64,000 bases of DNA, from positions 2,768,001-2,832,000 of the forward strand of contig NZ_CP058595.1 of assembly GCF_013402795.1 (NCBI RefSeq). The letters are read 5' to 3'. This DNA comes from Costertonia aggregata. GTDB lineage: Bacteria; Bacteroidota; Bacteroidia; Flavobacteriales; Flavobacteriaceae. Within the stretch, counting starts at the first letter, position 1, and each line of letters begins with the position of its first letter. Positions 1 to 64,000 of the stretch are shown piece by piece. Both the position numbers and the translations under genes were made by a program. Below the pieces are notes generated by a model, which was not told the DNA's origin, did no database searches, and saw only the letters and a list, made by a program, of their open reading frames with translations.

Positions 1-2
1 TT

Positions 3-605
3 GAACTACCTACCGGACTTTTGGCAGAAGGTTTGAATTTTATGCCCTCGGGATATTTACAGGGTAGTGTGGGCTTGATAAAAGGGTTGGAGGTCAAAGC
101 ACGTTTTTTGCCAAAAATTGATACTGACGATGTAAAAATAGGTCTGTTTGGTGCGGGGTTACAATATGACTTTACAAGTAGCCTTCCTGCGGACAAGCTT
201 TTGCCTGTAGCGATTTCCGGTGTCATTGGCTATACATCACTAACAGGGGAATACGATTTTACGGATGCGGGACTTTTTGATGGAGACCGGCAAATCATCG
301 ACACAAAGTTTTCTTCATGGACTTTCAATGCCGTCGCATCAACCAGACTACCGGTGATAAATTTTTATGGTGGATTAGGATATGTTACGGGAAAATCGAC
401 TACGGATGTTTTAGGGGATTATACCGTAGGGGTAGGGCCACTTTCAACAACGGAAACCGACCCGTTTTCCATTTCAAGGAACGTTAGCGGGGTAACCGCT
501 AATGTGGGTACCAAATTAAAACTTGGCTTTTTCAGGCTTAATGTGGATTACACACTTGCAGAATTCAATACGTTGACCGCGGGAATTAATTTTGGTTTTA
601 GATAG
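3..605 (+). CDS. Outer-membrane beta-barrel-like protein, 5' partial (DUF6588-like)
   Basis: The reading frame is open to the left window edge, so only the C-terminal ~200 residues are visible. The protein shows alternating polar/hydrophobic short strands with Gly/Asp/Asn turns and ends in an amphipathic strand NFGFR, as in outer-membrane or periplasm-facing beta-barrels of Bacteroidota. The pattern resembles the DUF6588 family of flavobacterial proteins, whose function is unknown. No catalytic motif is visible. A strong terminator follows directly. The family assignment is from memory of the sequence style; the barrel character is the firmer part. Confidence 0.6.
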   Translation, partial: ELPTGLLAEGLNFMPSGYLQGSVGLIKGLEVKARFLPKIDTDDVKIGLFGAGLQYDFTSSLPADKLLPVAISGVIGYTSLTGEYDFTDAGLFDGDRQIIDTKFSSWTFNAVASTRLPVINFYGGLGYVTGKSTTDVLGDYTVGVGPLSTTETDPFSISRNVSGVTANVGTKLKLGFFRLNVDYTLAEFNTLTAGINFGFR

Positions 606-630
606 GTCTTTAATTAAATTGACATAAAAC

Positions 631-660
631 AAAAAGAGCCCGGTATACCGGGCTCTTTTT
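631..660. terminator. Perfect 30-nt palindromic bidirectional terminator
   Basis: Thirty bases form a perfect inverted repeat: the left half begins with five A, the right half ends with five T, and the core is GAGCCCGG/CCGGGCTC. It lies between the convergent genes ending at 605 (+) and 680 (-), and would terminate transcription from both sides. Confidence 0.9.
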
Positions 661-679
661 GTAGCTTTCGGGCATGTTT

Positions 680-1051
680 TTATTCTCTTATGGCTAAAAC
701 TTCCCCGGTATTTTCTTTCAGGAATTCAATTTCGGTAGATGTTTCCATTTTAACGATATCATCGGGCTTATCGGTTCCAGGGTAGGAAATCGTATATGTA
801 TCCTTTTCGACCTTCCAGCTAAAATCTGTTTTTAAAGTGAGATTTTTACTTTCATAACGATGATATCTTCCAAGATAGGCATCGTTAAAAATCCATTCTT
901 GCCTAACGGTAGCCTTGTTGGTAGATGACGTATTTTTTACTTCGACCTTTGACCAAATCCCTATCACGGGATCATTGTTTTCGGGGATTCTTGAACAGTT
1001 ACTGGCTAGGATAATGCCAATAATCGCCAAAAATGACAGGAACTTTTTCAT
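680..1051 (-). CDS. Small lipoprotein, lipocalin-like
   Basis: A 123-residue protein with an N-terminal hydrophobic signal (residues 1-19) ending at a Cys in the context ASNC, a slightly unusual lipobox because of Asn at -1. The mature part has the pattern VIGIWSKVEVK, then RQEWIFNDAY, then late beta strands, as in the small flavobacterial lipocalin-like lipoproteins (WxxxE opening, eight-strand style). No specific ligand can be inferred. It is monocistronic and ends against the shared terminator at 631-660. Confidence 0.6.
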   Translation of the reverse strand: MKKFLSFLAIIGIILASNCSRIPENNDPVIGIWSKVEVKNTSSTNKATVRQEWIFNDAYLGRYHRYESKNLTLKTDFSWKVEKDTYTISYPGTDKPDDIVKMETSTEIEFLKENTGEVLAIRE

Positions 1052-1272
1052 TTAAGTAGGTTTATCAATAAGATTTGGGATTATGATAACGTAGGTTCTT
1101 GATTGGGTATTGCTAAAATTCGATGTATTGCACAATAATCATACATTCTTCGTTGAAACGTCATTTTCTTTAACACTACATAAGGTTTTCAAGGTCTTTT
1201 TACAGGCGTGGTATGTTTAACATTTAAGGCTTTTTTAAGTGGACGTGGCCTTATTATGTTAAAGCAAAACTG

Positions 1273-1280
1273 TATTTTTG
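1273..1280 (+). promoter_or_regulatory. Probable -7 box of mdh
   Basis: TATTTTTG matches the Bacteroidota -7 consensus TAnnTTTG and lies 33 bases before the mdh ATG. I see no convincing -33 TTG at the usual spacing, so the call rests on the -7 element and position only. Confidence 0.4.
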
Positions 1281-1313
1281 CTCAACGAAAAATCAATTTA
1301 AAACATTATACAT

Positions 1314-2240
1314 ATGAAAGTTACCATAGTAGGGGCCGGAGCCGTTGGAGCAAGCTGTGCAGAGTACATTGCCATTAAAAATTTTGCATCGGAAGTTGTT
1401 CTCTTGGATATTAAGGAGGGATATGCCGAAGGAAAAGCAATGGATTTAATGCAGTGCGCATCCTTAAATGCATTTGACACCAAAATCACAGGTGTCACGA
1501 ACGACTATTCCAAAACTGCCGGTAGTGATATCGCCGTAATAACATCGGGTATTCCGAGAAAACCGGGAATGACCCGTGAGGAGCTTATCGGTATCAATGC
1601 GGGCATTGTAAAAAGTGTTTCCAGTAACCTTATTGAGCATTCGCCCAACGTAACATTGGTCGTAGTGAGCAACCCTATGGATACAATGACCTACTTGGTA
1701 CATAAGACCGCTGACCTTCCCAAAAATAAGATAATAGGTATGGGCGGAGCGTTGGATAGCGCCCGGTTTAAATATAGATTGGCCGAAGCTTTGGAAGCCC
1801 CCATTTCTGATGTAGATGGTATGGTGATCGGTGGCCATAGCGATACGGGGATGGTGCCCTTGACCTCGCAAGCTTCAAGAAACAGCATTAAGGTGTCCGA
1901 GTTTTTATCGGCCGAAAGGTTAGAGCAGGTCGCTGCTGACACCAAAGTGGGTGGGGCCACCCTAACAAAATTACTGGGAACCAGTGCTTGGTATGCGCCA
2001 GGTGCGGCAGTATCAGGTTTAGTTCAAGCCATCGCTTGTGACCAAAAGAAAATGTTCCCTTGCTCAACGTATTTAGAAGGGGAATACGGTCTAAACGACA
2101 TATGTATAGGAGTTCCCGTAATTTTGGGTAAAAATGGTATCGAGAAGATAGTTGATATTGCATTGAGCGATGACGAAAAAGCAAAAATGCAGGAAAGTGC
2201 CGCGGGTGTTACCAAGACTAATGGACTTTTAGAACTGTAG
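1314..2240 (+). CDS. mdh: Malate dehydrogenase (LDH-like type)
   Basis: This NAD-dependent enzyme interconverts malate and oxaloacetate in the TCA cycle, in the cytosol. The 308 residues carry the Rossmann motif GAGAVG at 7-12, the substrate-binding arginines in PRKPGMTR (81-88), the SNPMD motif at 119-123 and the catalytic His175 in IGGHSDTGM. Length and motifs fit the LDH-like malate dehydrogenases of Chlorobi/Bacteroidota. The start follows an AT-rich leader with a -7 box at 1273. It is flanked by its own terminator (2266) and so is monocistronic. Confidence 0.95.
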   Translation: MKVTIVGAGAVGASCAEYIAIKNFASEVVLLDIKEGYAEGKAMDLMQCASLNAFDTKITGVTNDYSKTAGSDIAVITSGIPRKPGMTREELIGINAGIVKSVSSNLIEHSPNVTLVVVSNPMDTMTYLVHKTADLPKNKIIGMGGALDSARFKYRLAEALEAPISDVDGMVIGGHSDTGMVPLTSQASRNSIKVSEFLSAERLEQVAADTKVGGATLTKLLGTSAWYAPGAAVSGLVQAIACDQKKMFPCSTYLEGEYGLNDICIGVPVILGKNGIEKIVDIALSDDEKAKMQESAAGVTKTNGLLEL

Positions 2241-2265
2241 TTACTCATAACATCCCTTAAAATAT

Positions 2266-2301
2266 AGCCATCCCGCCCAATTCATCTTGGGCGGGATGGC
2301 T
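2266..2301 (+). terminator. Terminator of mdh
   Basis: A 15-bp perfect stem (AGCCATCCCGCCCAA with its complement) and a six-base loop, followed by TGTTTTAT, 25 bases after the mdh stop. Confidence 0.85.
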
Positions 2302-2325
2302 TGTTTTATATTTAGTATAAATAAA

Positions 2326-2356
2326 TTGTCAGTTCTTAGGGTAAATCATATATTTG
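2326..2356 (+). promoter_or_regulatory. Promoter of secDF
   Basis: TTG at 2326-2328, a 20-base spacer and TATATTTG at 2349-2356 match the Bacteroidota sigma-A pattern (TTG-N19/21-TAnnTTTG). The secDF ATG is 37 bases downstream. Confidence 0.55.
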
Positions 2357-2393
2357 CACGCTATTATAAATACCATAAAAATACATTTAACCA

Positions 2394-5360
2394 ATGCAAA
2401 ATAAAGGACTTATAAAGCTTTTTGCTTTCCTGTTCGGACTAGTGAGTATATATCAGTTGTCCTACACTTTTATTACCAATAAAGTTGAAAACGAAGCAGA
2501 AGTTTTTGCCGCGAACAAAATCTCGGAATCCGAAGAGGACTATATTGCAAAAAGGGAGGCTGTTGAAGCCAGATACCTAGATTCTATCGGTAAAGATCCC
2601 ATTTTTGGCTATACCAATTACAATGAGGCAAAGACCAAAGAGCTTAACAAGGGCCTTGACCTTAAAGGTGGTATAAACGTAACGTTACAGATATCTGTAA
2701 AAGACATCTTGAAAGGGCTTGCCAATAATACCAAAAATCCCATTTTCAATAAAGCATTGGCAGATGCAGATGAAGCTTCCAAAAACAGTGATGATCGCTA
2801 CTTGGATTTGTTTTTTGAGGCCTTTGATAATATCAAAGGCGATACAAGGTTGGCTTCTCCCGATATTTTCTTCACAAAAAGTTTAAGTGAAGAAATTGGC
2901 AGTATGGATGCCGATGATGCCGCTGTTAAAAAAATCATTAGCGAAAAAGTAGATGAGTCCATTATATCGGCATTTGAGGTGTTGCGCGAGCGTATTGATG
3001 GTTTTGGGGTTACCCAGCCCAATATCCAGAGAGAGGGCAACTCCGGTCGTATTTTGGTAGAATTACCGGGAGCCAGGGATATAGCCCGGGCTCAAGAGCT
3101 CTTGTCGAGTACGGCCCAACTGGAGTTTTGGGAAACGTTTGCGCCGAGCAACCAATCTATTGGCAATTTTTTAGTTGCGGCCAATGAAGAATTAAAATCT
3201 TTGGTCGAAGTTGATAGTACGCGACAGGAACTACAAAAACCAGAATCTGAAATAGATTCCCTCTTGTCCGATGTAACGCAAGACTCTTTGGATTTGAACA
3301 CACAGGTAAATCCTTTATTCGATTTGATTCAGGGTGCGGGTAGTGGTTACGCCATAGCCAAAGTAGCCATAAAGGATACGGCCAAAGTAGGGGAGTATCT
3401 CAGAATGAAGAGCATTCGTAGATTAATACCCAACGATTTACAGTTCATTAAATTTCTATGGGAAAGACCGGCCAAAGATTCTGAAGTGGTTGATTTATAC
3501 GCCCTAAAATCCAATCGTGAGAACGAACCCAGAATAAGTGGTGACGTCGTAACCGATGCCCAAGATACATTTGACCAATACAACAAGGCAGCAGTTTCAA
3601 TGAGTATGAACACTCGTGGAGCCAAAGAATGGGAAGAGCTTACCGGTGATGCCTTTAATAATCAAACTGGGATTGCCATTGTTCTTGACAATAAGGTATA
3701 CACTGCACCGGGGGTTTCAACTGGTCCAATTTCCGGTGGCCGTTCGGAAATCACGGGAACATTTACCGTGAACGAGACGAAGGATATTGCCAACGTACTG
3801 CGTGCGGGTAAACTGCCTGCTTCCGCAGAAATCATAGATTCATTCGTGGTAGGGCCGTCTTTGGGTCAAGAAGCTATCGATAGTGGCTTTATGTCCTTTT
3901 TGATTGCCATGGCCTTTGTACTGTTATGGATGATTTTTTACTACGGCAAGGCTGGTATTTTTGCCGATATCGCACTGATATTGAATATTATTTTAATTTT
4001 TGGTGTACTGTCCAGTTTAAGCGCTGTTTTGACTTTGCCCGGTATCGCTGGTATCGTATTGACCATAGGTATGTCCGTTGATGCGAACGTACTTATTTTT
4101 GAGCGTATTAAAGAAGAGCTTGGAAAAGGCAAGGGAAAATCACAGGCCATCGCCGATGGTTTCGGAAACGCCTTGTCCTCTATTTTAGATGCCAACATTA
4201 CAACAGGGCTTACGGCATTGATACTTTTTGTTTTTGGTTCGGGACCCATCAAAGGCTTTGCAACAACTCTATTAATAGGTATACTTACCTCTTTGTTCAC
4301 GGCAATTTTCATCACACGTTTGTTGGTGGATTGGTACATTAGTGCAAAAGACAGAAGGCTGGATTTCTCAACCAGTATTACGAAGAATCTGTTCAAGAAT
4401 ATGAATATTAACTTCTTGAGCAAACGTAAAATAGCATACATTTTATCGTTTATTCTAGTGGGTATCGGTTTATTTTCCCTAATTACGCAAGGGCTTCAAC
4501 AAGGTGTTGATTTTGTCGGGGGGCGCAACTATCAAATTAGGTTTGAAAATGCCGTAAGTGCATCTGAGATTACCAATGAGTTGACCGAAGCCTTAGGGAG
4601 TGCCAATGCTAAAACTTTTGGCGAGGCCAACCAAATTATGGTCACTACCAATTATAAGGTCGATGTACAAGGAACAGAAGTCGATGACGAGATTTTGGAC
4701 ATACTGTTCAAATCACTACAAAAATACCTACCTGACGGTACTTCCTATGAAGAATTTGTACCAGGTGGGGGCAACGGAGAAGTAGGTGTTCTCAAATACA
4801 GAAAAGTAGGGCCTACCATTGCCGATGATATCAAAAAGAACGCTTTGTGGGCCATCATAGGTTCTTTGGCCGTTGTGTTCCTATACATCTTATTACGTTT
4901 TCGTAAATGGCAGTTCTCCTTAGGTGCAGTTGTTGCGGTATTCCACGATGTATTGATAGTTTTGGGTGTATTCTCACTTGTTGGTAAGATAATGCCTTTT
5001 AATATGGAAATTGATCAGGCCTTTATCGCAGCCATACTAACGGTAATCGGGTATTCCTTGAACGATACCGTGGTCGTGTTCGACCGTATTCGTGAAATCA
5101 TAGCCGAACGTGGATGGAAAGGTGGGGAAAATATCAATTCTGCCGTGAACAGTACTTTAGGTAGAACCTTGAACACGTCATTGACGACCTTAGTGGTACT
5201 ATTGGCCATATTTATTTTTGGTGGGGAGTCCTTAAGAGGATTTATGTTCGCAATGATTATTGGTGTTGTCGTCGGTACATACTCTTCAGTATTTATAGCA
5301 ACGCCGGTAATGTATGACTCTTTAAAGAAAAAAATAAGTTCTGGCGCAGTTACAGAGTAA
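2394..5360 (+). CDS. secDF: Protein translocase subunit SecDF (fused)
   Basis: This inner-membrane accessory of SecYEG uses the proton gradient to pull exported proteins across the membrane. The 988 residues combine SecD and SecF. There is an N-terminal membrane helix (about 8-28), the conserved DLKGGINV motif near residue 89, a large periplasmic region, the SecD multi-helix block from about 499, then the second half with GVDFVGG near 704 and the SecF helices to the C-terminus, including the SVDANVLIFERIKEE and YSLNDTVVVFDRI motifs. A fused SecDF is usual in Bacteroidota. It has its own promoter at 2326 and a terminator at 5387. Confidence 0.97.
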   Translation: MQNKGLIKLFAFLFGLVSIYQLSYTFITNKVENEAEVFAANKISESEEDYIAKREAVEARYLDSIGKDPIFGYTNYNEAKTKELNKGLDLKGGINVTLQISVKDILKGLANNTKNPIFNKALADADEASKNSDDRYLDLFFEAFDNIKGDTRLASPDIFFTKSLSEEIGSMDADDAAVKKIISEKVDESIISAFEVLRERIDGFGVTQPNIQREGNSGRILVELPGARDIARAQELLSSTAQLEFWETFAPSNQSIGNFLVAANEELKSLVEVDSTRQELQKPESEIDSLLSDVTQDSLDLNTQVNPLFDLIQGAGSGYAIAKVAIKDTAKVGEYLRMKSIRRLIPNDLQFIKFLWERPAKDSEVVDLYALKSNRENEPRISGDVVTDAQDTFDQYNKAAVSMSMNTRGAKEWEELTGDAFNNQTGIAIVLDNKVYTAPGVSTGPISGGRSEITGTFTVNETKDIANVLRAGKLPASAEIIDSFVVGPSLGQEAIDSGFMSFLIAMAFVLLWMIFYYGKAGIFADIALILNIILIFGVLSSLSAVLTLPGIAGIVLTIGMSVDANVLIFERIKEELGKGKGKSQAIADGFGNALSSILDANITTGLTALILFVFGSGPIKGFATTLLIGILTSLFTAIFITRLLVDWYISAKDRRLDFSTSITKNLFKNMNINFLSKRKIAYILSFILVGIGLFSLITQGLQQGVDFVGGRNYQIRFENAVSASEITNELTEALGSANAKTFGEANQIMVTTNYKVDVQGTEVDDEILDILFKSLQKYLPDGTSYEEFVPGGGNGEVGVLKYRKVGPTIADDIKKNALWAIIGSLAVVFLYILLRFRKWQFSLGAVVAVFHDVLIVLGVFSLVGKIMPFNMEIDQAFIAAILTVIGYSLNDTVVVFDRIREIIAERGWKGGENINSAVNSTLGRTLNTSLTTLVVLLAIFIFGGESLRGFMFAMIIGVVVGTYSSVFIATPVMYDSLKKKISSGAVTE

Positions 5361-5386
5361 GTTTTTTATACTATAGATTTATAAAA

Positions 5387-5426
5387 GGCCAAAATCCTCC
5401 TATAACTTGGTAGGGTTTTGGTCTTT
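5387..5426. terminator. Terminator between secDF and the convergent ABC gene
   Basis: A twelve-base stem with two G-U pairs (GGCCAAAATCCT 5387-5398 with AGGGTTTTGGTC 5412-5423) and a 13-base loop. It sits between the secDF stop and the convergent stop at 5426. Confidence 0.6.
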
Positions 5427-6661
5427 CACTTTAGCATCTTTCCCACAGAGCCTGTATCGGTAATTTGTAGTTCATAAATATACTGGGGAAGCAAACCGGG
5501 TTCGTCCCTGTGGGAGACAAAAATAATAGCCGTATCGCTTTCTTTTGCGAATATATTTACCAAGCTTACAAAAAGTGCAGCACTGGTATCATCCAACCCT
5601 GCGGTAGTTTCGTCTAAAATAAGTAAAGGCGGATGTTTTATCATGGCCCTGATGCACATCACCAAGCGTTTGTTTCCCTCTGAAAGTTCATTGAACCATT
5701 GATGTCTTTTATCCCAAAACCCAGCTAGTTTCAGCCATCGTTGGGCAAGGTTTAATTGTGCCTCGGTAGCCTTGATATACAAACCAACAGAATCGTTTAA
5801 ACCAGATATTACCATATTCTCTACGGAGTGAATACCTTTAAAACTTTCGGTCATGGAAGGCGTAAAATAGCCTATTTTCTCTTTTATCTCCCAAACGCTT
5901 TCCCCACTTCCTTTTTTTTGCCCAAAAAGATATAGTTCTTGCCCATATCCTTTTGGGTTCTCACCGGTTATCATAGATAGTAAGGTTGTTTTTCCACTGC
6001 CATTGTCTCCCCGTAGCTCCCAAAACTCCCCCTTTTTTATGGTCCAATGGATACTTCTTAAAATAGGTTTATTCAGATAACTGACACTTATATTTTCTAA
6101 CCTGATTAGGATATCATCATGAACCCTTATTTTGGTCAATGGTTTAGGGATGTTTTCATCAAAGGCTTCGTAAATGGTTTTTTGATGGTTTTTTATATTT
6201 TTTAATGGTTGTAACGTGTTGCCTTTTAACCTAAAGGATGTTTTTATAAATGGTAGCGCATCGCTTTCCCTGCCGATTATTTGTATTAGGTAAATTTCGT
6301 CGGAAATGGTTTTGAGCCTTTCTTTAAGCTCGGTTCGGGTTTTTCTGTCCAAATTATCAAAGGGATTGTCAAGCACTATAAAATCTGGCTTCGTTTTTAG
6401 AATATAGTCTAGCAGTGCTTTTTTTTGTTCGCCACTTGACATTGATTTTAGGCTTTGCGATGTTTTTCGGGTAACGATTTTGATACCGTGACGATTTTCT
6501 TCATCTATAAATTTGATGATTTCCGCTTTTGAGAATATAGCTCCTTTCTTTTTCTTTAATTCTAAAAAATAGGGCGATTCAATTGTATTGAATATCAAAT
6601 CGAGGGCATAGTCTATGCTGGAGTTGTTGTCTGAGAAAATTATCCAATGCTTTTGACTCAT
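5426..6661 (-). CDS. Double ABC ATPase, ModF/PhrA-like, N-terminal half degenerate
   Basis: A soluble 411-residue protein with two ABC cassettes and no membrane segment. The C-terminal cassette is complete: Walker A GDNGSGKTT near 218-226, signature LSEGNKR, Walker B LLILDETTAGLD. The N-terminal cassette keeps a signature-like MSSGEQKK and a Walker B FIVLDNPFD, but no Walker A is visible near the start. This layout resembles the ModF/PhrA family of stand-alone ABC proteins, whose function is poorly known. The start overlaps the stop of the upstream GNAT gene (ATGA), so it is translationally coupled as the last gene of DUF192-GNAT-ABC. Confidence 0.8.
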   Translation of the reverse strand: MSQKHWIIFSDNNSSIDYALDLIFNTIESPYFLELKKKKGAIFSKAEIIKFIDEENRHGIKIVTRKTSQSLKSMSSGEQKKALLDYILKTKPDFIVLDNPFDNLDRKTRTELKERLKTISDEIYLIQIIGRESDALPFIKTSFRLKGNTLQPLKNIKNHQKTIYEAFDENIPKPLTKIRVHDDILIRLENISVSYLNKPILRSIHWTIKKGEFWELRGDNGSGKTTLLSMITGENPKGYGQELYLFGQKKGSGESVWEIKEKIGYFTPSMTESFKGIHSVENMVISGLNDSVGLYIKATEAQLNLAQRWLKLAGFWDKRHQWFNELSEGNKRLVMCIRAMIKHPPLLILDETTAGLDDTSAALFVSLVNIFAKESDTAIIFVSHRDEPGLLPQYIYELQITDTGSVGKMLK

Positions 6662-7176
6662 AACCGCACCCTAAAAATATGGACTAAATTCTTATGGTAC
6701 GTCGTGGTCTTCTCCAAAACCATACCATTGGCTAATGCTACTTTTTGGGAGGGAATATTATTTACCTGTATTATTGAAATAAGCGTTTTGGCCAGTTTGT
6801 TTTTTTTTGCGTGCTGCTTGCATTTTATAGCGGCCTCGGTCGCAAATCCCTTTTTCCAGTATTCTGGCAGTATTGAGTATCCTATTTCCAACTCTTTTTG
6901 ACCATCAACGTTTTGCAACAATAGACCACATTGGCCGATTAGCTGACCGGTTTCTTTCAATAGTACAGCATTTTTGCCCCCTAATCTATTTTTATATCGA
7001 TAAAAAGTGCGTTCCAAATCTTGTTCGCAGGCTTCAATGGGATTTAGCGATAAACCTTCCCAAAACTCCGATGTTCTTTTGTCTTGGTGAAAAGGCAGCC
7101 AATCTTCAAAATCCGTAGGGCGTACTTCTCGGAACGCTAATCGTTTTGTTTCCCTGCCAACGAGAAGAAAATCCAT
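6658..7176 (-). CDS. GNAT family N-acetyltransferase
   Basis: A 172-residue acetyltransferase of the RimJ/RimL-like (Acetyltransf_3) type. It opens with TKRLAFREV, has the central LEIGYSILPEYWKKGFATEA block with the acetyl-CoA-binding loop (WKKGFATEA), then the late motif NIPSQKVALANGM. The substrate is unknown; relatives acetylate ribosomal proteins or small amines. The stop overlaps the start of the ABC ATPase gene and the start lies four bases after the DUF192 gene, so the three genes form one operon. Confidence 0.88.
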   Translation of the reverse strand: MDFLLVGRETKRLAFREVRPTDFEDWLPFHQDKRTSEFWEGLSLNPIEACEQDLERTFYRYKNRLGGKNAVLLKETGQLIGQCGLLLQNVDGQKELEIGYSILPEYWKKGFATEAAIKCKQHAKKNKLAKTLISIIQVNNIPSQKVALANGMVLEKTTTYHKNLVHIFRVRL

Positions 7177-7180
7177 TTTT

Positions 7181-7672
7181 TCAATGTTTTGAAAAATTTA
7201 CCTTATCCCCGACTTCCAAACCCCATTTTTCCGCTAGACCGGCATTTACCTCTAATACATATTGTACGGGAACTTGTGAGGAAAGGCTATTTTCATTAAA
7301 AGGTTGTGCATTTTTTTGAAAACTGGCAATGGTAGAATCTGCCTTAATATAAATGATGTCTAGCGGAAATTGTGTGTTTTTCATGTAGAATGCATGCATT
7401 TGCTCATCAGAAAATACAAATAACATACCTTGATAGTCTTCTATACTTTCTCGATACATAAGACCTGTTTGCGTTTCATACTCCGATTCCGCAATTTCAA
7501 TATCTAAGGTGGTCAAAAGCGAATCGGTTTCTTTTTGGTAGATGTACAGCTTCCCTTCCTTTTCAAAGACAATGGGTTCTGTTTTAATGACCTTTTTGGC
7601 TTTTTCGCTACAAGATTGAAGCACAAAAACGTAAACGAGTGAAAAGGCAACGATTTTGAAAATATTTTTCAT
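7181..7672 (-). CDS. DUF192 family lipoprotein
   Basis: 163 residues with a signal peptide ending in a lipobox-like VLQSC near residue 21, placing it in the periplasm or on a membrane. The mature region contains the DUF192 hallmarks: LDIEIAESEYETQTGLMYR, then GMLFVF, then AFYMKNTQFPLDIIY and the C-terminal VLEVNAGLAEKWGLEVGD. DUF192 proteins are small beta-rich proteins of unknown function. First gene of the DUF192-GNAT-ABC run. Confidence 0.88.
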   Translation of the reverse strand: MKNIFKIVAFSLVYVFVLQSCSEKAKKVIKTEPIVFEKEGKLYIYQKETDSLLTTLDIEIAESEYETQTGLMYRESIEDYQGMLFVFSDEQMHAFYMKNTQFPLDIIYIKADSTIASFQKNAQPFNENSLSSQVPVQYVLEVNAGLAEKWGLEVGDKVNFSKH

Positions 7673-7712
7673 TTTGCATTATATAATATAAAATACCGCG
7701 CAGTGTTCGATA

Positions 7713-8666
7713 TTATTTTTTTGCGGTCGAGGGTCGAAACATAAAGTACAAACCGATAAGTATAAAAGGTATACTCAACCATTGACCAATAGAAAGAAGT
7801 TCCATAGACTGATCAAACTCGTTTTGTCTTTCTTTCAAAAATTCGATGAAAAACCTAATGGTCCAAAGGCATACCAAGAAGGTCCCGAATAAAAAGCCGG
7901 TTTTCTCCCTCTTGTCCGTTTTCCAATATAGAAAATATAGCAGTGCGAACATAAATATGTAACAGACCCCTTCATACAATTGTGAAGGATGTTTGTAGTC
8001 TACCGTTTCGAGTAAAGAAGAAAAATTTGGGTTATTTTCGATCATATCATACGCAGCGTTGACCGTTTTGGCCTTGGTCGCTCGCATAGCTTCCCCAGGT
8101 GATATGCCGTCACGTATAAAGCGTGTGGCGAAAATAAATGACTCGTCGACTTTTGTACCAACGATTTCAGAATTGAAGAAATTACCCAAGCGCACGCAAA
8201 AAGTACCTATTGCCGAGGCGACAACGGCCCTGTCCAAAACCCATAGCATTTTTAGATTTTGCTTTTTGGCGTACAGATAAATGCCTATAATGGCCCCTAT
8301 GGTTGCACCATGGCTGGCAAGGCCGGTAAAACCAGTAAATTGATATCCATCAATAAACCCAAATAGACTTTCTCCAGCACTTTCACGTATGGGTAATAAT
8401 ATCTCCAGTAAATGATTTTTATAGTAGGCCCAATCGTAAAAAAAGACATGCCCCAAACGTGCACCCAGCATTATGGATACCACACAGTGGATAAAAAGTG
8501 AGTCCAACTGTTCCATAGTTTTCTTCTCCCGAAGAAAAATCTTTTTCATAATGTACCAGCCTAGGGCGAAAGCAACAATCCATAAAAGATTATAGTATTT
8601 TATTTGTAGGGGCCCGAGGGTAAAAAGGGTTTCGTTCGGGTTCCAGGTAAAGCCTAAAAAATACAT
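7713..8666 (-). CDS. lgt: Prolipoprotein diacylglyceryl transferase
   Basis: This inner-membrane enzyme transfers diacylglycerol from phosphatidylglycerol to the lipobox Cys of prolipoproteins, the first step of lipoprotein maturation. The 317 residues carry seven hydrophobic segments, the signature RLGNFFNSEIVG with its conserved Arg/Asn/Glu, and the HPSQLYEG motif. It is needed for the many lipoproteins in this window. It stands 40 bases upstream of the DUF192 lipoprotein gene on the same strand and may be cotranscribed with it. Confidence 0.96.
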   Translation of the reverse strand: MYFLGFTWNPNETLFTLGPLQIKYYNLLWIVAFALGWYIMKKIFLREKKTMEQLDSLFIHCVVSIMLGARLGHVFFYDWAYYKNHLLEILLPIRESAGESLFGFIDGYQFTGFTGLASHGATIGAIIGIYLYAKKQNLKMLWVLDRAVVASAIGTFCVRLGNFFNSEIVGTKVDESFIFATRFIRDGISPGEAMRATKAKTVNAAYDMIENNPNFSSLLETVDYKHPSQLYEGVCYIFMFALLYFLYWKTDKREKTGFLFGTFLVCLWTIRFFIEFLKERQNEFDQSMELLSIGQWLSIPFILIGLYFMFRPSTAKK

Positions 8667-8783
8667 AGTACATTATTTTGAGGGGCTAAGATAGTAAAAG
8701 CCCCATAGCCCCCAAAGGGGGAAGCCAAATCATCGGACAAAAGAATTTTTATAGGTTTTTATGATTTTTACGTTCGGATTTTT

Positions 8784-9017
8784 TTATGGAACGGGGTCAT
8801 AGCCTTTGCCGCCCCAGGGATTGCAGCTAAAAATACGTTTTGTCGCTAACCAACCTCCTTTAAAAAGACCATGTTTTTTCAACGCTTCCAAGGTGTATTG
8901 CGAACAGGTCGGGGAATAGCGGCATGTGGCCGGGGTTAAGGGAGAAATAAAATTTTGATACAACTTTACCAAAAGAACAAATGGCGTTATTAGTATTTTT
9001 TTAAAGGAGAATTTCAA
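8784..9017 (-). CDS. yidD: Membrane protein insertion efficiency factor YidD
   Basis: 77 residues with the whole YidD pattern: a hydrophobic N-terminus, [31 protein letters not shown] and the C-terminal [13 protein letters not shown] with the conserved cysteines. YidD sits at the inner membrane face and aids YidC-dependent insertion. It lies upstream of lgt on the same strand, with a 117-base gap. Confidence 0.95.
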
Positions 9018-9077
9018 GAGTATCGTAAATTTAATACCATAAAAATACGATAATTAGATGTGCAATAGTCGCAAAAT

Positions 9078-9106
9078 AAAAATCCGCATGTAGTATGCGG
9101 ATTTTT
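9078..9106. terminator. Terminator after the DUF779 gene
   Basis: A 12-bp stem AAAAATCCGCAT with its complement and a five-base loop. On the minus strand it lies just after the DUF779 stop at 9124 and ends in a T run; it is symmetric and could act in both directions. Confidence 0.8.
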
Positions 9107-9123
9107 ACTGAGCGTTAAAAACA

Positions 9124-9504
9124 TTACTCCTCTCCAAGATGTATGGGTTCTAAATTATGACGCTCTTCTTCGGTAAATAATTTAGAATGGATGATAAAAC
9201 GTATCCCCATGGGAATTTCCAAAGAAAAGCTGGCACCTCTCCCCTTTACAATGCCAACGGTCAACTGGGTATGTTTCCAGTATTCAAACTGATCTTTTGA
9301 CATATAAAAGTCACAATCACAGATATTGCCAAGCCAAACATCATTCTCATTTATCATAAAATCTCCTTTTGGAAAACACATCGGGGACGATCCATCACAA
9401 CATCCGCCACTTTGATGAAACATGAGTTCGCCATGGGTTTCCTTTAACTTGCCAATGACCTCTTCGGCCTCAGGGGTTACCAAAACTCTTTTTACGACCT
9501 TCAT
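9124..9504 (-). CDS. DUF779 family protein
   Basis: 126 residues with the DUF779 pattern: FHQSGGCCDGSSPMCFPKG, several Cys (GNICDCDFYMSK) and FSLEIPMGIRFIIHS. It is known to occur beside aldehyde dehydrogenases, and here starts two bases after the aldehyde dehydrogenase stop, so it is cotranscribed. The biochemical role is not established; the cysteine clusters suggest metal or redox function (inference). Confidence 0.9.
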   Translation of the reverse strand: MKVVKRVLVTPEAEEVIGKLKETHGELMFHQSGGCCDGSSPMCFPKGDFMINENDVWLGNICDCDFYMSKDQFEYWKHTQLTVGIVKGRGASFSLEIPMGIRFIIHSKLFTEEERHNLEPIHLGEE

Positions 9505-9506
9505 TT

Positions 9507-11027
9507 TTAAAAGAATCCCATTGCTTTTTTATCATAGGAAATCAGCATATTTTTCGTCTGTCTGTAATGTGCCAGCATCATTTTATGGTTTTCCCTTCCG
9601 ATACCGGATTTTTTATAACCACCAAAAGGAGCATGGGCAGGATACAAATGATAACAGTTTACCCAAACGCGACCCGCCTGCACGGCCCTTGAAATTTTGT
9701 AGGCTTGATGGGTGTCGCGGGTCCATACCCCGGCACCTAACCCATATAACGTATCATTGGCAATCTCAATAGCCTCCGCTTCGTCTTTAAAAGTAGTGAC
9801 GCATACGACAGGGCCAAATATTTCTTCTTGAAAAACACGCATCTTGTTATTTCCTTTGAGTATTGTAGGTTGAATATAATAACCGCCTTCAAGCCCTTCA
9901 TTGTATGCTGCTTTACCTCCTGTAAGTACCTCGCAGCCTTCTTCTTTACCTATGTCTATGTAGCTCAATATTTTTTCATATTGGTCGTTTGAAGCCTGTG
10001 CGCCCATCATGGTGCTTGGGTCAAGCGGGTGTCCAAGTTTTATTGCATTGGTACGCTCAATGACCCTTTCTATGAATTTGTCAAAAATACTTTCCTGGAC
10101 CAACATGCGCGAGGGGCATGTACATACTTCGCCTTGGTTTAACGCAAACATAACGGCACCTTCCAAACATTTATCGAAGAACTCGTCATCAGCATCCATT
10201 ACATTTTCAAAAAATATGTTCGGTGATTTTCCGCCAAGTTCCAAAGTTACCGGAGTGATATTCTTTGATGCATATTGCATGATCAATTGCCCTGTTGTTG
10301 TCTCCCCGGTAAAGGCAACTTTATTGATCCTTGGGCTTGAGGCTAGAGGCTTGCCCGCTTCTGCACCAAAGCCATTAACAATGTTCAGTACGCCTGCAGG
10401 CAGAATATCCTGAATCATCTCCATAAGTATCAATATGCCTACCGGAGTTTGCTCGGCTGGTTTCAATACAACGCAATTACCGGCGGCCAATGCTGGGGCA
10501 AGCTTCCAAGTGGCCATTAGTATGGGAAAGTTCCATGGGATTATCTGCCCAACAACTCCCAGAGGTTCTGTTATGTTAAGTGCTACAGTGTTTGAGTCCA
10601 ATTCACTTACCGAACCTTCCTCGGCACGTATAACACCTGCAAAATATCTGAAATGGTCTATCGCCAAAGGCATATCCGCTGCCCTTGTTTCTCGAATGGC
10701 TTTTCCATTGTCCCAAGTCTCCGCCCTGGCCAATGCCTCAAGGTTCTGTTCCATCACATCTGCAATTTTTAAGAGCATATTACTTCTTGTTGTGGCCGAT
10801 GAATTGTTCCACGCCCTGGCAGCTTCCCAAGCAGCATCTATAGCGAGTTCAACATCCTCTGCAGTGGAGCGTGGTATTTTGGTGAACGCAGTGCCATCAA
10901 CCGGTGATACATTTTCAAAATACTCTCCTTTTACGGGAGCTGTCCATTTTCCGCCAATGAAATTTTCGTACTGGGTCTTAAATTTTGGCTTTTGTAGAAC
11001 ATCTTGTTCTGTTGTTTGTGTGCTCAT
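9507..11027 (-). CDS. NAD(P)-dependent aldehyde dehydrogenase (ExaC/AldB-like)
   Basis: A 506-residue cytosolic aldehyde dehydrogenase that oxidises aldehydes to acids. It has the NAD-binding region (IIPWNFP at 162-168, FTGETTTGQ near 239-247), the general base Glu264 in [10 protein letters not shown] and the catalytic Cys302 in [11 protein letters not shown]. The C-terminal [20 protein letters not shown] is typical. Full length for the acetaldehyde-type branch found with DUF779. The divergent AraC gene 210 bases upstream is its likely regulator. The precise aldehyde (acetaldehyde, lactaldehyde or another) cannot be read from sequence. Confidence 0.93.
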
Positions 11028-11237
11028 AATCGTATATGTTAAATTAATTTATATGGTATGCTCATCAGTAATACACTTAAAGATGTATTAAATGTAATTG
11101 AGTTGTCACTAATTTGTCTGACCAATTCTGCTAATAATATGAACTATCCTATCATTCGTTGTTAAATCGTTATTTTAATCATAGTTATTTTATATATTTC
11201 TTAGTATATTGAATGTTAAAATGATAATATATATGTG

Positions 11238-12155
11238 ATGTTGGGACTGACCAATACATTTCTCTCGAATAGAAAACTAGAAACATTGGTAGAGAATAAA
11301 ACCTCGTACACGTTGAACAATGCGGCTCTGCATGTTTTTGAGACGCACCAACAGGCTAAAAAGGTTTTATTGAAGTTTGACCAACCTGTATTGGCCAGTA
11401 TGATAGAAGGAAAAAAGGTAATGCACCTTAGGGATTATGAATCTTTTGACTTTTTGCCCGGAGAATCTTTGATATTGCCCTCTAACGAGACCATGTGCAT
11501 TGATTTTCCCGAAGCTATGCGAAAAAAACCTACACGCTGTTTGGCACTGGCTATATCAGAGGATAAGATAAATAAGGTTTTGCAATTAATGAACGAAACC
11601 ATGCCCAAACATGATAGTATGGAGTGGGGTTTAATGGATTATAATTTCCATTTCGTAAACGACATGGGTATTTTTCAAATACTGCAAAGACTTATGTTTT
11701 TGTTTTCAGAAGACCATCCTTCCAAAGATTTTTTTGTGGATAATATGCTGCGTGAGTTGATTATTAGAATTTTACAGACCAACGAGCGAAAAATATATTC
11801 CAATTCTACATTTGCGCTAAGCTCCAACAGTAGATTGGCCTTTGTGATACGTTATATAAGAGAGCATCTGCATGAATCTTTAAATATTATCGAACTTAGT
11901 AAAAAGGCCTGTATGAGTCCTTCACATTTTCATAGGGTATTTAAGACTGAACTAGGTATTTCTCCCATTGAGTTCATAAATAATGAAAGAATCAAACTAG
12001 CAGTTGGGCTCTTGCAAGACTCAAGCCGGAGCATAAAAGACATCTACATGGAATGTGGTTTTGACAGTAGATCCTATTTTAACCGTGTATTTAAGTCAAA
12101 AAAGCATATCTCTCCTGGCGAGTACCAGTCAAAAGTTTTAAAAAATAGGAATTGA
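11238..12155 (+). CDS. AraC family transcriptional regulator
   Basis: About 305 residues: an N-terminal ligand/dimerisation region of the AraC_N type (GESLILPSNETMCIDFPEA) and a C-terminal pair of helix-turn-helices from about 200 (LNIIELSKKACMSPSHFHR; IKDIYMECGFDSRSYFNR). The ATG at 11238 is preferred; a GTG in frame at 11235 is the alternative. Divergent from the aldehyde dehydrogenase-DUF779 operon, which makes that operon its probable target (inference). It ends 16 bases before the convergent cysS stop. Confidence 0.88.
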   Translation: MLGLTNTFLSNRKLETLVENKTSYTLNNAALHVFETHQQAKKVLLKFDQPVLASMIEGKKVMHLRDYESFDFLPGESLILPSNETMCIDFPEAMRKKPTRCLALAISEDKINKVLQLMNETMPKHDSMEWGLMDYNFHFVNDMGIFQILQRLMFLFSEDHPSKDFFVDNMLRELIIRILQTNERKIYSNSTFALSSNSRLAFVIRYIREHLHESLNIIELSKKACMSPSHFHRVFKTELGISPIEFINNERIKLAVGLLQDSSRSIKDIYMECGFDSRSYFNRVFKSKKHISPGEYQSKVLKNRN

Positions 12156-12171
12156 GCCCGTGGCCTTTATA

Positions 12172-13653
12172 TCAATGCAAATTAAAGGTGGTGCCGTCTT
12201 TGCCATCTTTCAGTTGAATACCCAGTGCACTTAGCTCATCCCTTATTTTATCCGAAGTGGCAAAATCTTTATTGACTCTAGCCTCGTTGCGTAACTGTAT
12301 CAACAGTTCAACCACTCCCGATAGCTTGCCCGAGCCATTTTCAGCGGTATTTTTGCGTTCTAGCCCAAGTATTTCAAAAATGAAATTATGAAGTATATTT
12401 TGCAGGTTTTCCCTATCGTTTTGGGTAATGGTCTCTTTACCTTCCTTAATTAGGTTGATATGTTTTACGGCCTCAAAAAGATTGGCAATGAGTATGGGAG
12501 TGTTGAAATCATCGTTCATGGCATCATAACACTTTTGCTGCCATGCGTTGACATCAAAGTCGGTTTTGCTTCCCGTATCCAGTTTTTTGAGAAGGTCCAG
12601 TGCATCCAACAACCTATTGTATCCCTTTTCGGATGCTAAAAGTGCATCGTTGCTCATATCCAATATGCTGGTATAGTGTGCCTGCATCATAAAAAAACGA
12701 ACTACAGATGGAGAGAATGCCTTGCTCAAAATATCATTTTCACCAGAAAATATCTCTCCAGGGAGTAAACTATTTCCTGTGGATTTCGCCATTTTTTTTC
12801 CGTTGAGCGTAAGCATGTTGGCGTGTAGCCAATATTTTACGGGGGAGTTTCCGTTACTGGCTTCGGCTTGGGCAATTTCACATTCGTGATGGGGGAATTT
12901 CAAATCCATTCCACCACCATGTATATCAAAGGTTTCTCCCAGATATTTGGTGCTCATGGCCGTACATTCCAAATGCCAACCCGGAAAACCGTCTCCCCAT
13001 GGTGAAGGCCAGCGCATGATGTGTTGGGGTTCTGCCTTTTTCCAAAGTGCGAAATCCTGCGGGCTCTTTTTCTCGTCTTGCGCCGTGAGTTCACGTGTAT
13101 TGGCAATCATATCCTCTAGCTTTCTACCGCTAAGTTTGCCATATTCGTTGGTTTCGTTAAATTTAATTACATCAAAATATACCGATCCATTGGCCTCATA
13201 AGCATATCCTTTTTCAAGGATGTCCTTAATAATCTCTATCTGTTCTATGATATGACCTGTTGCGGTCGGTTCTATACTTGGCGGAAGAAAATTGAACTTT
13301 TCCAAAATCGTATGAAAGTCTAGGGTGTAGCGCTGCACGACTTCCATAGGTTCCAATTTTTCGAGCCTTGCCTTTTTTGCGATTTTATCCTCGCCGTCCT
13401 CGGCATCATCTACCAAATGCCCTGCATCGGTAATGTTACGTACATACCTAACCTTGTAACCCAGGTGTTTCAAGTACCTAAAAATCATGTCAAACGACAT
13501 AAAGGTCCTGCAGTTGCCTAAATGAACATTGCTATAAACGGTAGGCCCGCATACGTACATACCAACGTAACCTTCGTTTAAAGGTTCAAAAACTTCTTTG
13601 GATCCGGAAAGTGAGTTGTATACTTTTAGGGTTTGCTTTTGGTATAGTTGCAT
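12172..13653 (-). CDS. cysS: Cysteinyl-tRNA synthetase
   Basis: This class I synthetase charges tRNA-Cys. The 493 residues contain the HIGH-equivalent in [13 protein letters not shown] with the zinc Cys near residue 34, the zinc ligands WHLECTAMS and [10 protein letters not shown], and the KMSKS-equivalent KKMAKSTGN. The C-terminal DALR-like helical region is present and length is normal. folE lies 15 bases upstream, so the two are probably cotranscribed. Confidence 0.97.
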
Positions 13654-13668
13654 GGTAAGCTAAAACAA

Positions 13669-14349
13669 TTAGAAATTGGTCTCTAGGTTGATATAGTCCA
13701 AAAACTCCCTACGAACGGACTCATCTTTGAATTTACCACCATATTCAGCGGTAACCGTACTACTTTCGATATCGCGAATACCTCTAGAATTAACGCAAAG
13801 GTGTTTGGCATCTATTACACAGGCAACATCATCGGTACCCAAAACCTTTTGGAGTTCCCTGACTATTTGTATATTGAGACGTTCCTGTACCTGCGGTCTT
13901 TTTGCATAATAATCTACAATCCGATTCATTTTAGAAAGTCCGACTACGGTACCGTTTGAAATATAGGCCACATGAGCCCTACCTACGATCGGTAGCAAAT
14001 GGTGCTCACAAGTAGAATAGAGGGTGATGTTCTTTTCGACCAGCATTTCCCCATACTGGTATTTATTTTCAAATGTTGATGATTTTGGTTTTCTATCCGG
14101 ATGCAATCCTCCAAAAATTTCCTTTACGAACATTTTGGCTACTCTATTGGGAGTGCCTTTTAAACTATCATCTTCGAGGTCAAGGCCCAAAGTCAGCATA
14201 ACCTCTCTAATATTGTCTTGAATGCGTTCAATTTTTTCCTCGTCGCTAAGTACAAATGCGTCTTTGCGCAAGGGAGTATCTTCCGAAGAAGCAATGTGAT
14301 CGCTCCCCATCTCTTCAAAATGCTCTTCCAATGTATTATTAATTTTCAT
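13669..14349 (-). CDS. folE: GTP cyclohydrolase I
   Basis: This enzyme converts GTP to dihydroneopterin triphosphate, the first step of folate/pterin synthesis. Zinc and active-site residues lie in STCEHHLLPIVGRAHVAYI and KHLCVNSRGI. I set the start at the ATG at 14349 (MKINNTLEE), not at an upstream in-frame ATG at 14376, because a TATCTTTG -7 box overlaps 14374-14381 and would put the upstream start before the transcript. The resulting 226 residues is normal. FolP, later in the same pathway, is at 32.3 kb. Confidence 0.95.
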   Translation of the reverse strand: MKINNTLEEHFEEMGSDHIASSEDTPLRKDAFVLSDEEKIERIQDNIREVMLTLGLDLEDDSLKGTPNRVAKMFVKEIFGGLHPDRKPKSSTFENKYQYGEMLVEKNITLYSTCEHHLLPIVGRAHVAYISNGTVVGLSKMNRIVDYYAKRPQVQERLNIQIVRELQKVLGTDDVACVIDAKHLCVNSRGIRDIESSTVTAEYGGKFKDESVRREFLDYINLETNF

Positions 14350-14373
14350 CCAAACTACTGCTTTTGCGAACTG

Positions 14374-14381
14374 CAAAGATA
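14374..14381 (-). promoter_or_regulatory. -7 box of folE
   Basis: On the minus strand the bases read TATCTTTG, matching TAnnTTTG, 25 bases upstream of the chosen folE ATG. No clear -33 TTG is seen. This element decides the start choice for folE. Confidence 0.45.
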
Positions 14382-14486
14382 TACATAATATGCCACTTTA
14401 CTCTTTGTTTGGGGTCTTACACAACATAAATTAGTGTTAAGGCAAGTGCCTTTATATTTTTATGTTACCCAAACTTATAGCTACCT

Positions 14487-16295
14487 ATGACTAGTTTTCG
14501 GCTTGTAGTTTTTTTAGTTGTCCAATTTTGGAGTTTTGTGGTTTTTGCACAGATTTCACAAGATTGCGGCAATGCTATACCTATTTGTAACAACACTCCC
14601 GTAAATGGTGGAACAAGTGGTTTTGGTATTGATGATTTTGACAATGCACCTACAACGGGCTGTTTGGAGCGTACAACATCTGGAGCCATAGAATCGAACT
14701 CTGTATGGTATCGCTTCAGAACAAATGCAACAGGCCAACTAGGATTTAATATTGGGTTTAATTCAAATGAAGACTGGGATTTTGCCTTGTACAGGTCTAA
14801 TGATTGTAGCGCTCTTGGAGAACCCATTCGCTGTAATTTCTTTGACAATAGCGATGCCGACACCTTTGTTGGTGTAGGCGAAGACCCTACAGGAAATGCG
14901 CAAAATATACAATATGAGGAATGGTTGCAGGTACAACCTGGGGAGGATTATTATTTATTGATCAATAATTTTAGCAGTAGCAATTCTGGTTTTTCGATTC
15001 AATTTTCAGGCAATATCTTTGTTACCAACCCTTATGATGCCTTGGACTGTACTATTATAGATAACCTCTTGGGTTCGCCGATAGCAGCATGTGAAAACGA
15101 TTTTATTGAACTGGATGCAACCACAAGTAATGCGATCAATTACAATTGGTATAGGGACATTGGGACAGGCTTTCAACAGGTTATGGGAGAAAATGACCCG
15201 ACGTTGCAGGCAGATCAGTCCGGTATGTATAGGGTTGAGGTAATTATTACGAGCGGGGTCAATATCATTAGCGATGTTCAAGTGGTTTTTTCGCCTGTTC
15301 CCGATACATTTTCCCTCTCCCATGAAACCATATGCTCGGAAACGATGGTTTATGACCTATCCCAAAAAGACGCTGAAGCTTTAGGTGGCCAAGACCCTAA
15401 CGGTTATTTGGTCACATATTATCATACGTTGATTGATGCGTTGGATAATACGAATGCACTCCCGCGGCAATATCCGGTAAGTGTGGGTTCAGAGACTATA
15501 TTTGCAAGGGTGTCTTCTTTGGTGAACCCGTCTTGTTTTGACGCACCTGAAGAATTTGATTTAACAGTTCTGGAAACCCCGGCCCTATCTTTTTCCGATG
15601 AGGCATTTATATGTGACGGTTCTACCACAAGTATAGAAATTGGTGAAACAACACCCAACTCCAATTTCACATATACGTGGAACACTGGTGAGACTACCGC
15701 TACCTTAAATGTAATAAACGAAGGGGAATACACATTGACCGCAACAAATATTCAAAACGGTGTGGTTTGTGAAGATTCAAGGACAGTGAGGGTCATCATA
15801 TCACAAACACCTATTATTTCTGACATTCAGATTGATGATTTTCAAGAAACCAATATAGTGACCATTTTGACCGCTACTGACGGTAATTATGAATACCGAT
15901 TGGATGATGGTCCATTTCAAGCTGAAAATGTATTTGAAGCCGTTGTAGAAGGGGAGCATACCGTAACAGTGTCTGATGTGAATGGGTGCGGTTCTATATC
16001 TGAATCTGTAGTGGTCATGGGCTATCCTAAATTTTTTACACCAAATGGTGATGACAGGAACGATTTGTGGCAGGTTGCCGGAATCGCCGCTCTACAAGAG
16101 CCTGTGGTTTCGGTTTACGATCGCTACGGCAAACTTCTTAAGCAAATGGATAAGAACAGTTCGGGATGGGACGGCACTTTTAACGGCATGATTCTACCGT
16201 CTACGGATTATTGGTTCAAACTTTCCTATATAAATACAGAAGGTGAACGAACCTATGCCAAATACCTAAAAAACCATTTTTCATTGAGGCGATAA
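14487..16295 (+). CDS. Secreted protein with type B T9SS sorting domain
   Basis: 602 residues: signal peptide about 1-22 (ends FAQ), a cysteine-containing N-terminal region opening CGNAIPICNNTPVNGG, a central stretch with Ig-like strands, and a C-terminal type B (CHU_C) sorting domain from about 510 (YPKFFTPNGDDRNDLW, YDRYGKLLKQMD, GWDGTFNG, YWFKLSY). It is therefore predicted to leave the cell through the type IX system, either to the surface or released. No enzyme motif is visible. A paralogue follows at 16407 with the same N- and C-terminal design. Confidence 0.88.
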   Translation: MTSFRLVVFLVVQFWSFVVFAQISQDCGNAIPICNNTPVNGGTSGFGIDDFDNAPTTGCLERTTSGAIESNSVWYRFRTNATGQLGFNIGFNSNEDWDFALYRSNDCSALGEPIRCNFFDNSDADTFVGVGEDPTGNAQNIQYEEWLQVQPGEDYYLLINNFSSSNSGFSIQFSGNIFVTNPYDALDCTIIDNLLGSPIAACENDFIELDATTSNAINYNWYRDIGTGFQQVMGENDPTLQADQSGMYRVEVIITSGVNIISDVQVVFSPVPDTFSLSHETICSETMVYDLSQKDAEALGGQDPNGYLVTYYHTLIDALDNTNALPRQYPVSVGSETIFARVSSLVNPSCFDAPEEFDLTVLETPALSFSDEAFICDGSTTSIEIGETTPNSNFTYTWNTGETTATLNVINEGEYTLTATNIQNGVVCEDSRTVRVIISQTPIISDIQIDDFQETNIVTILTATDGNYEYRLDDGPFQAENVFEAVVEGEHTVTVSDVNGCGSISESVVVMGYPKFFTPNGDDRNDLWQVAGIAALQEPVVSVYDRYGKLLKQMDKNSSGWDGTFNGMILPSTDYWFKLSYINTEGERTYAKYLKNHFSLRR

Positions 16296-16406
16296 ATAGG
16301 CTCTTTTTTTATCGATTAAGTACTTAAAAAATCGGTCAAAACATACTAAAATGTAAACGCAGGAGTTATTATATACATTAAAGTATAACGTTAGCCCCTT
16401 AATTAA

Positions 16407-17855
16407 ATGCAAAAACTCATTTGTACTGCATGCTTTTTGTTCCTTTTTTCTGTTGGTGCAATAGCTCAGAACTCGCCCGATTGTAGAAGTGCTATACCCA
16501 TTTGTGCCGATGCTCCCATTATGGGCTTGTCCGATGGTAACGGCGATATCAACGATTTTGACCCCGATGTGATCAGGCAAACGGGGTGTTTGGAAAAAGG
16601 TAGTATCAGCGAGGCCAATATTGAAAACAATACATCATGGTTTGCCTTTAGAGCTTTGGCAGATGGGCAGATAGGATTTGATATAGAGGCGCTGACCACC
16701 ACGGCGGAATGGGATTTTGCCGTATATGGCTCGGAAATAGAAGATGATGCTGTTTTGGATTGTGTGGATATAAGTTCAGGTACCGAGCCCATACGCTGTA
16801 ATTATGAGGTAAATACCACTGGATTTACAGGTATTGGCGTTAATCCTATTTCAGGGCAAAACGGTCAACCCCCAGTAGACGATGTGACCGAAGGTAACCA
16901 AAACACTTACGATACTTGGATGGATGTAGCTGAGGGTGAAATCTATTATATATTGATAAATAATTATAACACAAATTTTGATGGCAACCCAGAGCCCTTT
17001 TCACTCACTTTCACAAATCCTCCCGGAAGTCAAGACGTAAATGAAATTTTGGATTGTACATTTAGGGATGAATTTTTAGGATTGGATATTATTGCCTGTG
17101 AAGGTGACCCCGATATTGTCTTGAGTGCAAGAAGGTCGCCAGCGGGTGCTGTTATCAACAGTGTGGTTTGGGAGTTGGATAGTGAAGACGACGGTACATA
17201 TGAAACCCCATTGACAGGGAGCGGAGCCCCGGATTATGAACTAACGGTATCTTATCCAAACTCGGGTAGATATCAAGTTACAATAACAACTCCTTTTACG
17301 GTAATTACCGATGATATATTAATTACCTATTACACAACCCCTGTTTTAGACCCCGACAACGGTGTAACGATACTGGACACCAATATTAATCCCGATTATA
17401 ATTTCAACGATATAGAATTTGTAGTCGATGGTGATGGGGACTACGAGTACGCCATAAATGGAGGTGAGTTTCAAGAAGACCCTATATTTTTAGATGTACC
17501 TCCTGGAGAAAACACGGTCATAATCAATGATTTGAATGGATGCGGCACTACCGAACCCATACCTTTTCTTGTAGTAGGCTATCCCAAATTTTTTACGCCC
17601 AATGCAGATAGCCGGAACGATTTTTGGAACATACAAGGCATAGAAACACTTACAGATCCTGTAGTGTTTATTTTTGATCGGTACGGAAAGTTATTAAAAC
17701 AGATTGATGAGACCACATTGGGGTGGGACGGCACTTTTAACGGGAGGCCCATGCCATCATCCGATTACTGGTTCAGGTTTGAATATTCCGAGCCCGATGA
17801 TCAAAATATAATAGTTGCCAAAACTACACGAAGGCATTTCAGTTTGGTTAGATAA
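16407..17855 (+). CDS. Secreted protein with type B T9SS sorting domain (paralogue)
   Basis: 482 residues: signal peptide about 1-20 (ends IAQ), N-terminal CRSAIPICADAPIMGLSDG matching the preceding gene's opening, a WFAFRALADGQIGFDIEA block, a central PKD/Ig-like region and the C-terminal sorting domain (YPKFFTPNADSRNDFW, FDRYGKLLKQID, GWDGTFNGRPMPSSDYWF). Clearly related to the gene before it but with a shorter middle. No catalytic motif. Probably cell-surface or released; role unknown, with adhesion or matrix being the usual guess for such proteins. Confidence 0.88.
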   Translation: MQKLICTACFLFLFSVGAIAQNSPDCRSAIPICADAPIMGLSDGNGDINDFDPDVIRQTGCLEKGSISEANIENNTSWFAFRALADGQIGFDIEALTTTAEWDFAVYGSEIEDDAVLDCVDISSGTEPIRCNYEVNTTGFTGIGVNPISGQNGQPPVDDVTEGNQNTYDTWMDVAEGEIYYILINNYNTNFDGNPEPFSLTFTNPPGSQDVNEILDCTFRDEFLGLDIIACEGDPDIVLSARRSPAGAVINSVVWELDSEDDGTYETPLTGSGAPDYELTVSYPNSGRYQVTITTPFTVITDDILITYYTTPVLDPDNGVTILDTNINPDYNFNDIEFVVDGDGDYEYAINGGEFQEDPIFLDVPPGENTVIINDLNGCGTTEPIPFLVVGYPKFFTPNADSRNDFWNIQGIETLTDPVVFIFDRYGKLLKQIDETTLGWDGTFNGRPMPSSDYWFRFEYSEPDDQNIIVAKTTRRHFSLVR

Positions 17856-17859
17856 ACCG

Positions 17860-17893
17860 AAAAGAGATCAATTAACATTGATCTCTTTTTTTT
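17860..17893. terminator. Terminator after the second T9SS gene
   Basis: A 13-bp perfect stem AAAAGAGATCAAT with its complement, a four-base loop TAAC and an eight-T run on the plus strand. It also lies downstream of the convergent gene ending at 17916. Confidence 0.88.
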
Positions 17894-17915
17894 AATCGAT
17901 ATACTTTATCCGATG

Positions 17916-19433
17916 CTAGAAATTAAGCGTATAACTTAACGTGATGTTCGTGTTGATATTGTTGAGTGCGGCCGGTGTGCTCAACCCCGTATCGAACAAC
18001 AGAATATTTGAATCCCTTTCGGTACGGTTGAACCCTAGATCTAACTTGCTACCGCCAAAGTTGTAGCCAACACCCGCCGAAAAACCGGTTAAATCTCCAA
18101 TGGTCTCACCATCATTGTACGGGCTTTGCTCGTAACGGTACCCCCCGCGAAGGCTCACTTTTTCTATTCTATACTCACCGCCTATTCTATATGAGGAAAC
18201 GGTCCCCAGTTGATTCGCAATAAACTCGTTTTCCGAACTAAAACTTGGGTCAGAGGTAGGTCGTATCTCTGCTTGGGACATATCTTGGTAACCATAATCA
18301 AAACTCAACAAACCATCTTTCCCAAATACTACGGCTACACTACCGGTTAATTTGCCGGGCGTTTTTATGGTATATCTTTCAAATAGGTTTACAATATTGA
18401 AATCAATAAAATTGATATTGTCATCCGCTAAATCTGAATTGATGCGTTGTGAGAAATCATCGGTAAGTCTATACCAGGTAGGGGACTGGTAGCTACCACC
18501 CACTCTTATGTTGTTATTTAGTTTCGCAATAGCTCCTAGGCTGAATGAAAATCCGGTACCCTCGGTACGTAATAAATTGTCAAAATTGATAAACTGTATT
18601 TCCGAATCGGCATCAAAGCCGCCTTCCGAAAAGCGTGTTACCCTTTGATATAATACACTATGAAAATTCAGGGAGGCCCCTAAGTACAAATTCTCTTGAT
18701 ACTGCGAACTGGCATTGACCGTAAACTTGCTGTTGTAGCCAGCTTCACTTTGCCTAAAAGACTGGTTTACATTACCATTGTCGCTGAATTTTGCGTTGGA
18801 TATGTAATCAATATTATCATCGTTGGCTTCATCTACGGGATCAATTACCCCACCAAAATAGCCTAAAAAAGCTTGTTGGTCGGCAAAACCAAGGTTGGCA
18901 CCGATATCCAAATATGCATCTTCAATAAATTCTCCATCTCTCAACAGTAGGTCGCCCAAAGGCACGCCTTGCGCAAAGTTCAAAAAATAATTGTCTATAC
19001 TTTGGTTACTGTTTCCCGACACAAAAGTTTCATTATCCAAGTTACGTACCATGTCATAATTTATACCAAGCGCCAGTTTTTTCCAATTTGCATCGGTATC
19101 ATTGTTCTTGAATACGAACACGCCACCAACTTGATTGATCTCTAAAGCATTTAGGTCTGCAAACCCCGTACTATTAAAGTAATTTGATGTGTTTTCACGA
19201 TTGTAATTGCTACCCGAGAACGTAAATTGGCTGTTGCTAAATACCGAGGAGCCAGCGGGGTTTACGTTCAGGGCCGACAAATCGCCTCCCAGGGCACCAA
19301 AAGCTCCGCCCATGGCTTGAAACCTTGCGGTTCCCTGAAGATTTTCGGTGCTGTACCTTAGCACATCATTTATGTTTTGAGCACTAACGGCCGCACACAC
19401 CATAGCTAGGATGAAAGTTAAATATCTTTTCAT
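17916..19433 (-). CDS. Outer-membrane transport protein, OmpP1/FadL family
   Basis: 505 residues with a signal peptide (1-18, ends VSAQ), then the typical start DVLRYSTENLQGTARFQAMGG with GGAFGALGGDLSALNVNPAG, as in flavobacterial FadL/TodX-like porins. The rest is alternating beta strands and it ends in SYTLNF with a terminal Phe, the outer-membrane insertion signal. Relatives carry hydrophobic compounds across the outer membrane; the ligand here is unknown. Downstream of the repetitive lipoprotein gene with a 33-base gap, so cotranscription is likely. Confidence 0.88.
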   Translation of the reverse strand: MKRYLTFILAMVCAAVSAQNINDVLRYSTENLQGTARFQAMGGAFGALGGDLSALNVNPAGSSVFSNSQFTFSGSNYNRENTSNYFNSTGFADLNALEINQVGGVFVFKNNDTDANWKKLALGINYDMVRNLDNETFVSGNSNQSIDNYFLNFAQGVPLGDLLLRDGEFIEDAYLDIGANLGFADQQAFLGYFGGVIDPVDEANDDNIDYISNAKFSDNGNVNQSFRQSEAGYNSKFTVNASSQYQENLYLGASLNFHSVLYQRVTRFSEGGFDADSEIQFINFDNLLRTEGTGFSFSLGAIAKLNNNIRVGGSYQSPTWYRLTDDFSQRINSDLADDNINFIDFNIVNLFERYTIKTPGKLTGSVAVVFGKDGLLSFDYGYQDMSQAEIRPTSDPSFSSENEFIANQLGTVSSYRIGGEYRIEKVSLRGGYRYEQSPYNDGETIGDLTGFSAGVGYNFGGSKLDLGFNRTERDSNILLFDTGLSTPAALNNINTNITLSYTLNF

Positions 19434-19466
19434 TGTCTAATTTTTAATCATTTGATTGTTTGTGGT

Positions 19467-20777
19467 CTATCCTCTTCTGCCACCACTTCTACCACTTGAC
19501 CTAGAGCCACCACTTGATCGTGAAGAACCTCCTGAGCTCCTGTAACTGCCCGAACTCCTTGAACTTCCTCCTGAACTACGGTAGCTTCCTGAACTTCTGG
19601 AACTACCTCCAGAGCTTCTATAACTTCCGCTACTTCTTGAACTACTTCTTCCAGAACTTCTGTAAGACGATGTTCTTGGCGATGAGGTTCTTGCACTGCT
19701 CCTGTAGCTGCCCGATCTGTTCCCGCTGCGTACACCGCTCGACGTTCCTCTTCTGTACCCACTATTTGAAGGCGAAGAGCTTCGGTAATTTCTTGAGCTA
19801 CTGTTGTACCTTGGTGTGGCCCTTGTGCTTCTACTGCTCCTGTAGGCCCTGTTTTGGTCTACCCCAACATTTCTTCGAGAACTTGAGTTGCCCCTATACC
19901 TGCTGGTGTTGCCGTTTGATCTGTAACGCGACGTGTTTGCATTGGAATTGTATCGGCTGCTATTGGTCCTGTAACGGGTAGCACTTCTATTTGCATTTGA
20001 TCTACCCCTTAATGAATTGTTTGCGATACTGTTTCTGTTGTTGTAATATCCACGTCTTCCCGAATTGAACGCATATCTATTGTTGTTGAACCTGTTCCAA
20101 CGATTTCCGTAGAAACCACCCCATCCGAAGCCACCGCCCCAACCAAAGCCGCCATTCCATAACCATGGGTCGTTCCAGCCCCAACCAAAGCCGCCACCCC
20201 AGCCCCAGTTGTTAAACCTGTTCCATCTATTCCATCTGTTCCAGCCAAAGCCTCCCCATCCGAAGCCACCGCCCCAACCAAAGCCGCCATTCCATAACCA
20301 TGGGTCGTTCCAACCCCAGCCAAAGCCACCGCCCCAGCCAAAATTGTTCCAGCCATTATCATAAAAATTAATATTTACGTTGGTAGGGTTGTCCCCCCAT
20401 CCTGGATTGCCGTTATAGTTGTTGTTGGTGTCGTTAAAGTAATCGGTCTGTTCGGCTACTTCAAAATTATCGTTTTCGGCACCGCTATAATAATCATCTA
20501 TATCGGTAAAAACCTCACCGTCCATTATTTGATTTATCTCTTGGGATTTTCTATCAAAATAATCCTCGTACACATTGTTTCCGTTTCTCTGAACGGTTAC
20601 CGCGCTTTGTTGTATGTTGGGATTGGCTTCGGTCACTTGTCGTGTTCCATTGGAGTATATTCCATCATTGTCATAGTACGAAGCCTGTTGGTACGAACCA
20701 CAGGAGATAAACAAAAAAGAGACCAAGACAACTAAAGTTGCCATTTGGTATTTTGTGCGGGGTAGCGAATGTATCAT
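19467..20777 (-). CDS. Repetitive low-complexity lipoprotein (Trp/Gly block then Ser/Arg block)
   Basis: 436 residues. The signal MATLVVLVSFLFISC starts at residue 12 (which may be the true start) and gives a lipid-bearing Cys at about 26. Residues about 130-235 are Trp/Gly/Phe-rich with a 45-residue unit repeated (WNDPWLWNGGFGWGGGFGWG twice). From about 250 to the end the chain is Asn/Arg/Tyr then Ser/Gly/Arg, with short RSSGSYRSSGGS repeats. I recognise no domain. Similar Gly/Trp-rich lipoproteins occur in flavobacteria beside proS. The basic disordered tail suggests binding to acidic polymers such as polysaccharide or DNA (inference). Confidence 0.75.
   Translation of the reverse strand: MIHSLPRTKYQMATLVVLVSFLFISCGSYQQASYYDNDGIYSNGTRQVTEANPNIQQSAVTVQRNGNNVYEDYFDRKSQEINQIMDGEVFTDIDDYYSGAENDNFEVAEQTDYFNDTNNNYNGNPGWGDNPTNVNINFYDNGWNNFGWGGGFGWGWNDPWLWNGGFGWGGGFGWGGFGWNRWNRWNRFNNWGWGGGFGWGWNDPWLWNGGFGWGGGFGWGGFYGNRWNRFNNNRYAFNSGRRGYYNNRNSIANNSLRGRSNANRSATRYRTNSSRYNSNANTSRYRSNGNTSRYRGNSSSRRNVGVDQNRAYRSSRSTRATPRYNSSSRNYRSSSPSNSGYRRGTSSGVRSGNRSGSYRSSARTSSPRTSSYRSSGRSSSRSSGSYRSSGGSSRSSGSYRSSGGSSRSSGSYRSSGGSSRSSGGSRSSGRSGGRRG
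20121..20312 (-). repeat. 135-base-spaced direct repeat inside the Trp/Gly lipoprotein gene
   Basis: Bases 20121-20177 and 20256-20312 are identical over 57 positions and the similarity continues with few changes on each side. The offset of 135 bases keeps frame (45 codons). This points to recent tandem duplication and potential for slipped-strand length change. Confidence 0.85.
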
Positions 20778-20872
20778 GAGTATAAATTTAATTGTTGGAC
20801 ATTTTAAAAATAACTAGTTTTACCAAATTATTTTATTAATAAAGACACAAGTTTTGTGCCAAAGTTTTGATA

Positions 20873-22348
20873 ATGGGTAAAAATTTAACGAAAAGAAGCG
20901 AGGATTATTCCAAATGGTATAACGAATTGGTGGTAAAAGCCGATTTGGCCGAAAATTCCGGTGTACGGGGCTGTATGGTCATAAAACCTTACGGGTTCGC
21001 CATTTGGGAGAAAATGCAAGCAGGGTTGGACAAAATGTTCAAAGAGACGGGGCATGAAAATGCATATTTTCCACTTTTCATACCCAAATCCTATTTGAGC
21101 AAGGAGGCCAGCCATGTAGAGGGTTTCGCCAAGGAGTGTGCGGTCGTGACCCACTATCGACTCAAAAATGCCGAAGATGGTAGTGGTATTATAGTAGATC
21201 CGGAGGCCAAACTGGAAGAAGAATTAGTCGTAAGGCCAACCTCTGAGACCATTATTTGGGATACCTATAGAAAATGGATCCAATCCTATCGGGATTTACC
21301 GCTTTTGATAAACCAATGGGCGAATGTGGTACGTTGGGAAATGCGTACCCGACTTTTTTTGCGAACGGCCGAATTTCTGTGGCAAGAAGGCCATACCGCA
21401 CATGCCACCGAAAAAGAGGCCATAGATGAGGCAGAGCTAATGATGAACGTTTATGCCGATTTTGCCGAAAACCACATGGCAGTTCCTGTAATCAAAGGCA
21501 CAAAGACCGCCAGTGAACGTTTCGCAGGTGCTTTGGATACTTATTGTATTGAAGCCTTAATGCAAGATGGAAAGGCACTACAGGCCGGAACGTCCCATTT
21601 TTTGGGACAAAATTTCGCCAAAGCGTTTGATGTGAAATTTGCCAATAAAGAAGGTAAACAAGATTATGTTTGGGCCACTTCTTGGGGGGTTTCAACCCGG
21701 CTAATGGGAGCTTTGGTCATGACCCATAGCGACGATAACGGATTGGTACTTCCTCCGAAATTGGCACCTATACAAGTAGTTATAGTGCCTATTTATAAAG
21801 GTATGGAGCAATTGGATGCTATTTCCGAAAAAGTGAACCCATTGGTGAAACAACTGCGAGCTAAAGGTATTTCGGTAAAATTCGATAATAGGGATACGCA
21901 CAAACCTGGTTTTAAGTTTAACGAATACGAACTAAAGGGCGTCCCCATACGATTGGCCATTGGCCAGCGAGATATTGAAAATGGTACGTATGAGGTTGCG
22001 CGCAGGGATACGCTACAAAAAGAGTCGATTTCTGCGGACGCTATCATTGAGAAAATAGAATTTTTGTTGGAAGATATACAGGCGAATATTTATAAAAAAG
22101 CTTTGGACTTTAGGTCCGAACATATAACCCAGGTAGATTCCTATGCGGAGTTTAAAGAAGTTTTGGAAAATAAAGGGGGATTTATTTCTGCCCACTGGGA
22201 TGGAACGGAAGCTACCGAGGAACGTATAAAGAATGAGACAAAAGCAACCATTAGATGTATACCTATGGATGTGAAAATCGAAAATGGCGCCTGTATGGTA
22301 ACTGGTAGGCCATCCGATAAAAGAGTCCTATTTGCGAAAGCTTATTAA
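20873..22348 (+). CDS. proS: Prolyl-tRNA synthetase, archaeal/eukaryote type
   Basis: This class II synthetase charges tRNA-Pro. About 491 residues open with [20 protein letters not shown] and [17 protein letters not shown], without the large editing insertion of the E. coli type. Motif 2 ([20 protein letters not shown]) and motif 3 ([17 protein letters not shown]) are present. This short form is usual in Bacteroidota. The ATG at 20873 is chosen over an in-frame TTG at 20867 because family members begin here. Confidence 0.96.
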
Positions 22349-22375
22349 AAGAAAGAAAAAAATAATATCTAGTTG

Positions 22376-22405
22376 TTGCGATAGTAAAAAATAATTGTAT
22401 TTTTG
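22376..22405 (+). promoter_or_regulatory. Promoter of the tRNA-Glu pair
   Basis: TTG at 22376-22378, a 19-base spacer and TATTTTTG at 22398-22405 match the Bacteroidota promoter well. The first tRNA begins 24 bases downstream. Confidence 0.65.
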
Positions 22406-22428
22406 CATCCGCAATTGTATAAAGCAAT

Positions 22429-22500
22429 GGCCCGTTCGTCTAGGGGTTAGGACGCCAGGTTTTCATCCTGGTAACAGGGGTTCGATTCCCCTACGGGCTA
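22429..22500 (+). tRNA. tRNA-Glu (anticodon TTC), copy 1
   Basis: A 72-base cloverleaf: acceptor GGCCCGT/ACGGGCT, anticodon stem CCAGG/CCTGG with loop TTTTCAT (anticodon TTC), T-arm CAGGG-GTTCGAT-TCCCCT type. The CCA end is not encoded (the next bases are CAAA). Directly repeated at 22594. Confidence 0.97.
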
Positions 22501-22593
22501 CAAAGGTACACGAGGTTACAAGTACAAGGTTTTAAGTAAATATTCTAAGTATTACATTTGTACTCGGTATTCGTACTTTTAATTTTAGAAAAT

Positions 22594-22665
22594 GGCCCGT
22601 TCGTCTAGGGGTTAGGACGCCAGGTTTTCATCCTGGTAACAGGGGTTCGATTCCCCTACGGGCTA
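22594..22665 (+). tRNA. tRNA-Glu (anticodon TTC), copy 2
   Basis: All 72 bases are identical to copy 1. Unlike copy 1, the bases that follow (22666-22668) are CCA, so this copy has an encoded CCA end. The 93-base spacer has no promoter of its own that I can see, so the two are probably one transcript, possibly continuing into rpsT. Confidence 0.97.
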
Positions 22666-22712
22666 CCAGATTATTAGGGCAATTGTCCAAAAAAATATAA
22701 CAAAGAAGTAAA

Positions 22713-22967
22713 ATGGCAAATCACAAGTCGGCATTAAAAAGAATCAGAAGAAACGAAGCGGTACGTTTACGCAATAAGTATCAGCATAAAACTACCCGTA
22801 ACGCAATCAAAAAATTGCGCTCTACAGAAGCTAAAAAAGATGCTGAAGCACTATTGCCATCTGTTGTTAGTATGATAGATAAATTGGCGAAGCGTAACAT
22901 CATACATGCGAACAAAGCTGCAAATTTAAAAAGTAAGTTGTCCAAGCACGTTGCTGCTCTACAATAA
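22713..22967 (+). CDS. rpsT: 30S ribosomal protein S20
   Basis: 84 residues, basic and helical, opening [20 protein letters not shown] and ending with [13 protein letters not shown], the full S20 pattern. It binds 16S rRNA early in 30S assembly. It lies 47 bases after the second tRNA-Glu and ends with a strong terminator. Confidence 0.97.
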
Positions 22968-22985
22968 CGCATTACTTCAAAATAT

Positions 22986-23020
22986 AAAAACGTCCGTTTG
23001 AAGAAACGGACGTTTTTTTT
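22986..23020 (+). terminator. Terminator of rpsT
   Basis: A 14-bp perfect stem AAAAACGTCCGTTT with its complement, a GAAG tetraloop and a T run. Confidence 0.92.
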
Positions 23021-23039
23021 GTTTAAATATCACTATAAA

Positions 23040-23196
23040 TAACGTGAATAACGGATAAGGAATTTACGTCAGTTTGAGTGTCAAATCTATGATTTGGCGT
23101 GTCGGAAACAAGTGGATTTCTTATTAAAAAGACTTCTAGATTCTTCTATAATTTCACTCGAAGTGACAATCCAACTCTTATCAATTATTCACGTTA
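23040..23196. repeat. 157-bp MITE-like element with 20-base terminal inverted repeats
   Basis: The first 20 bases (23040-23059, starting TAACGTGAATAA) and the last 20 bases (23177-23196, ending TTATTCACGTTA) are inverted copies matching at 18 of 20 positions. Two smaller palindromes lie inside (23082-23096 and 23154-23166). There is no reading frame in it. It fills the gap between the rpsT terminator and the 3' end of the convergent DUF2306 gene. Size and ends are those of a miniature inverted-repeat element or an intergenic palindromic repeat. Confidence 0.55.
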
Positions 23197-23200
23197 AATA

Positions 23201-23590
23201 TTATCCAAAGAAAATACCATGTAGGTATCTGCCCGGTGCCAATGTAAAGCCGCCAGCAATACCAATTGCCCCAATATATAATAATATCATTTTTGTCTTG
23301 TGTTTTTTAATTTTCCCATTTCGTACGGCCCACAGAGCTGTGGGAATAGAATATAAGGTCAAGAAGCTAAACAAGTGTATCCAACCAAAATGGTTCAAAA
23401 ACTGTGGCCCAACTTGCGCCGGTAAAAATAGACTCGCAATGGCCGTAAACAGCATGAGAACCATATAAATTTTTCCTATACCCCTATGATTTTTGGTCCC
23501 TTTTGTAGTAAAAAACAAAAAGGCTCCCAGAAAAATGCAGGGTACGACCGTTATTAAATGGGCATACATTAAAAAAGAATAAGTAGTCAT
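23201..23590 (-). CDS. DUF2306-like membrane protein
   Basis: 129 residues with four hydrophobic segments (about 5-27, 40-58, 70-90, 100-118), opening MTTYSFLMYAHLITVVPCI and carrying the loop NHRGIGKIYM, consistent with the DUF2306 inner-membrane family (possible haem-type four-helix proteins). Function unknown. Monocistronic; its 3' end touches the inverted-repeat element. Confidence 0.75.
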   Translation of the reverse strand: MTTYSFLMYAHLITVVPCIFLGAFLFFTTKGTKNHRGIGKIYMVLMLFTAIASLFLPAQVGPQFLNHFGWIHLFSFLTLYSIPTALWAVRNGKIKKHKTKMILLYIGAIGIAGGFTLAPGRYLHGIFFG

Positions 23591-23713
23591 TGGTTGTTTT
23601 TTTGGTTTCTAGTACAGGTTAATATCGTATAAATAACAATCAATCACGAATTTTGCGGGTATGGGTATAAAATGTTTTACTCAAAACGAAATTATCTATA
23701 TCCAAAAAATGTT

Positions 23714-24397
23714 CTATCTAAAAGCTTTTCTTTTAGATATGATAAAACCGATGCTAAAAAAAACATACATTACAACTATCATAGAGAGGTGTAAATCTCT
23801 CAAAGGCTCATATAATTCATATTTAAATTGTCTAAATATTTTTAGAGGGAAATATACTGTATGAAAGGTTATTAGTCCCAAGCTTACCCAAAACAACAAG
23901 CTATATTTCAATACCGAAATAGCGTTTTCGCTTACTACACTTTTAAAATAAACAGCAGTACAATAAATCAATAAAATCGTTCCAGATAAATAGGCATATA
24001 TCATAGGTTCAACCAAGGGGTTTTGAACAAATGAATTAATTATGTTTGATAAAATAAATATCCCCCCACCGTACTTAATTATTTTTTTATGTACAATATT
24101 GGGTACTGAGTTCCAATAGACGTAAAAGAAATACGGGAAATAAAGTAAATGATAAAAATTATAGATTATATAAGTATTATTATGGTTCTCGTAACCAAAA
24201 ATTAGTTGGTAATTTTCATGATACTTCACTAAACTACCCAACAATTCAGCAAAAAAAGTAAAAGAAATAAATATGGGAAAATACTTGAGTAAAGTATCAA
24301 AATACTTTTTAAATGTGACTATTGCTATAAGCCAAGTAATTCCGTAAAAAATAACAAAGTAGCTATTTTCGAAAAACTCAATAATTACTTGGCCCAT
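23714..24397 (-). CDS. Multi-pass membrane protein of unknown function
   Basis: 227 residues with six or seven hydrophobic helices and many Tyr/Phe/Ile residues; it ends ISKRKAFR. I do not recognise the family; similar seven-helix proteins in flavobacteria are often placed beside histidine kinases, but none is here. The gene starts seven bases after the upstream lipoprotein stop, so the two are cotranscribed. Codon use looks more AT-rich than its neighbours. Confidence 0.65.
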   Translation of the reverse strand: MGQVIIEFFENSYFVIFYGITWLIAIVTFKKYFDTLLKYFPIFISFTFFAELLGSLVKYHENYQLIFGYENHNNTYIIYNFYHLLYFPYFFYVYWNSVPNIVHKKIIKYGGGIFILSNIINSFVQNPLVEPMIYAYLSGTILLIYCTAVYFKSVVSENAISVLKYSLLFWVSLGLITFHTVYFPLKIFRQFKYELYEPLRDLHLSMIVVMYVFFSIGFIISKRKAFR

Positions 24398-24404
24398 AAC
24401 TTAA

Positions 24405-25037
24405 CTAAAAATCAGTAGATGGAGGTGGGCCACTATGGCCATCGTTTAAAATTAAACTTTCATCTTGGAAAAGCATGTTTAGCGTAGGCAAGAAACCTGC
24501 TTCGGATTTTTCATCGCCCATTTGGTTTCCATTTTCATCTTTAGGCCAATAATTCCGAACTAGTTTGGCCTTTCCGTCCGCATCAATATAAAAACCGCCG
24601 TGATCTCCATCAATAGTGGTGGTAGGTAGTACAAAAACGGTATTCTTATATTTATCTTTACCATCGGCCCCATAATTTCCTAAGTAAATGCGAAGACTAT
24701 CTGGCTTTACCTTGGCTTTTCGTGCCTTTCGTTTTACATATTTTACATACCGTTCAATGGTCTTGAAATCAAAGTCGATAAATTGCGTGGGCACAAATGC
24801 TTCGGTAGCGTTGTTTTGCTCCATTTCATACCCCTTGATAATATTCACTCTTCGGTTTTCATAATTTTCGCATAATATTTTGGCTTCCCTCAACGTAATA
24901 ATACCTTCCGGCACTTTTACCATTTCAGGTTCCTCTTCCTCTACGGGAGTCTCTTTTTTGGGTTGTTCTTGGCAAGCTGCGATGGTGAATAGCGAGAGCC
25001 CTAAAAAACCAAGGATACATTTTTGTAGTGTTTTCAT
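24405..25037 (-). CDS. Lipoprotein of unknown function
   Basis: 210 residues: signal 1-21 with lipobox TIAAC and Cys22, an acidic/proline-rich linker (ETPVEEEEPEM), then a folded region with RYVKYVKRKARKAKVKP and LRIYLGNYG and ending LILNDGHSGPPPSTDF. I know the pattern only as a conserved hypothetical of flavobacteria. The acidic stretch after the Cys may favour surface export. First gene of a two-gene unit with the membrane protein that follows. Confidence 0.65.
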   Translation of the reverse strand: MKTLQKCILGFLGLSLFTIAACQEQPKKETPVEEEEPEMVKVPEGIITLREAKILCENYENRRVNIIKGYEMEQNNATEAFVPTQFIDFDFKTIERYVKYVKRKARKAKVKPDSLRIYLGNYGADGKDKYKNTVFVLPTTTIDGDHGGFYIDADGKAKLVRNYWPKDENGNQMGDEKSEAGFLPTLNMLFQDESLILNDGHSGPPPSTDF

Positions 25038-25150
25038 AAGCGTTATGGTTATATGTTTATAAAAGGTGGGGAATTTTCCCTAAAAATAGGACTTATTCTT
25101 TCAAAAGAAAAAGAAAGTATAACTATTCGATATACAGAATGTAAGAAAAC

Positions 25151-25184
25151 AAAAATCCCTATGGTGTAGACCATAGGGATTTTT
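25151..25184. terminator. Terminator of rho
   Basis: A 14-bp perfect stem (AAAAATCCCTATGG and complement) with a six-base loop, just after the rho stop on the minus strand. Symmetric A and T runs allow action in both directions. Confidence 0.88.
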
Positions 25185-25205
25185 CACAATAACCAATTTT
25201 TTTTG

Positions 25206-26798
25206 TTACTGGTTCATCGTCATTAAAAACTCTTCATTGTTTTTGGTCTGTTTAAAACGCTGCTCAATAAATTCCATAGCTTCTACCGGGTTCATATCGG
25301 CCAGATATTTACGCATGATCCACATGCGCTGTATCGTAGCTTCGTCCAATAAAAGGTCATCTCTACGTGTACTGGATGAAGTGAGGTCAATGGCCGGGAA
25401 TATTCTCCTATTGGAAATCTTACGATCTAATTGAAGCTCCATGTTGCCCGTTCCTTTGAATTCTTCGAAAATAACCTCGTCCATCTTGGAACCGGTTTCC
25501 GTTAGGGCGGTGGCAATAATGGATAAAGACCCACCGCCTTCTATGTTACGGGCCGCTCCAAAAAAGCGTTTTGGTTTGTGCAGAGCGTTAGCATCCACAC
25601 CACCACTTAATACCTTGCCCGATGCCGGTTGTACCGTGTTGTAAGCTCTTGCCAGTCTGGTAATAGAGTCTAGCAAAATAACCACATCATGCCCACATTC
25701 TACCAAGCGCTTGGCTTTTTCCAAAACAATATTGGCGACACGAACATGCTCGGTAGCTTCTTTGTCAAAAGTTGAGGCTACAACCTCGCCACGTACATTA
25801 CGTTGCATGTCGGTAACCTCTTCTGGGCGTTCATCGATCAAAAGAATAATTTGATATACTTCTGGGTGATTGGCCGCAATACCGTTCGCAATGTCTTTCA
25901 ACAACATGGTCTTACCTGTTTTAGGTTGCGAGACGATCATACCCCTTTGCCCTTTTCCGATGGGCGAGAACAAATCAATGATGCGGGTAGATATGGTGCT
26001 TTGGCGCTCGGCCAGATTAAACTTTTCTTGTGGGAATAATGGTGTCAAATGCTCAAAGGAAACCCTGTCGCGTACAATTTGTGGGTCTATGCCATTGATT
26101 TTGTTCACTTTTATCAAAGGGAAATACTTTTCCCCTTCTTTGGGCGGGCGTACATTGCCAAGAACGGTATCCCCTGTTTTAAGTCCGAACAGGCGTATCT
26201 GAGATTGGGATACATAAATGTCATCGGGAGAGGATAGATAATTGTAATCGGAAGAACGTAAAAATCCGTAACCGTCCTGCATGATGTCAAGAACGCCTTC
26301 GCTTTCGATAATACTGTCAAATTCAAATTCCGGCTCCTTGTAACGATTTTTCAAATCTTTATCAAAATTACTTTTGTCGTAACTGCCGTTTTTTTGGTGA
26401 CGTGAATTTTGGTTCTTATGGTTGTTCTGGTTTTTGTTTTGTTGCGGCGTATTTTTTTGGTTCTCTTTTTTATCGTTCCTAGGTCTCGGATTTGGCTTGG
26501 GTCTGGCAGCGGGTGCAGATTCGGTTTTTTCCTCTGCTCTAGGTTTTTCTGCTTCAGCGGGTTTTGAAGTTTCTTTGGCCACTCTAGGTTTTCTAGGTCT
26601 TGGTTTGGGTTTTGGTTTTTCTTCTTTTGTTTCTGGCACTGCTTTTGCCACTGCTTTAGGGTTGGCCGCCTGCAAATCAAGAATTTGATAGACCAAATCC
26701 AATTTTTTAAGTGTTTTGAATTTAGGTACGTTTAATCCCTTGGCAATTTCCTGAAGCTCGGGAAGCTTCTTTGATTTTAAATCTGAAATTTCAAACAT
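25206..26798 (-). CDS. rho: Transcription termination factor Rho
   Basis: A hexameric RNA helicase that ends transcripts. The 530 residues have a Rho_N (SAP-like) start (residues 1-45), then an unusually long Lys/Pro/Arg and Asn/Gln-rich disordered insert (about 55-155), the cold-shock RNA-binding domain (about 165-240) and the RecA-type ATPase with P-loop SQPKTGKTM, Walker [17 protein letters not shown] and the Q/R-loop [11 protein letters not shown]-like region. The insert is a known feature of Bacteroidota Rho and makes the protein longer than the E. coli form. Confidence 0.97.
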
Positions 26799-26983
26799 GT
26801 AGTATGTAATAAATTATATATCTGTAAAATGAAGTGTATTGTTATTTGGGTATTACTCGGGAGTGATATCCCTGTGGGTAAGTGCTATAACTAATAACAA
26901 AACAATATTACAAATTATTTTTAAGATTTGACTTATAATTTTTAAAAAGAGGCTTATTTTTGTAGTATTGAGCAAGTTTGGAC

Positions 26984-27394
26984 ATGATTCAGAGAATACA
27001 GACCGTTTATTTGATATTGGTTATACTCGTTACGGGTATTTTACCATTTTGGGTAAACCTTTGGTCAGATGCCAGCGGTAATGAGATTTTCGCCAAAAAT
27101 GAAATGTTCATCTCTATTGCCTTTTATGCCTCAGCGGTATTGGCTTTGGTGTCCATACTGCTTTTTAAGAACAGACAACATCAGTTTGTGGTAAACAGGC
27201 TGAATATGATATTGAACCTTTTTTTACTAGGATTTTTCGTTTACCGATCACTAAATTTATCCGGAGAGACCTTGGTTTCCGAGAAGGGTATTGGGATGTT
27301 GATTCCTGTAATTTCTATCGTTTTTCTGGTCCTCGCCAATAGGGCCATCAAAAAGGATGAAGATCTCGTAAAATCTGTAGATCGTCTGCGTTGA
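26984..27394 (+). CDS. DUF4293 family membrane protein
   Basis: 136 residues with four membrane helices, opening MIQRIQTVYLILV and ending with VNRLNMILNLFLLGFFVYR and a last helix before KKDEDLVKSVDRLR. This fits the Bacteroidota-specific DUF4293 family, typically placed divergently from rho as here. Function unknown. The ATG at 26984 is preferred to an in-frame TTG at 26978. A TATTTTTG box at 26955-26962 may be its -7 element. Confidence 0.85.
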   Translation: MIQRIQTVYLILVILVTGILPFWVNLWSDASGNEIFAKNEMFISIAFYASAVLALVSILLFKNRQHQFVVNRLNMILNLFLLGFFVYRSLNLSGETLVSEKGIGMLIPVISIVFLVLANRAIKKDEDLVKSVDRLR

Positions 27395-27424
27395 ACCTAA
27401 CATCTTAGTAGTATTAGTGCGTTA

Positions 27425-27450
27425 AACCCGGGGTTGTTCCCGGGTTTTTT
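27425..27450 (+). terminator. Terminator after the DUF4293 gene
   Basis: Stem AACCCGGG/CCCGGGTT with a six-base loop GTTGTT and a T run, 30 bases after the stop. Confidence 0.85.
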
Positions 27451-27559
27451 GCGTTTTTAATTTTGTAATCGCATTTTCATTGCGCTACCAAAGGGGCTCC
27501 CGAATGCGTCATACGCTGTATCTTCTCATGGTAAAATAAAAAGGATGCCGCTGCTACTG

Positions 27560-28054
27560 CTAGCGCTTGCCCAACTCTATAATTTCCAAATCTTTAATAT
27601 CGGCCCCATTTATGGTAAATCGTAGCATGGTACGTTTTTGGTGAAAGCCATGTTTGCCACAGGCTCCAGGGTTCATGTGTAGAACATTCAACTTTTTGTC
27701 CCACATGACCTTTAGAATATGGGAGTGTCCGCAAATGAACAATTTTGGTGGATTTTTTTGAATTTCCAGCCGGGTTCTCGAATTATATTTTGGGGGATAG
27801 CCACCTATGTGGGTCATCCAAACATCAACCTCTTCGCACTTAAACCGGTGGTTCAACGGGAACTGCCTTTGAATGATATGATCGTCAATATTTCCAAAAA
27901 CCGCGCGAAGCGGTTTTAACTTTTCCAATGCGTCGGTTACTTTAAGGTTTCCGATATCACCTGCATGCCAAACCTCATCGGCCAGTTCGGCATATTTTAG
28001 AATACCATCGTCGATATGGGAATGCGTATCGGAAAGTAGCAGTATTTTGGTCAT
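27560..28054 (-). CDS. YfcE-type metallophosphoesterase
   Basis: 164 residues with all the metal-binding motifs of the YfcE/MJ0936 class: LLLSDTHSH, WHAGDIG, VFGNIDD, THIGG, ICGHSH and NPGACGKHG. A cytosolic phosphodiesterase acting on small phosphodiesters in vitro; the physiological substrate is unknown. It stands alone, divergent from truA. Confidence 0.93.
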   Translation of the reverse strand: MTKILLLSDTHSHIDDGILKYAELADEVWHAGDIGNLKVTDALEKLKPLRAVFGNIDDHIIQRQFPLNHRFKCEEVDVWMTHIGGYPPKYNSRTRLEIQKNPPKLFICGHSHILKVMWDKKLNVLHMNPGACGKHGFHQKRTMLRFTINGADIKDLEIIELGKR

Positions 28055-28131
28055 TCTTAAAGTTGTGTTTTAAGTGTATTGAAACCTTGGATAAAATAAA
28101 AAACCATAGCCTGGCAATCTTAAGTATTCAA

Positions 28132-28139
28132 TATCTTTG
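28132..28139 (+). promoter_or_regulatory. -7 box of truA
   Basis: TATCTTTG matches TAnnTTTG, 25 bases before the TTG start of truA. The distance equals that seen at folE. No clear -33 element. Confidence 0.4.
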
Positions 28140-28164
28140 CATTCCACAAAACTAGCACATCCTT

Positions 28165-28908
28165 TTGAGATATTTTATCCAATTTTCATATTACGGCAAA
28201 GCATACCACGGTTGGCAAAACCAGCCAAATGCCATAACGGTGCAAGAGGTTTTGGAAAAAGCCATGTCCGCATTATTACGTGAGAAAATAGCCCTTGTTG
28301 GTGCGGGAAGGACCGATGCCGGCGTGCATGCCAAAGAAATGTTCGCCCATTTTGATAATGGTAACGTTGACGACATTTCAAACTTTGTGTATAGATTGAA
28401 CGCCTTTTTACCAAATGATATTGCGGTCAAAGACATAGTAAAAGTGAATAGTGGTTCGCATGCCCGTTTTGATGCCGAGGAGCGTACTTATGAATATTGG
28501 GTAGTACAGAAAAAGAATCCCTTTTATACAGATTCGGCTTACTACATAAAGGCCGATTTGAATGTTGAATCAATGAACCAGGCGGCATCTCTTTTGTTGG
28601 GACGTAAAGATTTTGAATGTTTTTCCAAGTCAAATACTGATGTACGCACCTATTTATGTGATGTTAAAAAAGCAATTTTCACAAGTGATGAAGAAAAACT
28701 GGTCTTTACCATTACGGCCGATAGATTTCTTCGAAATATGGTTAGGGCAATTGTTGGGACATTACTGGAAGTGGGCGTTGGTAAATGCAGACTTGAAGAT
28801 GTTAAGACAATATTAAAAAGTAAGGATAGGGGCAAGGCCGGACCATCAGTACCTGCAAAAGGATTATATTTGACCAATATTCTCTACCCCAAAAGCATAT
28901 ACACCTAG
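28165..28908 (+). CDS. truA: tRNA pseudouridine synthase A
   Basis: Makes pseudouridine at positions 38-40 of many tRNAs. 247 residues with RYFIQFSYYGKAYHGWQNQP at the start, the catalytic Asp in GAGRTDAGVHA, and the RFLRNMVRAIVGTL motif. The start codon is TTG: an in-frame stop lies at 28153 and no ATG is available before the conserved N-terminus. The stop is followed at once by the ATG of the ABC exporter, so the two are cotranscribed. Confidence 0.95.
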   Translation: MRYFIQFSYYGKAYHGWQNQPNAITVQEVLEKAMSALLREKIALVGAGRTDAGVHAKEMFAHFDNGNVDDISNFVYRLNAFLPNDIAVKDIVKVNSGSHARFDAEERTYEYWVVQKKNPFYTDSAYYIKADLNVESMNQAASLLLGRKDFECFSKSNTDVRTYLCDVKKAIFTSDEEKLVFTITADRFLRNMVRAIVGTLLEVGVGKCRLEDVKTILKSKDRGKAGPSVPAKGLYLTNILYPKSIYT

Positions 28909-30675
28909 ATGGATAAGGATACAGGCAAAGCATTCGATTTTAGATTGTTCAAAAGATTGATGCGGCATACAAAGCCATACCGGCTTACGTTTTATGGTGT
29001 TGCTTTGGCTGCTATATTGCTGTCCGGTTTCGCAGTGGCTACCGGAGTAATTGCCGGTGACATCGTGAACGATGCCATTTCCCCCAAAGACGCCGATAAA
29101 CTTTTGTTTTTAAGTCTTTTGATGTTGGCCATACTTTTTGCCCAGGTCCTGAGCCAATTGGGGTTTAATTATTATGCCAACTGGTTGGGTGAGTCTATTA
29201 TAAAAGATGTACGTATTTCCCTTTTTCAAAAAATGCTAGGTTTTAAGATGACCTATTTTGACCGATCGTCAATAGGTTTGTTGGTTACCAGAGCCGTTGC
29301 CGACATGCAGCGCATCGGAGAGATTTTTAGCCAAGGCTTTTTTGTTATTGTCGCCGATCTACTTAAAATGTTAACGGCAGCAATTGCCATGTTGGTTCTA
29401 AATTGGCGCATGGCTTTGATTGTTTTTGCATTGTTGCCCATTATTATGATAGCGACTCGCTTGTTTCAGAAAGCTATGAAAGTAGCCTTTATTGAGGTAA
29501 GGGCACAAGTTTCTAACCTTAATTCGTTCGTACAGGAACGCATAACGGGTATGAAAATAGTTCAATTGTTCACCCGTGAGGAAATCGAAAAGGAAAATTT
29601 TAGGGGAATCAACGAGAAACATCAAAATGCGTGGCTGAAAACGGTTTGGTACAACTCTATTTTTTTTCCCATAGCCGAGAGTGTGAGTTCTATTGCCGTA
29701 GCCTTAATGGTATGGTTTGGGGTATTGCAGAACGTTGCCAATGTAGGTAGTGAGAACACTGGTATAATCGTAACTTTTATCTTTTTGATAGAATTGCTGT
29801 TCAGACCTTTGCGCCAAATAGCCGATAAGTTCAATACACTGCAAATGGGCATGGTCGCCGCCAATAGGGTATTTAAAATATTGGATACCGAAAGTCATAT
29901 AGACGATTTGGGAACTGTTGAAAAAGAAGATGTAAAGGGCGATATATCGTTTTCCGATGTCAGGTTCGGATACATAGCGGACGAAGAAGTATTGCATGGG
30001 ATTTCCTTTGATGTAAAAGCTGGTGAAACGGTGGCGATAGTAGGTGCCACTGGTGCTGGAAAATCAACCATTATCAATCTATTAAGCAGGTTTTACGAGA
30101 TAAATTCAGGTATGATTTTGGTTGATGATATCGACATTAAAGCATACAAATTGTCCTCTTTACGGGATAAGATTGCCGTAGTGCTCCAAGACGTTTTTCT
30201 GTTTGCAGATACGATTGCCAATAACATTTCCTTGAAAAACAATGAAGTCTCCGTTGCCGATATTGAGCAAGCGGCCAAACAAATAGGGGTTCACGAGTTC
30301 ATCAGCAGCCTTCCCGGCGGTTACCAATACAATGTGAAGGAAAGGGGCACCATGCTTTCAAGTGGGCAGCGGCAGTTGATAGCTTTTTTACGAGCTTACG
30401 TAAGCAATCCCAGTATTTTGGTATTGGACGAGGCCACTTCATCGGTTGATACCTATTCGGAGCAACTCATTCAAAAGGCAACCGAAAAAATTACCGAGGG
30501 GCGTACTTCGATTATAATTGCCCATCGCTTGGCGACGATAAAAAAGGCCGATAAGATAATCGTTATGGATGCCGGAAAGATCGTAGAATCAGGTAACCAC
30601 AAAGAACTACTGAAAAAAGGCGGATACTACAGCAATTTGTATGAAGCCCAGTTTATGGCAGAAGAAGTGGCTTAA
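28909..30675 (+). CDS. MsbA-like ABC exporter (fused permease-ATPase)
   Basis: 588 residues: six membrane helices (to about 320) and a nucleotide-binding domain with Walker A GATGAGKST near 378, Q-loop, signature LSSGQRQ, Walker B SILVLDEATSS and the switch His in IIAHRLATI. A half-exporter that would dimerise; flavobacterial relatives are called lipid A/multidrug exporters (MsbA/MdlB). The substrate cannot be told. It starts the base after the truA stop and overlaps the convergent DUF3667 gene by four bases. Confidence 0.93.
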   Translation: MDKDTGKAFDFRLFKRLMRHTKPYRLTFYGVALAAILLSGFAVATGVIAGDIVNDAISPKDADKLLFLSLLMLAILFAQVLSQLGFNYYANWLGESIIKDVRISLFQKMLGFKMTYFDRSSIGLLVTRAVADMQRIGEIFSQGFFVIVADLLKMLTAAIAMLVLNWRMALIVFALLPIIMIATRLFQKAMKVAFIEVRAQVSNLNSFVQERITGMKIVQLFTREEIEKENFRGINEKHQNAWLKTVWYNSIFFPIAESVSSIAVALMVWFGVLQNVANVGSENTGIIVTFIFLIELLFRPLRQIADKFNTLQMGMVAANRVFKILDTESHIDDLGTVEKEDVKGDISFSDVRFGYIADEEVLHGISFDVKAGETVAIVGATGAGKSTIINLLSRFYEINSGMILVDDIDIKAYKLSSLRDKIAVVLQDVFLFADTIANNISLKNNEVSVADIEQAAKQIGVHEFISSLPGGYQYNVKERGTMLSSGQRQLIAFLRAYVSNPSILVLDEATSSVDTYSEQLIQKATEKITEGRTSIIIAHRLATIKKADKIIVMDAGKIVESGNHKELLKKGGYYSNLYEAQFMAEEVA

Positions 30676-31454
30676 CTTATTTTTTTTGGAGCAAAATATT
30701 GAAAGTCGATACTACCTGACAAAATAAGAAAAAGCGGAATCAAGAGCGAAAGCGTAAAATATTGTATGGTAAACAACACGTAGAATATGAGTATTCTAGC
30801 GATCAGTTCGGTACCCGTTATTTTAGAAGTTTTCCATATGATATATCCAAGATAAAGGTACATGAGCCCCAACATTGGAAAAGTAATGGCACCATATTTT
30901 TCAGGATAAAAAAGCAATATGAGGATTGACGGTACAAAAGTGAAGATACTCCACTGCGCCAAAGAGTATATGAATATTGTTAATCTTTCGGTAAAATTGT
31001 ATTTGACCCTGTCATAAGCAAGCCAACTTGCAGCAGCCATCATGGGTATGTAAAGTATAAAAAGCAGGGCTTGGTAATCGGTCGTGAAATCAAACAAAGG
31101 TTGCATTTTTTCAGAAGGCGTTCCCACTCCGAATACATCAAAATCTATAAGTTCGGATTTTTTCTTCATTAGAAAAACGATTAAACCTGACAATGTAAGT
31201 GCTATACCCATATAACTTATAGGGTTCAAATATTTTTTGCGAATGCCGTTTATATATCCACCAATAACGACTTCAGGTTTGGTGAACATTTGCCAAAACG
31301 TTCTCAAGAAAGTGTTGTCAATGTTAAAATATCTTTCTGTTATGTCATATGACAAATTCTTGACGGTCAATCTATTTCTGATGATTTTTGCACCGCAGGC
31401 AGGGCAAAAGGAATAATCGGTTCGTAAAGCATCATTGCAGTTTTTACATTCCAT
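30672..31454 (-). CDS. DUF3667 membrane protein with N-terminal zinc ribbon
   Basis: 260 residues: a four-cysteine zinc ribbon at 3-21 (CKNCNDALRTDYSFCPACG), a short linker, then five or so membrane helices. The region RTFWQMFTKPEVVIGGYI with KKYLNPISYMG is the DUF3667 signature. Function unknown. Downstream of cdaA with a 17-base gap. Confidence 0.85.
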   Translation of the reverse strand: MECKNCNDALRTDYSFCPACGAKIIRNRLTVKNLSYDITERYFNIDNTFLRTFWQMFTKPEVVIGGYINGIRKKYLNPISYMGIALTLSGLIVFLMKKKSELIDFDVFGVGTPSEKMQPLFDFTTDYQALLFILYIPMMAAASWLAYDRVKYNFTERLTIFIYSLAQWSIFTFVPSILILLFYPEKYGAITFPMLGLMYLYLGYIIWKTSKITGTELIARILIFYVLFTIQYFTLSLLIPLFLILSGSIDFQYFAPKKIS

Positions 31455-31471
31455 GGTCAGTGGTGGGTTGG

Positions 31472-32257
31472 TTATACTAGGTTTTCTTTGATCATAGTGG
31501 ATAGTTCGGCCATGTCATTGAACAATACAAATTCACCGTTTTTGATATAGGAAATGTTGCCGGTTTCTTCACTTACAACAAGTGCCAAAGCATCGGTCTT
31601 TTCGGTAATGCCAACAGCGGCTCTGTGCCGTAATCCAAATCGCAAGGGAATATTACGTTCATTCGATACCGGTAAAATAACCCTTGTGGCAACAATAAAG
31701 TTATCCTCGATGATTGCGGCACCGTCATGTAACGGACTATTTTTATAAAAAATGCTTTCAATTATGGGTTGCGTAACCTCAATGTTCATTTTGTCACCGG
31801 TAGATTTTACAAAGTCAAGCGAATTGTTACGTTCCACAACAATCAAGGCACCCGTTTTGGAAGTGCCCATTTTTTCACAAGCTGCAAGAATGGCGTCTAC
31901 ATTTACTTCAGATGATAAACTGTTTTCCTTCATAAACTTAAAGTGTTTTATGAAGTTGCGTTTAGACGCAAAATTGGTGGAGCCTATCATTAGCAAAAAC
32001 TTACGTATTTCCTGTTGAAAAACTATGATCAAGGCGATAAGTCCTACCTGCATGAAGCCGCCTACCATGCTGCTTATCATTTTCATCTCTAACAATTCGG
32101 TCAACTTCCAAAACCCCCACACGATTACGATACCGATGAAGATATTTATGGCGACAGACCCACGAACGAGTTTATAAATATAGTATAGGAGTACGGCGAC
32201 CAGAATAATGTCTATAATGTCCGTAATCCTAAAATTCAAAAAATCTAAAAAGTCCAA
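31472..32257 (-). CDS. cdaA: Diadenylate cyclase CdaA
   Basis: Makes the second messenger c-di-AMP from two ATP at the inner membrane. 261 residues: three N-terminal helices (about 10-80), then the DAC domain with catalytic motif SPLHDGAAII and LRFGLRHRAAVGI (DGA and RHR). Normal length for the one-subunit type. It follows folP on the same strand with a 58-base gap; the pairing of folP with cdaA is common in Bacteroidota. Confidence 0.95.
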   Translation of the reverse strand: MDFLDFLNFRITDIIDIILVAVLLYYIYKLVRGSVAINIFIGIVIVWGFWKLTELLEMKMISSMVGGFMQVGLIALIIVFQQEIRKFLLMIGSTNFASKRNFIKHFKFMKENSLSSEVNVDAILAACEKMGTSKTGALIVVERNNSLDFVKSTGDKMNIEVTQPIIESIFYKNSPLHDGAAIIEDNFIVATRVILPVSNERNIPLRFGLRHRAAVGITEKTDALALVVSEETGNISYIKNGEFVLFNDMAELSTMIKENLV

Positions 32258-32315
32258 GCGGGTATCGGTTTTTGTAAAAATAGTTAAAATAGATAAACCG
32301 GAAATCGGATTATAA

Positions 32316-33137
32316 TTACCTTAATGCATTAAAGAGCGTGACACATTCCATAGCTTCCTTTACATCGTGTACCCTAAGAATCTTAGCTCCTTTGGCCAGT
32401 GCGAACATATGAAGGGCCGTAGTGCCGTTTAGTGCATTTTCTGCATCGGTTTTCAATATTTTGTAAATCATGGATTTTCTGCTAACGCCTACCAATAAGG
32501 GTAATTCGAGGTTCTGAAATAATTCGAGCTGCCGCAAAAGCTCATAGTTTTGTTCCAATGTCTTGGCAAAACCAAAGCCGGGATCTATGATAATGTCATT
32601 GATGCCGAGCGAGCGGGCCTGTGCAATCCTTTCCGAAAAGTAAAACAATATATCTTTCGACACATTGTCATAATCGGTCTGTTGTTGCATGGTTTCTGGA
32701 TTGCCCCGCATATGCATCATAACGTAGGGCACTTTAAACTCGGCAACGACCTGCATCATATTAGCGTCTAGTTTACCTGCCGAAATATCATTGATGAGGG
32801 CAGCCCCGTTTTGCAGACATTTTTTTGCGACGCTACTCCTAAAGGTATCAACGGAAATTATGATTTCAGGAAATTTGCCCATCAATATCTCAAGAATAGG
32901 AAGAATACGGTTTAACTCTTCTTCTTCCGAAACGTTTTGGGCACCAGGCCTTGAACTATATGCGCCGATATCAATAAAAGTAGCACCAAGGTTCAGCATA
33001 TTATCCACTTGGTTCAAAACATCATCTACATGCTTGTATTTACCACCATCGTAAAAAGAATCGGGGGTAAGGTTTAGAACACCCATGATTTTCGGGGACG
33101 ATACGTTAATTAGCACACCTTTACAGTTTAATGTCAT
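32316..33137 (-). CDS. folP: Dihydropteroate synthase
   Basis: Joins p-aminobenzoate to dihydropterin pyrophosphate in folate synthesis, and is the target of sulfonamides. About 273 residues with MGVLNLTPDSFYDGGK, FIDIGAYSSRPGA, NDISAGK, MHMRG, IIDPGFGFAKT and the C-terminal RVHDVKEA. The ATG at 33137 (MTLNCKG) is preferred over the in-frame codon at 33146. Divergent from the DUF1599 gene. Confidence 0.95.
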   Translation of the reverse strand: MTLNCKGVLINVSSPKIMGVLNLTPDSFYDGGKYKHVDDVLNQVDNMLNLGATFIDIGAYSSRPGAQNVSEEEELNRILPILEILMGKFPEIIISVDTFRSSVAKKCLQNGAALINDISAGKLDANMMQVVAEFKVPYVMMHMRGNPETMQQQTDYDNVSKDILFYFSERIAQARSLGINDIIIDPGFGFAKTLEQNYELLRQLELFQNLELPLLVGVSRKSMIYKILKTDAENALNGTTALHMFALAKGAKILRVHDVKEAMECVTLFNALR

Positions 33138-33230
33138 AACAAGCAAAGTTAGGATTGTCGTGTTTGATAAACCAAGTTAAAACACGAACTTTGGACAAAT
33201 TCACAATTTAAAGCGAAATTTACGCAAATT

Positions 33231-33776
33231 ATGTGCAATACATCGGAACAATATGATGCGGTAATACAAGCGTGTCGTGATTTATTTCAGAAGAAAATGA
33301 AGGATTATGGTAGTGCTTGGCGCATTCTAAGACTCCCTTCATTGACCGATCAAATATTTATCAAGGCCCAGCGCATACGAGGGCTTCAAGAGAACAAAGT
33401 ACAGAAGGTAGATGAGGGGCAACAATCAGAGTTCATAGGTATTATCAATTATTCGGTCATGGCCTTGATCCAACTGGAAAAAGGCATTGCCGATCAACCC
33501 GACCTTTCTTCTGAAGACGCTATAAAATTATATGACCTCTACATAGCCAAGACCAAACAATTGATGCAAGATAAAAATCACGACTACGGCGAAGCTTGGC
33601 GAGATATGCGTGTGAGCTCCTTGACCGATTTGATTTTGCAAAAGCTGCTGCGGGTAAAGCAAATAGAGGACAACAAGGGCAAGACACTGGTCAGTGAAGG
33701 TATAGATGCCAATTACCAGGATATGATCAATTATGCTGTCTTTGCGATGATTCACCTCAAGAAAAGCGATTCGTAA
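33231..33776 (+). CDS. DUF1599 family protein
   Basis: 181 residues made of two similar halves: CRDLFQKKMKDYGSAWRILR with SLTDQIFIKAQRIR, and TKQLMQDKNHDYGEAWRDMR with SLTDLILQKLLRVKQIED. This internal duplication is the DUF1599 pattern of Bacteroidota, with a MazG/nucleotide-hydrolase-like helical style. Function unknown. First of the run DUF1599-DoxX-tpiA-prmA, with four bases to the next gene. Confidence 0.88.
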   Translation: MCNTSEQYDAVIQACRDLFQKKMKDYGSAWRILRLPSLTDQIFIKAQRIRGLQENKVQKVDEGQQSEFIGIINYSVMALIQLEKGIADQPDLSSEDAIKLYDLYIAKTKQLMQDKNHDYGEAWRDMRVSSLTDLILQKLLRVKQIEDNKGKTLVSEGIDANYQDMINYAVFAMIHLKKSDS

Positions 33777-33780
33777 TATC

Positions 33781-34878
33781 ATGAAGTATCTAGTAGGTAT
33801 CAGTAGGATTTTTGTAGGTATACTTTTTATAATCAGTGGACTCATTAAACTCAATGATCCGGTCGGTTTTTCCTTTAAATTAGAAGAATATTTTAGTTCG
33901 GGTGTGCTTGATCTTCCCTTTTTTGAACCTTATGCCTTGACCATATCAATTTTCGTTGTCATTTTTGAGGTTTTGTTAGGTGTCATGCTTTTGATAGGTT
34001 TTCGGGTAAAATTTACGGTATGGAGCCTGTTGTTGATGATTGTTGGCTTTACGTTTCTTACCTTTTACTCGGCCTATTTCAACAAGGTGACCGATTGTGG
34101 TTGTTTTGGTGATGCCATAAAATTGACCCCTTGGGAATCCTTTACCAAAGATGTCATATTATTGGTACTCATCATAATTCTATTTATCGGAAAAAAATAT
34201 ATTGTTTCTCCCATTGGGTCAAATACCAAACGCATTATTACCTTGGTTTCTTTGCTATTGTGCAGCATGTATGCGTATTATGTCTTAAATCATCTTCCCG
34301 TTGTAGATTTCAGGCCTTACAAAATAGGGGCGAACATAGCTCAGGGTATGACCGTACCTGAAAATGCGCCAAAAGCAATTTTTGAATATGCATGGGAATT
34401 CAATATCAACGGGGAGAAGAAAATTATTGTTACCAAAGGCGATTATCCATCGGTAGATGGGGAATTCGTTGATGTTACGACTACCGAGATACAAAAAGGG
34501 TACGAACCACCGATACATGACTTTACCATAGAACAAGAGGGCGAGGACTTCACTTCATCTTTGTTACAGGAACCAAAACTGGTTATGGTAATTGCCTATG
34601 ATTTGGGAAAGACACAATTTGAAACTTTCGACACTATCAAACAAACAACCGATAAAGCTATCAAAAAGGGCTATAAAGTAATAGGTATGTCCGCCTCGGC
34701 GAAGTCTTTTGCCGATAAGGTGGTCAAAGAGTATAACTTGGGTTTTGATTTTTATTTTACCGATGAAACCACCCTAAAAACGATTGTTCGCTCCAATCCT
34801 GGAATTTTGGTTTTGGAAAAAGGAACCATTCTCCAAAAAGTACATTATAACGATGTAGATGAACTCAAGTTTAAATAG
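33781..34878 (+). CDS. DoxX-type membrane protein with C-terminal thioredoxin-like region (BT_3928-like)
   Basis: 365 residues: four-helix DoxX/MauE-like part (1-150) with LFIISGLIKLNDPVGFSFK and the Cys pair in VTDCGCFGDAIKL, then a further helix and a soluble thioredoxin-like domain (about 260-365) without a visible CxxC. Known as the BT_3928 family in Bacteroidota. A redox role at the inner membrane is the usual guess. Cotranscribed with the DUF1599 gene and tpiA. Confidence 0.85.
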   Translation: MKYLVGISRIFVGILFIISGLIKLNDPVGFSFKLEEYFSSGVLDLPFFEPYALTISIFVVIFEVLLGVMLLIGFRVKFTVWSLLLMIVGFTFLTFYSAYFNKVTDCGCFGDAIKLTPWESFTKDVILLVLIIILFIGKKYIVSPIGSNTKRIITLVSLLLCSMYAYYVLNHLPVVDFRPYKIGANIAQGMTVPENAPKAIFEYAWEFNINGEKKIIVTKGDYPSVDGEFVDVTTTEIQKGYEPPIHDFTIEQEGEDFTSSLLQEPKLVMVIAYDLGKTQFETFDTIKQTTDKAIKKGYKVIGMSASAKSFADKVVKEYNLGFDFYFTDETTLKTIVRSNPGILVLEKGTILQKVHYNDVDELKFK

Positions 34879-34920
34879 TTGAAAACAAAGCAGACTTAAA
34901 TAACAATATAATACAACAAC

Positions 34921-35670
34921 ATGAGAAGTAAAATAGTTGCCGGAAACTGGAAAATGAACAAAAATATGGAAGAGACCGAAGCCTTGCTAACCACCTTGGC
35001 CGCAAAACTTCCGGATACCGATGCCGAGGTAATGGTGGCACCAACTTATGTGAGCTTGGCAAATGCTGTTCGTGTTTTGCAATCCTCAACAATTCAAGTT
35101 ATCGCCCAAAACATGCATTTTGCGGAAACTGGTGCATACACGGGTGAAGTTTCCGCAGATATGCTTTTGAACATAGATGTTGATACGGTCATAATAGGGC
35201 ACTCGGAAAGAAGGGCCTATTTTGGGGAAACTGACGAAATACTGGCCAAGAAGGTCACAACGGCATTGGAAAAAAATATGCGCGTAATGTTCTGTTTTGG
35301 TGAGGAGCTTGAAGATAGAAAATCGGGCAACCATTTCACCGTAGTTGAAAATCAGTTAAAGAACGCCCTTTTTGATGTTGATGCTTCCAAGTGGAAGAAC
35401 ATTATTTTAGCCTATGAGCCAGTTTGGGCTATTGGCACGGGTGAGACCGCCTCACCGGAACAAGCACAGGAAATGCATGCCTTCATCAGAAAAACCATCA
35501 CAGAGGCTTATGATGTTGCCATAGCCAACAACGTATCAATCTTATATGGTGGCAGTGTAAAACCTGGAAATGCAAAAGAAATTTTTTCCAAACCAGATGT
35601 TGATGGCGGACTTATTGGAGGTGCCTCCTTGGTCGCAGATGATTTTACTGCCATTATAAAAGCTATTTAG
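34921..35670 (+). CDS. tpiA: Triose-phosphate isomerase
   Basis: Interconverts dihydroxyacetone phosphate and glyceraldehyde 3-phosphate. 249 residues with the substrate Lys in GNWKMNK, catalytic His in IIGHSERR, catalytic Glu in AYEPVWAIGTG and the phosphate loop LYGGSVKPGN. Full length. Part of the DUF1599-DoxX-tpiA-prmA run; the gap before it is 42 bases. Confidence 0.97.
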   Translation: MRSKIVAGNWKMNKNMEETEALLTTLAAKLPDTDAEVMVAPTYVSLANAVRVLQSSTIQVIAQNMHFAETGAYTGEVSADMLLNIDVDTVIIGHSERRAYFGETDEILAKKVTTALEKNMRVMFCFGEELEDRKSGNHFTVVENQLKNALFDVDASKWKNIILAYEPVWAIGTGETASPEQAQEMHAFIRKTITEAYDVAIANNVSILYGGSVKPGNAKEIFSKPDVDGGLIGGASLVADDFTAIIKAI

Positions 35671-35696
35671 CATTATTTTAATCCCTTCAATTTTTT

Positions 35697-36539
35697 GTGG
35701 TGTCCCATACTGTTTATAAAGAATATGATTTTAAGATTCAACCACTTCAACCGGCTTCGGATATATTGATAGCCGAACTTGGCGAAGCTGGTTTTGAAAG
35801 TTTTGTTGAGGAAGAACACGGTATTTTGGCATATATCCAAAAAAGTGAATGGTCTTCTGAACTGTTAAACGACATCTTGATCCTCCAAAACAAAAATTTT
35901 GATATTACCTACACAATAAAAGATATAGAACAGGAAAATTGGAACGCCACTTGGGAGAAAAACTTTGAAGCTATTCAGGTTGATGATAAATGTATCGTAC
36001 GTGCCCCTTTTCATGAAAAACGCAATGTAGAGTTCGATATTGTCATAGAACCTAAAATGAGTTTTGGTACGGGTCATCATGAAACTACCTACATGATGCT
36101 ACGGCACATTCTAGAAAATGATTTCAGTGAAAAATCTGTGTTGGATATGGGCAGCGGCACAGGAGTCTTGGCAATATTGGCAGCTTTGAAGGGGGCAAAA
36201 AATATTGATGCGATAGATATTGATAATTGGTGCTACCTGAACGCCCAAGAAAATGTGGTAAGGAACAATTGCGACAATATAAATGTTTATGAAGGTGACG
36301 TTGGCCTTTTAAAGCCTAAGCAGTACGATATTATTATGGCAAATATCAATAGAAATATCCTCCTTGCCGATATTCCTGCATATGCAAAATCCCTAAAGGC
36401 GAACGGTATGCTTTTCTTAAGCGGATTTTATCGCACCGATTTACCTGCCATTACTTCAAAATGTAAAGAGTTTGAACTCAATTTTGTGCATGAATTCGAA
36501 AAAAACGACTGGATTTCTGCATTTTATCGATTTTATTGA
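35697..36539 (+). CDS. prmA: Ribosomal protein L11 methyltransferase
   Basis: Methylates lysines and the N-terminus of ribosomal protein L11 using S-adenosylmethionine. About 280 residues; motifs NWNATWEKNFEAI, FGTGHHETT, VLDMGSGTGVLAIL (SAM site) and IMANINRNIL. No ATG is available before the conserved start, so initiation is at GTG (35697 or 35700). It follows tpiA by 26 bases. Confidence 0.94.
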   Translation: MVSHTVYKEYDFKIQPLQPASDILIAELGEAGFESFVEEEHGILAYIQKSEWSSELLNDILILQNKNFDITYTIKDIEQENWNATWEKNFEAIQVDDKCIVRAPFHEKRNVEFDIVIEPKMSFGTGHHETTYMMLRHILENDFSEKSVLDMGSGTGVLAILAALKGAKNIDAIDIDNWCYLNAQENVVRNNCDNINVYEGDVGLLKPKQYDIIMANINRNILLADIPAYAKSLKANGMLFLSGFYRTDLPAITSKCKEFELNFVHEFEKNDWISAFYRFY

Positions 36540-36618
36540 ACATTTTAACGACACGTGTTAAAATTTTACTAAATTAATAGGGAATTGTAAGAAAAACATT
36601 AACCCTAAAACACATTAC

Positions 36619-37482
36619 ATGAAAAATTTTAGATTGCCCCTGATTCTTATTTTGTTTTTATTTGTTTTATCGGCCTGTCAAAAAGATAATTTACAGGTAG
36701 ATGACCCCGTTTCAGTTGAAGCGGAAAAGGAAATCCTTGATGCTTCACTTGAATTGACCGATGAGGTTATGAACACACTCAAATCTAGCTACTTTAATAC
36801 TGGAGATGTTTCCATAATCGATTTTCACTTACCTGATGGCACTATACAAAAGCGTTATCAACTGGAAGGTGATATTGCATTGTCAAGTGAGCAAATGCAG
36901 CAGTTCATTAAACTTAAGGACCTGGATTCAAAAAATTACCATACCAATAATTTGGTCAGACCTCGAACACTTTCAATAATTGGATATACCGGAAATGGCT
37001 TTGCATTGAGCAATAAAGAACGTACCGCATTGCAATGGGCGGTCAACAATTACAACCGACTGAATTTGGGTATTAGGTTCAACCTCACTTTTGGTACTAA
37101 TTTCGATGATAAAGATATGGTGGTTTATAACAACGAGAGAAACAACCCAAATAGAAGCGGGGGCGTTGCTGGTTTCCCAAGTAATGGCAACCCAAATAAA
37201 TTTATACAGATTTATGGTCTCGGCGGATTTTCAACTAATGTAAACGAGCACGTCATAACCCACGAAATAGGTCACTCCGTTGGCTTTAGGCACACAGATT
37301 GGTTTAGTAGACAAAGTTGTGGTGAGAACACCAATGAGGGCGTTGGCAGTATTGGCGCAAATCCCATACCTGGGACACCCGAAGGTTATGATGCCACATC
37401 TTTGATGTTGGCCTGTTTTAGCTCTACTGTAGATGGTGAGTTCAACCGAAACGATGTTACCGCATTGAATTTTCTCTACTAG
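36619..37482 (+). CDS. HEIGH-type metallopeptidase lipoprotein (M57-like)
   Basis: 287 residues: signal with lipobox LSAC and Cys20, an acidic linker, then a zinc peptidase domain with HEIGHSVGFRHTDW (zinc ligands His215, His219 and His225; catalytic Glu216). The sequence fits the dual-action HEIGH metallopeptidase family of Bacteroidota. Likely anchored in the periplasm or on the surface. Its own terminator follows. The peptide target is unknown. Confidence 0.88.
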   Translation: MKNFRLPLILILFLFVLSACQKDNLQVDDPVSVEAEKEILDASLELTDEVMNTLKSSYFNTGDVSIIDFHLPDGTIQKRYQLEGDIALSSEQMQQFIKLKDLDSKNYHTNNLVRPRTLSIIGYTGNGFALSNKERTALQWAVNNYNRLNLGIRFNLTFGTNFDDKDMVVYNNERNNPNRSGGVAGFPSNGNPNKFIQIYGLGGFSTNVNEHVITHEIGHSVGFRHTDWFSRQSCGENTNEGVGSIGANPIPGTPEGYDATSLMLACFSSTVDGEFNRNDVTALNFLY

Positions 37483-37507
37483 ATTTTTATCTAAATCCAC
37501 AAATATG

Positions 37508-37531
37508 AAAAGCCCTGCAAAGGGCTTTTTT
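37508..37531 (+). terminator. Terminator after the HEIGH peptidase gene
   Basis: A nine-bp stem AAAAGCCCT/AGGGCTTTT with loop GCAA and a T run, 26 bases after the stop. Confidence 0.85.
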
Positions 37532-37638
37532 CATTATATCTTGCATAGAACCTATTTTGATTATATTTTCTATGGACTCTTGTTTCGATAATGGCGGTTT
37601 ACAAGAAATTTTATTACATTTATAAAAAGAATTGAGTA

Positions 37639-37917
37639 ATGACCAGTGTTAAGGAAAAACTTTTAGAAGAGCTTCTTTTGGAAGAAGAGACCGTACAGCA
37701 AAATGAAATTGTTCTTTTTAATGACGATGTCAATACGTTTGACCATGTTATCGATACATTGGTGGCCGTCTGCGAACATACGCCCGAACAGGCGGAACAA
37801 TGTTCGATCATAGTACATCATAATGGAAAATGCACCGTAAAAACAGGTGAGTACAATGATTTAAAACCCAGGTGTAGCAAACTTTTGCAAGCTGGTTTAA
37901 GTGCTGAGATCATATAG
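37639..37917 (+). CDS. clpS: ATP-dependent Clp protease adaptor ClpS
   Basis: 92 residues with the ClpS core: NEIVLFNDDVNTFDHVIDTL, the hydrophobic N-degron pocket region and HHNGKCTVKTGEY. It delivers N-end-rule substrates to ClpAP/ClpCP. The N-terminal tail is Glu-rich. It precedes the polysaccharide locus but is not part of it. Confidence 0.93.
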   Translation: MTSVKEKLLEELLLEEETVQQNEIVLFNDDVNTFDHVIDTLVAVCEHTPEQAEQCSIIVHHNGKCTVKTGEYNDLKPRCSKLLQAGLSAEII

Positions 37918-37995
37918 TTCTACAATTGTGGTTCTCTTATTGCTACCGATTATATAATTTTCTTTTTCTATCTTGTATGGTATACAAAACACTTT

Positions 37996-40812
37996 ATGAG
38001 ATTTACATATTGGCTTTCGCATATTATTGTTTTCTCACTATTTTTTGCACACCACGAGTTTTTAAAAGCACAGGAAATGCCTCCTGTTCAGAATTTTTAT
38101 CCTAAAGATTATCATGCTGAAAATCAAAATTGGGCCATTTCCCAATCTTCTAACAAACTTATTTATGTAGCCAATAGTAAGGGCTTATTAGAGTACAATG
38201 GGGCTGATTGGGGACTTTACCCATCACCAAATGAGTCAATACTACGCTCTGTTAAAGTAGTCGACAACCGTATTTACACGGGCTGTTTTATGGAGTTTGG
38301 ATATTGGGAGAAAAATAAAAAAGGTACGCTTTGTTATACATCACTTTCCCAGCAAATCGGTATTGAATTAATCGAAGACGAAGAGTTTTGGAATATTATA
38401 CATGTTGAAGATTGGATAGTGTTTCAATCTCTAAAGCGTATCTATGTCTATAACATAAAAGAAGGTTTGGTGAGTACAATAGACTCTGATAGTACGATTA
38501 CTAAAATTTTTAAGGTCGGGGGCGATATTTATTTCCAAAGGATAAACAAAGGTATTTTTAAGATAGAGTATGGCATGGACTCATTGGTATTGGATGCTGA
38601 TGTAGTAAAAAATGATGAAGTCATCAATATTTTTGAAAACGGGAAAGAGAAATTAATTCTTACCCAGGACAATGGTTTTTATAGTTGGAAAGATACACTG
38701 CTAACAGCCTCTGAAATGGCCTCGAACGATTTTCTAAAATCGGTAAGTTTTTATGATGGCATACAATTAACCGATAACAGTTTTGTTCTAGGAACTATAT
38801 CTAATGGCTTAATATACTTAAACGAAAACCGGGAAGTTTTATACACGATAAACCAGAACAAGGGCTTACCCAACAATACGGTTTTATCGGTTTTTGAGGA
38901 TGCTGAAAAAAATATATGGCTTGGGCTTGATAATGGCATAAGCTATATAAATATCAATGCTCCCATAAGGGTCTACAATGACAATAAGGGAATTTTAGGT
39001 AGTGTTTATACATCTGCCGTTTATAAAAATAATTTGTATTTAGGAACTAATCAAGGGCTATTTTATAAAGAACTGGTAAACTCGGAAGAGTTTATTTTTA
39101 TCAAAGGTACGCAGGGGCAGGTTTGGAGCCTGAGCGAAATAGATGGGACTTTGTTTTGTGGCCATAATTCGGGTACGTTCATCGTTGATGGTAATACTGT
39201 AGATAAAATAGCGAATATTCAAGGAACTTGGGGGATTTCAAAATTAGATGAAGACTCGAATACCCTACTGCAAGGAAATTATGATGGGCTGTATGTATTG
39301 GAGAAAACGGACACTTCTTTCAAACTAAAAAACAAGATTGAGGGATTTGATAATTCATCAAGGTATTTTGAAAAGTTAGGTAGCAAGATTTTTGTTAATC
39401 ATGAATACAATGGCGTTTTTGAATTGGATGTTGATAGTTCTTTTACTAAAGTCAAAAACGTCATTATTGATAATTCCATCAAAGGGTCTAACTCGGGCAT
39501 TGTAAAATACAACGAACAACTACTGTATTCTTACAAAAAAGGAATTTTTGAATATAGTACCCAAAAGAAAGAATTTGTCAAAGATAGTTTCCTAAGTCAG
39601 GCATATACCGAAGATGAATATGAATCGGGAAAATTAATCTTTAACAAGAAAGATAATATTTTGTGGATTTTCACGAATTCAAACATAAGTTACGTTTCCC
39701 CTGCAGGCCTTAGCAATACTCCAAAAATAAAAAGTATACCGTTAACAAAGGAAATACGAAAAGGTATTCTTGGGTATGAAAATATTACCAAGTTAAATGA
39801 TAATGATAAATATTTAATCGGTACAACATCTGGCTATTTTACCGTTGATGTGGGTAAGCTTATAGTGAAGGATTTTGAAATTCATATTGCCAAAATAAAA
39901 AATAGCAGCAATAAGAACGAAAAATTACTTCATGACAAAATTTTAGAAGAAAATTTCGATAGCAACGATAACAATCTTGAATTTTCATATTATGTTCCTG
40001 AATACAATAAGTATTTGGTTACTTACTATCAATCTAAACTTGAAGGGATTTATGATGATTGGAGCACATGGTCAAAAAGTCCCAATGTAGTTTTTAAAAA
40101 CTTGCCATTTGGGGAATATACATTTAAGGTTAGGTCAAAAATAGGTGATACGATATCAAAAAATACGGCATCTTATTCATTCACGATTGAAAAACCATGG
40201 TATATATCAAATATAATGATAGCAATTTACATCTTGTGTGTTTTATTGTTTTCGTTCCTCATGCATACTATCTACAAACGGCATTATAGGAAGCAACGTG
40301 AAAAGCTAGTATATAGAAACAAAAAGGAAATGGAGCTGGCCAAACTTCAAAATGAAAAAGAGATAATAAGAATCAAAAATGAAAAACTAGAATTGGAGTT
40401 TAAAGGTAAGAGCAAGGAGTTGGCGGTGTCGACCATGAGCATCATCAAGAAAAATGAATTACTGATTAAAATAAAAGAAGAGCTCAATACTGTAGAGGAT
40501 ACGAATTCAATTGAACCGGTAATACATATTATAGACCAAAATCTCAAGCAGAATAACAACTGGGAACTTTTTCAAGAAGCATTCAACAATGCTGATAGCG
40601 GATTTTTAAAAAAAATTAAAACTTTGCACTCAACCTTATCGCCTAATGACCTCAAGTTGTGTGCTTATTTACGTTTGAATTTATCGTCTAAAGAAGTAGC
40701 ACAGTTACTTAATATATCGCCTAGAAGTGTTGAAATTAAGCGGTATAGACTGCGAAAAAAGTTAAATTTAAAGCACGAGGACAATCTCGTAAACTATATA
40801 TTGGAGTTATGA
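37996..40812 (+). CDS. Membrane-spanning one-component regulator (propeller-Y_Y_Y-TM-LuxR HTH)
   Basis: 938 residues: signal peptide about 1-25 (ends LKAQ), a periplasmic two-bladed propeller region (about 30-640) with repeats such as KNIWLGLDNGISYI, a Y_Y_Y domain near 658-730, one membrane helix near 735-760, a coiled coil rich in Lys/Glu and a C-terminal LuxR-type HTH (about 880-938: LSPNDLKLCAYLRLNLSSKEVAQL). There is no kinase or receiver domain, so the signal passes directly from a periplasmic sugar sensor to DNA. As first gene of the glucan cluster it is the likely activator, sensing oligosaccharides released in the periplasm. Confidence 0.88.
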   Translation: MRFTYWLSHIIVFSLFFAHHEFLKAQEMPPVQNFYPKDYHAENQNWAISQSSNKLIYVANSKGLLEYNGADWGLYPSPNESILRSVKVVDNRIYTGCFMEFGYWEKNKKGTLCYTSLSQQIGIELIEDEEFWNIIHVEDWIVFQSLKRIYVYNIKEGLVSTIDSDSTITKIFKVGGDIYFQRINKGIFKIEYGMDSLVLDADVVKNDEVINIFENGKEKLILTQDNGFYSWKDTLLTASEMASNDFLKSVSFYDGIQLTDNSFVLGTISNGLIYLNENREVLYTINQNKGLPNNTVLSVFEDAEKNIWLGLDNGISYININAPIRVYNDNKGILGSVYTSAVYKNNLYLGTNQGLFYKELVNSEEFIFIKGTQGQVWSLSEIDGTLFCGHNSGTFIVDGNTVDKIANIQGTWGISKLDEDSNTLLQGNYDGLYVLEKTDTSFKLKNKIEGFDNSSRYFEKLGSKIFVNHEYNGVFELDVDSSFTKVKNVIIDNSIKGSNSGIVKYNEQLLYSYKKGIFEYSTQKKEFVKDSFLSQAYTEDEYESGKLIFNKKDNILWIFTNSNISYVSPAGLSNTPKIKSIPLTKEIRKGILGYENITKLNDNDKYLIGTTSGYFTVDVGKLIVKDFEIHIAKIKNSSNKNEKLLHDKILEENFDSNDNNLEFSYYVPEYNKYLVTYYQSKLEGIYDDWSTWSKSPNVVFKNLPFGEYTFKVRSKIGDTISKNTASYSFTIEKPWYISNIMIAIYILCVLLFSFLMHTIYKRHYRKQREKLVYRNKKEMELAKLQNEKEIIRIKNEKLELEFKGKSKELAVSTMSIIKKNELLIKIKEELNTVEDTNSIEPVIHIIDQNLKQNNNWELFQEAFNNADSGFLKKIKTLHSTLSPNDLKLCAYLRLNLSSKEVAQLLNISPRSVEIKRYRLRKKLNLKHEDNLVNYILEL

Positions 40813-41082
40813 TAAACTCAACAAGTTGATTCTGTACCTTTACATCACTTGAAAATACCTTAACATTACCTATACACCTATCATTTTCACACTAAAATAT
40901 AGCTATACATCTGTTTTTTAACATTTTCTTGACAACATGAGCTATATAGCTTAATCAACTCATCCGATTATATCAATTTGATAGATATAACCCATTTTTT
41001 TTACCATGTATATTTTTTGTTGAGGTAATTTTTATGGAATCCATAATTTTTGATGATATGTTTATAAAATCAAAACAGTTAT
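40813..41082 (+). promoter_or_regulatory. Control region of the glucan cluster with three perfect inverted repeats
   Basis: This gap before the first enzyme gene holds TATAGCTATA (40898-40907), AGCTATATAGCT (40940-40951) and a 15-base inverted repeat TTATGGAATCCATAA (41032-41046) ending 36 bases before the ATG. The first two share AGCTATA and are 39 bases apart, about four helical turns. They are candidate operators for the HTH regulator encoded just upstream. I cannot place a convincing TTG/TAnnTTTG promoter. Confidence 0.45.
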
Positions 41083-44000
41083 ATGGATACAATTCAAAAA
41101 CAATTACTCAAACTAACAATTTTCTTGTTTACCATAATAGCTTTTGGTCAAGCGAACAAAGTTTCGGTCGTAAACAATGAAAATGGGATTAAACTTGTCG
41201 TCAACGGCGAAGATTTCATGATTAACGGCATGAACTGGGATTACATTCCCATAGGAACAAATACCGTTAACGCTGCATTTTGGAAAAAATCTGACGACAT
41301 TATAAAAGCAGGTCTAGATACTGAAATGTCGTTGTTGAAGAACATGAATGTCAACGTAATTCGCCAATACACAGGTGTCCCTGCAAAATGGATAAAATAC
41401 ATTTATCAAAACTACGGCATTTACACTATGCTCAATGATTCATTTGGTCGTTACGGTCTTACTTTAGACGGTGTATGGACCCCTGTTACGGATTATAACA
41501 ATCCTCGTACCCAAGAATTTTTGTTGGCTGAAATTGACAAATTGGTCAAAGAATATAAAGACACACCTGGCTTGTTGATGTATTTATTGGGGAATGAAAA
41601 TAATTACGGTCTTTTTTGGGCCGGTGCAGAGACAGAGGATTTTCCCGACGGACAAGAAAAAATTGATGCTGTAGGTGAATTACGGGGAAGGCCTATGTAT
41701 CGATTAATGAACGAAGCCTCTAAAAGAATCAAGGCAATGGATACTTTACATCCGGTAGCTATTTGTAACGGGGACGTATTGTTTATCGATATCATTGCAG
41801 ATGAATGTGAAGATGTCGATATCTACGGTACCAATACCTATCGAGGTGTTTCGTTTGGGGACATGTTTCAGGTAGTTAAGGATAAACTGAACAAACCGAT
41901 AATGTTTACCGAGTTTGGTGCAGACGCCTACAATACAGTTAAAAATGCCGAAGACCAAAAAATGCAGGCATATTATATGGTCAATAATTGGAAAGAAATT
42001 TATCAAAATGCTGCAGGTTTGGGTAAGGCAGAAAATTCATTAGGAGGGTTTACTTTTCAATTTTCCGACGGTTGGTGGAAAGCTGGTTTTGACGACAGAA
42101 AGGATGCGGACACACACCAAACCGAGGCAACTTGGAATGGTGGTGGTTACACGCTGGATTTAGCGTATGAAGGAGCAAATAACATGAATGAAGAATGGTT
42201 TGGTATTTGTGCCAAAGGCGCTACCAATCCAAGAGGACTGTATGACCTTTACCCGAGAGCTGCCTATTACGCCCTGAAAGAAGCACATCAATTAAACCCG
42301 TATGGCGAAGGTGTAAATCTTGATTTTGTTAATAACCATTTCAACAATATTAACTTGATGGATGCTGTTCTAAGGGCCCGCGGAGATAAAGCTGCCTTAA
42401 ACGGTGAACAAGCTAAATTGCTACGTGTAAGCAATCTTCAGGCTAAATTGTCAACTTTTAGTACGGGAGGTAGTCTGATCACCACTCCGCAAAATGCAGA
42501 TCTGGACAATCCCAACACTTTTCCAAACCAATTGGGTTTTGATCACATGCAGTCTTACTTTGTTGGAATAGAAGGTAACCCCGCCTCTAATATGAGAGCA
42601 GAGGTTAATTTCAACGTGGTGGGCAATGTGGCCCAAAACCCTATCAATGAAATTTTTTATGAAAATAGGGCAAGACCAATAACCGTAAGTACTCCAGAAG
42701 GTGAAGTGCCTTTAGTGGACAATAACAGGGTTGCCGTATACCAAGCGGAATTTGAATGGAATGCCAAAGAATTTGATTTAAGAGGGTTTTACAGAACCGG
42801 ACACTATCATTGGGGATATGAGGGTGATTTTTTTGGATTATATCCCGAAGCAAATTATGGCCCGAACCTAGATATTTACAATGGTGAAATCTTGGGAGCA
42901 GAGGTTGATGGTAAGGGAGTGTTAAAAGGTCTCAAAGCGGCTATAGGTCCACAATTATGGTGGGGTGCCAACCCAACGATGCTTTTCAAGTACAAAAAAC
43001 ATATCGGAAAATTTGATATTACGGGAATTTACCATAGAGATTTCGAAACTGAGATTATTTTTGACGAAAACGGCCGTAGAGTTTTGGATGCAAATCAACT
43101 ACGAAGTGGCGTAGTACCACCATGGCCCACCGAAAGGGCAACTTTGGCGGTAGAAAGGGAATTTGGAAAATTCGGGGTTATGTTAGGGGGAATATGGGCC
43201 GGGAGCCCACTGAACGGTACTTCGTTTCAAGATGTAAGGGGTACCCCGGGGAATTATGTTGTTTTTGAGGATAGAATACAAGCAAGTGATAATTGGGGCG
43301 GTAAGGTTAAATTCACTTATGAAGGAGGAAAATTCAATTGGTACGGTCAAGCAGCGGCTATGGGATTGATTGCCAATGGCGGAGCTGATCAAACAATGAC
43401 TTTTACAGGCTGGAAATTACGGGATACGGGAAGTGGCAATCAAGTAAATGCATTGTCTGGATTTACCTTCTCTACGGGAAATTTTCAAATTGCACCTAAT
43501 TTTTTATGGCAAAAACCATTGGTTGGTGCCATTCCTCAAGATGTAGAAGGTCCTGGCCGATTAAGGAATATTATTGACGATCCTTTTTCTGTTCGTTGGA
43601 ACCGAGAAACCACGGCTGGGGAGATACTTTTAACCTATGACCCAACACCTGGAACTTGGATGTATGAGTGGGACAATGATAGGTCTGAAGACGCAAAATT
43701 TGCGATGAACCTAGGTTTTGTTTATCGTCACCTACCGACCACTATGGATGCGCATATCGGGTTTTTAGCTGACCGTTCCATCTTTTCTTTTCCCAATTCC
43801 GCACCTGCACAAGATTTGTGGGAAGTGCATTCCAGAATAGTATCCAAGCTTGGTCCGGATTTTGGTATGATAGGTAATTTTTATTATGGCAATGGACAAG
43901 GTAATGGAGATTCAGAACGGTTGATTAAGCGTTTTGGTGGTGATATCCGAATGATCTATAAAAAATATAAACTACAGTACACTCAAAAAATCAATGACTG

Positions 44001-44277
44001 GGGACCTTTTGATTATCATAGGGATTTCAACTTAACATACCCAGTGCAATTAATGTTGGATTTATCTACTACCCTAGGCAAACCGGATTGGTTCATTCTA
44101 CCAAGCACGCAAATTGGCATTCGGGGTACATGGCGATCTTTAAACGAGTTCTCACCTCGCTATTCCCCTAATAATGCTCTTGAATTCGCAGCTGCTCCCA
44201 TCATAAGTCCTGTAGGGTTCGGTAATGGCAGTGAATGGGAAATCATGACATATATACATATCAATATTGGGAAATAA
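41083..44277 (+). CDS. Clan-A glycosidase fused to a putative outer-membrane beta-barrel
   Basis: 1064 residues. Signal peptide 1-22 or so (ends FGQA). Residues about 25-400 form a (beta/alpha)8-type glycosidase with acid/base Glu172 in LLGNENNYG and nucleophile Glu277 in MFTEFGADAY, as in GH2-like TIM barrels; the exact GH family cannot be fixed by eye. From about 430 to 1064 the chain switches to many alternating amphipathic strands with tight turns (FNWYGQAAAMG, FGGDIRMIYKKYKLQYTQ) and ends in a beta strand IMTYIHINIG, as in outer-membrane barrels. It would anchor the enzyme in the outer membrane and may form a pore. First gene of the enzyme operon; ten bases before the next start. Confidence 0.75.
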   Translation: MDTIQKQLLKLTIFLFTIIAFGQANKVSVVNNENGIKLVVNGEDFMINGMNWDYIPIGTNTVNAAFWKKSDDIIKAGLDTEMSLLKNMNVNVIRQYTGVPAKWIKYIYQNYGIYTMLNDSFGRYGLTLDGVWTPVTDYNNPRTQEFLLAEIDKLVKEYKDTPGLLMYLLGNENNYGLFWAGAETEDFPDGQEKIDAVGELRGRPMYRLMNEASKRIKAMDTLHPVAICNGDVLFIDIIADECEDVDIYGTNTYRGVSFGDMFQVVKDKLNKPIMFTEFGADAYNTVKNAEDQKMQAYYMVNNWKEIYQNAAGLGKAENSLGGFTFQFSDGWWKAGFDDRKDADTHQTEATWNGGGYTLDLAYEGANNMNEEWFGICAKGATNPRGLYDLYPRAAYYALKEAHQLNPYGEGVNLDFVNNHFNNINLMDAVLRARGDKAALNGEQAKLLRVSNLQAKLSTFSTGGSLITTPQNADLDNPNTFPNQLGFDHMQSYFVGIEGNPASNMRAEVNFNVVGNVAQNPINEIFYENRARPITVSTPEGEVPLVDNNRVAVYQAEFEWNAKEFDLRGFYRTGHYHWGYEGDFFGLYPEANYGPNLDIYNGEILGAEVDGKGVLKGLKAAIGPQLWWGANPTMLFKYKKHIGKFDITGIYHRDFETEIIFDENGRRVLDANQLRSGVVPPWPTERATLAVEREFGKFGVMLGGIWAGSPLNGTSFQDVRGTPGNYVVFEDRIQASDNWGGKVKFTYEGGKFNWYGQAAAMGLIANGGADQTMTFTGWKLRDTGSGNQVNALSGFTFSTGNFQIAPNFLWQKPLVGAIPQDVEGPGRLRNIIDDPFSVRWNRETTAGEILLTYDPTPGTWMYEWDNDRSEDAKFAMNLGFVYRHLPTTMDAHIGFLADRSIFSFPNSAPAQDLWEVHSRIVSKLGPDFGMIGNFYYGNGQGNGDSERLIKRFGGDIRMIYKKYKLQYTQKINDWGPFDYHRDFNLTYPVQLMLDLSTTLGKPDWFILPSTQIGIRGTWRSLNEFSPRYSPNNALEFAAAPIISPVGFGNGSEWEIMTYIHINIGK

Positions 44278-44287
44278 AAAGAAAAAA

Positions 44288-45721
44288 ATGAAAAATATAA
44301 AACATACTAACATACAATTCATACTTTTTTTGAGCCTGTGTATTGTTATTTTTTCAGGTTGTGAAAGAGAATTTTCCGACGAAGTAAAGTTCGCTAAGTT
44401 TCCATCAAATGGAGATGTTTTTATTGATGCTTTTGCTGGGTTGGATTATTTTCCTTTTGTGGATGGTGGCGCCGACCCCGAAGCATTCAGCGTGGTGACG
44501 GATGAGGTTTTTTCAGGAACCTCCGCTATTAGATTTGATGTGCCTGCTTTCGGAAACGGATTTGTTGGAGCCTCGTTTAGTGCTACAGGTGCAAGAGATC
44601 TTTCAGGTTTTGATGCGCTTACGTTTTATGCAAAAGCATCTCAAGCTGCTGATATTAATGAGATTGGTTTTGGTATCGAGGGTAGCACGGCCAATAAATT
44701 TCAAGTTACGCTTCAGAATTTGGCCATATCTACCAAATGGGAGAAATATGTAATTCCGATACCAGATCCTTCCAAATTGATAAATCAAACAGGTTTGTTT
44801 TGGTTAGCGGAAGGAGCTGAAAATGAGAATGATGAAAATGGGTTTGTCATATGGTTCGATGAAATAAAATTTGAAAAACTGGGTACCGTGGCACAGCCAA
44901 GGCCAGCTATATTCTTAGGTGAGGAGTTGGAAGTGCAAACCTTTACGGGTTCTGTAATCAATTTGAACGGTCTTACACAAACTTTTAATTTAGGGTCGGG
45001 TGTTAATAAAACGGTTATTGTGGCACCCTCATATTTTGAGTTTACATCCTCTGACCCAGATATCGCAAGAGTGGATGAAAGGGGTATGATTTCAATTTTA
45101 GGTTCTGGGTTTGCTGAGGTAACGGCTATATTGGGAGGAGTAAAGGCACAAGGTTCTTTGAGTTTGGAATCATTGGGAACGTTTGCAACTGCACCAATAC
45201 CTACAAGAAATCCATCAAATGTAATATCTATTTTTAGTGACGCATATACTAACGTTCCTGTAGATTTTTTCAATGGCTTTTTTGGCGGTCAAACTACTAC
45301 CGGAGGTACTCTGGACATAAGTGGGGACAATGTGATTCTATATGAAAACTTAAATTTCGTCAGTACCGAGTTTACCAACCCTACTATAAACGCCTCACAA
45401 ATGACACACTTTCATGTTGATATTCAGGTGAATGAAGCTCTTGAGCCTGGAGATACCATAAGGGTAGAATTACTTGATTTTGGCGGTGATAATGCATTTG
45501 GAGGAGGAAATGATAGTGGTGGTTCTGTAACTTTTACCAATACAGAACTCGAAAGTAGGGCATGGGTAAGTTTGGATATACCCCTTACCAATTTTACAGG
45601 TCCTGCAGCGGGCGGGGCGTTCAATGGGCTGAACAGTACCACAAATATAGCACAGGTTACTTTTGCTTCTGGCAACGTGTCGACCATATTTGTGGATAAT
45701 ATGTATTTCTACAGTGAGTAA
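44288..45721 (+). CDS. Lipoprotein with two carbohydrate-binding-like domains and an Ig-like domain
   Basis: 477 residues from the ATG at 44288 (an in-frame TTG at 44267 overlaps the previous gene and is less likely). Lipobox FSGC with Cys25 followed by acidic ERE residues, a surface-export type signal. Domains: a CBM11/CIA30-like sandwich (about 40-205, DLSGFDALTFYAKA, ending VIWFDEIKFE), a Big_2-like Ig domain (about 215-295, VDERGMISILGSGFAEVTA) and a second sandwich (about 305-477, ending STIFVDNMYFYSE). No catalytic motif; likely a surface glycan-binding protein for the GH16/GH17 enzymes nearby. Confidence 0.75.
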   Translation: MKNIKHTNIQFILFLSLCIVIFSGCEREFSDEVKFAKFPSNGDVFIDAFAGLDYFPFVDGGADPEAFSVVTDEVFSGTSAIRFDVPAFGNGFVGASFSATGARDLSGFDALTFYAKASQAADINEIGFGIEGSTANKFQVTLQNLAISTKWEKYVIPIPDPSKLINQTGLFWLAEGAENENDENGFVIWFDEIKFEKLGTVAQPRPAIFLGEELEVQTFTGSVINLNGLTQTFNLGSGVNKTVIVAPSYFEFTSSDPDIARVDERGMISILGSGFAEVTAILGGVKAQGSLSLESLGTFATAPIPTRNPSNVISIFSDAYTNVPVDFFNGFFGGQTTTGGTLDISGDNVILYENLNFVSTEFTNPTINASQMTHFHVDIQVNEALEPGDTIRVELLDFGGDNAFGGGNDSGGSVTFTNTELESRAWVSLDIPLTNFTGPAAGGAFNGLNSTTNIAQVTFASGNVSTIFVDNMYFYSE

Positions 45722-45749
45722 TCAACACAACAAAAGATTTAAAAGGAAA

Positions 45750-46583
45750 ATGATGAATAGAGAAAATAAAGAACAGTTTAGAATCTTGGTAGTTGCCTTG
45801 CTATCATTTTGTACAGTTGGCTGCGCAACAGATGATACACAACGAGTTGTCAACTTTACCGAACTCACCCTTCAAGAAGAGTTTGATGTCGACGGAGCTC
45901 CGAACGCCTCAGTTTGGGGTTATGATATTGGAACTGGCGAAAATGGCTGGGGAAATCAAGAATTACAATACTATACCGATAGAACGGAGAATGTAACGGT
46001 ACAAAACGGAAAATTATTGATTACTGCCCGGCAAGAATCATTTGAAGGCTCTTCATATACATCTGCCAGATTGTTGACAAAAGACCTATTCGAGCAGCGA
46101 TATGGCCGTTTTGAAGCTCGTATACGGCTACCTTACGGCCAGGGGATTTGGCCGGCTTTTTGGATGTTGGGAGCCGATATAGACGATAATCCGTGGCCTG
46201 CTGCAGGAGAAATAGATATCATGGAATATCGTGGTCAAAACCCTACGGTATTGATAGGTAGTGTACACGGTCCAGGGTACAGTGCCGGTAATGCTATATC
46301 CAAGGAGTATACTTTAGAGAATGATCGCTTTGACACCGGATTCCACATATTCGGAATCGAATGGGCTCCCGAATATGTTAACTTTTACGTAGATGATGTG
46401 CTATATAATCAAATTACACCCGAAGATGTAACCGGGGAATGGGTATTTGATAAACCCTTTTTCATTTTGATGAATTTAGCCGTAGGAGGCACATTCGTAG
46501 GTTCGCCCAACGCTGAAACGGTTTTCCCACAAACGATGATTGTAGACTATGTTAGGGTATACAAAAACACCAACGCCAATTAA
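45750..46583 (+). CDS. GH16 endo-beta-1,3-glucanase (laminarinase) lipoprotein
   Basis: 277 residues from the ATG at 45750. Lipobox TVGC with Cys25. GH16 domain with WGYDIGTGENGWGNQELQYY, the catalytic GEIDIMEYRG (nucleophile Glu154, helper Asp156, acid/base Glu159), IWPAFWMLG, and HIFGIEWAPEYVNFYVDD; these are laminarinase-type features. It cuts beta-1,3-glucan chains internally at the cell surface or in the periplasm. Length is that of a single catalytic domain without added binding module, which is supplied by the flanking lipoproteins. Confidence 0.92.
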   Translation: MMNRENKEQFRILVVALLSFCTVGCATDDTQRVVNFTELTLQEEFDVDGAPNASVWGYDIGTGENGWGNQELQYYTDRTENVTVQNGKLLITARQESFEGSSYTSARLLTKDLFEQRYGRFEARIRLPYGQGIWPAFWMLGADIDDNPWPAAGEIDIMEYRGQNPTVLIGSVHGPGYSAGNAISKEYTLENDRFDTGFHIFGIEWAPEYVNFYVDDVLYNQITPEDVTGEWVFDKPFFILMNLAVGGTFVGSPNAETVFPQTMIVDYVRVYKNTNAN

Positions 46584-46610
46584 AACTGACTAAAAATTAA
46601 TAAAAAAATT

Positions 46611-49600
46611 ATGGAACATTTAATAAAGAAGGCAAAACTCATCGCAATTTTAATTTGTGCCATATCCTTTCATGGCTGTGAGGATGATGATGTCATTTTA
46701 CCAAAAGTCATAGCGGATTTTACATTTACGCTAAACGAAGATACGGGTACCGTAACTTTTTTGAATACTTCAGAGGATGCCAGTAAGTACGTGTGGGATT
46801 TTGGAGATGGTACAACTTCCAGTGAAATTAACCCCATAAAAACATTTAACGTAAGCGGAACCTACACCATTACTCTAGAGGCATTTAATGTTTCGGGTGC
46901 TTCGCAAACTTTTGAGGACGAAATTGTTATCCTCATAAAGGAAAAGATTGCTTTGCCTATAACATTTGATAGTCCTACAGTAGATTACAGCGCAACTGTT
47001 TTTAGTGGTGCTTCGTTCAATATAGTGATGAACCCCGATGTTTCCGGTTCTAACGATACTGCCTCGAATGTAGGGGAAATAACAAATAATGGGAACGCTT
47101 TTGAAGGTTTCTTTTTTAATTTGGGACTTCCTGTGGACTTCACGGTAAATAAGACCATTCAAATGAATTTTTGGTCCGAAACCACTGTAGATTTGTTATT
47201 GAAATTAGAGGATGGCACAGCTGCTGATATTGAAGTAACTGCAAGCCACGGCGGTACAGGTTGGGAATCCGTTACTTTTGATTTTTCGTCTGACGCAAGC
47301 TACTCCACTTTTACATTTTTTGTTGATGGTCCTGGCAGAAGTACTGGTACTTTTTATATTGATGACATTCAACAAATCGTAACACCAACTGCGGAAAGTG
47401 GATGTGCTGATACACCAATAGGTGCTACTTCACTTCCTTTGGATTTTGAGAGCTGCGATACTTTTCCGGTATCGGATAATTTTGGGTCTGGTATAACTTC
47501 TGAGTTGGCTCAGAATCCGGATAAAATAGGAATCAACACTTCAGATTTTGTATTACGTGTAGATAAGCCAGCAGGTTCGGATTTCTTTGCGGGAATCCAA
47601 AATACATTTGCCGATAACTTTGATTTGACTACTACCAACACGTTTAAGGTCAAAGTATATTCTACCAAGTCAAATGTAGTGTTCAGATTTGAGTTGGCCT
47701 TGAACCCCCAAACAGATCCTGTTACTGGAAATCCGGCACCCGTTTTTGCGACTATTCCAAACGCTAACGAATGGACTGAACTTGAAGTCATGTTCACTGG
47801 CTTGCCTGGAGGGCCGATGGCATACAATCAATTGGTAATTAAGCCTGACAACGGTACTGACACTCCTATAACGGAAGACGGTACATATTATATTGACGAC
47901 ATAAGGCTCGAAACCCCGGGCGGGAGTACAGGTTTTGACGGAGGTTTGATTACCAATGGGGATTTTGAGAATGGTGGTGATTCTTGGACAGGGAATGCCT
48001 TGAACGTGCAATCGGAAGGAGGTAATGGTTTTAATTTTGCAAACGTAGAAACTGCGGTTCCAGCTGAACCATTTCAAGTGAATCTTAGTCAAGTCTTGGA
48101 AATTGTTCAGGGTACAAATTATATTTTAACCTTTGATGCATCTTCTGATCGTGCTCGAACCTTGATTGCGGGTATAGGATTAAACGAAAGTCCTTTCACA
48201 AATACGGCGCCAGAAGTTAATCTCACCACAGATACTCAAACCTTTACGTTGCAATTGGCAGCAAATGATTTTGGAAACGTTAACAGTCGAGTATTATTTG
48301 ATATGGCGGGTGCCGTAGGAACTGTTGTGATCGATAATGTATCATTGGTTGAAGGTGGGGATGGTAGCGATACCAATGGTAATAGCGTCGATACCGAAAA
48401 TCCTATTATTACCCTAAATGGAGACGCTACGGTTAACCTTACGGTAGGGGATGCGTTTACAGACGCCGGGGCCACTGCTACAGACAATGTTGATGGTGAT
48501 ATATCTGGAGATATTATTGTTGCAGGTGATATTGTGGATATCAATACAGCTGGTACTTATGTGATAACTTATAATGTAAGCGATGCTGCAGGTAATGCTG
48601 CCGCCGAAGTAACAAGAACCGTTATTGTCGAAGAAGACACTAATGGTGTTTTTGATGATGGGTTGTTGACCAATGGTGATTTTGAAAATGGTGGTGCTTC
48701 TTGGATTGGGAACGCTCTTAACGTGATTACCGATGGGGGTAATAGCTTTAATTTGGCAAATGTTACAACAGCAATTCCAAGTGAACCCTTTCAGGTAAAC
48801 TTAAGCCAAGTAGTAGAAATTGTTCAAGGTTCTAATTATATCTTGTCTTTTGAGGCGTCATCTGATCGTGCTCGTACAATATTGGCCGGTATAGGACTCA
48901 ATGCGGCTCCATTTACCAATACGAACCAATCGGTCAATTTAACGACCGATACCCAAACATTTACATTACAACTTTCGGCTAGCGATTTTGGAGGTGTTAA
49001 TAGCCGTGTTTTATTTGACATGGCAGCCGAGGTAGGCACCGTGGTAATTGATAACGTATCATTGGTTTTAGACGGGGGAAGTTCTGGAGGAAGTGGTGGT
49101 TGCACGGGAACATTGGTGGCAGCTACAACACTTCCGGTAGATTTTGAAGGTTGCGAAACATTTTTGGCATCACAGAACTTTGGAGCTGGTCTGACTTCCG
49201 AGTTGGTGGCCAATCCATTTAAGACTGGGATTAATACTTCTGATTTCGTATTACAGGTAAATAAACCTTCCGGGTCTGATTTCTTTGCGGGAATCCAAAA
49301 TACGTTCCCCACTAATTTTGACCTGACCACTACAGATACATTTAAAGTGAAAATATACTCAACTAAAGCAAATGTAGTATTCAGATTTGAGTTGGCCTTG
49401 AACCCACAAACGGATCCCGTTACTGGAAATCCTGCACCCGTTTTTGTAACGATTCCCAACGCCAATGAATGGACAGAGGTCGAAGTTACATTTACAGGTT
49501 TGCCCGGTGGGCCTACGGCGTATAATCAATTTGTTATAAAACCCGATAATGCAGTGGGTGATCCCGCTATTACAGTTGATGGTACCTATTATATAGATGA

Positions 49601-49616
49601 TATAGTACTTGAATAA
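46611..49616 (+). CDS. Large glycan-binding lipoprotein: PKD, mirrored CBM-like modules, DUF5011-like Ig
   Basis: 1001 residues, lipobox FHGC with Cys23 followed by EDDD (surface-export type). Modules: PKD about 33-110 (YVWDFGDGTTS), module A about 115-255, B1 264-434, C1 442-580 (LITNGDFENGGDSWTGNALN, CBM4_9-like), a DUF5011/HYR-like Ig 595-673 (TAGTYVITYNVSDAAGN), C2 681-819 and B2 831-1001. B and C each occur twice in mirror order around the Ig domain. No catalytic residues or T9SS tail. PKD-CBM lipoproteins of this kind accompany laminarin loci; it probably captures the polysaccharide at the surface. Confidence 0.82.
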   Translation: MEHLIKKAKLIAILICAISFHGCEDDDVILPKVIADFTFTLNEDTGTVTFLNTSEDASKYVWDFGDGTTSSEINPIKTFNVSGTYTITLEAFNVSGASQTFEDEIVILIKEKIALPITFDSPTVDYSATVFSGASFNIVMNPDVSGSNDTASNVGEITNNGNAFEGFFFNLGLPVDFTVNKTIQMNFWSETTVDLLLKLEDGTAADIEVTASHGGTGWESVTFDFSSDASYSTFTFFVDGPGRSTGTFYIDDIQQIVTPTAESGCADTPIGATSLPLDFESCDTFPVSDNFGSGITSELAQNPDKIGINTSDFVLRVDKPAGSDFFAGIQNTFADNFDLTTTNTFKVKVYSTKSNVVFRFELALNPQTDPVTGNPAPVFATIPNANEWTELEVMFTGLPGGPMAYNQLVIKPDNGTDTPITEDGTYYIDDIRLETPGGSTGFDGGLITNGDFENGGDSWTGNALNVQSEGGNGFNFANVETAVPAEPFQVNLSQVLEIVQGTNYILTFDASSDRARTLIAGIGLNESPFTNTAPEVNLTTDTQTFTLQLAANDFGNVNSRVLFDMAGAVGTVVIDNVSLVEGGDGSDTNGNSVDTENPIITLNGDATVNLTVGDAFTDAGATATDNVDGDISGDIIVAGDIVDINTAGTYVITYNVSDAAGNAAAEVTRTVIVEEDTNGVFDDGLLTNGDFENGGASWIGNALNVITDGGNSFNLANVTTAIPSEPFQVNLSQVVEIVQGSNYILSFEASSDRARTILAGIGLNAAPFTNTNQSVNLTTDTQTFTLQLSASDFGGVNSRVLFDMAAEVGTVVIDNVSLVLDGGSSGGSGGCTGTLVAATTLPVDFEGCETFLASQNFGAGLTSELVANPFKTGINTSDFVLQVNKPSGSDFFAGIQNTFPTNFDLTTTDTFKVKIYSTKANVVFRFELALNPQTDPVTGNPAPVFVTIPNANEWTEVEVTFTGLPGGPTAYNQFVIKPDNAVGDPAITVDGTYYIDDIVLE
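47400..47912 (+). repeat. Module B1 coding repeat (paired with 49101-49613)
   Basis: The coding sequence for residues 264-434 is repeated as residues 831-1001. Both carry the same stretch VFRFELALNPQTDPVTGNPA and YYIDDI; DNA similarity is also high, with mostly third-position differences around 47693-47750 and 49389-49446. This points to a duplication within the gene. Confidence 0.8.
47934..48350 (+). repeat. Module C1 coding repeat (paired with 48651-49067)
   Basis: Residues 442-580 are repeated as 681-819: NGDFENGG, EPFQVNLSQV, LTTDTQTFTLQL, VNSRVLFDMA and VGTVVIDNVSLV occur in both. CBM4_9-like beta sandwich pattern. Confidence 0.8.
48651..49067 (+). repeat. Module C2 coding repeat
   Basis: Second copy of the CBM4_9-like module (residues 681-819), directly after the DUF5011-like Ig domain. 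See the C1 entry for shared motifs. Confidence 0.8.
49101..49613 (+). repeat. Module B2 coding repeat
   Basis: Second copy of module B (residues 831-1001), forming the C-terminus. It closes the mirrored B-C-Ig-C-B order. Confidence 0.8.
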
Positions 49617-49711
49617 CCAAGAAACCGATCATAATTTAGGAAAAGGGCTGGTGTAAGATTAATATACTGGCCTTTTCACCCAATTTTAATAAGCAAATCT
49701 GTGAAAAATCA

Positions 49712-52700
49712 ATGTCCAAAAAAGATATCCATATAGGTGGTTCGAGAATAAAATCTGCCAAAAAAGAGGTCGTAGGAGAAATTGTTCAGTTTGAAAATGA
49801 AAATTATTATAAGATTTCAAACTACGATGCCATGCGTTCATTTTTTATGAGTATCGTAAGCCCCTCCAATCATTGGATATTCATTTCAAGTAATGGAGGT
49901 CTTACTGCTGGTAGGCAAAACTCTGAATCTGCCCTGTTTCCCTACTATACAGATGATAAAATAGCAGAATCGTCGAGTATCACAGGGAGTAAAACCATGC
50001 TCCATATCCATAAAGAAGAGAAGACTTATTTATGGGAACCTTTTTCATACAATTATATAGGTATTTATAATATTAGTAGAAACCTTTATAAGAATACCTA
50101 TGGTAATAAAGTAGTATTTGAAGAAATAAACGAAGACTTGGGTTTGACCTTCAGATATCACTGGAATTCTAGCGGTAAATACGGTTTTGTGAAAAAATCT
50201 ACACTCATAAATAATGGCAATTCAGCTATTGGAATTACTGTTTTGGATGGTATTCAGAATATTATGCCTCATGGCGTGGACCCAAACTTGCAAAATGCCA
50301 GCAGTAATTTGGTGGATGCTTATAAAAAAAATGAGCTGGAAGAAAAATTGGGGTTAGGTATTTATGCCCTTAGTGCAATAATAGTTGATAGGGCAGAACC
50401 AAGTGAAGCCCTAAAGTCTACTACGGTATGGTCTGCCGGGGTAGAAAATTGTACTTATTTAATCTCTTCCTTACAACTGGAAAATTTTAGAAATGGAAAA
50501 AATATTGAACAAGAAGAAGACGTCAAAGCAGAAAAGGGAGCGTATTTTATTTGTACAGACATTACGATAGAGCCCAACACAAAAAAGAATTGGATTATTG
50601 TAGCAGAGGTAAATCAATCTATAGTCGATATTGGTAAAATATCTAATTTGATACGAACAGAGAATGACCCTTATAATCATGTCTTAGACGATGTAGAAAC
50701 CGGTTCCAAAAAATTGTTGGCGCTTAATTTCGCATCCGATGGTATACAGATGACCGCAGACGACTTGAGAAATACAAGGCATTTTTCCAACACGCTTTTC
50801 AATATAATGCGTGGTGGAATATTTGATAATAATTATCAAATAGAAAAACTGGATTTTTCAAAATATGTACAGAAATCGAATAAAAATGTCCATGATCGGA
50901 AAAGGGAAATTTTAGATGGGCTACCAAATCAATTTCCATTAAACCATTTACAACAAATTGCGGCTACTGATAGTTGCAGTGACTTTAAAAGGCTCGCCTT
51001 TGAATATATGCCCTTAAGGTTCAGTAGAAGACATGGTGATCCCAGTAGGCCATGGAATAAGTTTTCAATCAACACCGAAAACGAAATAGGGGAGAAAATA
51101 TTGGACTATGAAGGTAACTGGCGTGATATTTTCCAGAACTGGGAAGCTTTGGCACATTCATACCCTGCTTTTATTGAAGGTATGATTCATAAATTCTTGA
51201 ATGCGACAACATTTGATGGTTATAATCCTTACCGTGTAACCAAGGACGGTTTTGATTGGGAGTCAGAGGAACCGGACAATCCTTGGTCATATATTGGGTA
51301 CTGGGGAGATCACCAAATTATTTATCTCTTAAAATTTTTGGAGTTTATGGAGCAGCATTATCCAAGAAAACTCAGTGAATATTTTAATGAGAAAATCTTT
51401 GTTTACGCTAATGTTCCCTACAAGATAAAAAGCTATCAAGATATTCTTACAAATCCTAAGGATACCATAGTTTTTGATGAAGATTTAGATAGAAAAATAA
51501 GGGAAGACCGTTTAAAGTCAGGTGCCGACGCTGCTTTGCTGACTAATGAAAATAAAGTCATTCATCACGTAAACTTGTTAGAGAAACTTTTGGCTACATC
51601 ATTGGCAAAAGTGTCCAATTTTATACCCGAGGGTGGTATTTGGATGAATACACAGCGACCAGAATGGAATGATGCGAACAATGCTCTCGTCGGCAATGGT
51701 GTCTCTATGGTCACACTGTGCTACCTGAGAAGATTCCTAAACTTTTTTGAAGAAATGGTTGAAAATGCCAAAGGCGATGAATATCATATTTCAAAAGAGT
51801 TAATTGAATTTTTTAAAAAGATAAGGATCACTTTGACCCAAAATATATCCATACTCAGTGGCACAATCCCGGATAAAGCAAGAAAGAAGGTTCTGGACGG
51901 TCTTGGAAATGCCGGAAGTGAGTATCGAAGGAAAATATATAAAAATGGCTTTAGCAACAATACGGACATTATTACCAAAAGTGATGTGTTGGAGTTTATT
52001 CGGATAACGCTTCAATACTTTGATCATAGTATAGATGCGAATAAGCGATCAGATGATCTATTCCACTCTTATAATTTGATGACTTTGGAGGGAGATAACG
52101 AAATCTCAATTTCCCATCTATCGGAAATGCTTGAAGGCCAAGTGGCCGTTTTGAGTTCTGGTTACATTTCTTGCAAGGAAGCATTAAAAGTTTTGGATGC
52201 CCTAAAAAGCAGCTCGCTATTTAGGCATGACCAATATAGCTATATATTATACCCTGATAAAAAGCTTCCCAAGTTCGTTGAAAAAAATAATATACCATCT
52301 AATACGATCAAAAAATCGGAATTGGTGCAAGAGCTCTTGAAAAGTAATGATACGCAAATAGTAGAAACCGATAATCAAGGAAATTACCATTTTAATGCGT
52401 CTTTTAATAACGCGGAAAGTTTAAAAAAAGCTTTGTTGAAATTACCCGAAAAGTATAATAATCTAGTTGAAAAGGATAGGCTTCTTTTGTTACGGTCTTT
52501 TGAAGCCGTTTTTAATCACAAGGCATTTACAGGACGTTCCGGAACATTCTTCGGTTACGAAGGCTTGGGCTCAATTTATTGGCACATGGTCTCAAAGTTG
52601 CTTCTAGCAGTGCAAGAAAACTGCATAAGAGCGATTCAAGAAGGGGAAAGCAACGAAACTATAAGTAGACTATTTGAGCATTATTATGAAATCAACGAAG

Positions 52701-53167
52701 GTATTGGGGTACACAAATCACCAGAATTATATGGGGCATTTCCAACCGATCCCTATTCACATACTCCTGCTGGTAAAGGTGTACAACAACCCGGTATGAC
52801 AGGGCAAGTGAAAGAGGACATTTTAAGCCGATTCGGGGAACTCGGAGTTTTTGTTGAGCAAGGTAAACTTGTGTTCAAACCATACTTATTGCGAAAGAGT
52901 GAATTTATCAAAAATCCATCAACCTTTGAGTATATAAAAGTAAGTGGCGAGAAAGAACAACTTTTTTTGGAAAAGGACTCCTTAGGATTTACCTATTGCC
53001 AAGTTCCTATAATTTATACACTCTCCAATACCCAATGCTTACATGTTCACTTTAATGATAATACCAAAAAACAATTTGATCATTTACATCTTGATACGGT
53101 AACCAGCCAAAATCTTTTCGAAAGAACAGGGGCGATAAAACATATGATAGTGTACCTACAACTATAA
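49712..53167 (+). CDS. GH94/GH149-like beta-1,3-glucan phosphorylase
   Basis: 1151 residues with no signal peptide, so cytosolic. Features of the GH94 clan: GIQNIMPHGVDPNLQN, FSRRHGDPSRPWNKFSINTE, DYEGNWRDIFQNWEALA, the catalytic-acid motif EWNDANNAL (Asp654), a Gly-rich GRSGTFFGYEGLGSIYWH, and the phosphate-loop-like HTPAGKGVQQPGMTGQ (1017-1032). The length is far above GH94 laminaribiose/cellobiose phosphorylases and fits GH149 beta-1,3-oligoglucan phosphorylases. It would release glucose 1-phosphate from imported oligosaccharides. Family number is by inference; the phosphorylase fold is well supported. 95 bases after the previous gene. Confidence 0.8.
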   Translation: MSKKDIHIGGSRIKSAKKEVVGEIVQFENENYYKISNYDAMRSFFMSIVSPSNHWIFISSNGGLTAGRQNSESALFPYYTDDKIAESSSITGSKTMLHIHKEEKTYLWEPFSYNYIGIYNISRNLYKNTYGNKVVFEEINEDLGLTFRYHWNSSGKYGFVKKSTLINNGNSAIGITVLDGIQNIMPHGVDPNLQNASSNLVDAYKKNELEEKLGLGIYALSAIIVDRAEPSEALKSTTVWSAGVENCTYLISSLQLENFRNGKNIEQEEDVKAEKGAYFICTDITIEPNTKKNWIIVAEVNQSIVDIGKISNLIRTENDPYNHVLDDVETGSKKLLALNFASDGIQMTADDLRNTRHFSNTLFNIMRGGIFDNNYQIEKLDFSKYVQKSNKNVHDRKREILDGLPNQFPLNHLQQIAATDSCSDFKRLAFEYMPLRFSRRHGDPSRPWNKFSINTENEIGEKILDYEGNWRDIFQNWEALAHSYPAFIEGMIHKFLNATTFDGYNPYRVTKDGFDWESEEPDNPWSYIGYWGDHQIIYLLKFLEFMEQHYPRKLSEYFNEKIFVYANVPYKIKSYQDILTNPKDTIVFDEDLDRKIREDRLKSGADAALLTNENKVIHHVNLLEKLLATSLAKVSNFIPEGGIWMNTQRPEWNDANNALVGNGVSMVTLCYLRRFLNFFEEMVENAKGDEYHISKELIEFFKKIRITLTQNISILSGTIPDKARKKVLDGLGNAGSEYRRKIYKNGFSNNTDIITKSDVLEFIRITLQYFDHSIDANKRSDDLFHSYNLMTLEGDNEISISHLSEMLEGQVAVLSSGYISCKEALKVLDALKSSSLFRHDQYSYILYPDKKLPKFVEKNNIPSNTIKKSELVQELLKSNDTQIVETDNQGNYHFNASFNNAESLKKALLKLPEKYNNLVEKDRLLLLRSFEAVFNHKAFTGRSGTFFGYEGLGSIYWHMVSKLLLAVQENCIRAIQEGESNETISRLFEHYYEINEGIGVHKSPELYGAFPTDPYSHTPAGKGVQQPGMTGQVKEDILSRFGELGVFVEQGKLVFKPYLLRKSEFIKNPSTFEYIKVSGEKEQLFLEKDSLGFTYCQVPIIYTLSNTQCLHVHFNDNTKKQFDHLHLDTVTSQNLFERTGAIKHMIVYLQL

Positions 53168-53186
53168 ATAGAAAAAATAAAGATTC

Positions 53187-54464
53187 ATGAAAAACTATTT
53201 TAAATCAATCGGTTATATCATAGTGGTATTAGTGGTTTTATCATGTAAAAAGAATACCAAAACAGAAAGTAAAATAACCGTAGTGAAGCAAAAATCGATT
53301 ATAAGCGCAAAAAATATATTGGGCAATCCTGATTACATGGCCATGTCCTATGGTGGATATCGTCATATAAACCATGATATAGAACCTACGATAGCCGAGT
53401 TGAAAGAAGATATGAAAATATTAGCTGCGATGGGGGTCAAAATAATTCGCACCTATAAAGTGCATTTACCTCATGCCGCTAATGTTTTGAAGGCGATAAG
53501 AGAATTAAAGAAAAAAGATTCCAGTTTTGAAATGTACGTAATGTTGGGTGCATGGATCGATTGTAAAAACGCTTGGACAGATTTGGAACCTGACCATAAC
53601 AAAGAGAGCGAACGTAATGCGATTGAAATCAAGGAAACGGTTAGACTGGCAAAAGAATATCCAGATGTGGTAAAAGTAATTGCTGTGGGTAATGAAGCTA
53701 TGGTGAAATGGGCAACCAATTATTATGTGCGGCCATGGGTCGTTTTAAAATGGGTAAATCATCTCCAAGAGCTTAAAAGTTCAGGCGAATTATCAAAAGA
53801 TTTATGGATAACCAGCTCTGATAATTTTGCATCATGGGGAGGTGGCGGTAAAGAATACCATGTGGAAGACCTTAATGAATTAATTAATGCTGTTGATTTT
53901 TTATCGGTACATACCTATCCTATGCATGACACGCATTACAATCCACAGTTTTGGAAAGTCCCAAAAGCTGAGGAAAGTTTATCGGATATAGAAAAAATAG
54001 ATGCTGCAATGCTACGGGCAAAAAAGTATGCCATGGCACAATATGATAGCGTGAAACGTTACATGAAAGGATTGGGAATCGATAAACCCGTTCACATTGG
54101 AGAAACAGGTTGGGCAAGCACTTCCAACGGTTATTATGGTCCCGAAGGCTCCAAAGCTACTGATGAGTATAAAGAGGCTTTGTACTACCACCATATGAGA
54201 AATTGGACCAATGATAATGGTATTTCTTGCTTCTATTTTGAAGGTTTTGATGAGCAATGGAAGGATGCCGCCAACACTTTAGGTTCAGAAAATCACTTTG
54301 GTTTGATCAATCTTAAAAGTGAAGCCAAGTTTGCACTTTGGGAATTAGTGGATAGTGGAACTTTTGAGGGTCTTACGCGTGATGGAAATCCGATTACCAA
54401 AACTTATGGAGGAGTAAGGGAAGAATTAATGAAAGAAGTTCTGGTACCACCTTTGGAAAATTAA
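53187..54464 (+). CDS. GH17 beta-1,3-glucanase-like lipoprotein
   Basis: 425 residues: lipobox VVLSC with Cys20 followed by KK, unlike the acidic tail of the surface lipoproteins and so possibly periplasm-facing. The GH17 barrel has acid/base Glu170 in IAVGNEAM and nucleophile Glu306 in HIGETGWAS, with FDEQWKD near the end. It has insertions relative to the two cytosolic GH17 domains downstream and belongs to a different branch. Probable role: cutting laminarin oligosaccharides in the periplasm. 19 bases after the phosphorylase. Confidence 0.88.
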   Translation: MKNYFKSIGYIIVVLVVLSCKKNTKTESKITVVKQKSIISAKNILGNPDYMAMSYGGYRHINHDIEPTIAELKEDMKILAAMGVKIIRTYKVHLPHAANVLKAIRELKKKDSSFEMYVMLGAWIDCKNAWTDLEPDHNKESERNAIEIKETVRLAKEYPDVVKVIAVGNEAMVKWATNYYVRPWVVLKWVNHLQELKSSGELSKDLWITSSDNFASWGGGGKEYHVEDLNELINAVDFLSVHTYPMHDTHYNPQFWKVPKAEESLSDIEKIDAAMLRAKKYAMAQYDSVKRYMKGLGIDKPVHIGETGWASTSNGYYGPEGSKATDEYKEALYYHHMRNWTNDNGISCFYFEGFDEQWKDAANTLGSENHFGLINLKSEAKFALWELVDSGTFEGLTRDGNPITKTYGGVREELMKEVLVPPLEN

Positions 54465-54524
54465 AATAATTGTATTGCCATACAATATGACGGGCAAACT
54501 AGGGAACCAAAAAAATGAGAACAA

Positions 54525-56906
54525 ATGGTAAATGAAATTGTAATACCCAAAGATAAAGTACCGATGGGGCAAAAAATAGCCTTTGGCGTAGGAATGTTTG
54601 CCAATCAAATGTTTCCCGCCATTTTGGGAATCTTTATGGTCGTTTTGGTACAGGATTTAGGATTTCCGGGCTGGATGTGGGGTGTTTTGTTTTTTCTTCC
54701 AAGAGTATTTGATTCCATTACTGACCCGATAATGGGTTTTATTTCAGATAATACAAAATCCAAATGGGGTAGACGAAGGCATTATGTGTTTCTCGGTGCC
54801 CTAATCATGGGCATTTCGTTTGTGATTATGTGGCAATTATATCGTGAAAACGGTGTAGATTATAATTTCACCTATTTTTTGCTATGGTCTTTTGTGTTTT
54901 ATCTGGGCCTAACAATCTTCAGTGTTCCTTACGTAGCCATGGGTTATGAGATGAGCAATGACTTTCACGAACGTACAGATATTATGGCGATAGCGCAATG
55001 GATAGGGCAGTGGGCATGGGTCATTGCTCCTTGGTTTTGGGTGTTCATGTACGATCAAGATTGGTTTCCATCAGCGGATATCGCCACAAGGGAACTAGCT
55101 ATTTATGTTGGTATCGCTTGTATGGTATGCGCTATGGTTCCAGCAATTTTTATTAAAAGCAAATCAACCATTAATGAGCCGTATGCACCTCTAAATATAA
55201 GAACGATTGGGGGTAGCCTCAAAAAGATTGTGGATGGTTTTAAGGAAGCTTTTCAATCCAGACCGTTCCGACAACTTTGTATAGCTACTTTTTTCATCTA
55301 CAATACATTCTACACCATCGCGAGTTTCTCGTTCTTCATCGTGGTGTATTATCTTTTTGGAGGCGATGCCGGTGCGGCTGGTATCTGGCCAACCTTATTT
55401 GGTAGTGTAGGTGCTTTGGCGACTACATTCATAGTAATACCTATTATCACCAAAATGTCCAAGAAAATGGGGAAAAAGAGAGCATTTATTGTTTCTCAAG
55501 CCATATCTATTTTGGGGTATGTATTACTTTGGTTTTTGTTTATTCCCGGTAAACCCTATATGTTTTTATTCGCATTGCCGTTTTTCTCGTTTGGTATTGG
55601 AAGTTTGTTCACATTGATGATGTCAATGACCGCAGATGTTATCGATTTGGATGAATTAAATACAGGACAACGAAGAGAGGGTGTCTTTGGAGCCATTTAT
55701 TGGTGGATGGTAAAATTTGGTTTTGCCATTGCCGGTCTTTTGACGGGTACTATAATGTCAGTCGTTGGTTTTGACCCAAATGCAGCTGTACAGCCAGAAG
55801 GTGCAATTTTTGGATTAAGGGCATTCTATTCCGGTTTCCCGATAATAGGGACTTTAGTGGCCATTTATTTTATGTGGAATTATGATCTCACTGAGGAAAG
55901 GGCTAACGAAATAAGCAAGGAGTTAGAAAAGAAGAAGGCTAGTAAAGCAGCAGGGTATGGGAAAATGGCTTCAATTTCAAATATTGATTTGAATGATTTA
56001 TCGGAAAAAGAGATTGTAGAGAAATTCTCTGATTTTTTTACGACAAAACTAGATTTCAAGGAAATTTCTCCACAAGCTTTACAATTAGAATTCGATACGG
56101 TATTTAAAAAAGGAATGCACGGTATTTGTTTTAGTGCTTATGAAAGTGGCCAAGAACCTGGTGATGATCTCACAGACAATCAAATAAGAAGGCGTTTGGA
56201 AGTTTTAAAAGGCCGCGCTCAATGGATACGTATATTTTCATGTACTACGGGGCATGAAAAAATACCTAGAATTGCCAAAGAAATGGGTTTCAAAACTATG
56301 GTGGGGGCTTGGATAAGTAATAAAACGGTTCAAAATAAATCGGAAATTAATAGTCTCATAAAATTGATTAAAGATGGACATGTTGATATTGCTGCCGTTG
56401 GTAATGAAGTACTTTATAGGGAAGAGTTAAATGAAGAGACCATTATTGATTACATAGAGCAAGTTAAAAAAGAGGCGGGATACATTCCTGTGGGCTATGT
56501 GGATGCTTACTATGAGTTTGCGAACCGACCCAAATTAACTGATGCCTGTGATGTTGTTTTGGCAAATTGTTATCCGTTTTGGGAAGGTGCCGATATAAAA
56601 ATGGCAGGGTTTCATCTTCAGGAAATGTATCATAGAACGGTTGCCGCTGCAAAAGGTAAGAATGTTATCATCACAGAAACAGGTTGGCCAAGTATAGGAC
56701 AAAAAGTTAACAAGGCCGATCCCACTACCGATAATGTGAAAGAATATTTCGTAAAATCTCATCTATGGGCAAAAAAGGAAGGGGTCTCCTTGTTTTATTT
56801 TTCTTCTTTTGATGAGTCATGGAAAATACATTCTGAGGGTTGGGCCGGCACTTCGTGGGGACTTTGGGATAGCAAAGAAAAGTTTAAGTATAATTCCAAC
56901 TTGTAA
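54525..56906 (+). CDS. GPH-type sugar symporter fused to a GH17 glycosidase
   Basis: 793 residues. Residues about 10-455 are a 12-helix MFS transporter of the glycoside-pentoside-hexuronide type, with the signature RVFDSITDPIMGFISDN, KWGRRRHYV and DVIDLDELNTGQRREG. A charged linker (about 456-520) leads to a complete GH17 domain (about 525-785) with acid/base Glu628 in AAVGNEVLYR, nucleophile Glu718 in IITETGWPS and FSSFDESWKI. GPH termini are cytoplasmic, so the enzyme would sit at the inner mouth of the transporter. There is no frameshift or stop at the join. The free GH17 gene follows after three bases and is its paralogue. Confidence 0.9.
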   Translation: MVNEIVIPKDKVPMGQKIAFGVGMFANQMFPAILGIFMVVLVQDLGFPGWMWGVLFFLPRVFDSITDPIMGFISDNTKSKWGRRRHYVFLGALIMGISFVIMWQLYRENGVDYNFTYFLLWSFVFYLGLTIFSVPYVAMGYEMSNDFHERTDIMAIAQWIGQWAWVIAPWFWVFMYDQDWFPSADIATRELAIYVGIACMVCAMVPAIFIKSKSTINEPYAPLNIRTIGGSLKKIVDGFKEAFQSRPFRQLCIATFFIYNTFYTIASFSFFIVVYYLFGGDAGAAGIWPTLFGSVGALATTFIVIPIITKMSKKMGKKRAFIVSQAISILGYVLLWFLFIPGKPYMFLFALPFFSFGIGSLFTLMMSMTADVIDLDELNTGQRREGVFGAIYWWMVKFGFAIAGLLTGTIMSVVGFDPNAAVQPEGAIFGLRAFYSGFPIIGTLVAIYFMWNYDLTEERANEISKELEKKKASKAAGYGKMASISNIDLNDLSEKEIVEKFSDFFTTKLDFKEISPQALQLEFDTVFKKGMHGICFSAYESGQEPGDDLTDNQIRRRLEVLKGRAQWIRIFSCTTGHEKIPRIAKEMGFKTMVGAWISNKTVQNKSEINSLIKLIKDGHVDIAAVGNEVLYREELNEETIIDYIEQVKKEAGYIPVGYVDAYYEFANRPKLTDACDVVLANCYPFWEGADIKMAGFHLQEMYHRTVAAAKGKNVIITETGWPSIGQKVNKADPTTDNVKEYFVKSHLWAKKEGVSLFYFSSFDESWKIHSEGWAGTSWGLWDSKEKFKYNSNL
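56097..56879 (+). other. GH17 domain of the transporter fusion
   Basis: Coding bases for residues about 525-785 of the symporter fusion. It aligns without large gaps to the next gene: GMHGICFSAYESGQEPGD against GMHGLCFSIYEDGQQPGD, VDIAAVGNEVLYR in both, YVDAYYEF in both, IITETGWPS in both. Confidence 0.88.
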
Positions 56907-56909
56907 GAG

Positions 56910-57818
56910 ATGTCATATAGAAAAGATACCGATTATATTGTAAATACTGGAAATTTTGATAACTATTTAGGAATAGATTTTGATGTAATTAGGATAGATG
57001 AGCTTAGACATCTTTGGTTGAAGACACTCCGAAACGGAATGCATGGCCTTTGTTTTAGTATATACGAAGATGGTCAACAACCTGGGGATGTTATAACTGA
57101 AGAACAGGTCGTACGACGTGTTCAAATTATAAAACCCTATACCAAATGGGTTCGCTCTTTTTCATGCATTGAAGGTAATGAACATGTAGCCAGAGTGGCA
57201 CACAAAAACGGACTCAAAACACTGGTAGGTGCTTGGTTGGGAAAAGATGAAAAACTCAATGAGCAAGAGTTGAAAGCACTGATCGCTTTGGGAAAAGAAG
57301 GTTGTGTTGATATTGCCGCGGTAGGGAACGAAGTACTGTATAGAAACGACTTGTCCAAAGAGCGATTGTTAAGATATATCAATCGTGTGAAAGCAGCATT
57401 ACCAAATATACCTATTGGATACGTTGACGCCTATTATGAATTTACCCAACATCCTGATGTAGTTGATGCTTGTGATGTAGTGCTTTCCAATTGTTATCCT
57501 TATTGGGAAGGTTGTCCCCATGAATATTCCCTGAACCATATGCAACGAATGTTTGGTCAAGCCACGGATGCTGCCAAAGGTAAAAAGGTAATCATAACGG
57601 AAACAGGATGGCCAAGTAAAGGCGAAAACTTTAAAGGTGCTATCACTTCCGAGGATAATGCCATGAAATATTTTATAAAGACTCAGGTTTGGGCCGCTAA
57701 GGAAAATATAGAACTCTTTTATTTTTCTTCATTTGATGAATCTTGGAAAATTGGTGATGAGGGTGATGTTGGTGCATACTGGGGTCTATGGGACAAATAT
57801 GAAAACTTGAAATTTTAG
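56910..57818 (+). CDS. Cytosolic GH17 glycosidase
   Basis: 302 residues with no signal peptide: a single GH17 barrel of standard domain length. Acid/base Glu141 in AAVGNEVLYR, nucleophile Glu231 in IITETGWPS, then LFYFSSFDESWKI and WGLWD. Clearly a tandem paralogue of the transporter-borne domain. It could hydrolyse or transglycosylate imported beta-1,3-oligosaccharides, or supply chain lengths suited to the phosphorylase (inference). Last gene of the cluster; three bases after the preceding stop, so translationally coupled. Confidence 0.9.
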   Translation: MSYRKDTDYIVNTGNFDNYLGIDFDVIRIDELRHLWLKTLRNGMHGLCFSIYEDGQQPGDVITEEQVVRRVQIIKPYTKWVRSFSCIEGNEHVARVAHKNGLKTLVGAWLGKDEKLNEQELKALIALGKEGCVDIAAVGNEVLYRNDLSKERLLRYINRVKAALPNIPIGYVDAYYEFTQHPDVVDACDVVLSNCYPYWEGCPHEYSLNHMQRMFGQATDAAKGKKVIITETGWPSKGENFKGAITSEDNAMKYFIKTQVWAAKENIELFYFSSFDESWKIGDEGDVGAYWGLWDKYENLKF

Positions 57819-57867
57819 TTCTCCTCCAATTTATCTCGCAAGCAATATTACAGGTCAGACTTAACTT

Positions 57868-58281
57868 TTAATGTGGCAGTTTATGTTTTAATATTCCATA
57901 CATAAAGGTACCTAATACCGCTGCCATTATCACAATTAACATACTGTAAATCCCAGTACCTAAAAGAATATACATAGGTCCAGGGCAAGCACCTGCCAAG
58001 GCCCAACCCAAACCAAAGACAGTACCGCCTAGAATGTAACGCACAAAACTTTTTTGTTTTGGTTGAAAATTTATGGGTTGGCCTTCAAAACTCTTCACCT
58101 TGAAAATTTTTATCAAATATATTCCGGCCATACCCAAGATAACCGCTGACCCGATAATGCCATACATATGAAACGACTGAAATTTGAACATCTCATAAAT
58201 ACGGTACCACGAAACTGCTTCGGATTTTACCAATACTATTCCAAAGAAAACTCCTATAAATAAAAATTTTAAAAATTTCAT
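57868..58281 (-). CDS. YeeE/YedE-like membrane protein, half B (DUF6691)
   Basis: 137 residues with four hydrophobic helices and the conserved Cys motif GWALAGACPGPMY. It forms the second half of a split YeeE/YedE transporter; the full-length relatives import thiosulfate. It starts one base after the stop of half A, and needs that partner. Confidence 0.87.
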   Translation of the reverse strand: MKFLKFLFIGVFFGIVLVKSEAVSWYRIYEMFKFQSFHMYGIIGSAVILGMAGIYLIKIFKVKSFEGQPINFQPKQKSFVRYILGGTVFGLGWALAGACPGPMYILLGTGIYSMLIVIMAAVLGTFMYGILKHKLPH

Positions 58282-58282
58282 A

Positions 58283-58840
58283 TTAAAACAATAAGGGTAA
58301 AATATAATGAGTCATCAAAAGCCCACCCATAAAAAAACCGATTACAGCTATTAAGGACGGTAATTGCAAATTGCTAAGTCCGGTTATAGCATGGCCAGAT
58401 GTACAACCACCAGCATATCTGGTTCCAAAACCGACCAAGAGTCCTGCTATTATCAATATCGATGCTCCTTTAAGGCTCAAAATAGTGTTCCAACCATATA
58501 TTTTATCCGGTAACAAAGACTTACCTGCATTTTCAAATCCCAATTCGTTCAAATCCAAGATAGTTTGTTCGCTTAGGGCTATGGGCGAGTTGTCTGATAA
58601 AAAATTAACGGCTATATAACCGCCCATAATGGCACCTAAAACAACGACCAAGTTCCAGCGTTGCGTTTTCCAGTCAAATTTGAAAAAATCGGAATATTTT
58701 CCCGCACCACTTATGCTGCATAGGGTTCTGAGGTTGGAGGACATCCCAAAAGTCTTTCCGAATAATATCAGTGACAGCATAACGATAGCTATCAAGGGGC
58801 CTGAAACGTACCAAGGCCAGGGTTGTAATATAAAGTCCAT
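58283..58840 (-). CDS. YeeE/YedE-like membrane protein, half A
   Basis: 185 residues, four or five helices, with the conserved GTRYAGGCTSGHAITGLSN that carries the transport Cys. Together with the following gene it makes a two-subunit YeeE/YedE importer for thiosulfate or related sulfur compounds. Convergent to the glucan cluster and unrelated to it by function. No persulfide dioxygenase or rhodanese gene is next to it here. Confidence 0.88.
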   Translation of the reverse strand: MDFILQPWPWYVSGPLIAIVMLSLILFGKTFGMSSNLRTLCSISGAGKYSDFFKFDWKTQRWNLVVVLGAIMGGYIAVNFLSDNSPIALSEQTILDLNELGFENAGKSLLPDKIYGWNTILSLKGASILIIAGLLVGFGTRYAGGCTSGHAITGLSNLQLPSLIAVIGFFMGGLLMTHYILPLLF

Positions 58841-58934
58841 TATTTTTTATGTAAAAGTAATGGTTGAAAGATAGTGGTTTCGTAACCTACGTTACAAACA
58901 AAAAGGAAAGTTGGTTCAAATCAATTCTGGGATG

Positions 58935-59411
58935 TTACTGCTTTTCGTAGACGATACTTTGAAAAGAAGGTAAGTCTTCACCATTATTCAGGGTTAGTAC
59001 TCCATTTGATAATGACATCGTACTTGTAATATCCCCTGTGATATTGATTGATGTGGCACTTGTTGGGGTCCAGTTGCCATTTCTTACGGTAGCGTTGGTC
59101 GTACAGTTGATAATAAACAGCCCGTTAGTGATCGAGGATGAATTTATACCGGTCGTCGTAGAGGTCCACGTTAGGTCTGGATTAAAAACGATAGTACCAT
59201 TAAGACAATCAAGCTCAAGTAATAAATTGCTGAAGAATATCCCATTTTGGTCAATATCTTGAGGTGGACTTATGTTGTACTCGACAAGGTTCCAGGTTCC
59301 AACAAATTGCGCAGTATTGTTCTGTGGTTCATCATCTTCTGAATCAGAAGAGCATGACACACATAGCAATGTTAATGTAAGGATTAGATAGTACTCTATA
59401 TAAGTTTTCAT
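58935..59411 (-). CDS. Small lipocalin-like lipoprotein
   Basis: 158 residues from the ATG at 59411 (MKTYIEYYL), chosen over an upstream in-frame start because it gives a clean signal with lipobox CVSC and Cys20. An acidic SSDSEDDEP run follows, typical for surface-directed lipoproteins. The mature part opens FVGTWNLVEYNI, then FNPDLTWTS and SMSLSNGVLTL, the lipocalin-like pattern of flavobacteria. Ligand unknown. Confidence 0.72.
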   Translation of the reverse strand: MKTYIEYYLILTLTLLCVSCSSDSEDDEPQNNTAQFVGTWNLVEYNISPPQDIDQNGIFFSNLLLELDCLNGTIVFNPDLTWTSTTTGINSSSITNGLFIINCTTNATVRNGNWTPTSATSINITGDITSTMSLSNGVLTLNNGEDLPSFQSIVYEKQ

Positions 59412-59490
59412 ATAAAAAACATTAGCTCTTAAATTTCGCACAATCACATTTTTTACTTTTGCACAAAACGTTTTCGGTACAACTGTAAAA

Positions 59491-59718
59491 TTATTGTCTT
59501 CCTTTGAGACGCTTGTCTATTTTCTTCTTTTTTTCAGTAATCATTTTCATGATATCCATGATTTCCGAATCTTTATTTTTCTTATAAATCTCATTTAGTC
59601 CAAGTACCAAAGATTTAGCTTTTCTTGAGGCCTTTACCCTGTCGCTGGTACTCATGTGGGACATTTTTAGCTTTTCAAATTCCAAAGCTTCATTGATCAA
59701 TTCCGTATTATCTGCCAT
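59491..59718 (-). CDS. Small helical protein of unknown function
   Basis: 75 residues, highly charged and mostly helical, opening MADNTELINEALEFEKLKM and ending in a Lys-rich tail KKKKIDKRLKGRQ. No signal peptide or known domain. The Lys-rich tail could bind nucleic acid (inference). I call it a gene because of its start, length and codon pattern; a conserved flavobacterial protein is likely. Confidence 0.6.
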   Translation of the reverse strand: MADNTELINEALEFEKLKMSHMSTSDRVKASRKAKSLVLGLNEIYKKNKDSEIMDIMKMITEKKKKIDKRLKGRQ

Positions 59719-60290
59719 AAATATTTAATAATATACAAATCTAACAAAACTACTTAATTAACCAAGAAATCATAATCAGAAAAGCGTATTCAGGTATTGG
59801 TTCGCGCTATGAAAAAGTTTTGGAAATAGCCTTATTAAATTGAAAAATCCATCCCTTTTACAAAAAGAAAGGATTTTTGGTCTCGTGACCTCGACAGGAT
59901 TAAGTCCAAATCCTTGGAGCCTATTATTCAAAAGGAATATAAAACCTTACAAAAATCTGTTGACTGAATTGTTGACGGTCAATTTAACAGCAAATAATAT
60001 CATTTGACATTCAACAGTAAATTAAAAAAAAATCTGTTATTCAAGAGTTTTTAAAAATTAAGCTCTTAATGGTACTTTTAATACAAACCAGAAAAGTTTC
60101 AAGTAACCCGACAATACTCTTTGTTCATTCGTAGCTGGCTTGTCCATAGATAATGTAAGAGTTAACACTCAGATTGGTAAAAGCTGGAATTCTGAAATAC
60201 GTAAGGGAAAACCCTTAGAATTACTTTCGGGTAAATTCATGTAGAAATTAAATAGTTTTCCTTCAGATCTTCGCTTTAAGATGAAATAAG
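59719..60290. other. 570-bp stretch without a gene
   Basis: No reading frame with coding character on either strand. It is AT-rich with many stops. At 59886-59901 the minus strand reads AATCCTGTCGAGGTCA, which looks like the 3' T-stem/acceptor part of a tRNA. No promoter or terminator is clear. Confidence 0.5.
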
Positions 60291-61208
60291 ATGATAAAGT
60301 TTGATAAATATTGCGTCTCCAAACTAATATTTCTATTATTGATGGTGCTATGGATTACAACTGGTGTAGCGCAACAGGATAACCTGATAAGGTACCCTAA
60401 GTTGGGACTCTCCTTTGAAATACCAGAAGGTTGGTCGGGCCAAGAAATTGAAAATGGCTATCTCATGGGTAGCGATACAACTCTTGGTTTTATTTTGGTT
60501 ACCACCCACGATTTAACGACCAAATCAGCTATTGAAAAAGAGTTGTCCCAAAAATTCGAAATAGGGCCTAACAGCGTATTGTTCCCTGTAGGTGACTTTG
60601 AGGACATTGATTCGAAAACCGTGGGGAATACGTTTACCGGAACCATTTCGGGCAGTAATGCCAAAGCTTTTATATGTGTGGTATTAAATGATAATGGTTT
60701 GGGTTTAACTGTAATAAGCGCAGCCACAGAAACCTTATTTTCAAACATCTTACGGGATAAAGGGTTAGAAGTTGCCAAATCAGCTTACTTTGAAGGAAAT
60801 CAGCAAGAAACCAGTAATACTACCCAAAATTCGGGGGCAAATGATTGGGTGAAAAAATTCAGCAATTGTCGATTAACCTATATGGAGTCACACACTTCTT
60901 ATGGCACTGGCGGTTATGCAAAAAAAGTAAAAATAGACCTATGCGGGCAAGGCTATTTTAACCACTCGGCATACAACAGTATGAGTGTATCGGGTGGGGC
61001 TTATAACGGTGGGTATGGTAGCAATAAAAGTGGAGCTGGAACATGGACCATGGTAGAACAGAGCGGCCAAATTATGCTTCAGTTAACTTTTTACAACGGA
61101 GAAGTTTACGAATATTCCGTGACAATTGACCATGATGACAAAACCTTTTTAAACGGAAAGCGTTATTTTAGGGTGTACAGCGGGGATTATGGCCCCAATT
61201 GCGGTTAG
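60291..61208 (+). CDS. Secreted protein of unknown function
   Basis: 305 residues: signal peptide to about residue 27 (ends GVAQ), then a region opening RYPKLGLSFEIPEGWSG with alternate strands (PsbP/DUF1795-like style, to about 165), a Ser/Thr/Asn-rich linker, and a C-terminal region with two Cys and a Gly/Tyr/Ser-rich stretch (GGAYNGGYGSNKSGAGTW) ending YSGDYGPNCG. I do not recognise the family. No sorting domain. It lies 52 bases before the sensor kinase on the same strand. Confidence 0.68.
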   Translation: MIKFDKYCVSKLIFLLLMVLWITTGVAQQDNLIRYPKLGLSFEIPEGWSGQEIENGYLMGSDTTLGFILVTTHDLTTKSAIEKELSQKFEIGPNSVLFPVGDFEDIDSKTVGNTFTGTISGSNAKAFICVVLNDNGLGLTVISAATETLFSNILRDKGLEVAKSAYFEGNQQETSNTTQNSGANDWVKKFSNCRLTYMESHTSYGTGGYAKKVKIDLCGQGYFNHSAYNSMSVSGGAYNGGYGSNKSGAGTWTMVEQSGQIMLQLTFYNGEVYEYSVTIDHDDKTFLNGKRYFRVYSGDYGPNCG

Positions 61209-61260
61209 TTGCTAAAAAAGTTTGCCATCTAATAATAATCTTTAACCATGTAAACATAAA

Positions 61261-63165
61261 ATGAAAATCCCCTATTTATTCCTTTTGTTTTGCTTATGGT
61301 ATTGTTCTTTGTGTGGGCAAGACAGTTTACGTGTGCAAGAATTATTGGACGAAGCGTACGGTTATGAAAACACAAACCCACAAAAAGCTCTGGAAACATA
61401 TCGGCAGGCTTTAGATGTAAGTCGTGATGGGAATTACAATCTTGGCGCTTTTCGCTCATTAAACTATAGTGGTATAGTATACTCAAACCTAGCGGAATAC
61501 GGCTCTGCACTTCATTATTACAAAGAGTCCATGGGCTATGCAGATTTAGCTGACTATCCCAAGGGAAAAGCTGCGACTTTAATCAATATAGGCAACATAC
61601 ATCAATATTTGGGAGACTTCGACAAAGCTGTGGATAATTATTTAAAGGGGATAGAAGTATTTGAAATCATTAAAGATAGCTCAAGTGTTGCGGTGACTTC
61701 GCAAAATCTTGCCGCCCTTTTTAGTTCTTTGAAAAAATATGATAAAGAAGCCAATTACTTAAATAAAGCGTTACGTTTTTTGCCCAAAAAAGAGACCAAA
61801 CTTTTGGGATTCTTATATGGTGATTTAGGTCTTTCAGAAACTAGGGTTGGAGAACTAAAAGAGGCTTTTGAGTATTTTAAGAAAGCAGATAGCTTGTCTA
61901 AACTAATAAATGACAAACGCCTAGATTTTTTTGTAGAACGTAATTTCGGCGAATATTACCTTTTAAAGAAATCCTTTGGCAAAGCCATTGTTTATTTAGA
62001 AAATGCACTTTGCATAAACGAGCAACTAAATGATAAATATTTCCGGGCAGAAATGCTGTCCAAATTGGGGCAGGGTCATGCCGAGTTGAAAGATTATTCA
62101 AAATCAGTTGATTATTTAAATCGTGCAGTTGAAATGGCGAGTTCGAATGGTTTAAAGGAAATTCAAGAAAAGGCCTATTATACACTTTCAAAAGTTGAAG
62201 TGGAAAAAGGAAATTTTAAAAAAGCCCTCAATTATTTGAATAAACATTTGATTTTCAAAGACTCCATTTTGAATGAGACCTATTTAAATCAAATAAATTA
62301 TTACGAGAAATCTTTTGAAACCAAACAAAAAGAGGCACAAATCAGTAAGCAAAGACTACAACTTGAAAAACAGCAAAACACCATTCTTAAGAAAGAAAAT
62401 GAAAAGACGCTGGCCTATGCCATAGGAGGGTTTTTGGTTTTGGTCTTTATCTCCTTAGCGATGTTTTTTAAACAGCGTCAAAAGGCGAAGGCCAATGAGA
62501 TTTTAGCATTAAAGACCAAACAAGAGCTTGTAAAACTCGAAGCCTTGATTGATGGTGAAGAGAACGAACGCAACCGTCTTGCCCAAGATTTGCATGATGG
62601 TATCAATGGCGATTTGGCGGTCATCAAATACAAAATCAGTAGCATTGGCCAAAAAGGTTTTTCAACTAAGGAAAAAGAAGATTATGGCGAAGCGTTGGGC
62701 ATGTTGGATAATGCAGTGGAACAGGTGCGAAGGATTTCGCATAATTTGGCACCACCCTCATTAACCCGGTTCGATTTGACCGAGGCCCTAGAACAATTTT
62801 GCAACAAGCAGAATACACTAAAAAAGGTAAAGATTAGCTTTCAACATTTTGGGAACAGGGTCAATCTAAAGAAAGAAAACGAAACGGCAATTTATCGTAT
62901 CGTACAAGAGCTTATCAATAATATCTTAAAACATGCCAAAGCCTCAGAAGCTATGGTACAAATAAACAACCATGGAGACAAACTGACCATCACTGTAGAG
63001 GATAACGGAGAGGGTTTTGATCCTGACAATAATTCTACGGGAATAGGCTTGCAAAATATAAAATCTAGGGTTGATTTCTTAAAGGCCGGATTGGACATTG
63101 ACAGTAGTGACAATGGTACGACCATACAAATAGCCTTAGACCTTAATAAAATGAAAGAAGTATGA
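61261..63165 (+). CDS. TPR-containing NarL-type sensor histidine kinase
   Basis: 634 residues: signal peptide about 1-19 (ends CGQ), tetratricopeptide repeats about 20-345 (FRSLNYSGIVYSNLAEYGSA, AATLINIGNIHQYLGDFDKA), a coiled coil, one membrane helix near 380-402, then HisKA_3 with phospho-acceptor His445 in LAQDLHDGING, and the HATPase with N box IVQELINNILKHAKAS and G box DNGEGFD/GIGLQNI. The TPRs would be periplasmic sensors or scaffold. Its stop overlaps the start of the response regulator by four bases. Confidence 0.92.
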   Translation: MKIPYLFLLFCLWYCSLCGQDSLRVQELLDEAYGYENTNPQKALETYRQALDVSRDGNYNLGAFRSLNYSGIVYSNLAEYGSALHYYKESMGYADLADYPKGKAATLINIGNIHQYLGDFDKAVDNYLKGIEVFEIIKDSSSVAVTSQNLAALFSSLKKYDKEANYLNKALRFLPKKETKLLGFLYGDLGLSETRVGELKEAFEYFKKADSLSKLINDKRLDFFVERNFGEYYLLKKSFGKAIVYLENALCINEQLNDKYFRAEMLSKLGQGHAELKDYSKSVDYLNRAVEMASSNGLKEIQEKAYYTLSKVEVEKGNFKKALNYLNKHLIFKDSILNETYLNQINYYEKSFETKQKEAQISKQRLQLEKQQNTILKKENEKTLAYAIGGFLVLVFISLAMFFKQRQKAKANEILALKTKQELVKLEALIDGEENERNRLAQDLHDGINGDLAVIKYKISSIGQKGFSTKEKEDYGEALGMLDNAVEQVRRISHNLAPPSLTRFDLTEALEQFCNKQNTLKKVKISFQHFGNRVNLKKENETAIYRIVQELINNILKHAKASEAMVQINNHGDKLTITVEDNGEGFDPDNNSTGIGLQNIKSRVDFLKAGLDIDSSDNGTTIQIALDLNKMKEV

Positions 63166-63794
63166 TAAAGGTAGCGGTTTTAGATGATCACAACATGGTA
63201 CTAAAAGGTATTGAAAGCATGTTGGAAGATATTGAAAATATTGGTGTTATCGCTACCTATAACTTGGGAAAACAACTATTAGGGGAAATCGAAGCTGAAG
63301 TGCCTGATGTTTTGTTGCTGGATATTAATCTACCAGATGTCAACGGTATCGATATATGTAAAACCCTTATAAAAAAATATCCTGATCTGGCGATTTTGGC
63401 TTTATCCAATTATAGCGAAACTAGTTTCATTAAAAATATGCTCAGAAATGGGGCCAAGGGCTATTTATTAAAGAACACTGGCAAGCCAGAACTGATAACC
63501 GCAATTGAAACCGTGCATACCGGAAAGCAATATTTACCCCTGGAAATAAAAGATATTCTGCTTAACGATAGCATCGGTAATTCCACTACTTCTTTCATCC
63601 CCAAATTGACCAGGCGCGAAAAAGAAGTACTGTCCCTTATCGTTAGAGAACATACCACGCAAGAGATATCTGAGAAGCTCTTTATTAGTCCAAAAACAGT
63701 GGAAAGCCACCGTAATAACCTTACCCAAAAACTTGGGGTGCGAAATACGGCCGGACTCGTGCGTGTGGCTTTGGAAAAAGGCCTATTGGATTAA
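63162..63794 (+). CDS. NarL/FixJ-type response regulator
   Basis: 210 residues: receiver domain with acid pocket Asp8/Asp9, phospho-acceptor Asp54 in LLLDINLPDVNG and the Lys in GYLLKNTG, then a LuxR-type HTH (about 147-208: LTRREKEVLSLIVREHTTQEI, KTVESHRNNL). Cognate partner of the kinase just upstream, coupled by overlap. Targets unknown; the genes on either side (60291 and the one at the right edge) are candidates. Confidence 0.94.
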   Translation: MIKVAVLDDHNMVLKGIESMLEDIENIGVIATYNLGKQLLGEIEAEVPDVLLLDINLPDVNGIDICKTLIKKYPDLAILALSNYSETSFIKNMLRNGAKGYLLKNTGKPELITAIETVHTGKQYLPLEIKDILLNDSIGNSTTSFIPKLTRREKEVLSLIVREHTTQEISEKLFISPKTVESHRNNLTQKLGVRNTAGLVRVALEKGLLD

Positions 63795-63984
63795 GGCTAT
63801 TTCAAATCCATTATATCATATTATACTGGGTATAAACCGCTTTAAATGGATTAAACCTACTTGCCAACCCAATATCAGGGAAAACACCTAGAAAAAAATA
63901 CAGGGATTTTCATGCACAAATAACTCTTTGGTTAACAATACTTTAGTGGTGTTAAATAAAGTTAAATCATTAAAATTTTGAATT

Positions 63985-64000
63985 ATGAAAACAACACATT
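63985..64000 (+). CDS. First codons of a further gene, cut by the window edge
   Basis: An ATG at 63985 begins MKTTH after an AT-rich leader of the Bacteroidota kind. Only 16 bases are visible, so the call is weak; a signal peptide-type start is possible. Confidence 0.3.

Follow-up and report, generated by a model that had tools for sequence, protein, structure and literature searches.

A probable member of the known MFS-GH17 fusion family in a Costertonia aggregata laminarin locus, with transporter and GH17 halves that seem to have been exchanged in evolution

Introduction

Laminarin is one of the main carbon stores of the sea, and fusions of an MFS transporter to a GH17 domain are part of the uptake route of the organisms that degrade it. 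One such fusion, FbGH17B (FORMB_24740) of Formosa strain B, was described in 2018 and, in the passages of that report covered here, called common (Unfried et al., PMC6246565). Passages of a 2023 study likewise place at least one GH17-MFS fusion in most of the expressed variant-1 laminarin loci, gammaproteobacterial ones included (PMC10108472). With regard to the chemistry of GH17 enzymes, excerpts of a third report state that RmBgt17A requires Tyr102, Trp157, and Glu158 for transfer, that MlGH17B, which is 53% identical to FbGH17B, is a demonstrated beta-1,3-glucanosyltransglycosylase with all three residues (Tyr, Trp, and Glu), and that FbGH17B has Met in place of the RmBgt17A-type Tyr (PMC11005184). 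This kind of fusion is therefore already known.

Here we analyze a fused frame in a 64,000-nucleotide stretch of Costertonia aggregata DNA, which we refer to as the window. A first-pass annotation of this frame had stated that few symporter-glycosidase fusions are known, a statement overtaken by the 2018 publication and by the wide distribution reported in 2023 (PMC6246565 and PMC10108472, in the passages covered). A search of related genomes for the two-domain architecture, which the same annotation had proposed, found it intact in at least 26 of the 397 genomes sampled from the window's family, among the matches listed and with G087, G302, and G338 left out; together with the two papers, this rules out the fusion as a rarity. 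The window protein probably belongs to the known family of MFS-GH17 fusions in laminarin loci. Three points are new within the literature searched: a GH17 lineage that is found fused only in our samples, its apparent exchange from one transporter to another, and an aromatic group of domains that includes the window's.

Results

Architecture and integrity of the fused frame

Positions 54525..56906 form a single ATG-to-stop frame of 793 codons (Table 1), and the first-pass description of an uninterrupted frame encoding a GPH/MFS transporter followed by a GH17 domain with both catalytic glutamates holds in its exact coordinates, its domains, its predicted fold, and the presence of E628 and E718. 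When the tails of six unfused relatives are compared with those of five fused ones, several unfused transporters end at the linker or close to it. Unbroken fusions are found in 28 first-set loci (the window counted) and in 97 distinct fused proteins in total. A sequencing artefact is thus an unlikely source of the fusion, and these intact homologues speak against a frameshift between the halves, as they do against the possibility, raised at first pass, that GH17 domains of homologues are always encoded by separate genes. The set of 97 was drawn up without L120-L122 and L126, which are repeats, and without partial frames or identical proteins; L127 repeats L121, and L207, L208, L240, and L241 lie outside the analyzed sets.

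Frames of 820-1121 amino acids were considered as longer fusions with an extra domain. ORF analysis resolved them into separate genes in 16 of 19 genomes (20 were counted initially and 19 analyzed, G338 being left out), and the remaining three, L068, L074, and L077, are true fusions that belong to a second transporter lineage.

Table 1. Features of the fused frame and of the surrounding cluster, in window coordinates
Feature	Position	Strand	Remarks
LuxR-type propeller regulator, cluster head	37996..40812	+	Pfam Y_Y_Y, GerE, Reg_prop; putative role
GH16-like endo-glucanase, same cluster	45663..46583	+	PF00722 E 1.3e-26
GH149 beta-1,3-glucan phosphorylase	49712..53167	+	NF058639 1788.7 bits, cut-off 1150
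Secreted/lipoprotein GH17 (FbGH17A/MlGH17A type)	53187..54464	+	60 bases upstream of the fusion; PF00332 E 6.9e-5, under curated cut-off
GPH/MFS symporter half	54525..55940	+	about residues 1-472; 12 TM helices (authors' assignment), MelB-like
Variable linker	55941..56036	+	about residues 473-504; pLDDT <50 at 473-485
GH17 catalytic domain	56037..56903	+	about residues 505-793; Pfam, RmBgt17A alignment, fold match, column counts
Free GH17, 302 aa	56910..57818	+	starts 3 bases past the fused stop; no secretion signal by eye; groups with the free branch

Family, fold, and topology of the transporter half

Pfam MFS_2 matches residues 20-457 (E 6.4e-65, 219.8 bits against a cut-off of 27). The NCBIfam gph model TIGR00792 matches over its full profile (1-437 of 437) with 198.9 bits, below its curated cut-off of 231.35, so by this model the transporter half is a divergent GPH member, and the predicted fold and the Pfam match are what carry the GPH assignment. 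The best Foldseek matches of this half are MelB structures, with TM scores normalized to the target of 0.81-0.84 for ranks 1-4. Structures were predicted for the window protein and for 53 of 71 named plus-strand fused frames; the whole-chain model of the window protein has a mean pLDDT of 85.9 and a pTM of 0.62, and it does not fix the placement of one domain relative to the other.

We assigned 12 membrane spans to the model, counting helix 147-175 as one and leaving helix 225-244 as a helix of the central loop. Of the Lys/Arg residues in the segments between predicted spans, 30 face the same side as the N-terminus and 2 face the opposite side. Because the number of spans is even, and in line with this charge count, the GH17 half is predicted to lie on the cytoplasmic side. 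The first-pass proposal of cytoplasmic GPH termini with the enzyme on the inner face agrees with this model, which places the C-terminus away from the periplasm.

When the window's transporter half is compared with that of genome G125 in 30-residue blocks over residues 31 to 450, identity reaches 90% or more in 12 of the 14, indicating that the transporter half is intact too. An unfused transporter that is 90% identical to the window's is encoded at L123:12492-14063. It is the only match listed for that genome in the genome scan, and no other gene of the window's cluster was found within the 19 kb compared, so the substrate of the transporter is not fixed by its sequence.

The laminarin cluster around the fusion

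The fused frame lies in a cluster whose GH149, secreted GH17, and free GH17 genes bear out the beta-1,3-glucan context that had been suggested for it. The product of 53187..54464 has an N-terminus that looks, by eye, like a lipoprotein signal. Three further frames lie in the same cluster: 41083-44277 encodes 1064 amino acids with a partial GH2 TIM-barrel near the N-terminus as its sole match, 44267-45721 encodes 484 amino acids without a Pfam or NCBIfam match and has relatives in syntenic loci, and 46611-49616 encodes a 1001-amino acid protein with PKD, Ig-like, and CBM4_9 domains that perhaps binds glucan at the cell surface.

Other fused loci resemble this one. Among the 60 named fused loci whose upstream flank reaches 4.5 kb or more, 56 have a GH149 relative near the fusion (one very short match of 92 residues, in L201, included), and 56 have a relative of the secreted GH17; these GH17A relatives are 54-70% identical. 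A free GH17 gene lies within 400 bases downstream of the fusion in 61 of 68 named loci and, by the computed count, in 26 of the 28 first-set loci, or 27 with the window, which was scored as a miss through duplicate removal despite the gene at 56910. In many named loci, about 1.5 kb separates the secreted GH17 from the fusion, which is where GH30 lies in Formosa and Muricauda; a search of the window's genome with the PF02055 model alone gave no GH30 match.

Fold and active site of the GH17 half

Pfam Glyco_hydro_17 matches residues 713-790 (36.2 bits against a cut-off of 28.2). The best solved relative of the domain is RmBgt17A: residues 550-771 align to PDB 4wtp with an E-value of 1.3e-27, and Foldseek gives a TM score of 0.87 to 4wtp (normalized to 4wtp, 268 columns) and also 0.87 to 4wtr. 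In the alignment, E718 pairs with a position at which the active-site mutant 4wtr carries Ala. Neither E628 nor E718 varies among the homologues counted (28 fused, 89 free), and by analogy with the GH17 family the two would be the acid/base and the nucleophile.

Alignment and column counts identify Y631, W686, and E687 as the +1/+2 subsite residues of the window's domain. Trp and Glu are conserved in all 28 fused domains counted. The Tyr column varies across the 97 fused domains (Leu in 57, Met in 16, Tyr in 11, Phe in 6, His in 4, and Gln in 3), and Tyr is present in 84 of 89 free GH17 proteins. The window's domain is thus one of 17 fused domains with an aromatic +1 residue, the other 80 of the 97 being non-aromatic, and a single branch with a support of 98 splits the 17 from the 80. 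The Tyr/other trait requires 3 changes on the GH17 tree versus 9 on that of the transporters, the pattern that an exchange of halves would be expected to leave.

A GH17 lineage found fused only

A FastTree phylogeny of 97 fused and 161 free GH17 sequences (258 in all) is divided into the two kinds by a single branch with a support of 100 and none misplaced, and the same branch receives supports of 91 and 90 with fewer rows and with IQ-TREE. With a very distant outgroup, free GH17 sequences are nested among the fused ones, and the root is unsettled. The free rows were gathered beside transporter or GH17 matches, so that their sampling is not independent of locus type. Both the tree with a support of 91 and the tree of 100 transporters discussed below left out partial frames and L001-L003, which are copies of the window, and with them the window's free GH17; the latter was added for the column counts (28 fused and 89 free) and for the 258-row tree.

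A phylum-wide sample (395 genomes, of which 38 matched and 30 loci were kept) gave a support of 86 with one exception, L224/L239 in genome G457; four fused rows of this tree repeat the window, G197, G371, and G180. From these samples, the window's GH17 half appears to belong to a lineage that is found fused only, with G457 as one possible exception.

The fusion of G457 (L239:3881-6343) has 820 amino acids, and its GH17 half is nearest to a free GH17 (65%). Inspected by eye, this half has free-type residues at four of five diagnostic columns, and no further GH17 gene lies just downstream. It is perhaps a second origin of the fusion; placement of its GH17 on the fused side is not rejected (AU p 0.66).

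The 69 named fused proteins come from Flavobacteriaceae, Weeksellaceae, Cyclobacteriaceae, Saprospiraceae, Chitinophagaceae, and others, and from three betaproteobacterial records. The latter (L196, L198, and L206; two are MAGs) have a GC content of 68-69%, and their fusions suggest inter-phylum transfer. The viral contigs scanned held no relative of the fusion.

Discordant histories of the two halves

Between the window and G125, the transporter halves are 92% identical and the GH17 halves 49% identical, with the fall in identity at residues 450-480. The secreted and free GH17 proteins of the two loci are 77% and 73% identical, respectively, which is the similarity that the window's proteins show to those of other relatives. 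In the transporter tree, the window forms a clade with L034, L035, and L036 (support 100/99); a tree that unites the GH17 halves of these four is rejected (AU p 2.5e-53), as is the GH17 group of L036 when imposed on the transporter tree (p 1.4e-5). A single GH17 clade of L068, L074, and L077 is not quite rejected (AU p 0.056). These tests drew on 36 of the 97 fused proteins, and their p-values are optimistic in that the groups were picked after trees of the same data had been seen.

The pairwise identities of the transporter and GH17 halves correlate at 0.27 (n = 97), as compared with 0.88 between two halves of the transporter itself (0.77 in the 91 rows of the main lineage) and 0.72 inside the GH17 half. 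Restricted to the main lineage (91 rows), the between-half correlation is likewise 0.27 and lies above all 2000 permutations; therefore, the halves share some history. In a tree of 100 transporters, fused and unfused proteins are interleaved, with 18 label changes, at least 11 of which are forced by starred branches. The separate genes of the same loci have mutual correlations of 0.40-0.62 (57 loci), which indicates that the discordance is not peculiar to the two halves. As far as these sequences indicate, the domain boundary acts no differently from a boundary between genes in these loci, which are much reshuffled.

Between the window and G125, identity at third codon positions is 46% in the transporter half and 43% in the GH17 half. 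A recent recombination breakpoint was looked for at the DNA level, and none is seen at this near-equal divergence; any exchange is therefore old, and no breakpoint can be read from the DNA. Taken over the trees and identities, the GH17 half seems to have been swapped between transporter lineages in evolution. In the open-access literature searched, the name MFS-GH17 had no match, and nothing relevant to domain exchange was among the matches listed.

Discussion

The arrangement of the cluster leads us to the following model. The secreted GH17 and the GH16 would cut laminarin outside the inner membrane, and the GPH half would import the resulting laminari-oligosaccharides, its presumed substrate, together with a cation. 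At the cytoplasmic face, the GH17 half would process the incoming oligosaccharide by hydrolysis or by chain transfer; this processing would lower the amount of free imported substrate and could thereby be coupled to uptake, and the free GH17 encoded next to it and the GH149 phosphorylase would receive the products. That the imported sugar meets the enzyme at the inner face, which is the mechanism of the first-pass annotation, is likely under the predicted topology.

The readings of the fusion differ in what the tail would do to the sugar, if it does anything at all. FbGH17B, the sole fused member assayed in the literature searched, is an exo-beta-1,3-glucosidase on debranched laminarin in the passages covered (PMC6246565), and its +1 residue is of the non-aromatic kind common to 80 of the 97 fused domains. 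The window's domain could likewise be a plain exo-hydrolase that releases glucose at the transporter exit, a serious possibility that we place somewhat short of an even chance, given that the window has Tyr at this position, that it groups there with 16 other aromatic rows (branch support 98), and that its best solved relative, RmBgt17A, is a transferase. With a +1 residue that differs from that of FbGH17B, and with the aromatic rows set apart by a branch, the published hydrolase result might not extend to the window's group. The domain would instead be an importer-tethered beta-1,3-glucanosyltransferase if Y631, W686, and E687, which match the transfer residues of RmBgt17A and are also present in MlGH17B (excerpts of PMC11005184), function as they do there. 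Such an enzyme would disproportionate imported chains, so that the phosphorylase could still use their bond energy and the sugar would be trapped in longer chains, and the Tyr on which it depends is kept by 84 of the 89 free homologues. Residues alone are no proof of transfer, however: Trp and Glu are also present in all 28 fused domains counted, 6 of the 17 aromatic rows carry Phe, and MlGH17B forms beta-1,6 links according to the same excerpts, yet the window's genome has no PF02055 GH30. Nor does the aromatic type track with GH149, an association that we rejected since GH149 is in nearly all loci (9 of 9 aromatic loci have it nearby, as do 47 of the 51 others). We consider transfer by the fused domain possible, though closer to doubtful than to probable.

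A third reading dispenses with coupling and takes the fusion as a neutral operon accident, in which a stop was lost between neighboring transporter and GH17 genes. A free GH17 does lie close behind the transporter gene in many loci, and the fused L239, whose GH17 is nearest to a free one (65%) with no further GH17 just downstream, has the appearance of such an event. What makes an accident improbable is that one GH17 lineage was found fused only, across several Bacteroidota families and three betaproteobacterial records, and that a free paralogue is retained beside the fusion. Joining the transferase reading to the exchange of halves, we propose, tentatively and as something rather unlikely to hold in full, a symporter with a glucan transferase tail that would remake imported chains, the bond energy being saved for GH149, and whose tail would be exchangeable, such that transporters about 92% identical bear either the aromatic (transferase-like) or the Leu/Met (hydrolase-like) version, as in the window and G125. 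Pairs of this type, in which the transporters are nearly alike and the enzyme halves differ, amount to domain-swap experiments made by nature, and the split between aromatic and aliphatic +1 residues gives a direct prediction of transfer versus hydrolysis.

Compared with known systems, the transporter half shares its fold and family with MelB, to which it is 18-19% identical in the fold alignment, but the matched MelB chains lack a fused enzyme. The fusions of variant-1 laminarin PULs, from Bacteroidota and gammaproteobacterial MAGs with GH149, GH17, and GH30 loci, are the same fusion as the window's, although PMC10108472, in the passages covered, is without domain trees or an active-site comparison. 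MlGH17B of Muricauda lutaonensis, by its published description, has the aglycone-subsite Tyr, Trp, and Glu in common with both the fused and the free domains of the window; it is a free enzyme and a transglycosylase, whereas the window's domain is fused and is known from its sequence (PMC11005184, in the excerpts covered). The closest described system is FbGH17B, which has the same N-terminal MFS and C-terminal GH17 arrangement in the same type of locus with GH17A (PMC6246565, in the passages covered). In Formosa, judging by locus tags, GH17A and the fusion are separated by a GH30 gene, whereas the window has 60 bases between the two. Compared by published description rather than by alignment, FbGH17B has Met at the +1 position where the window has Tyr (PMC11005184, in the same excerpts), so that the window's copy has a different version of the active site.
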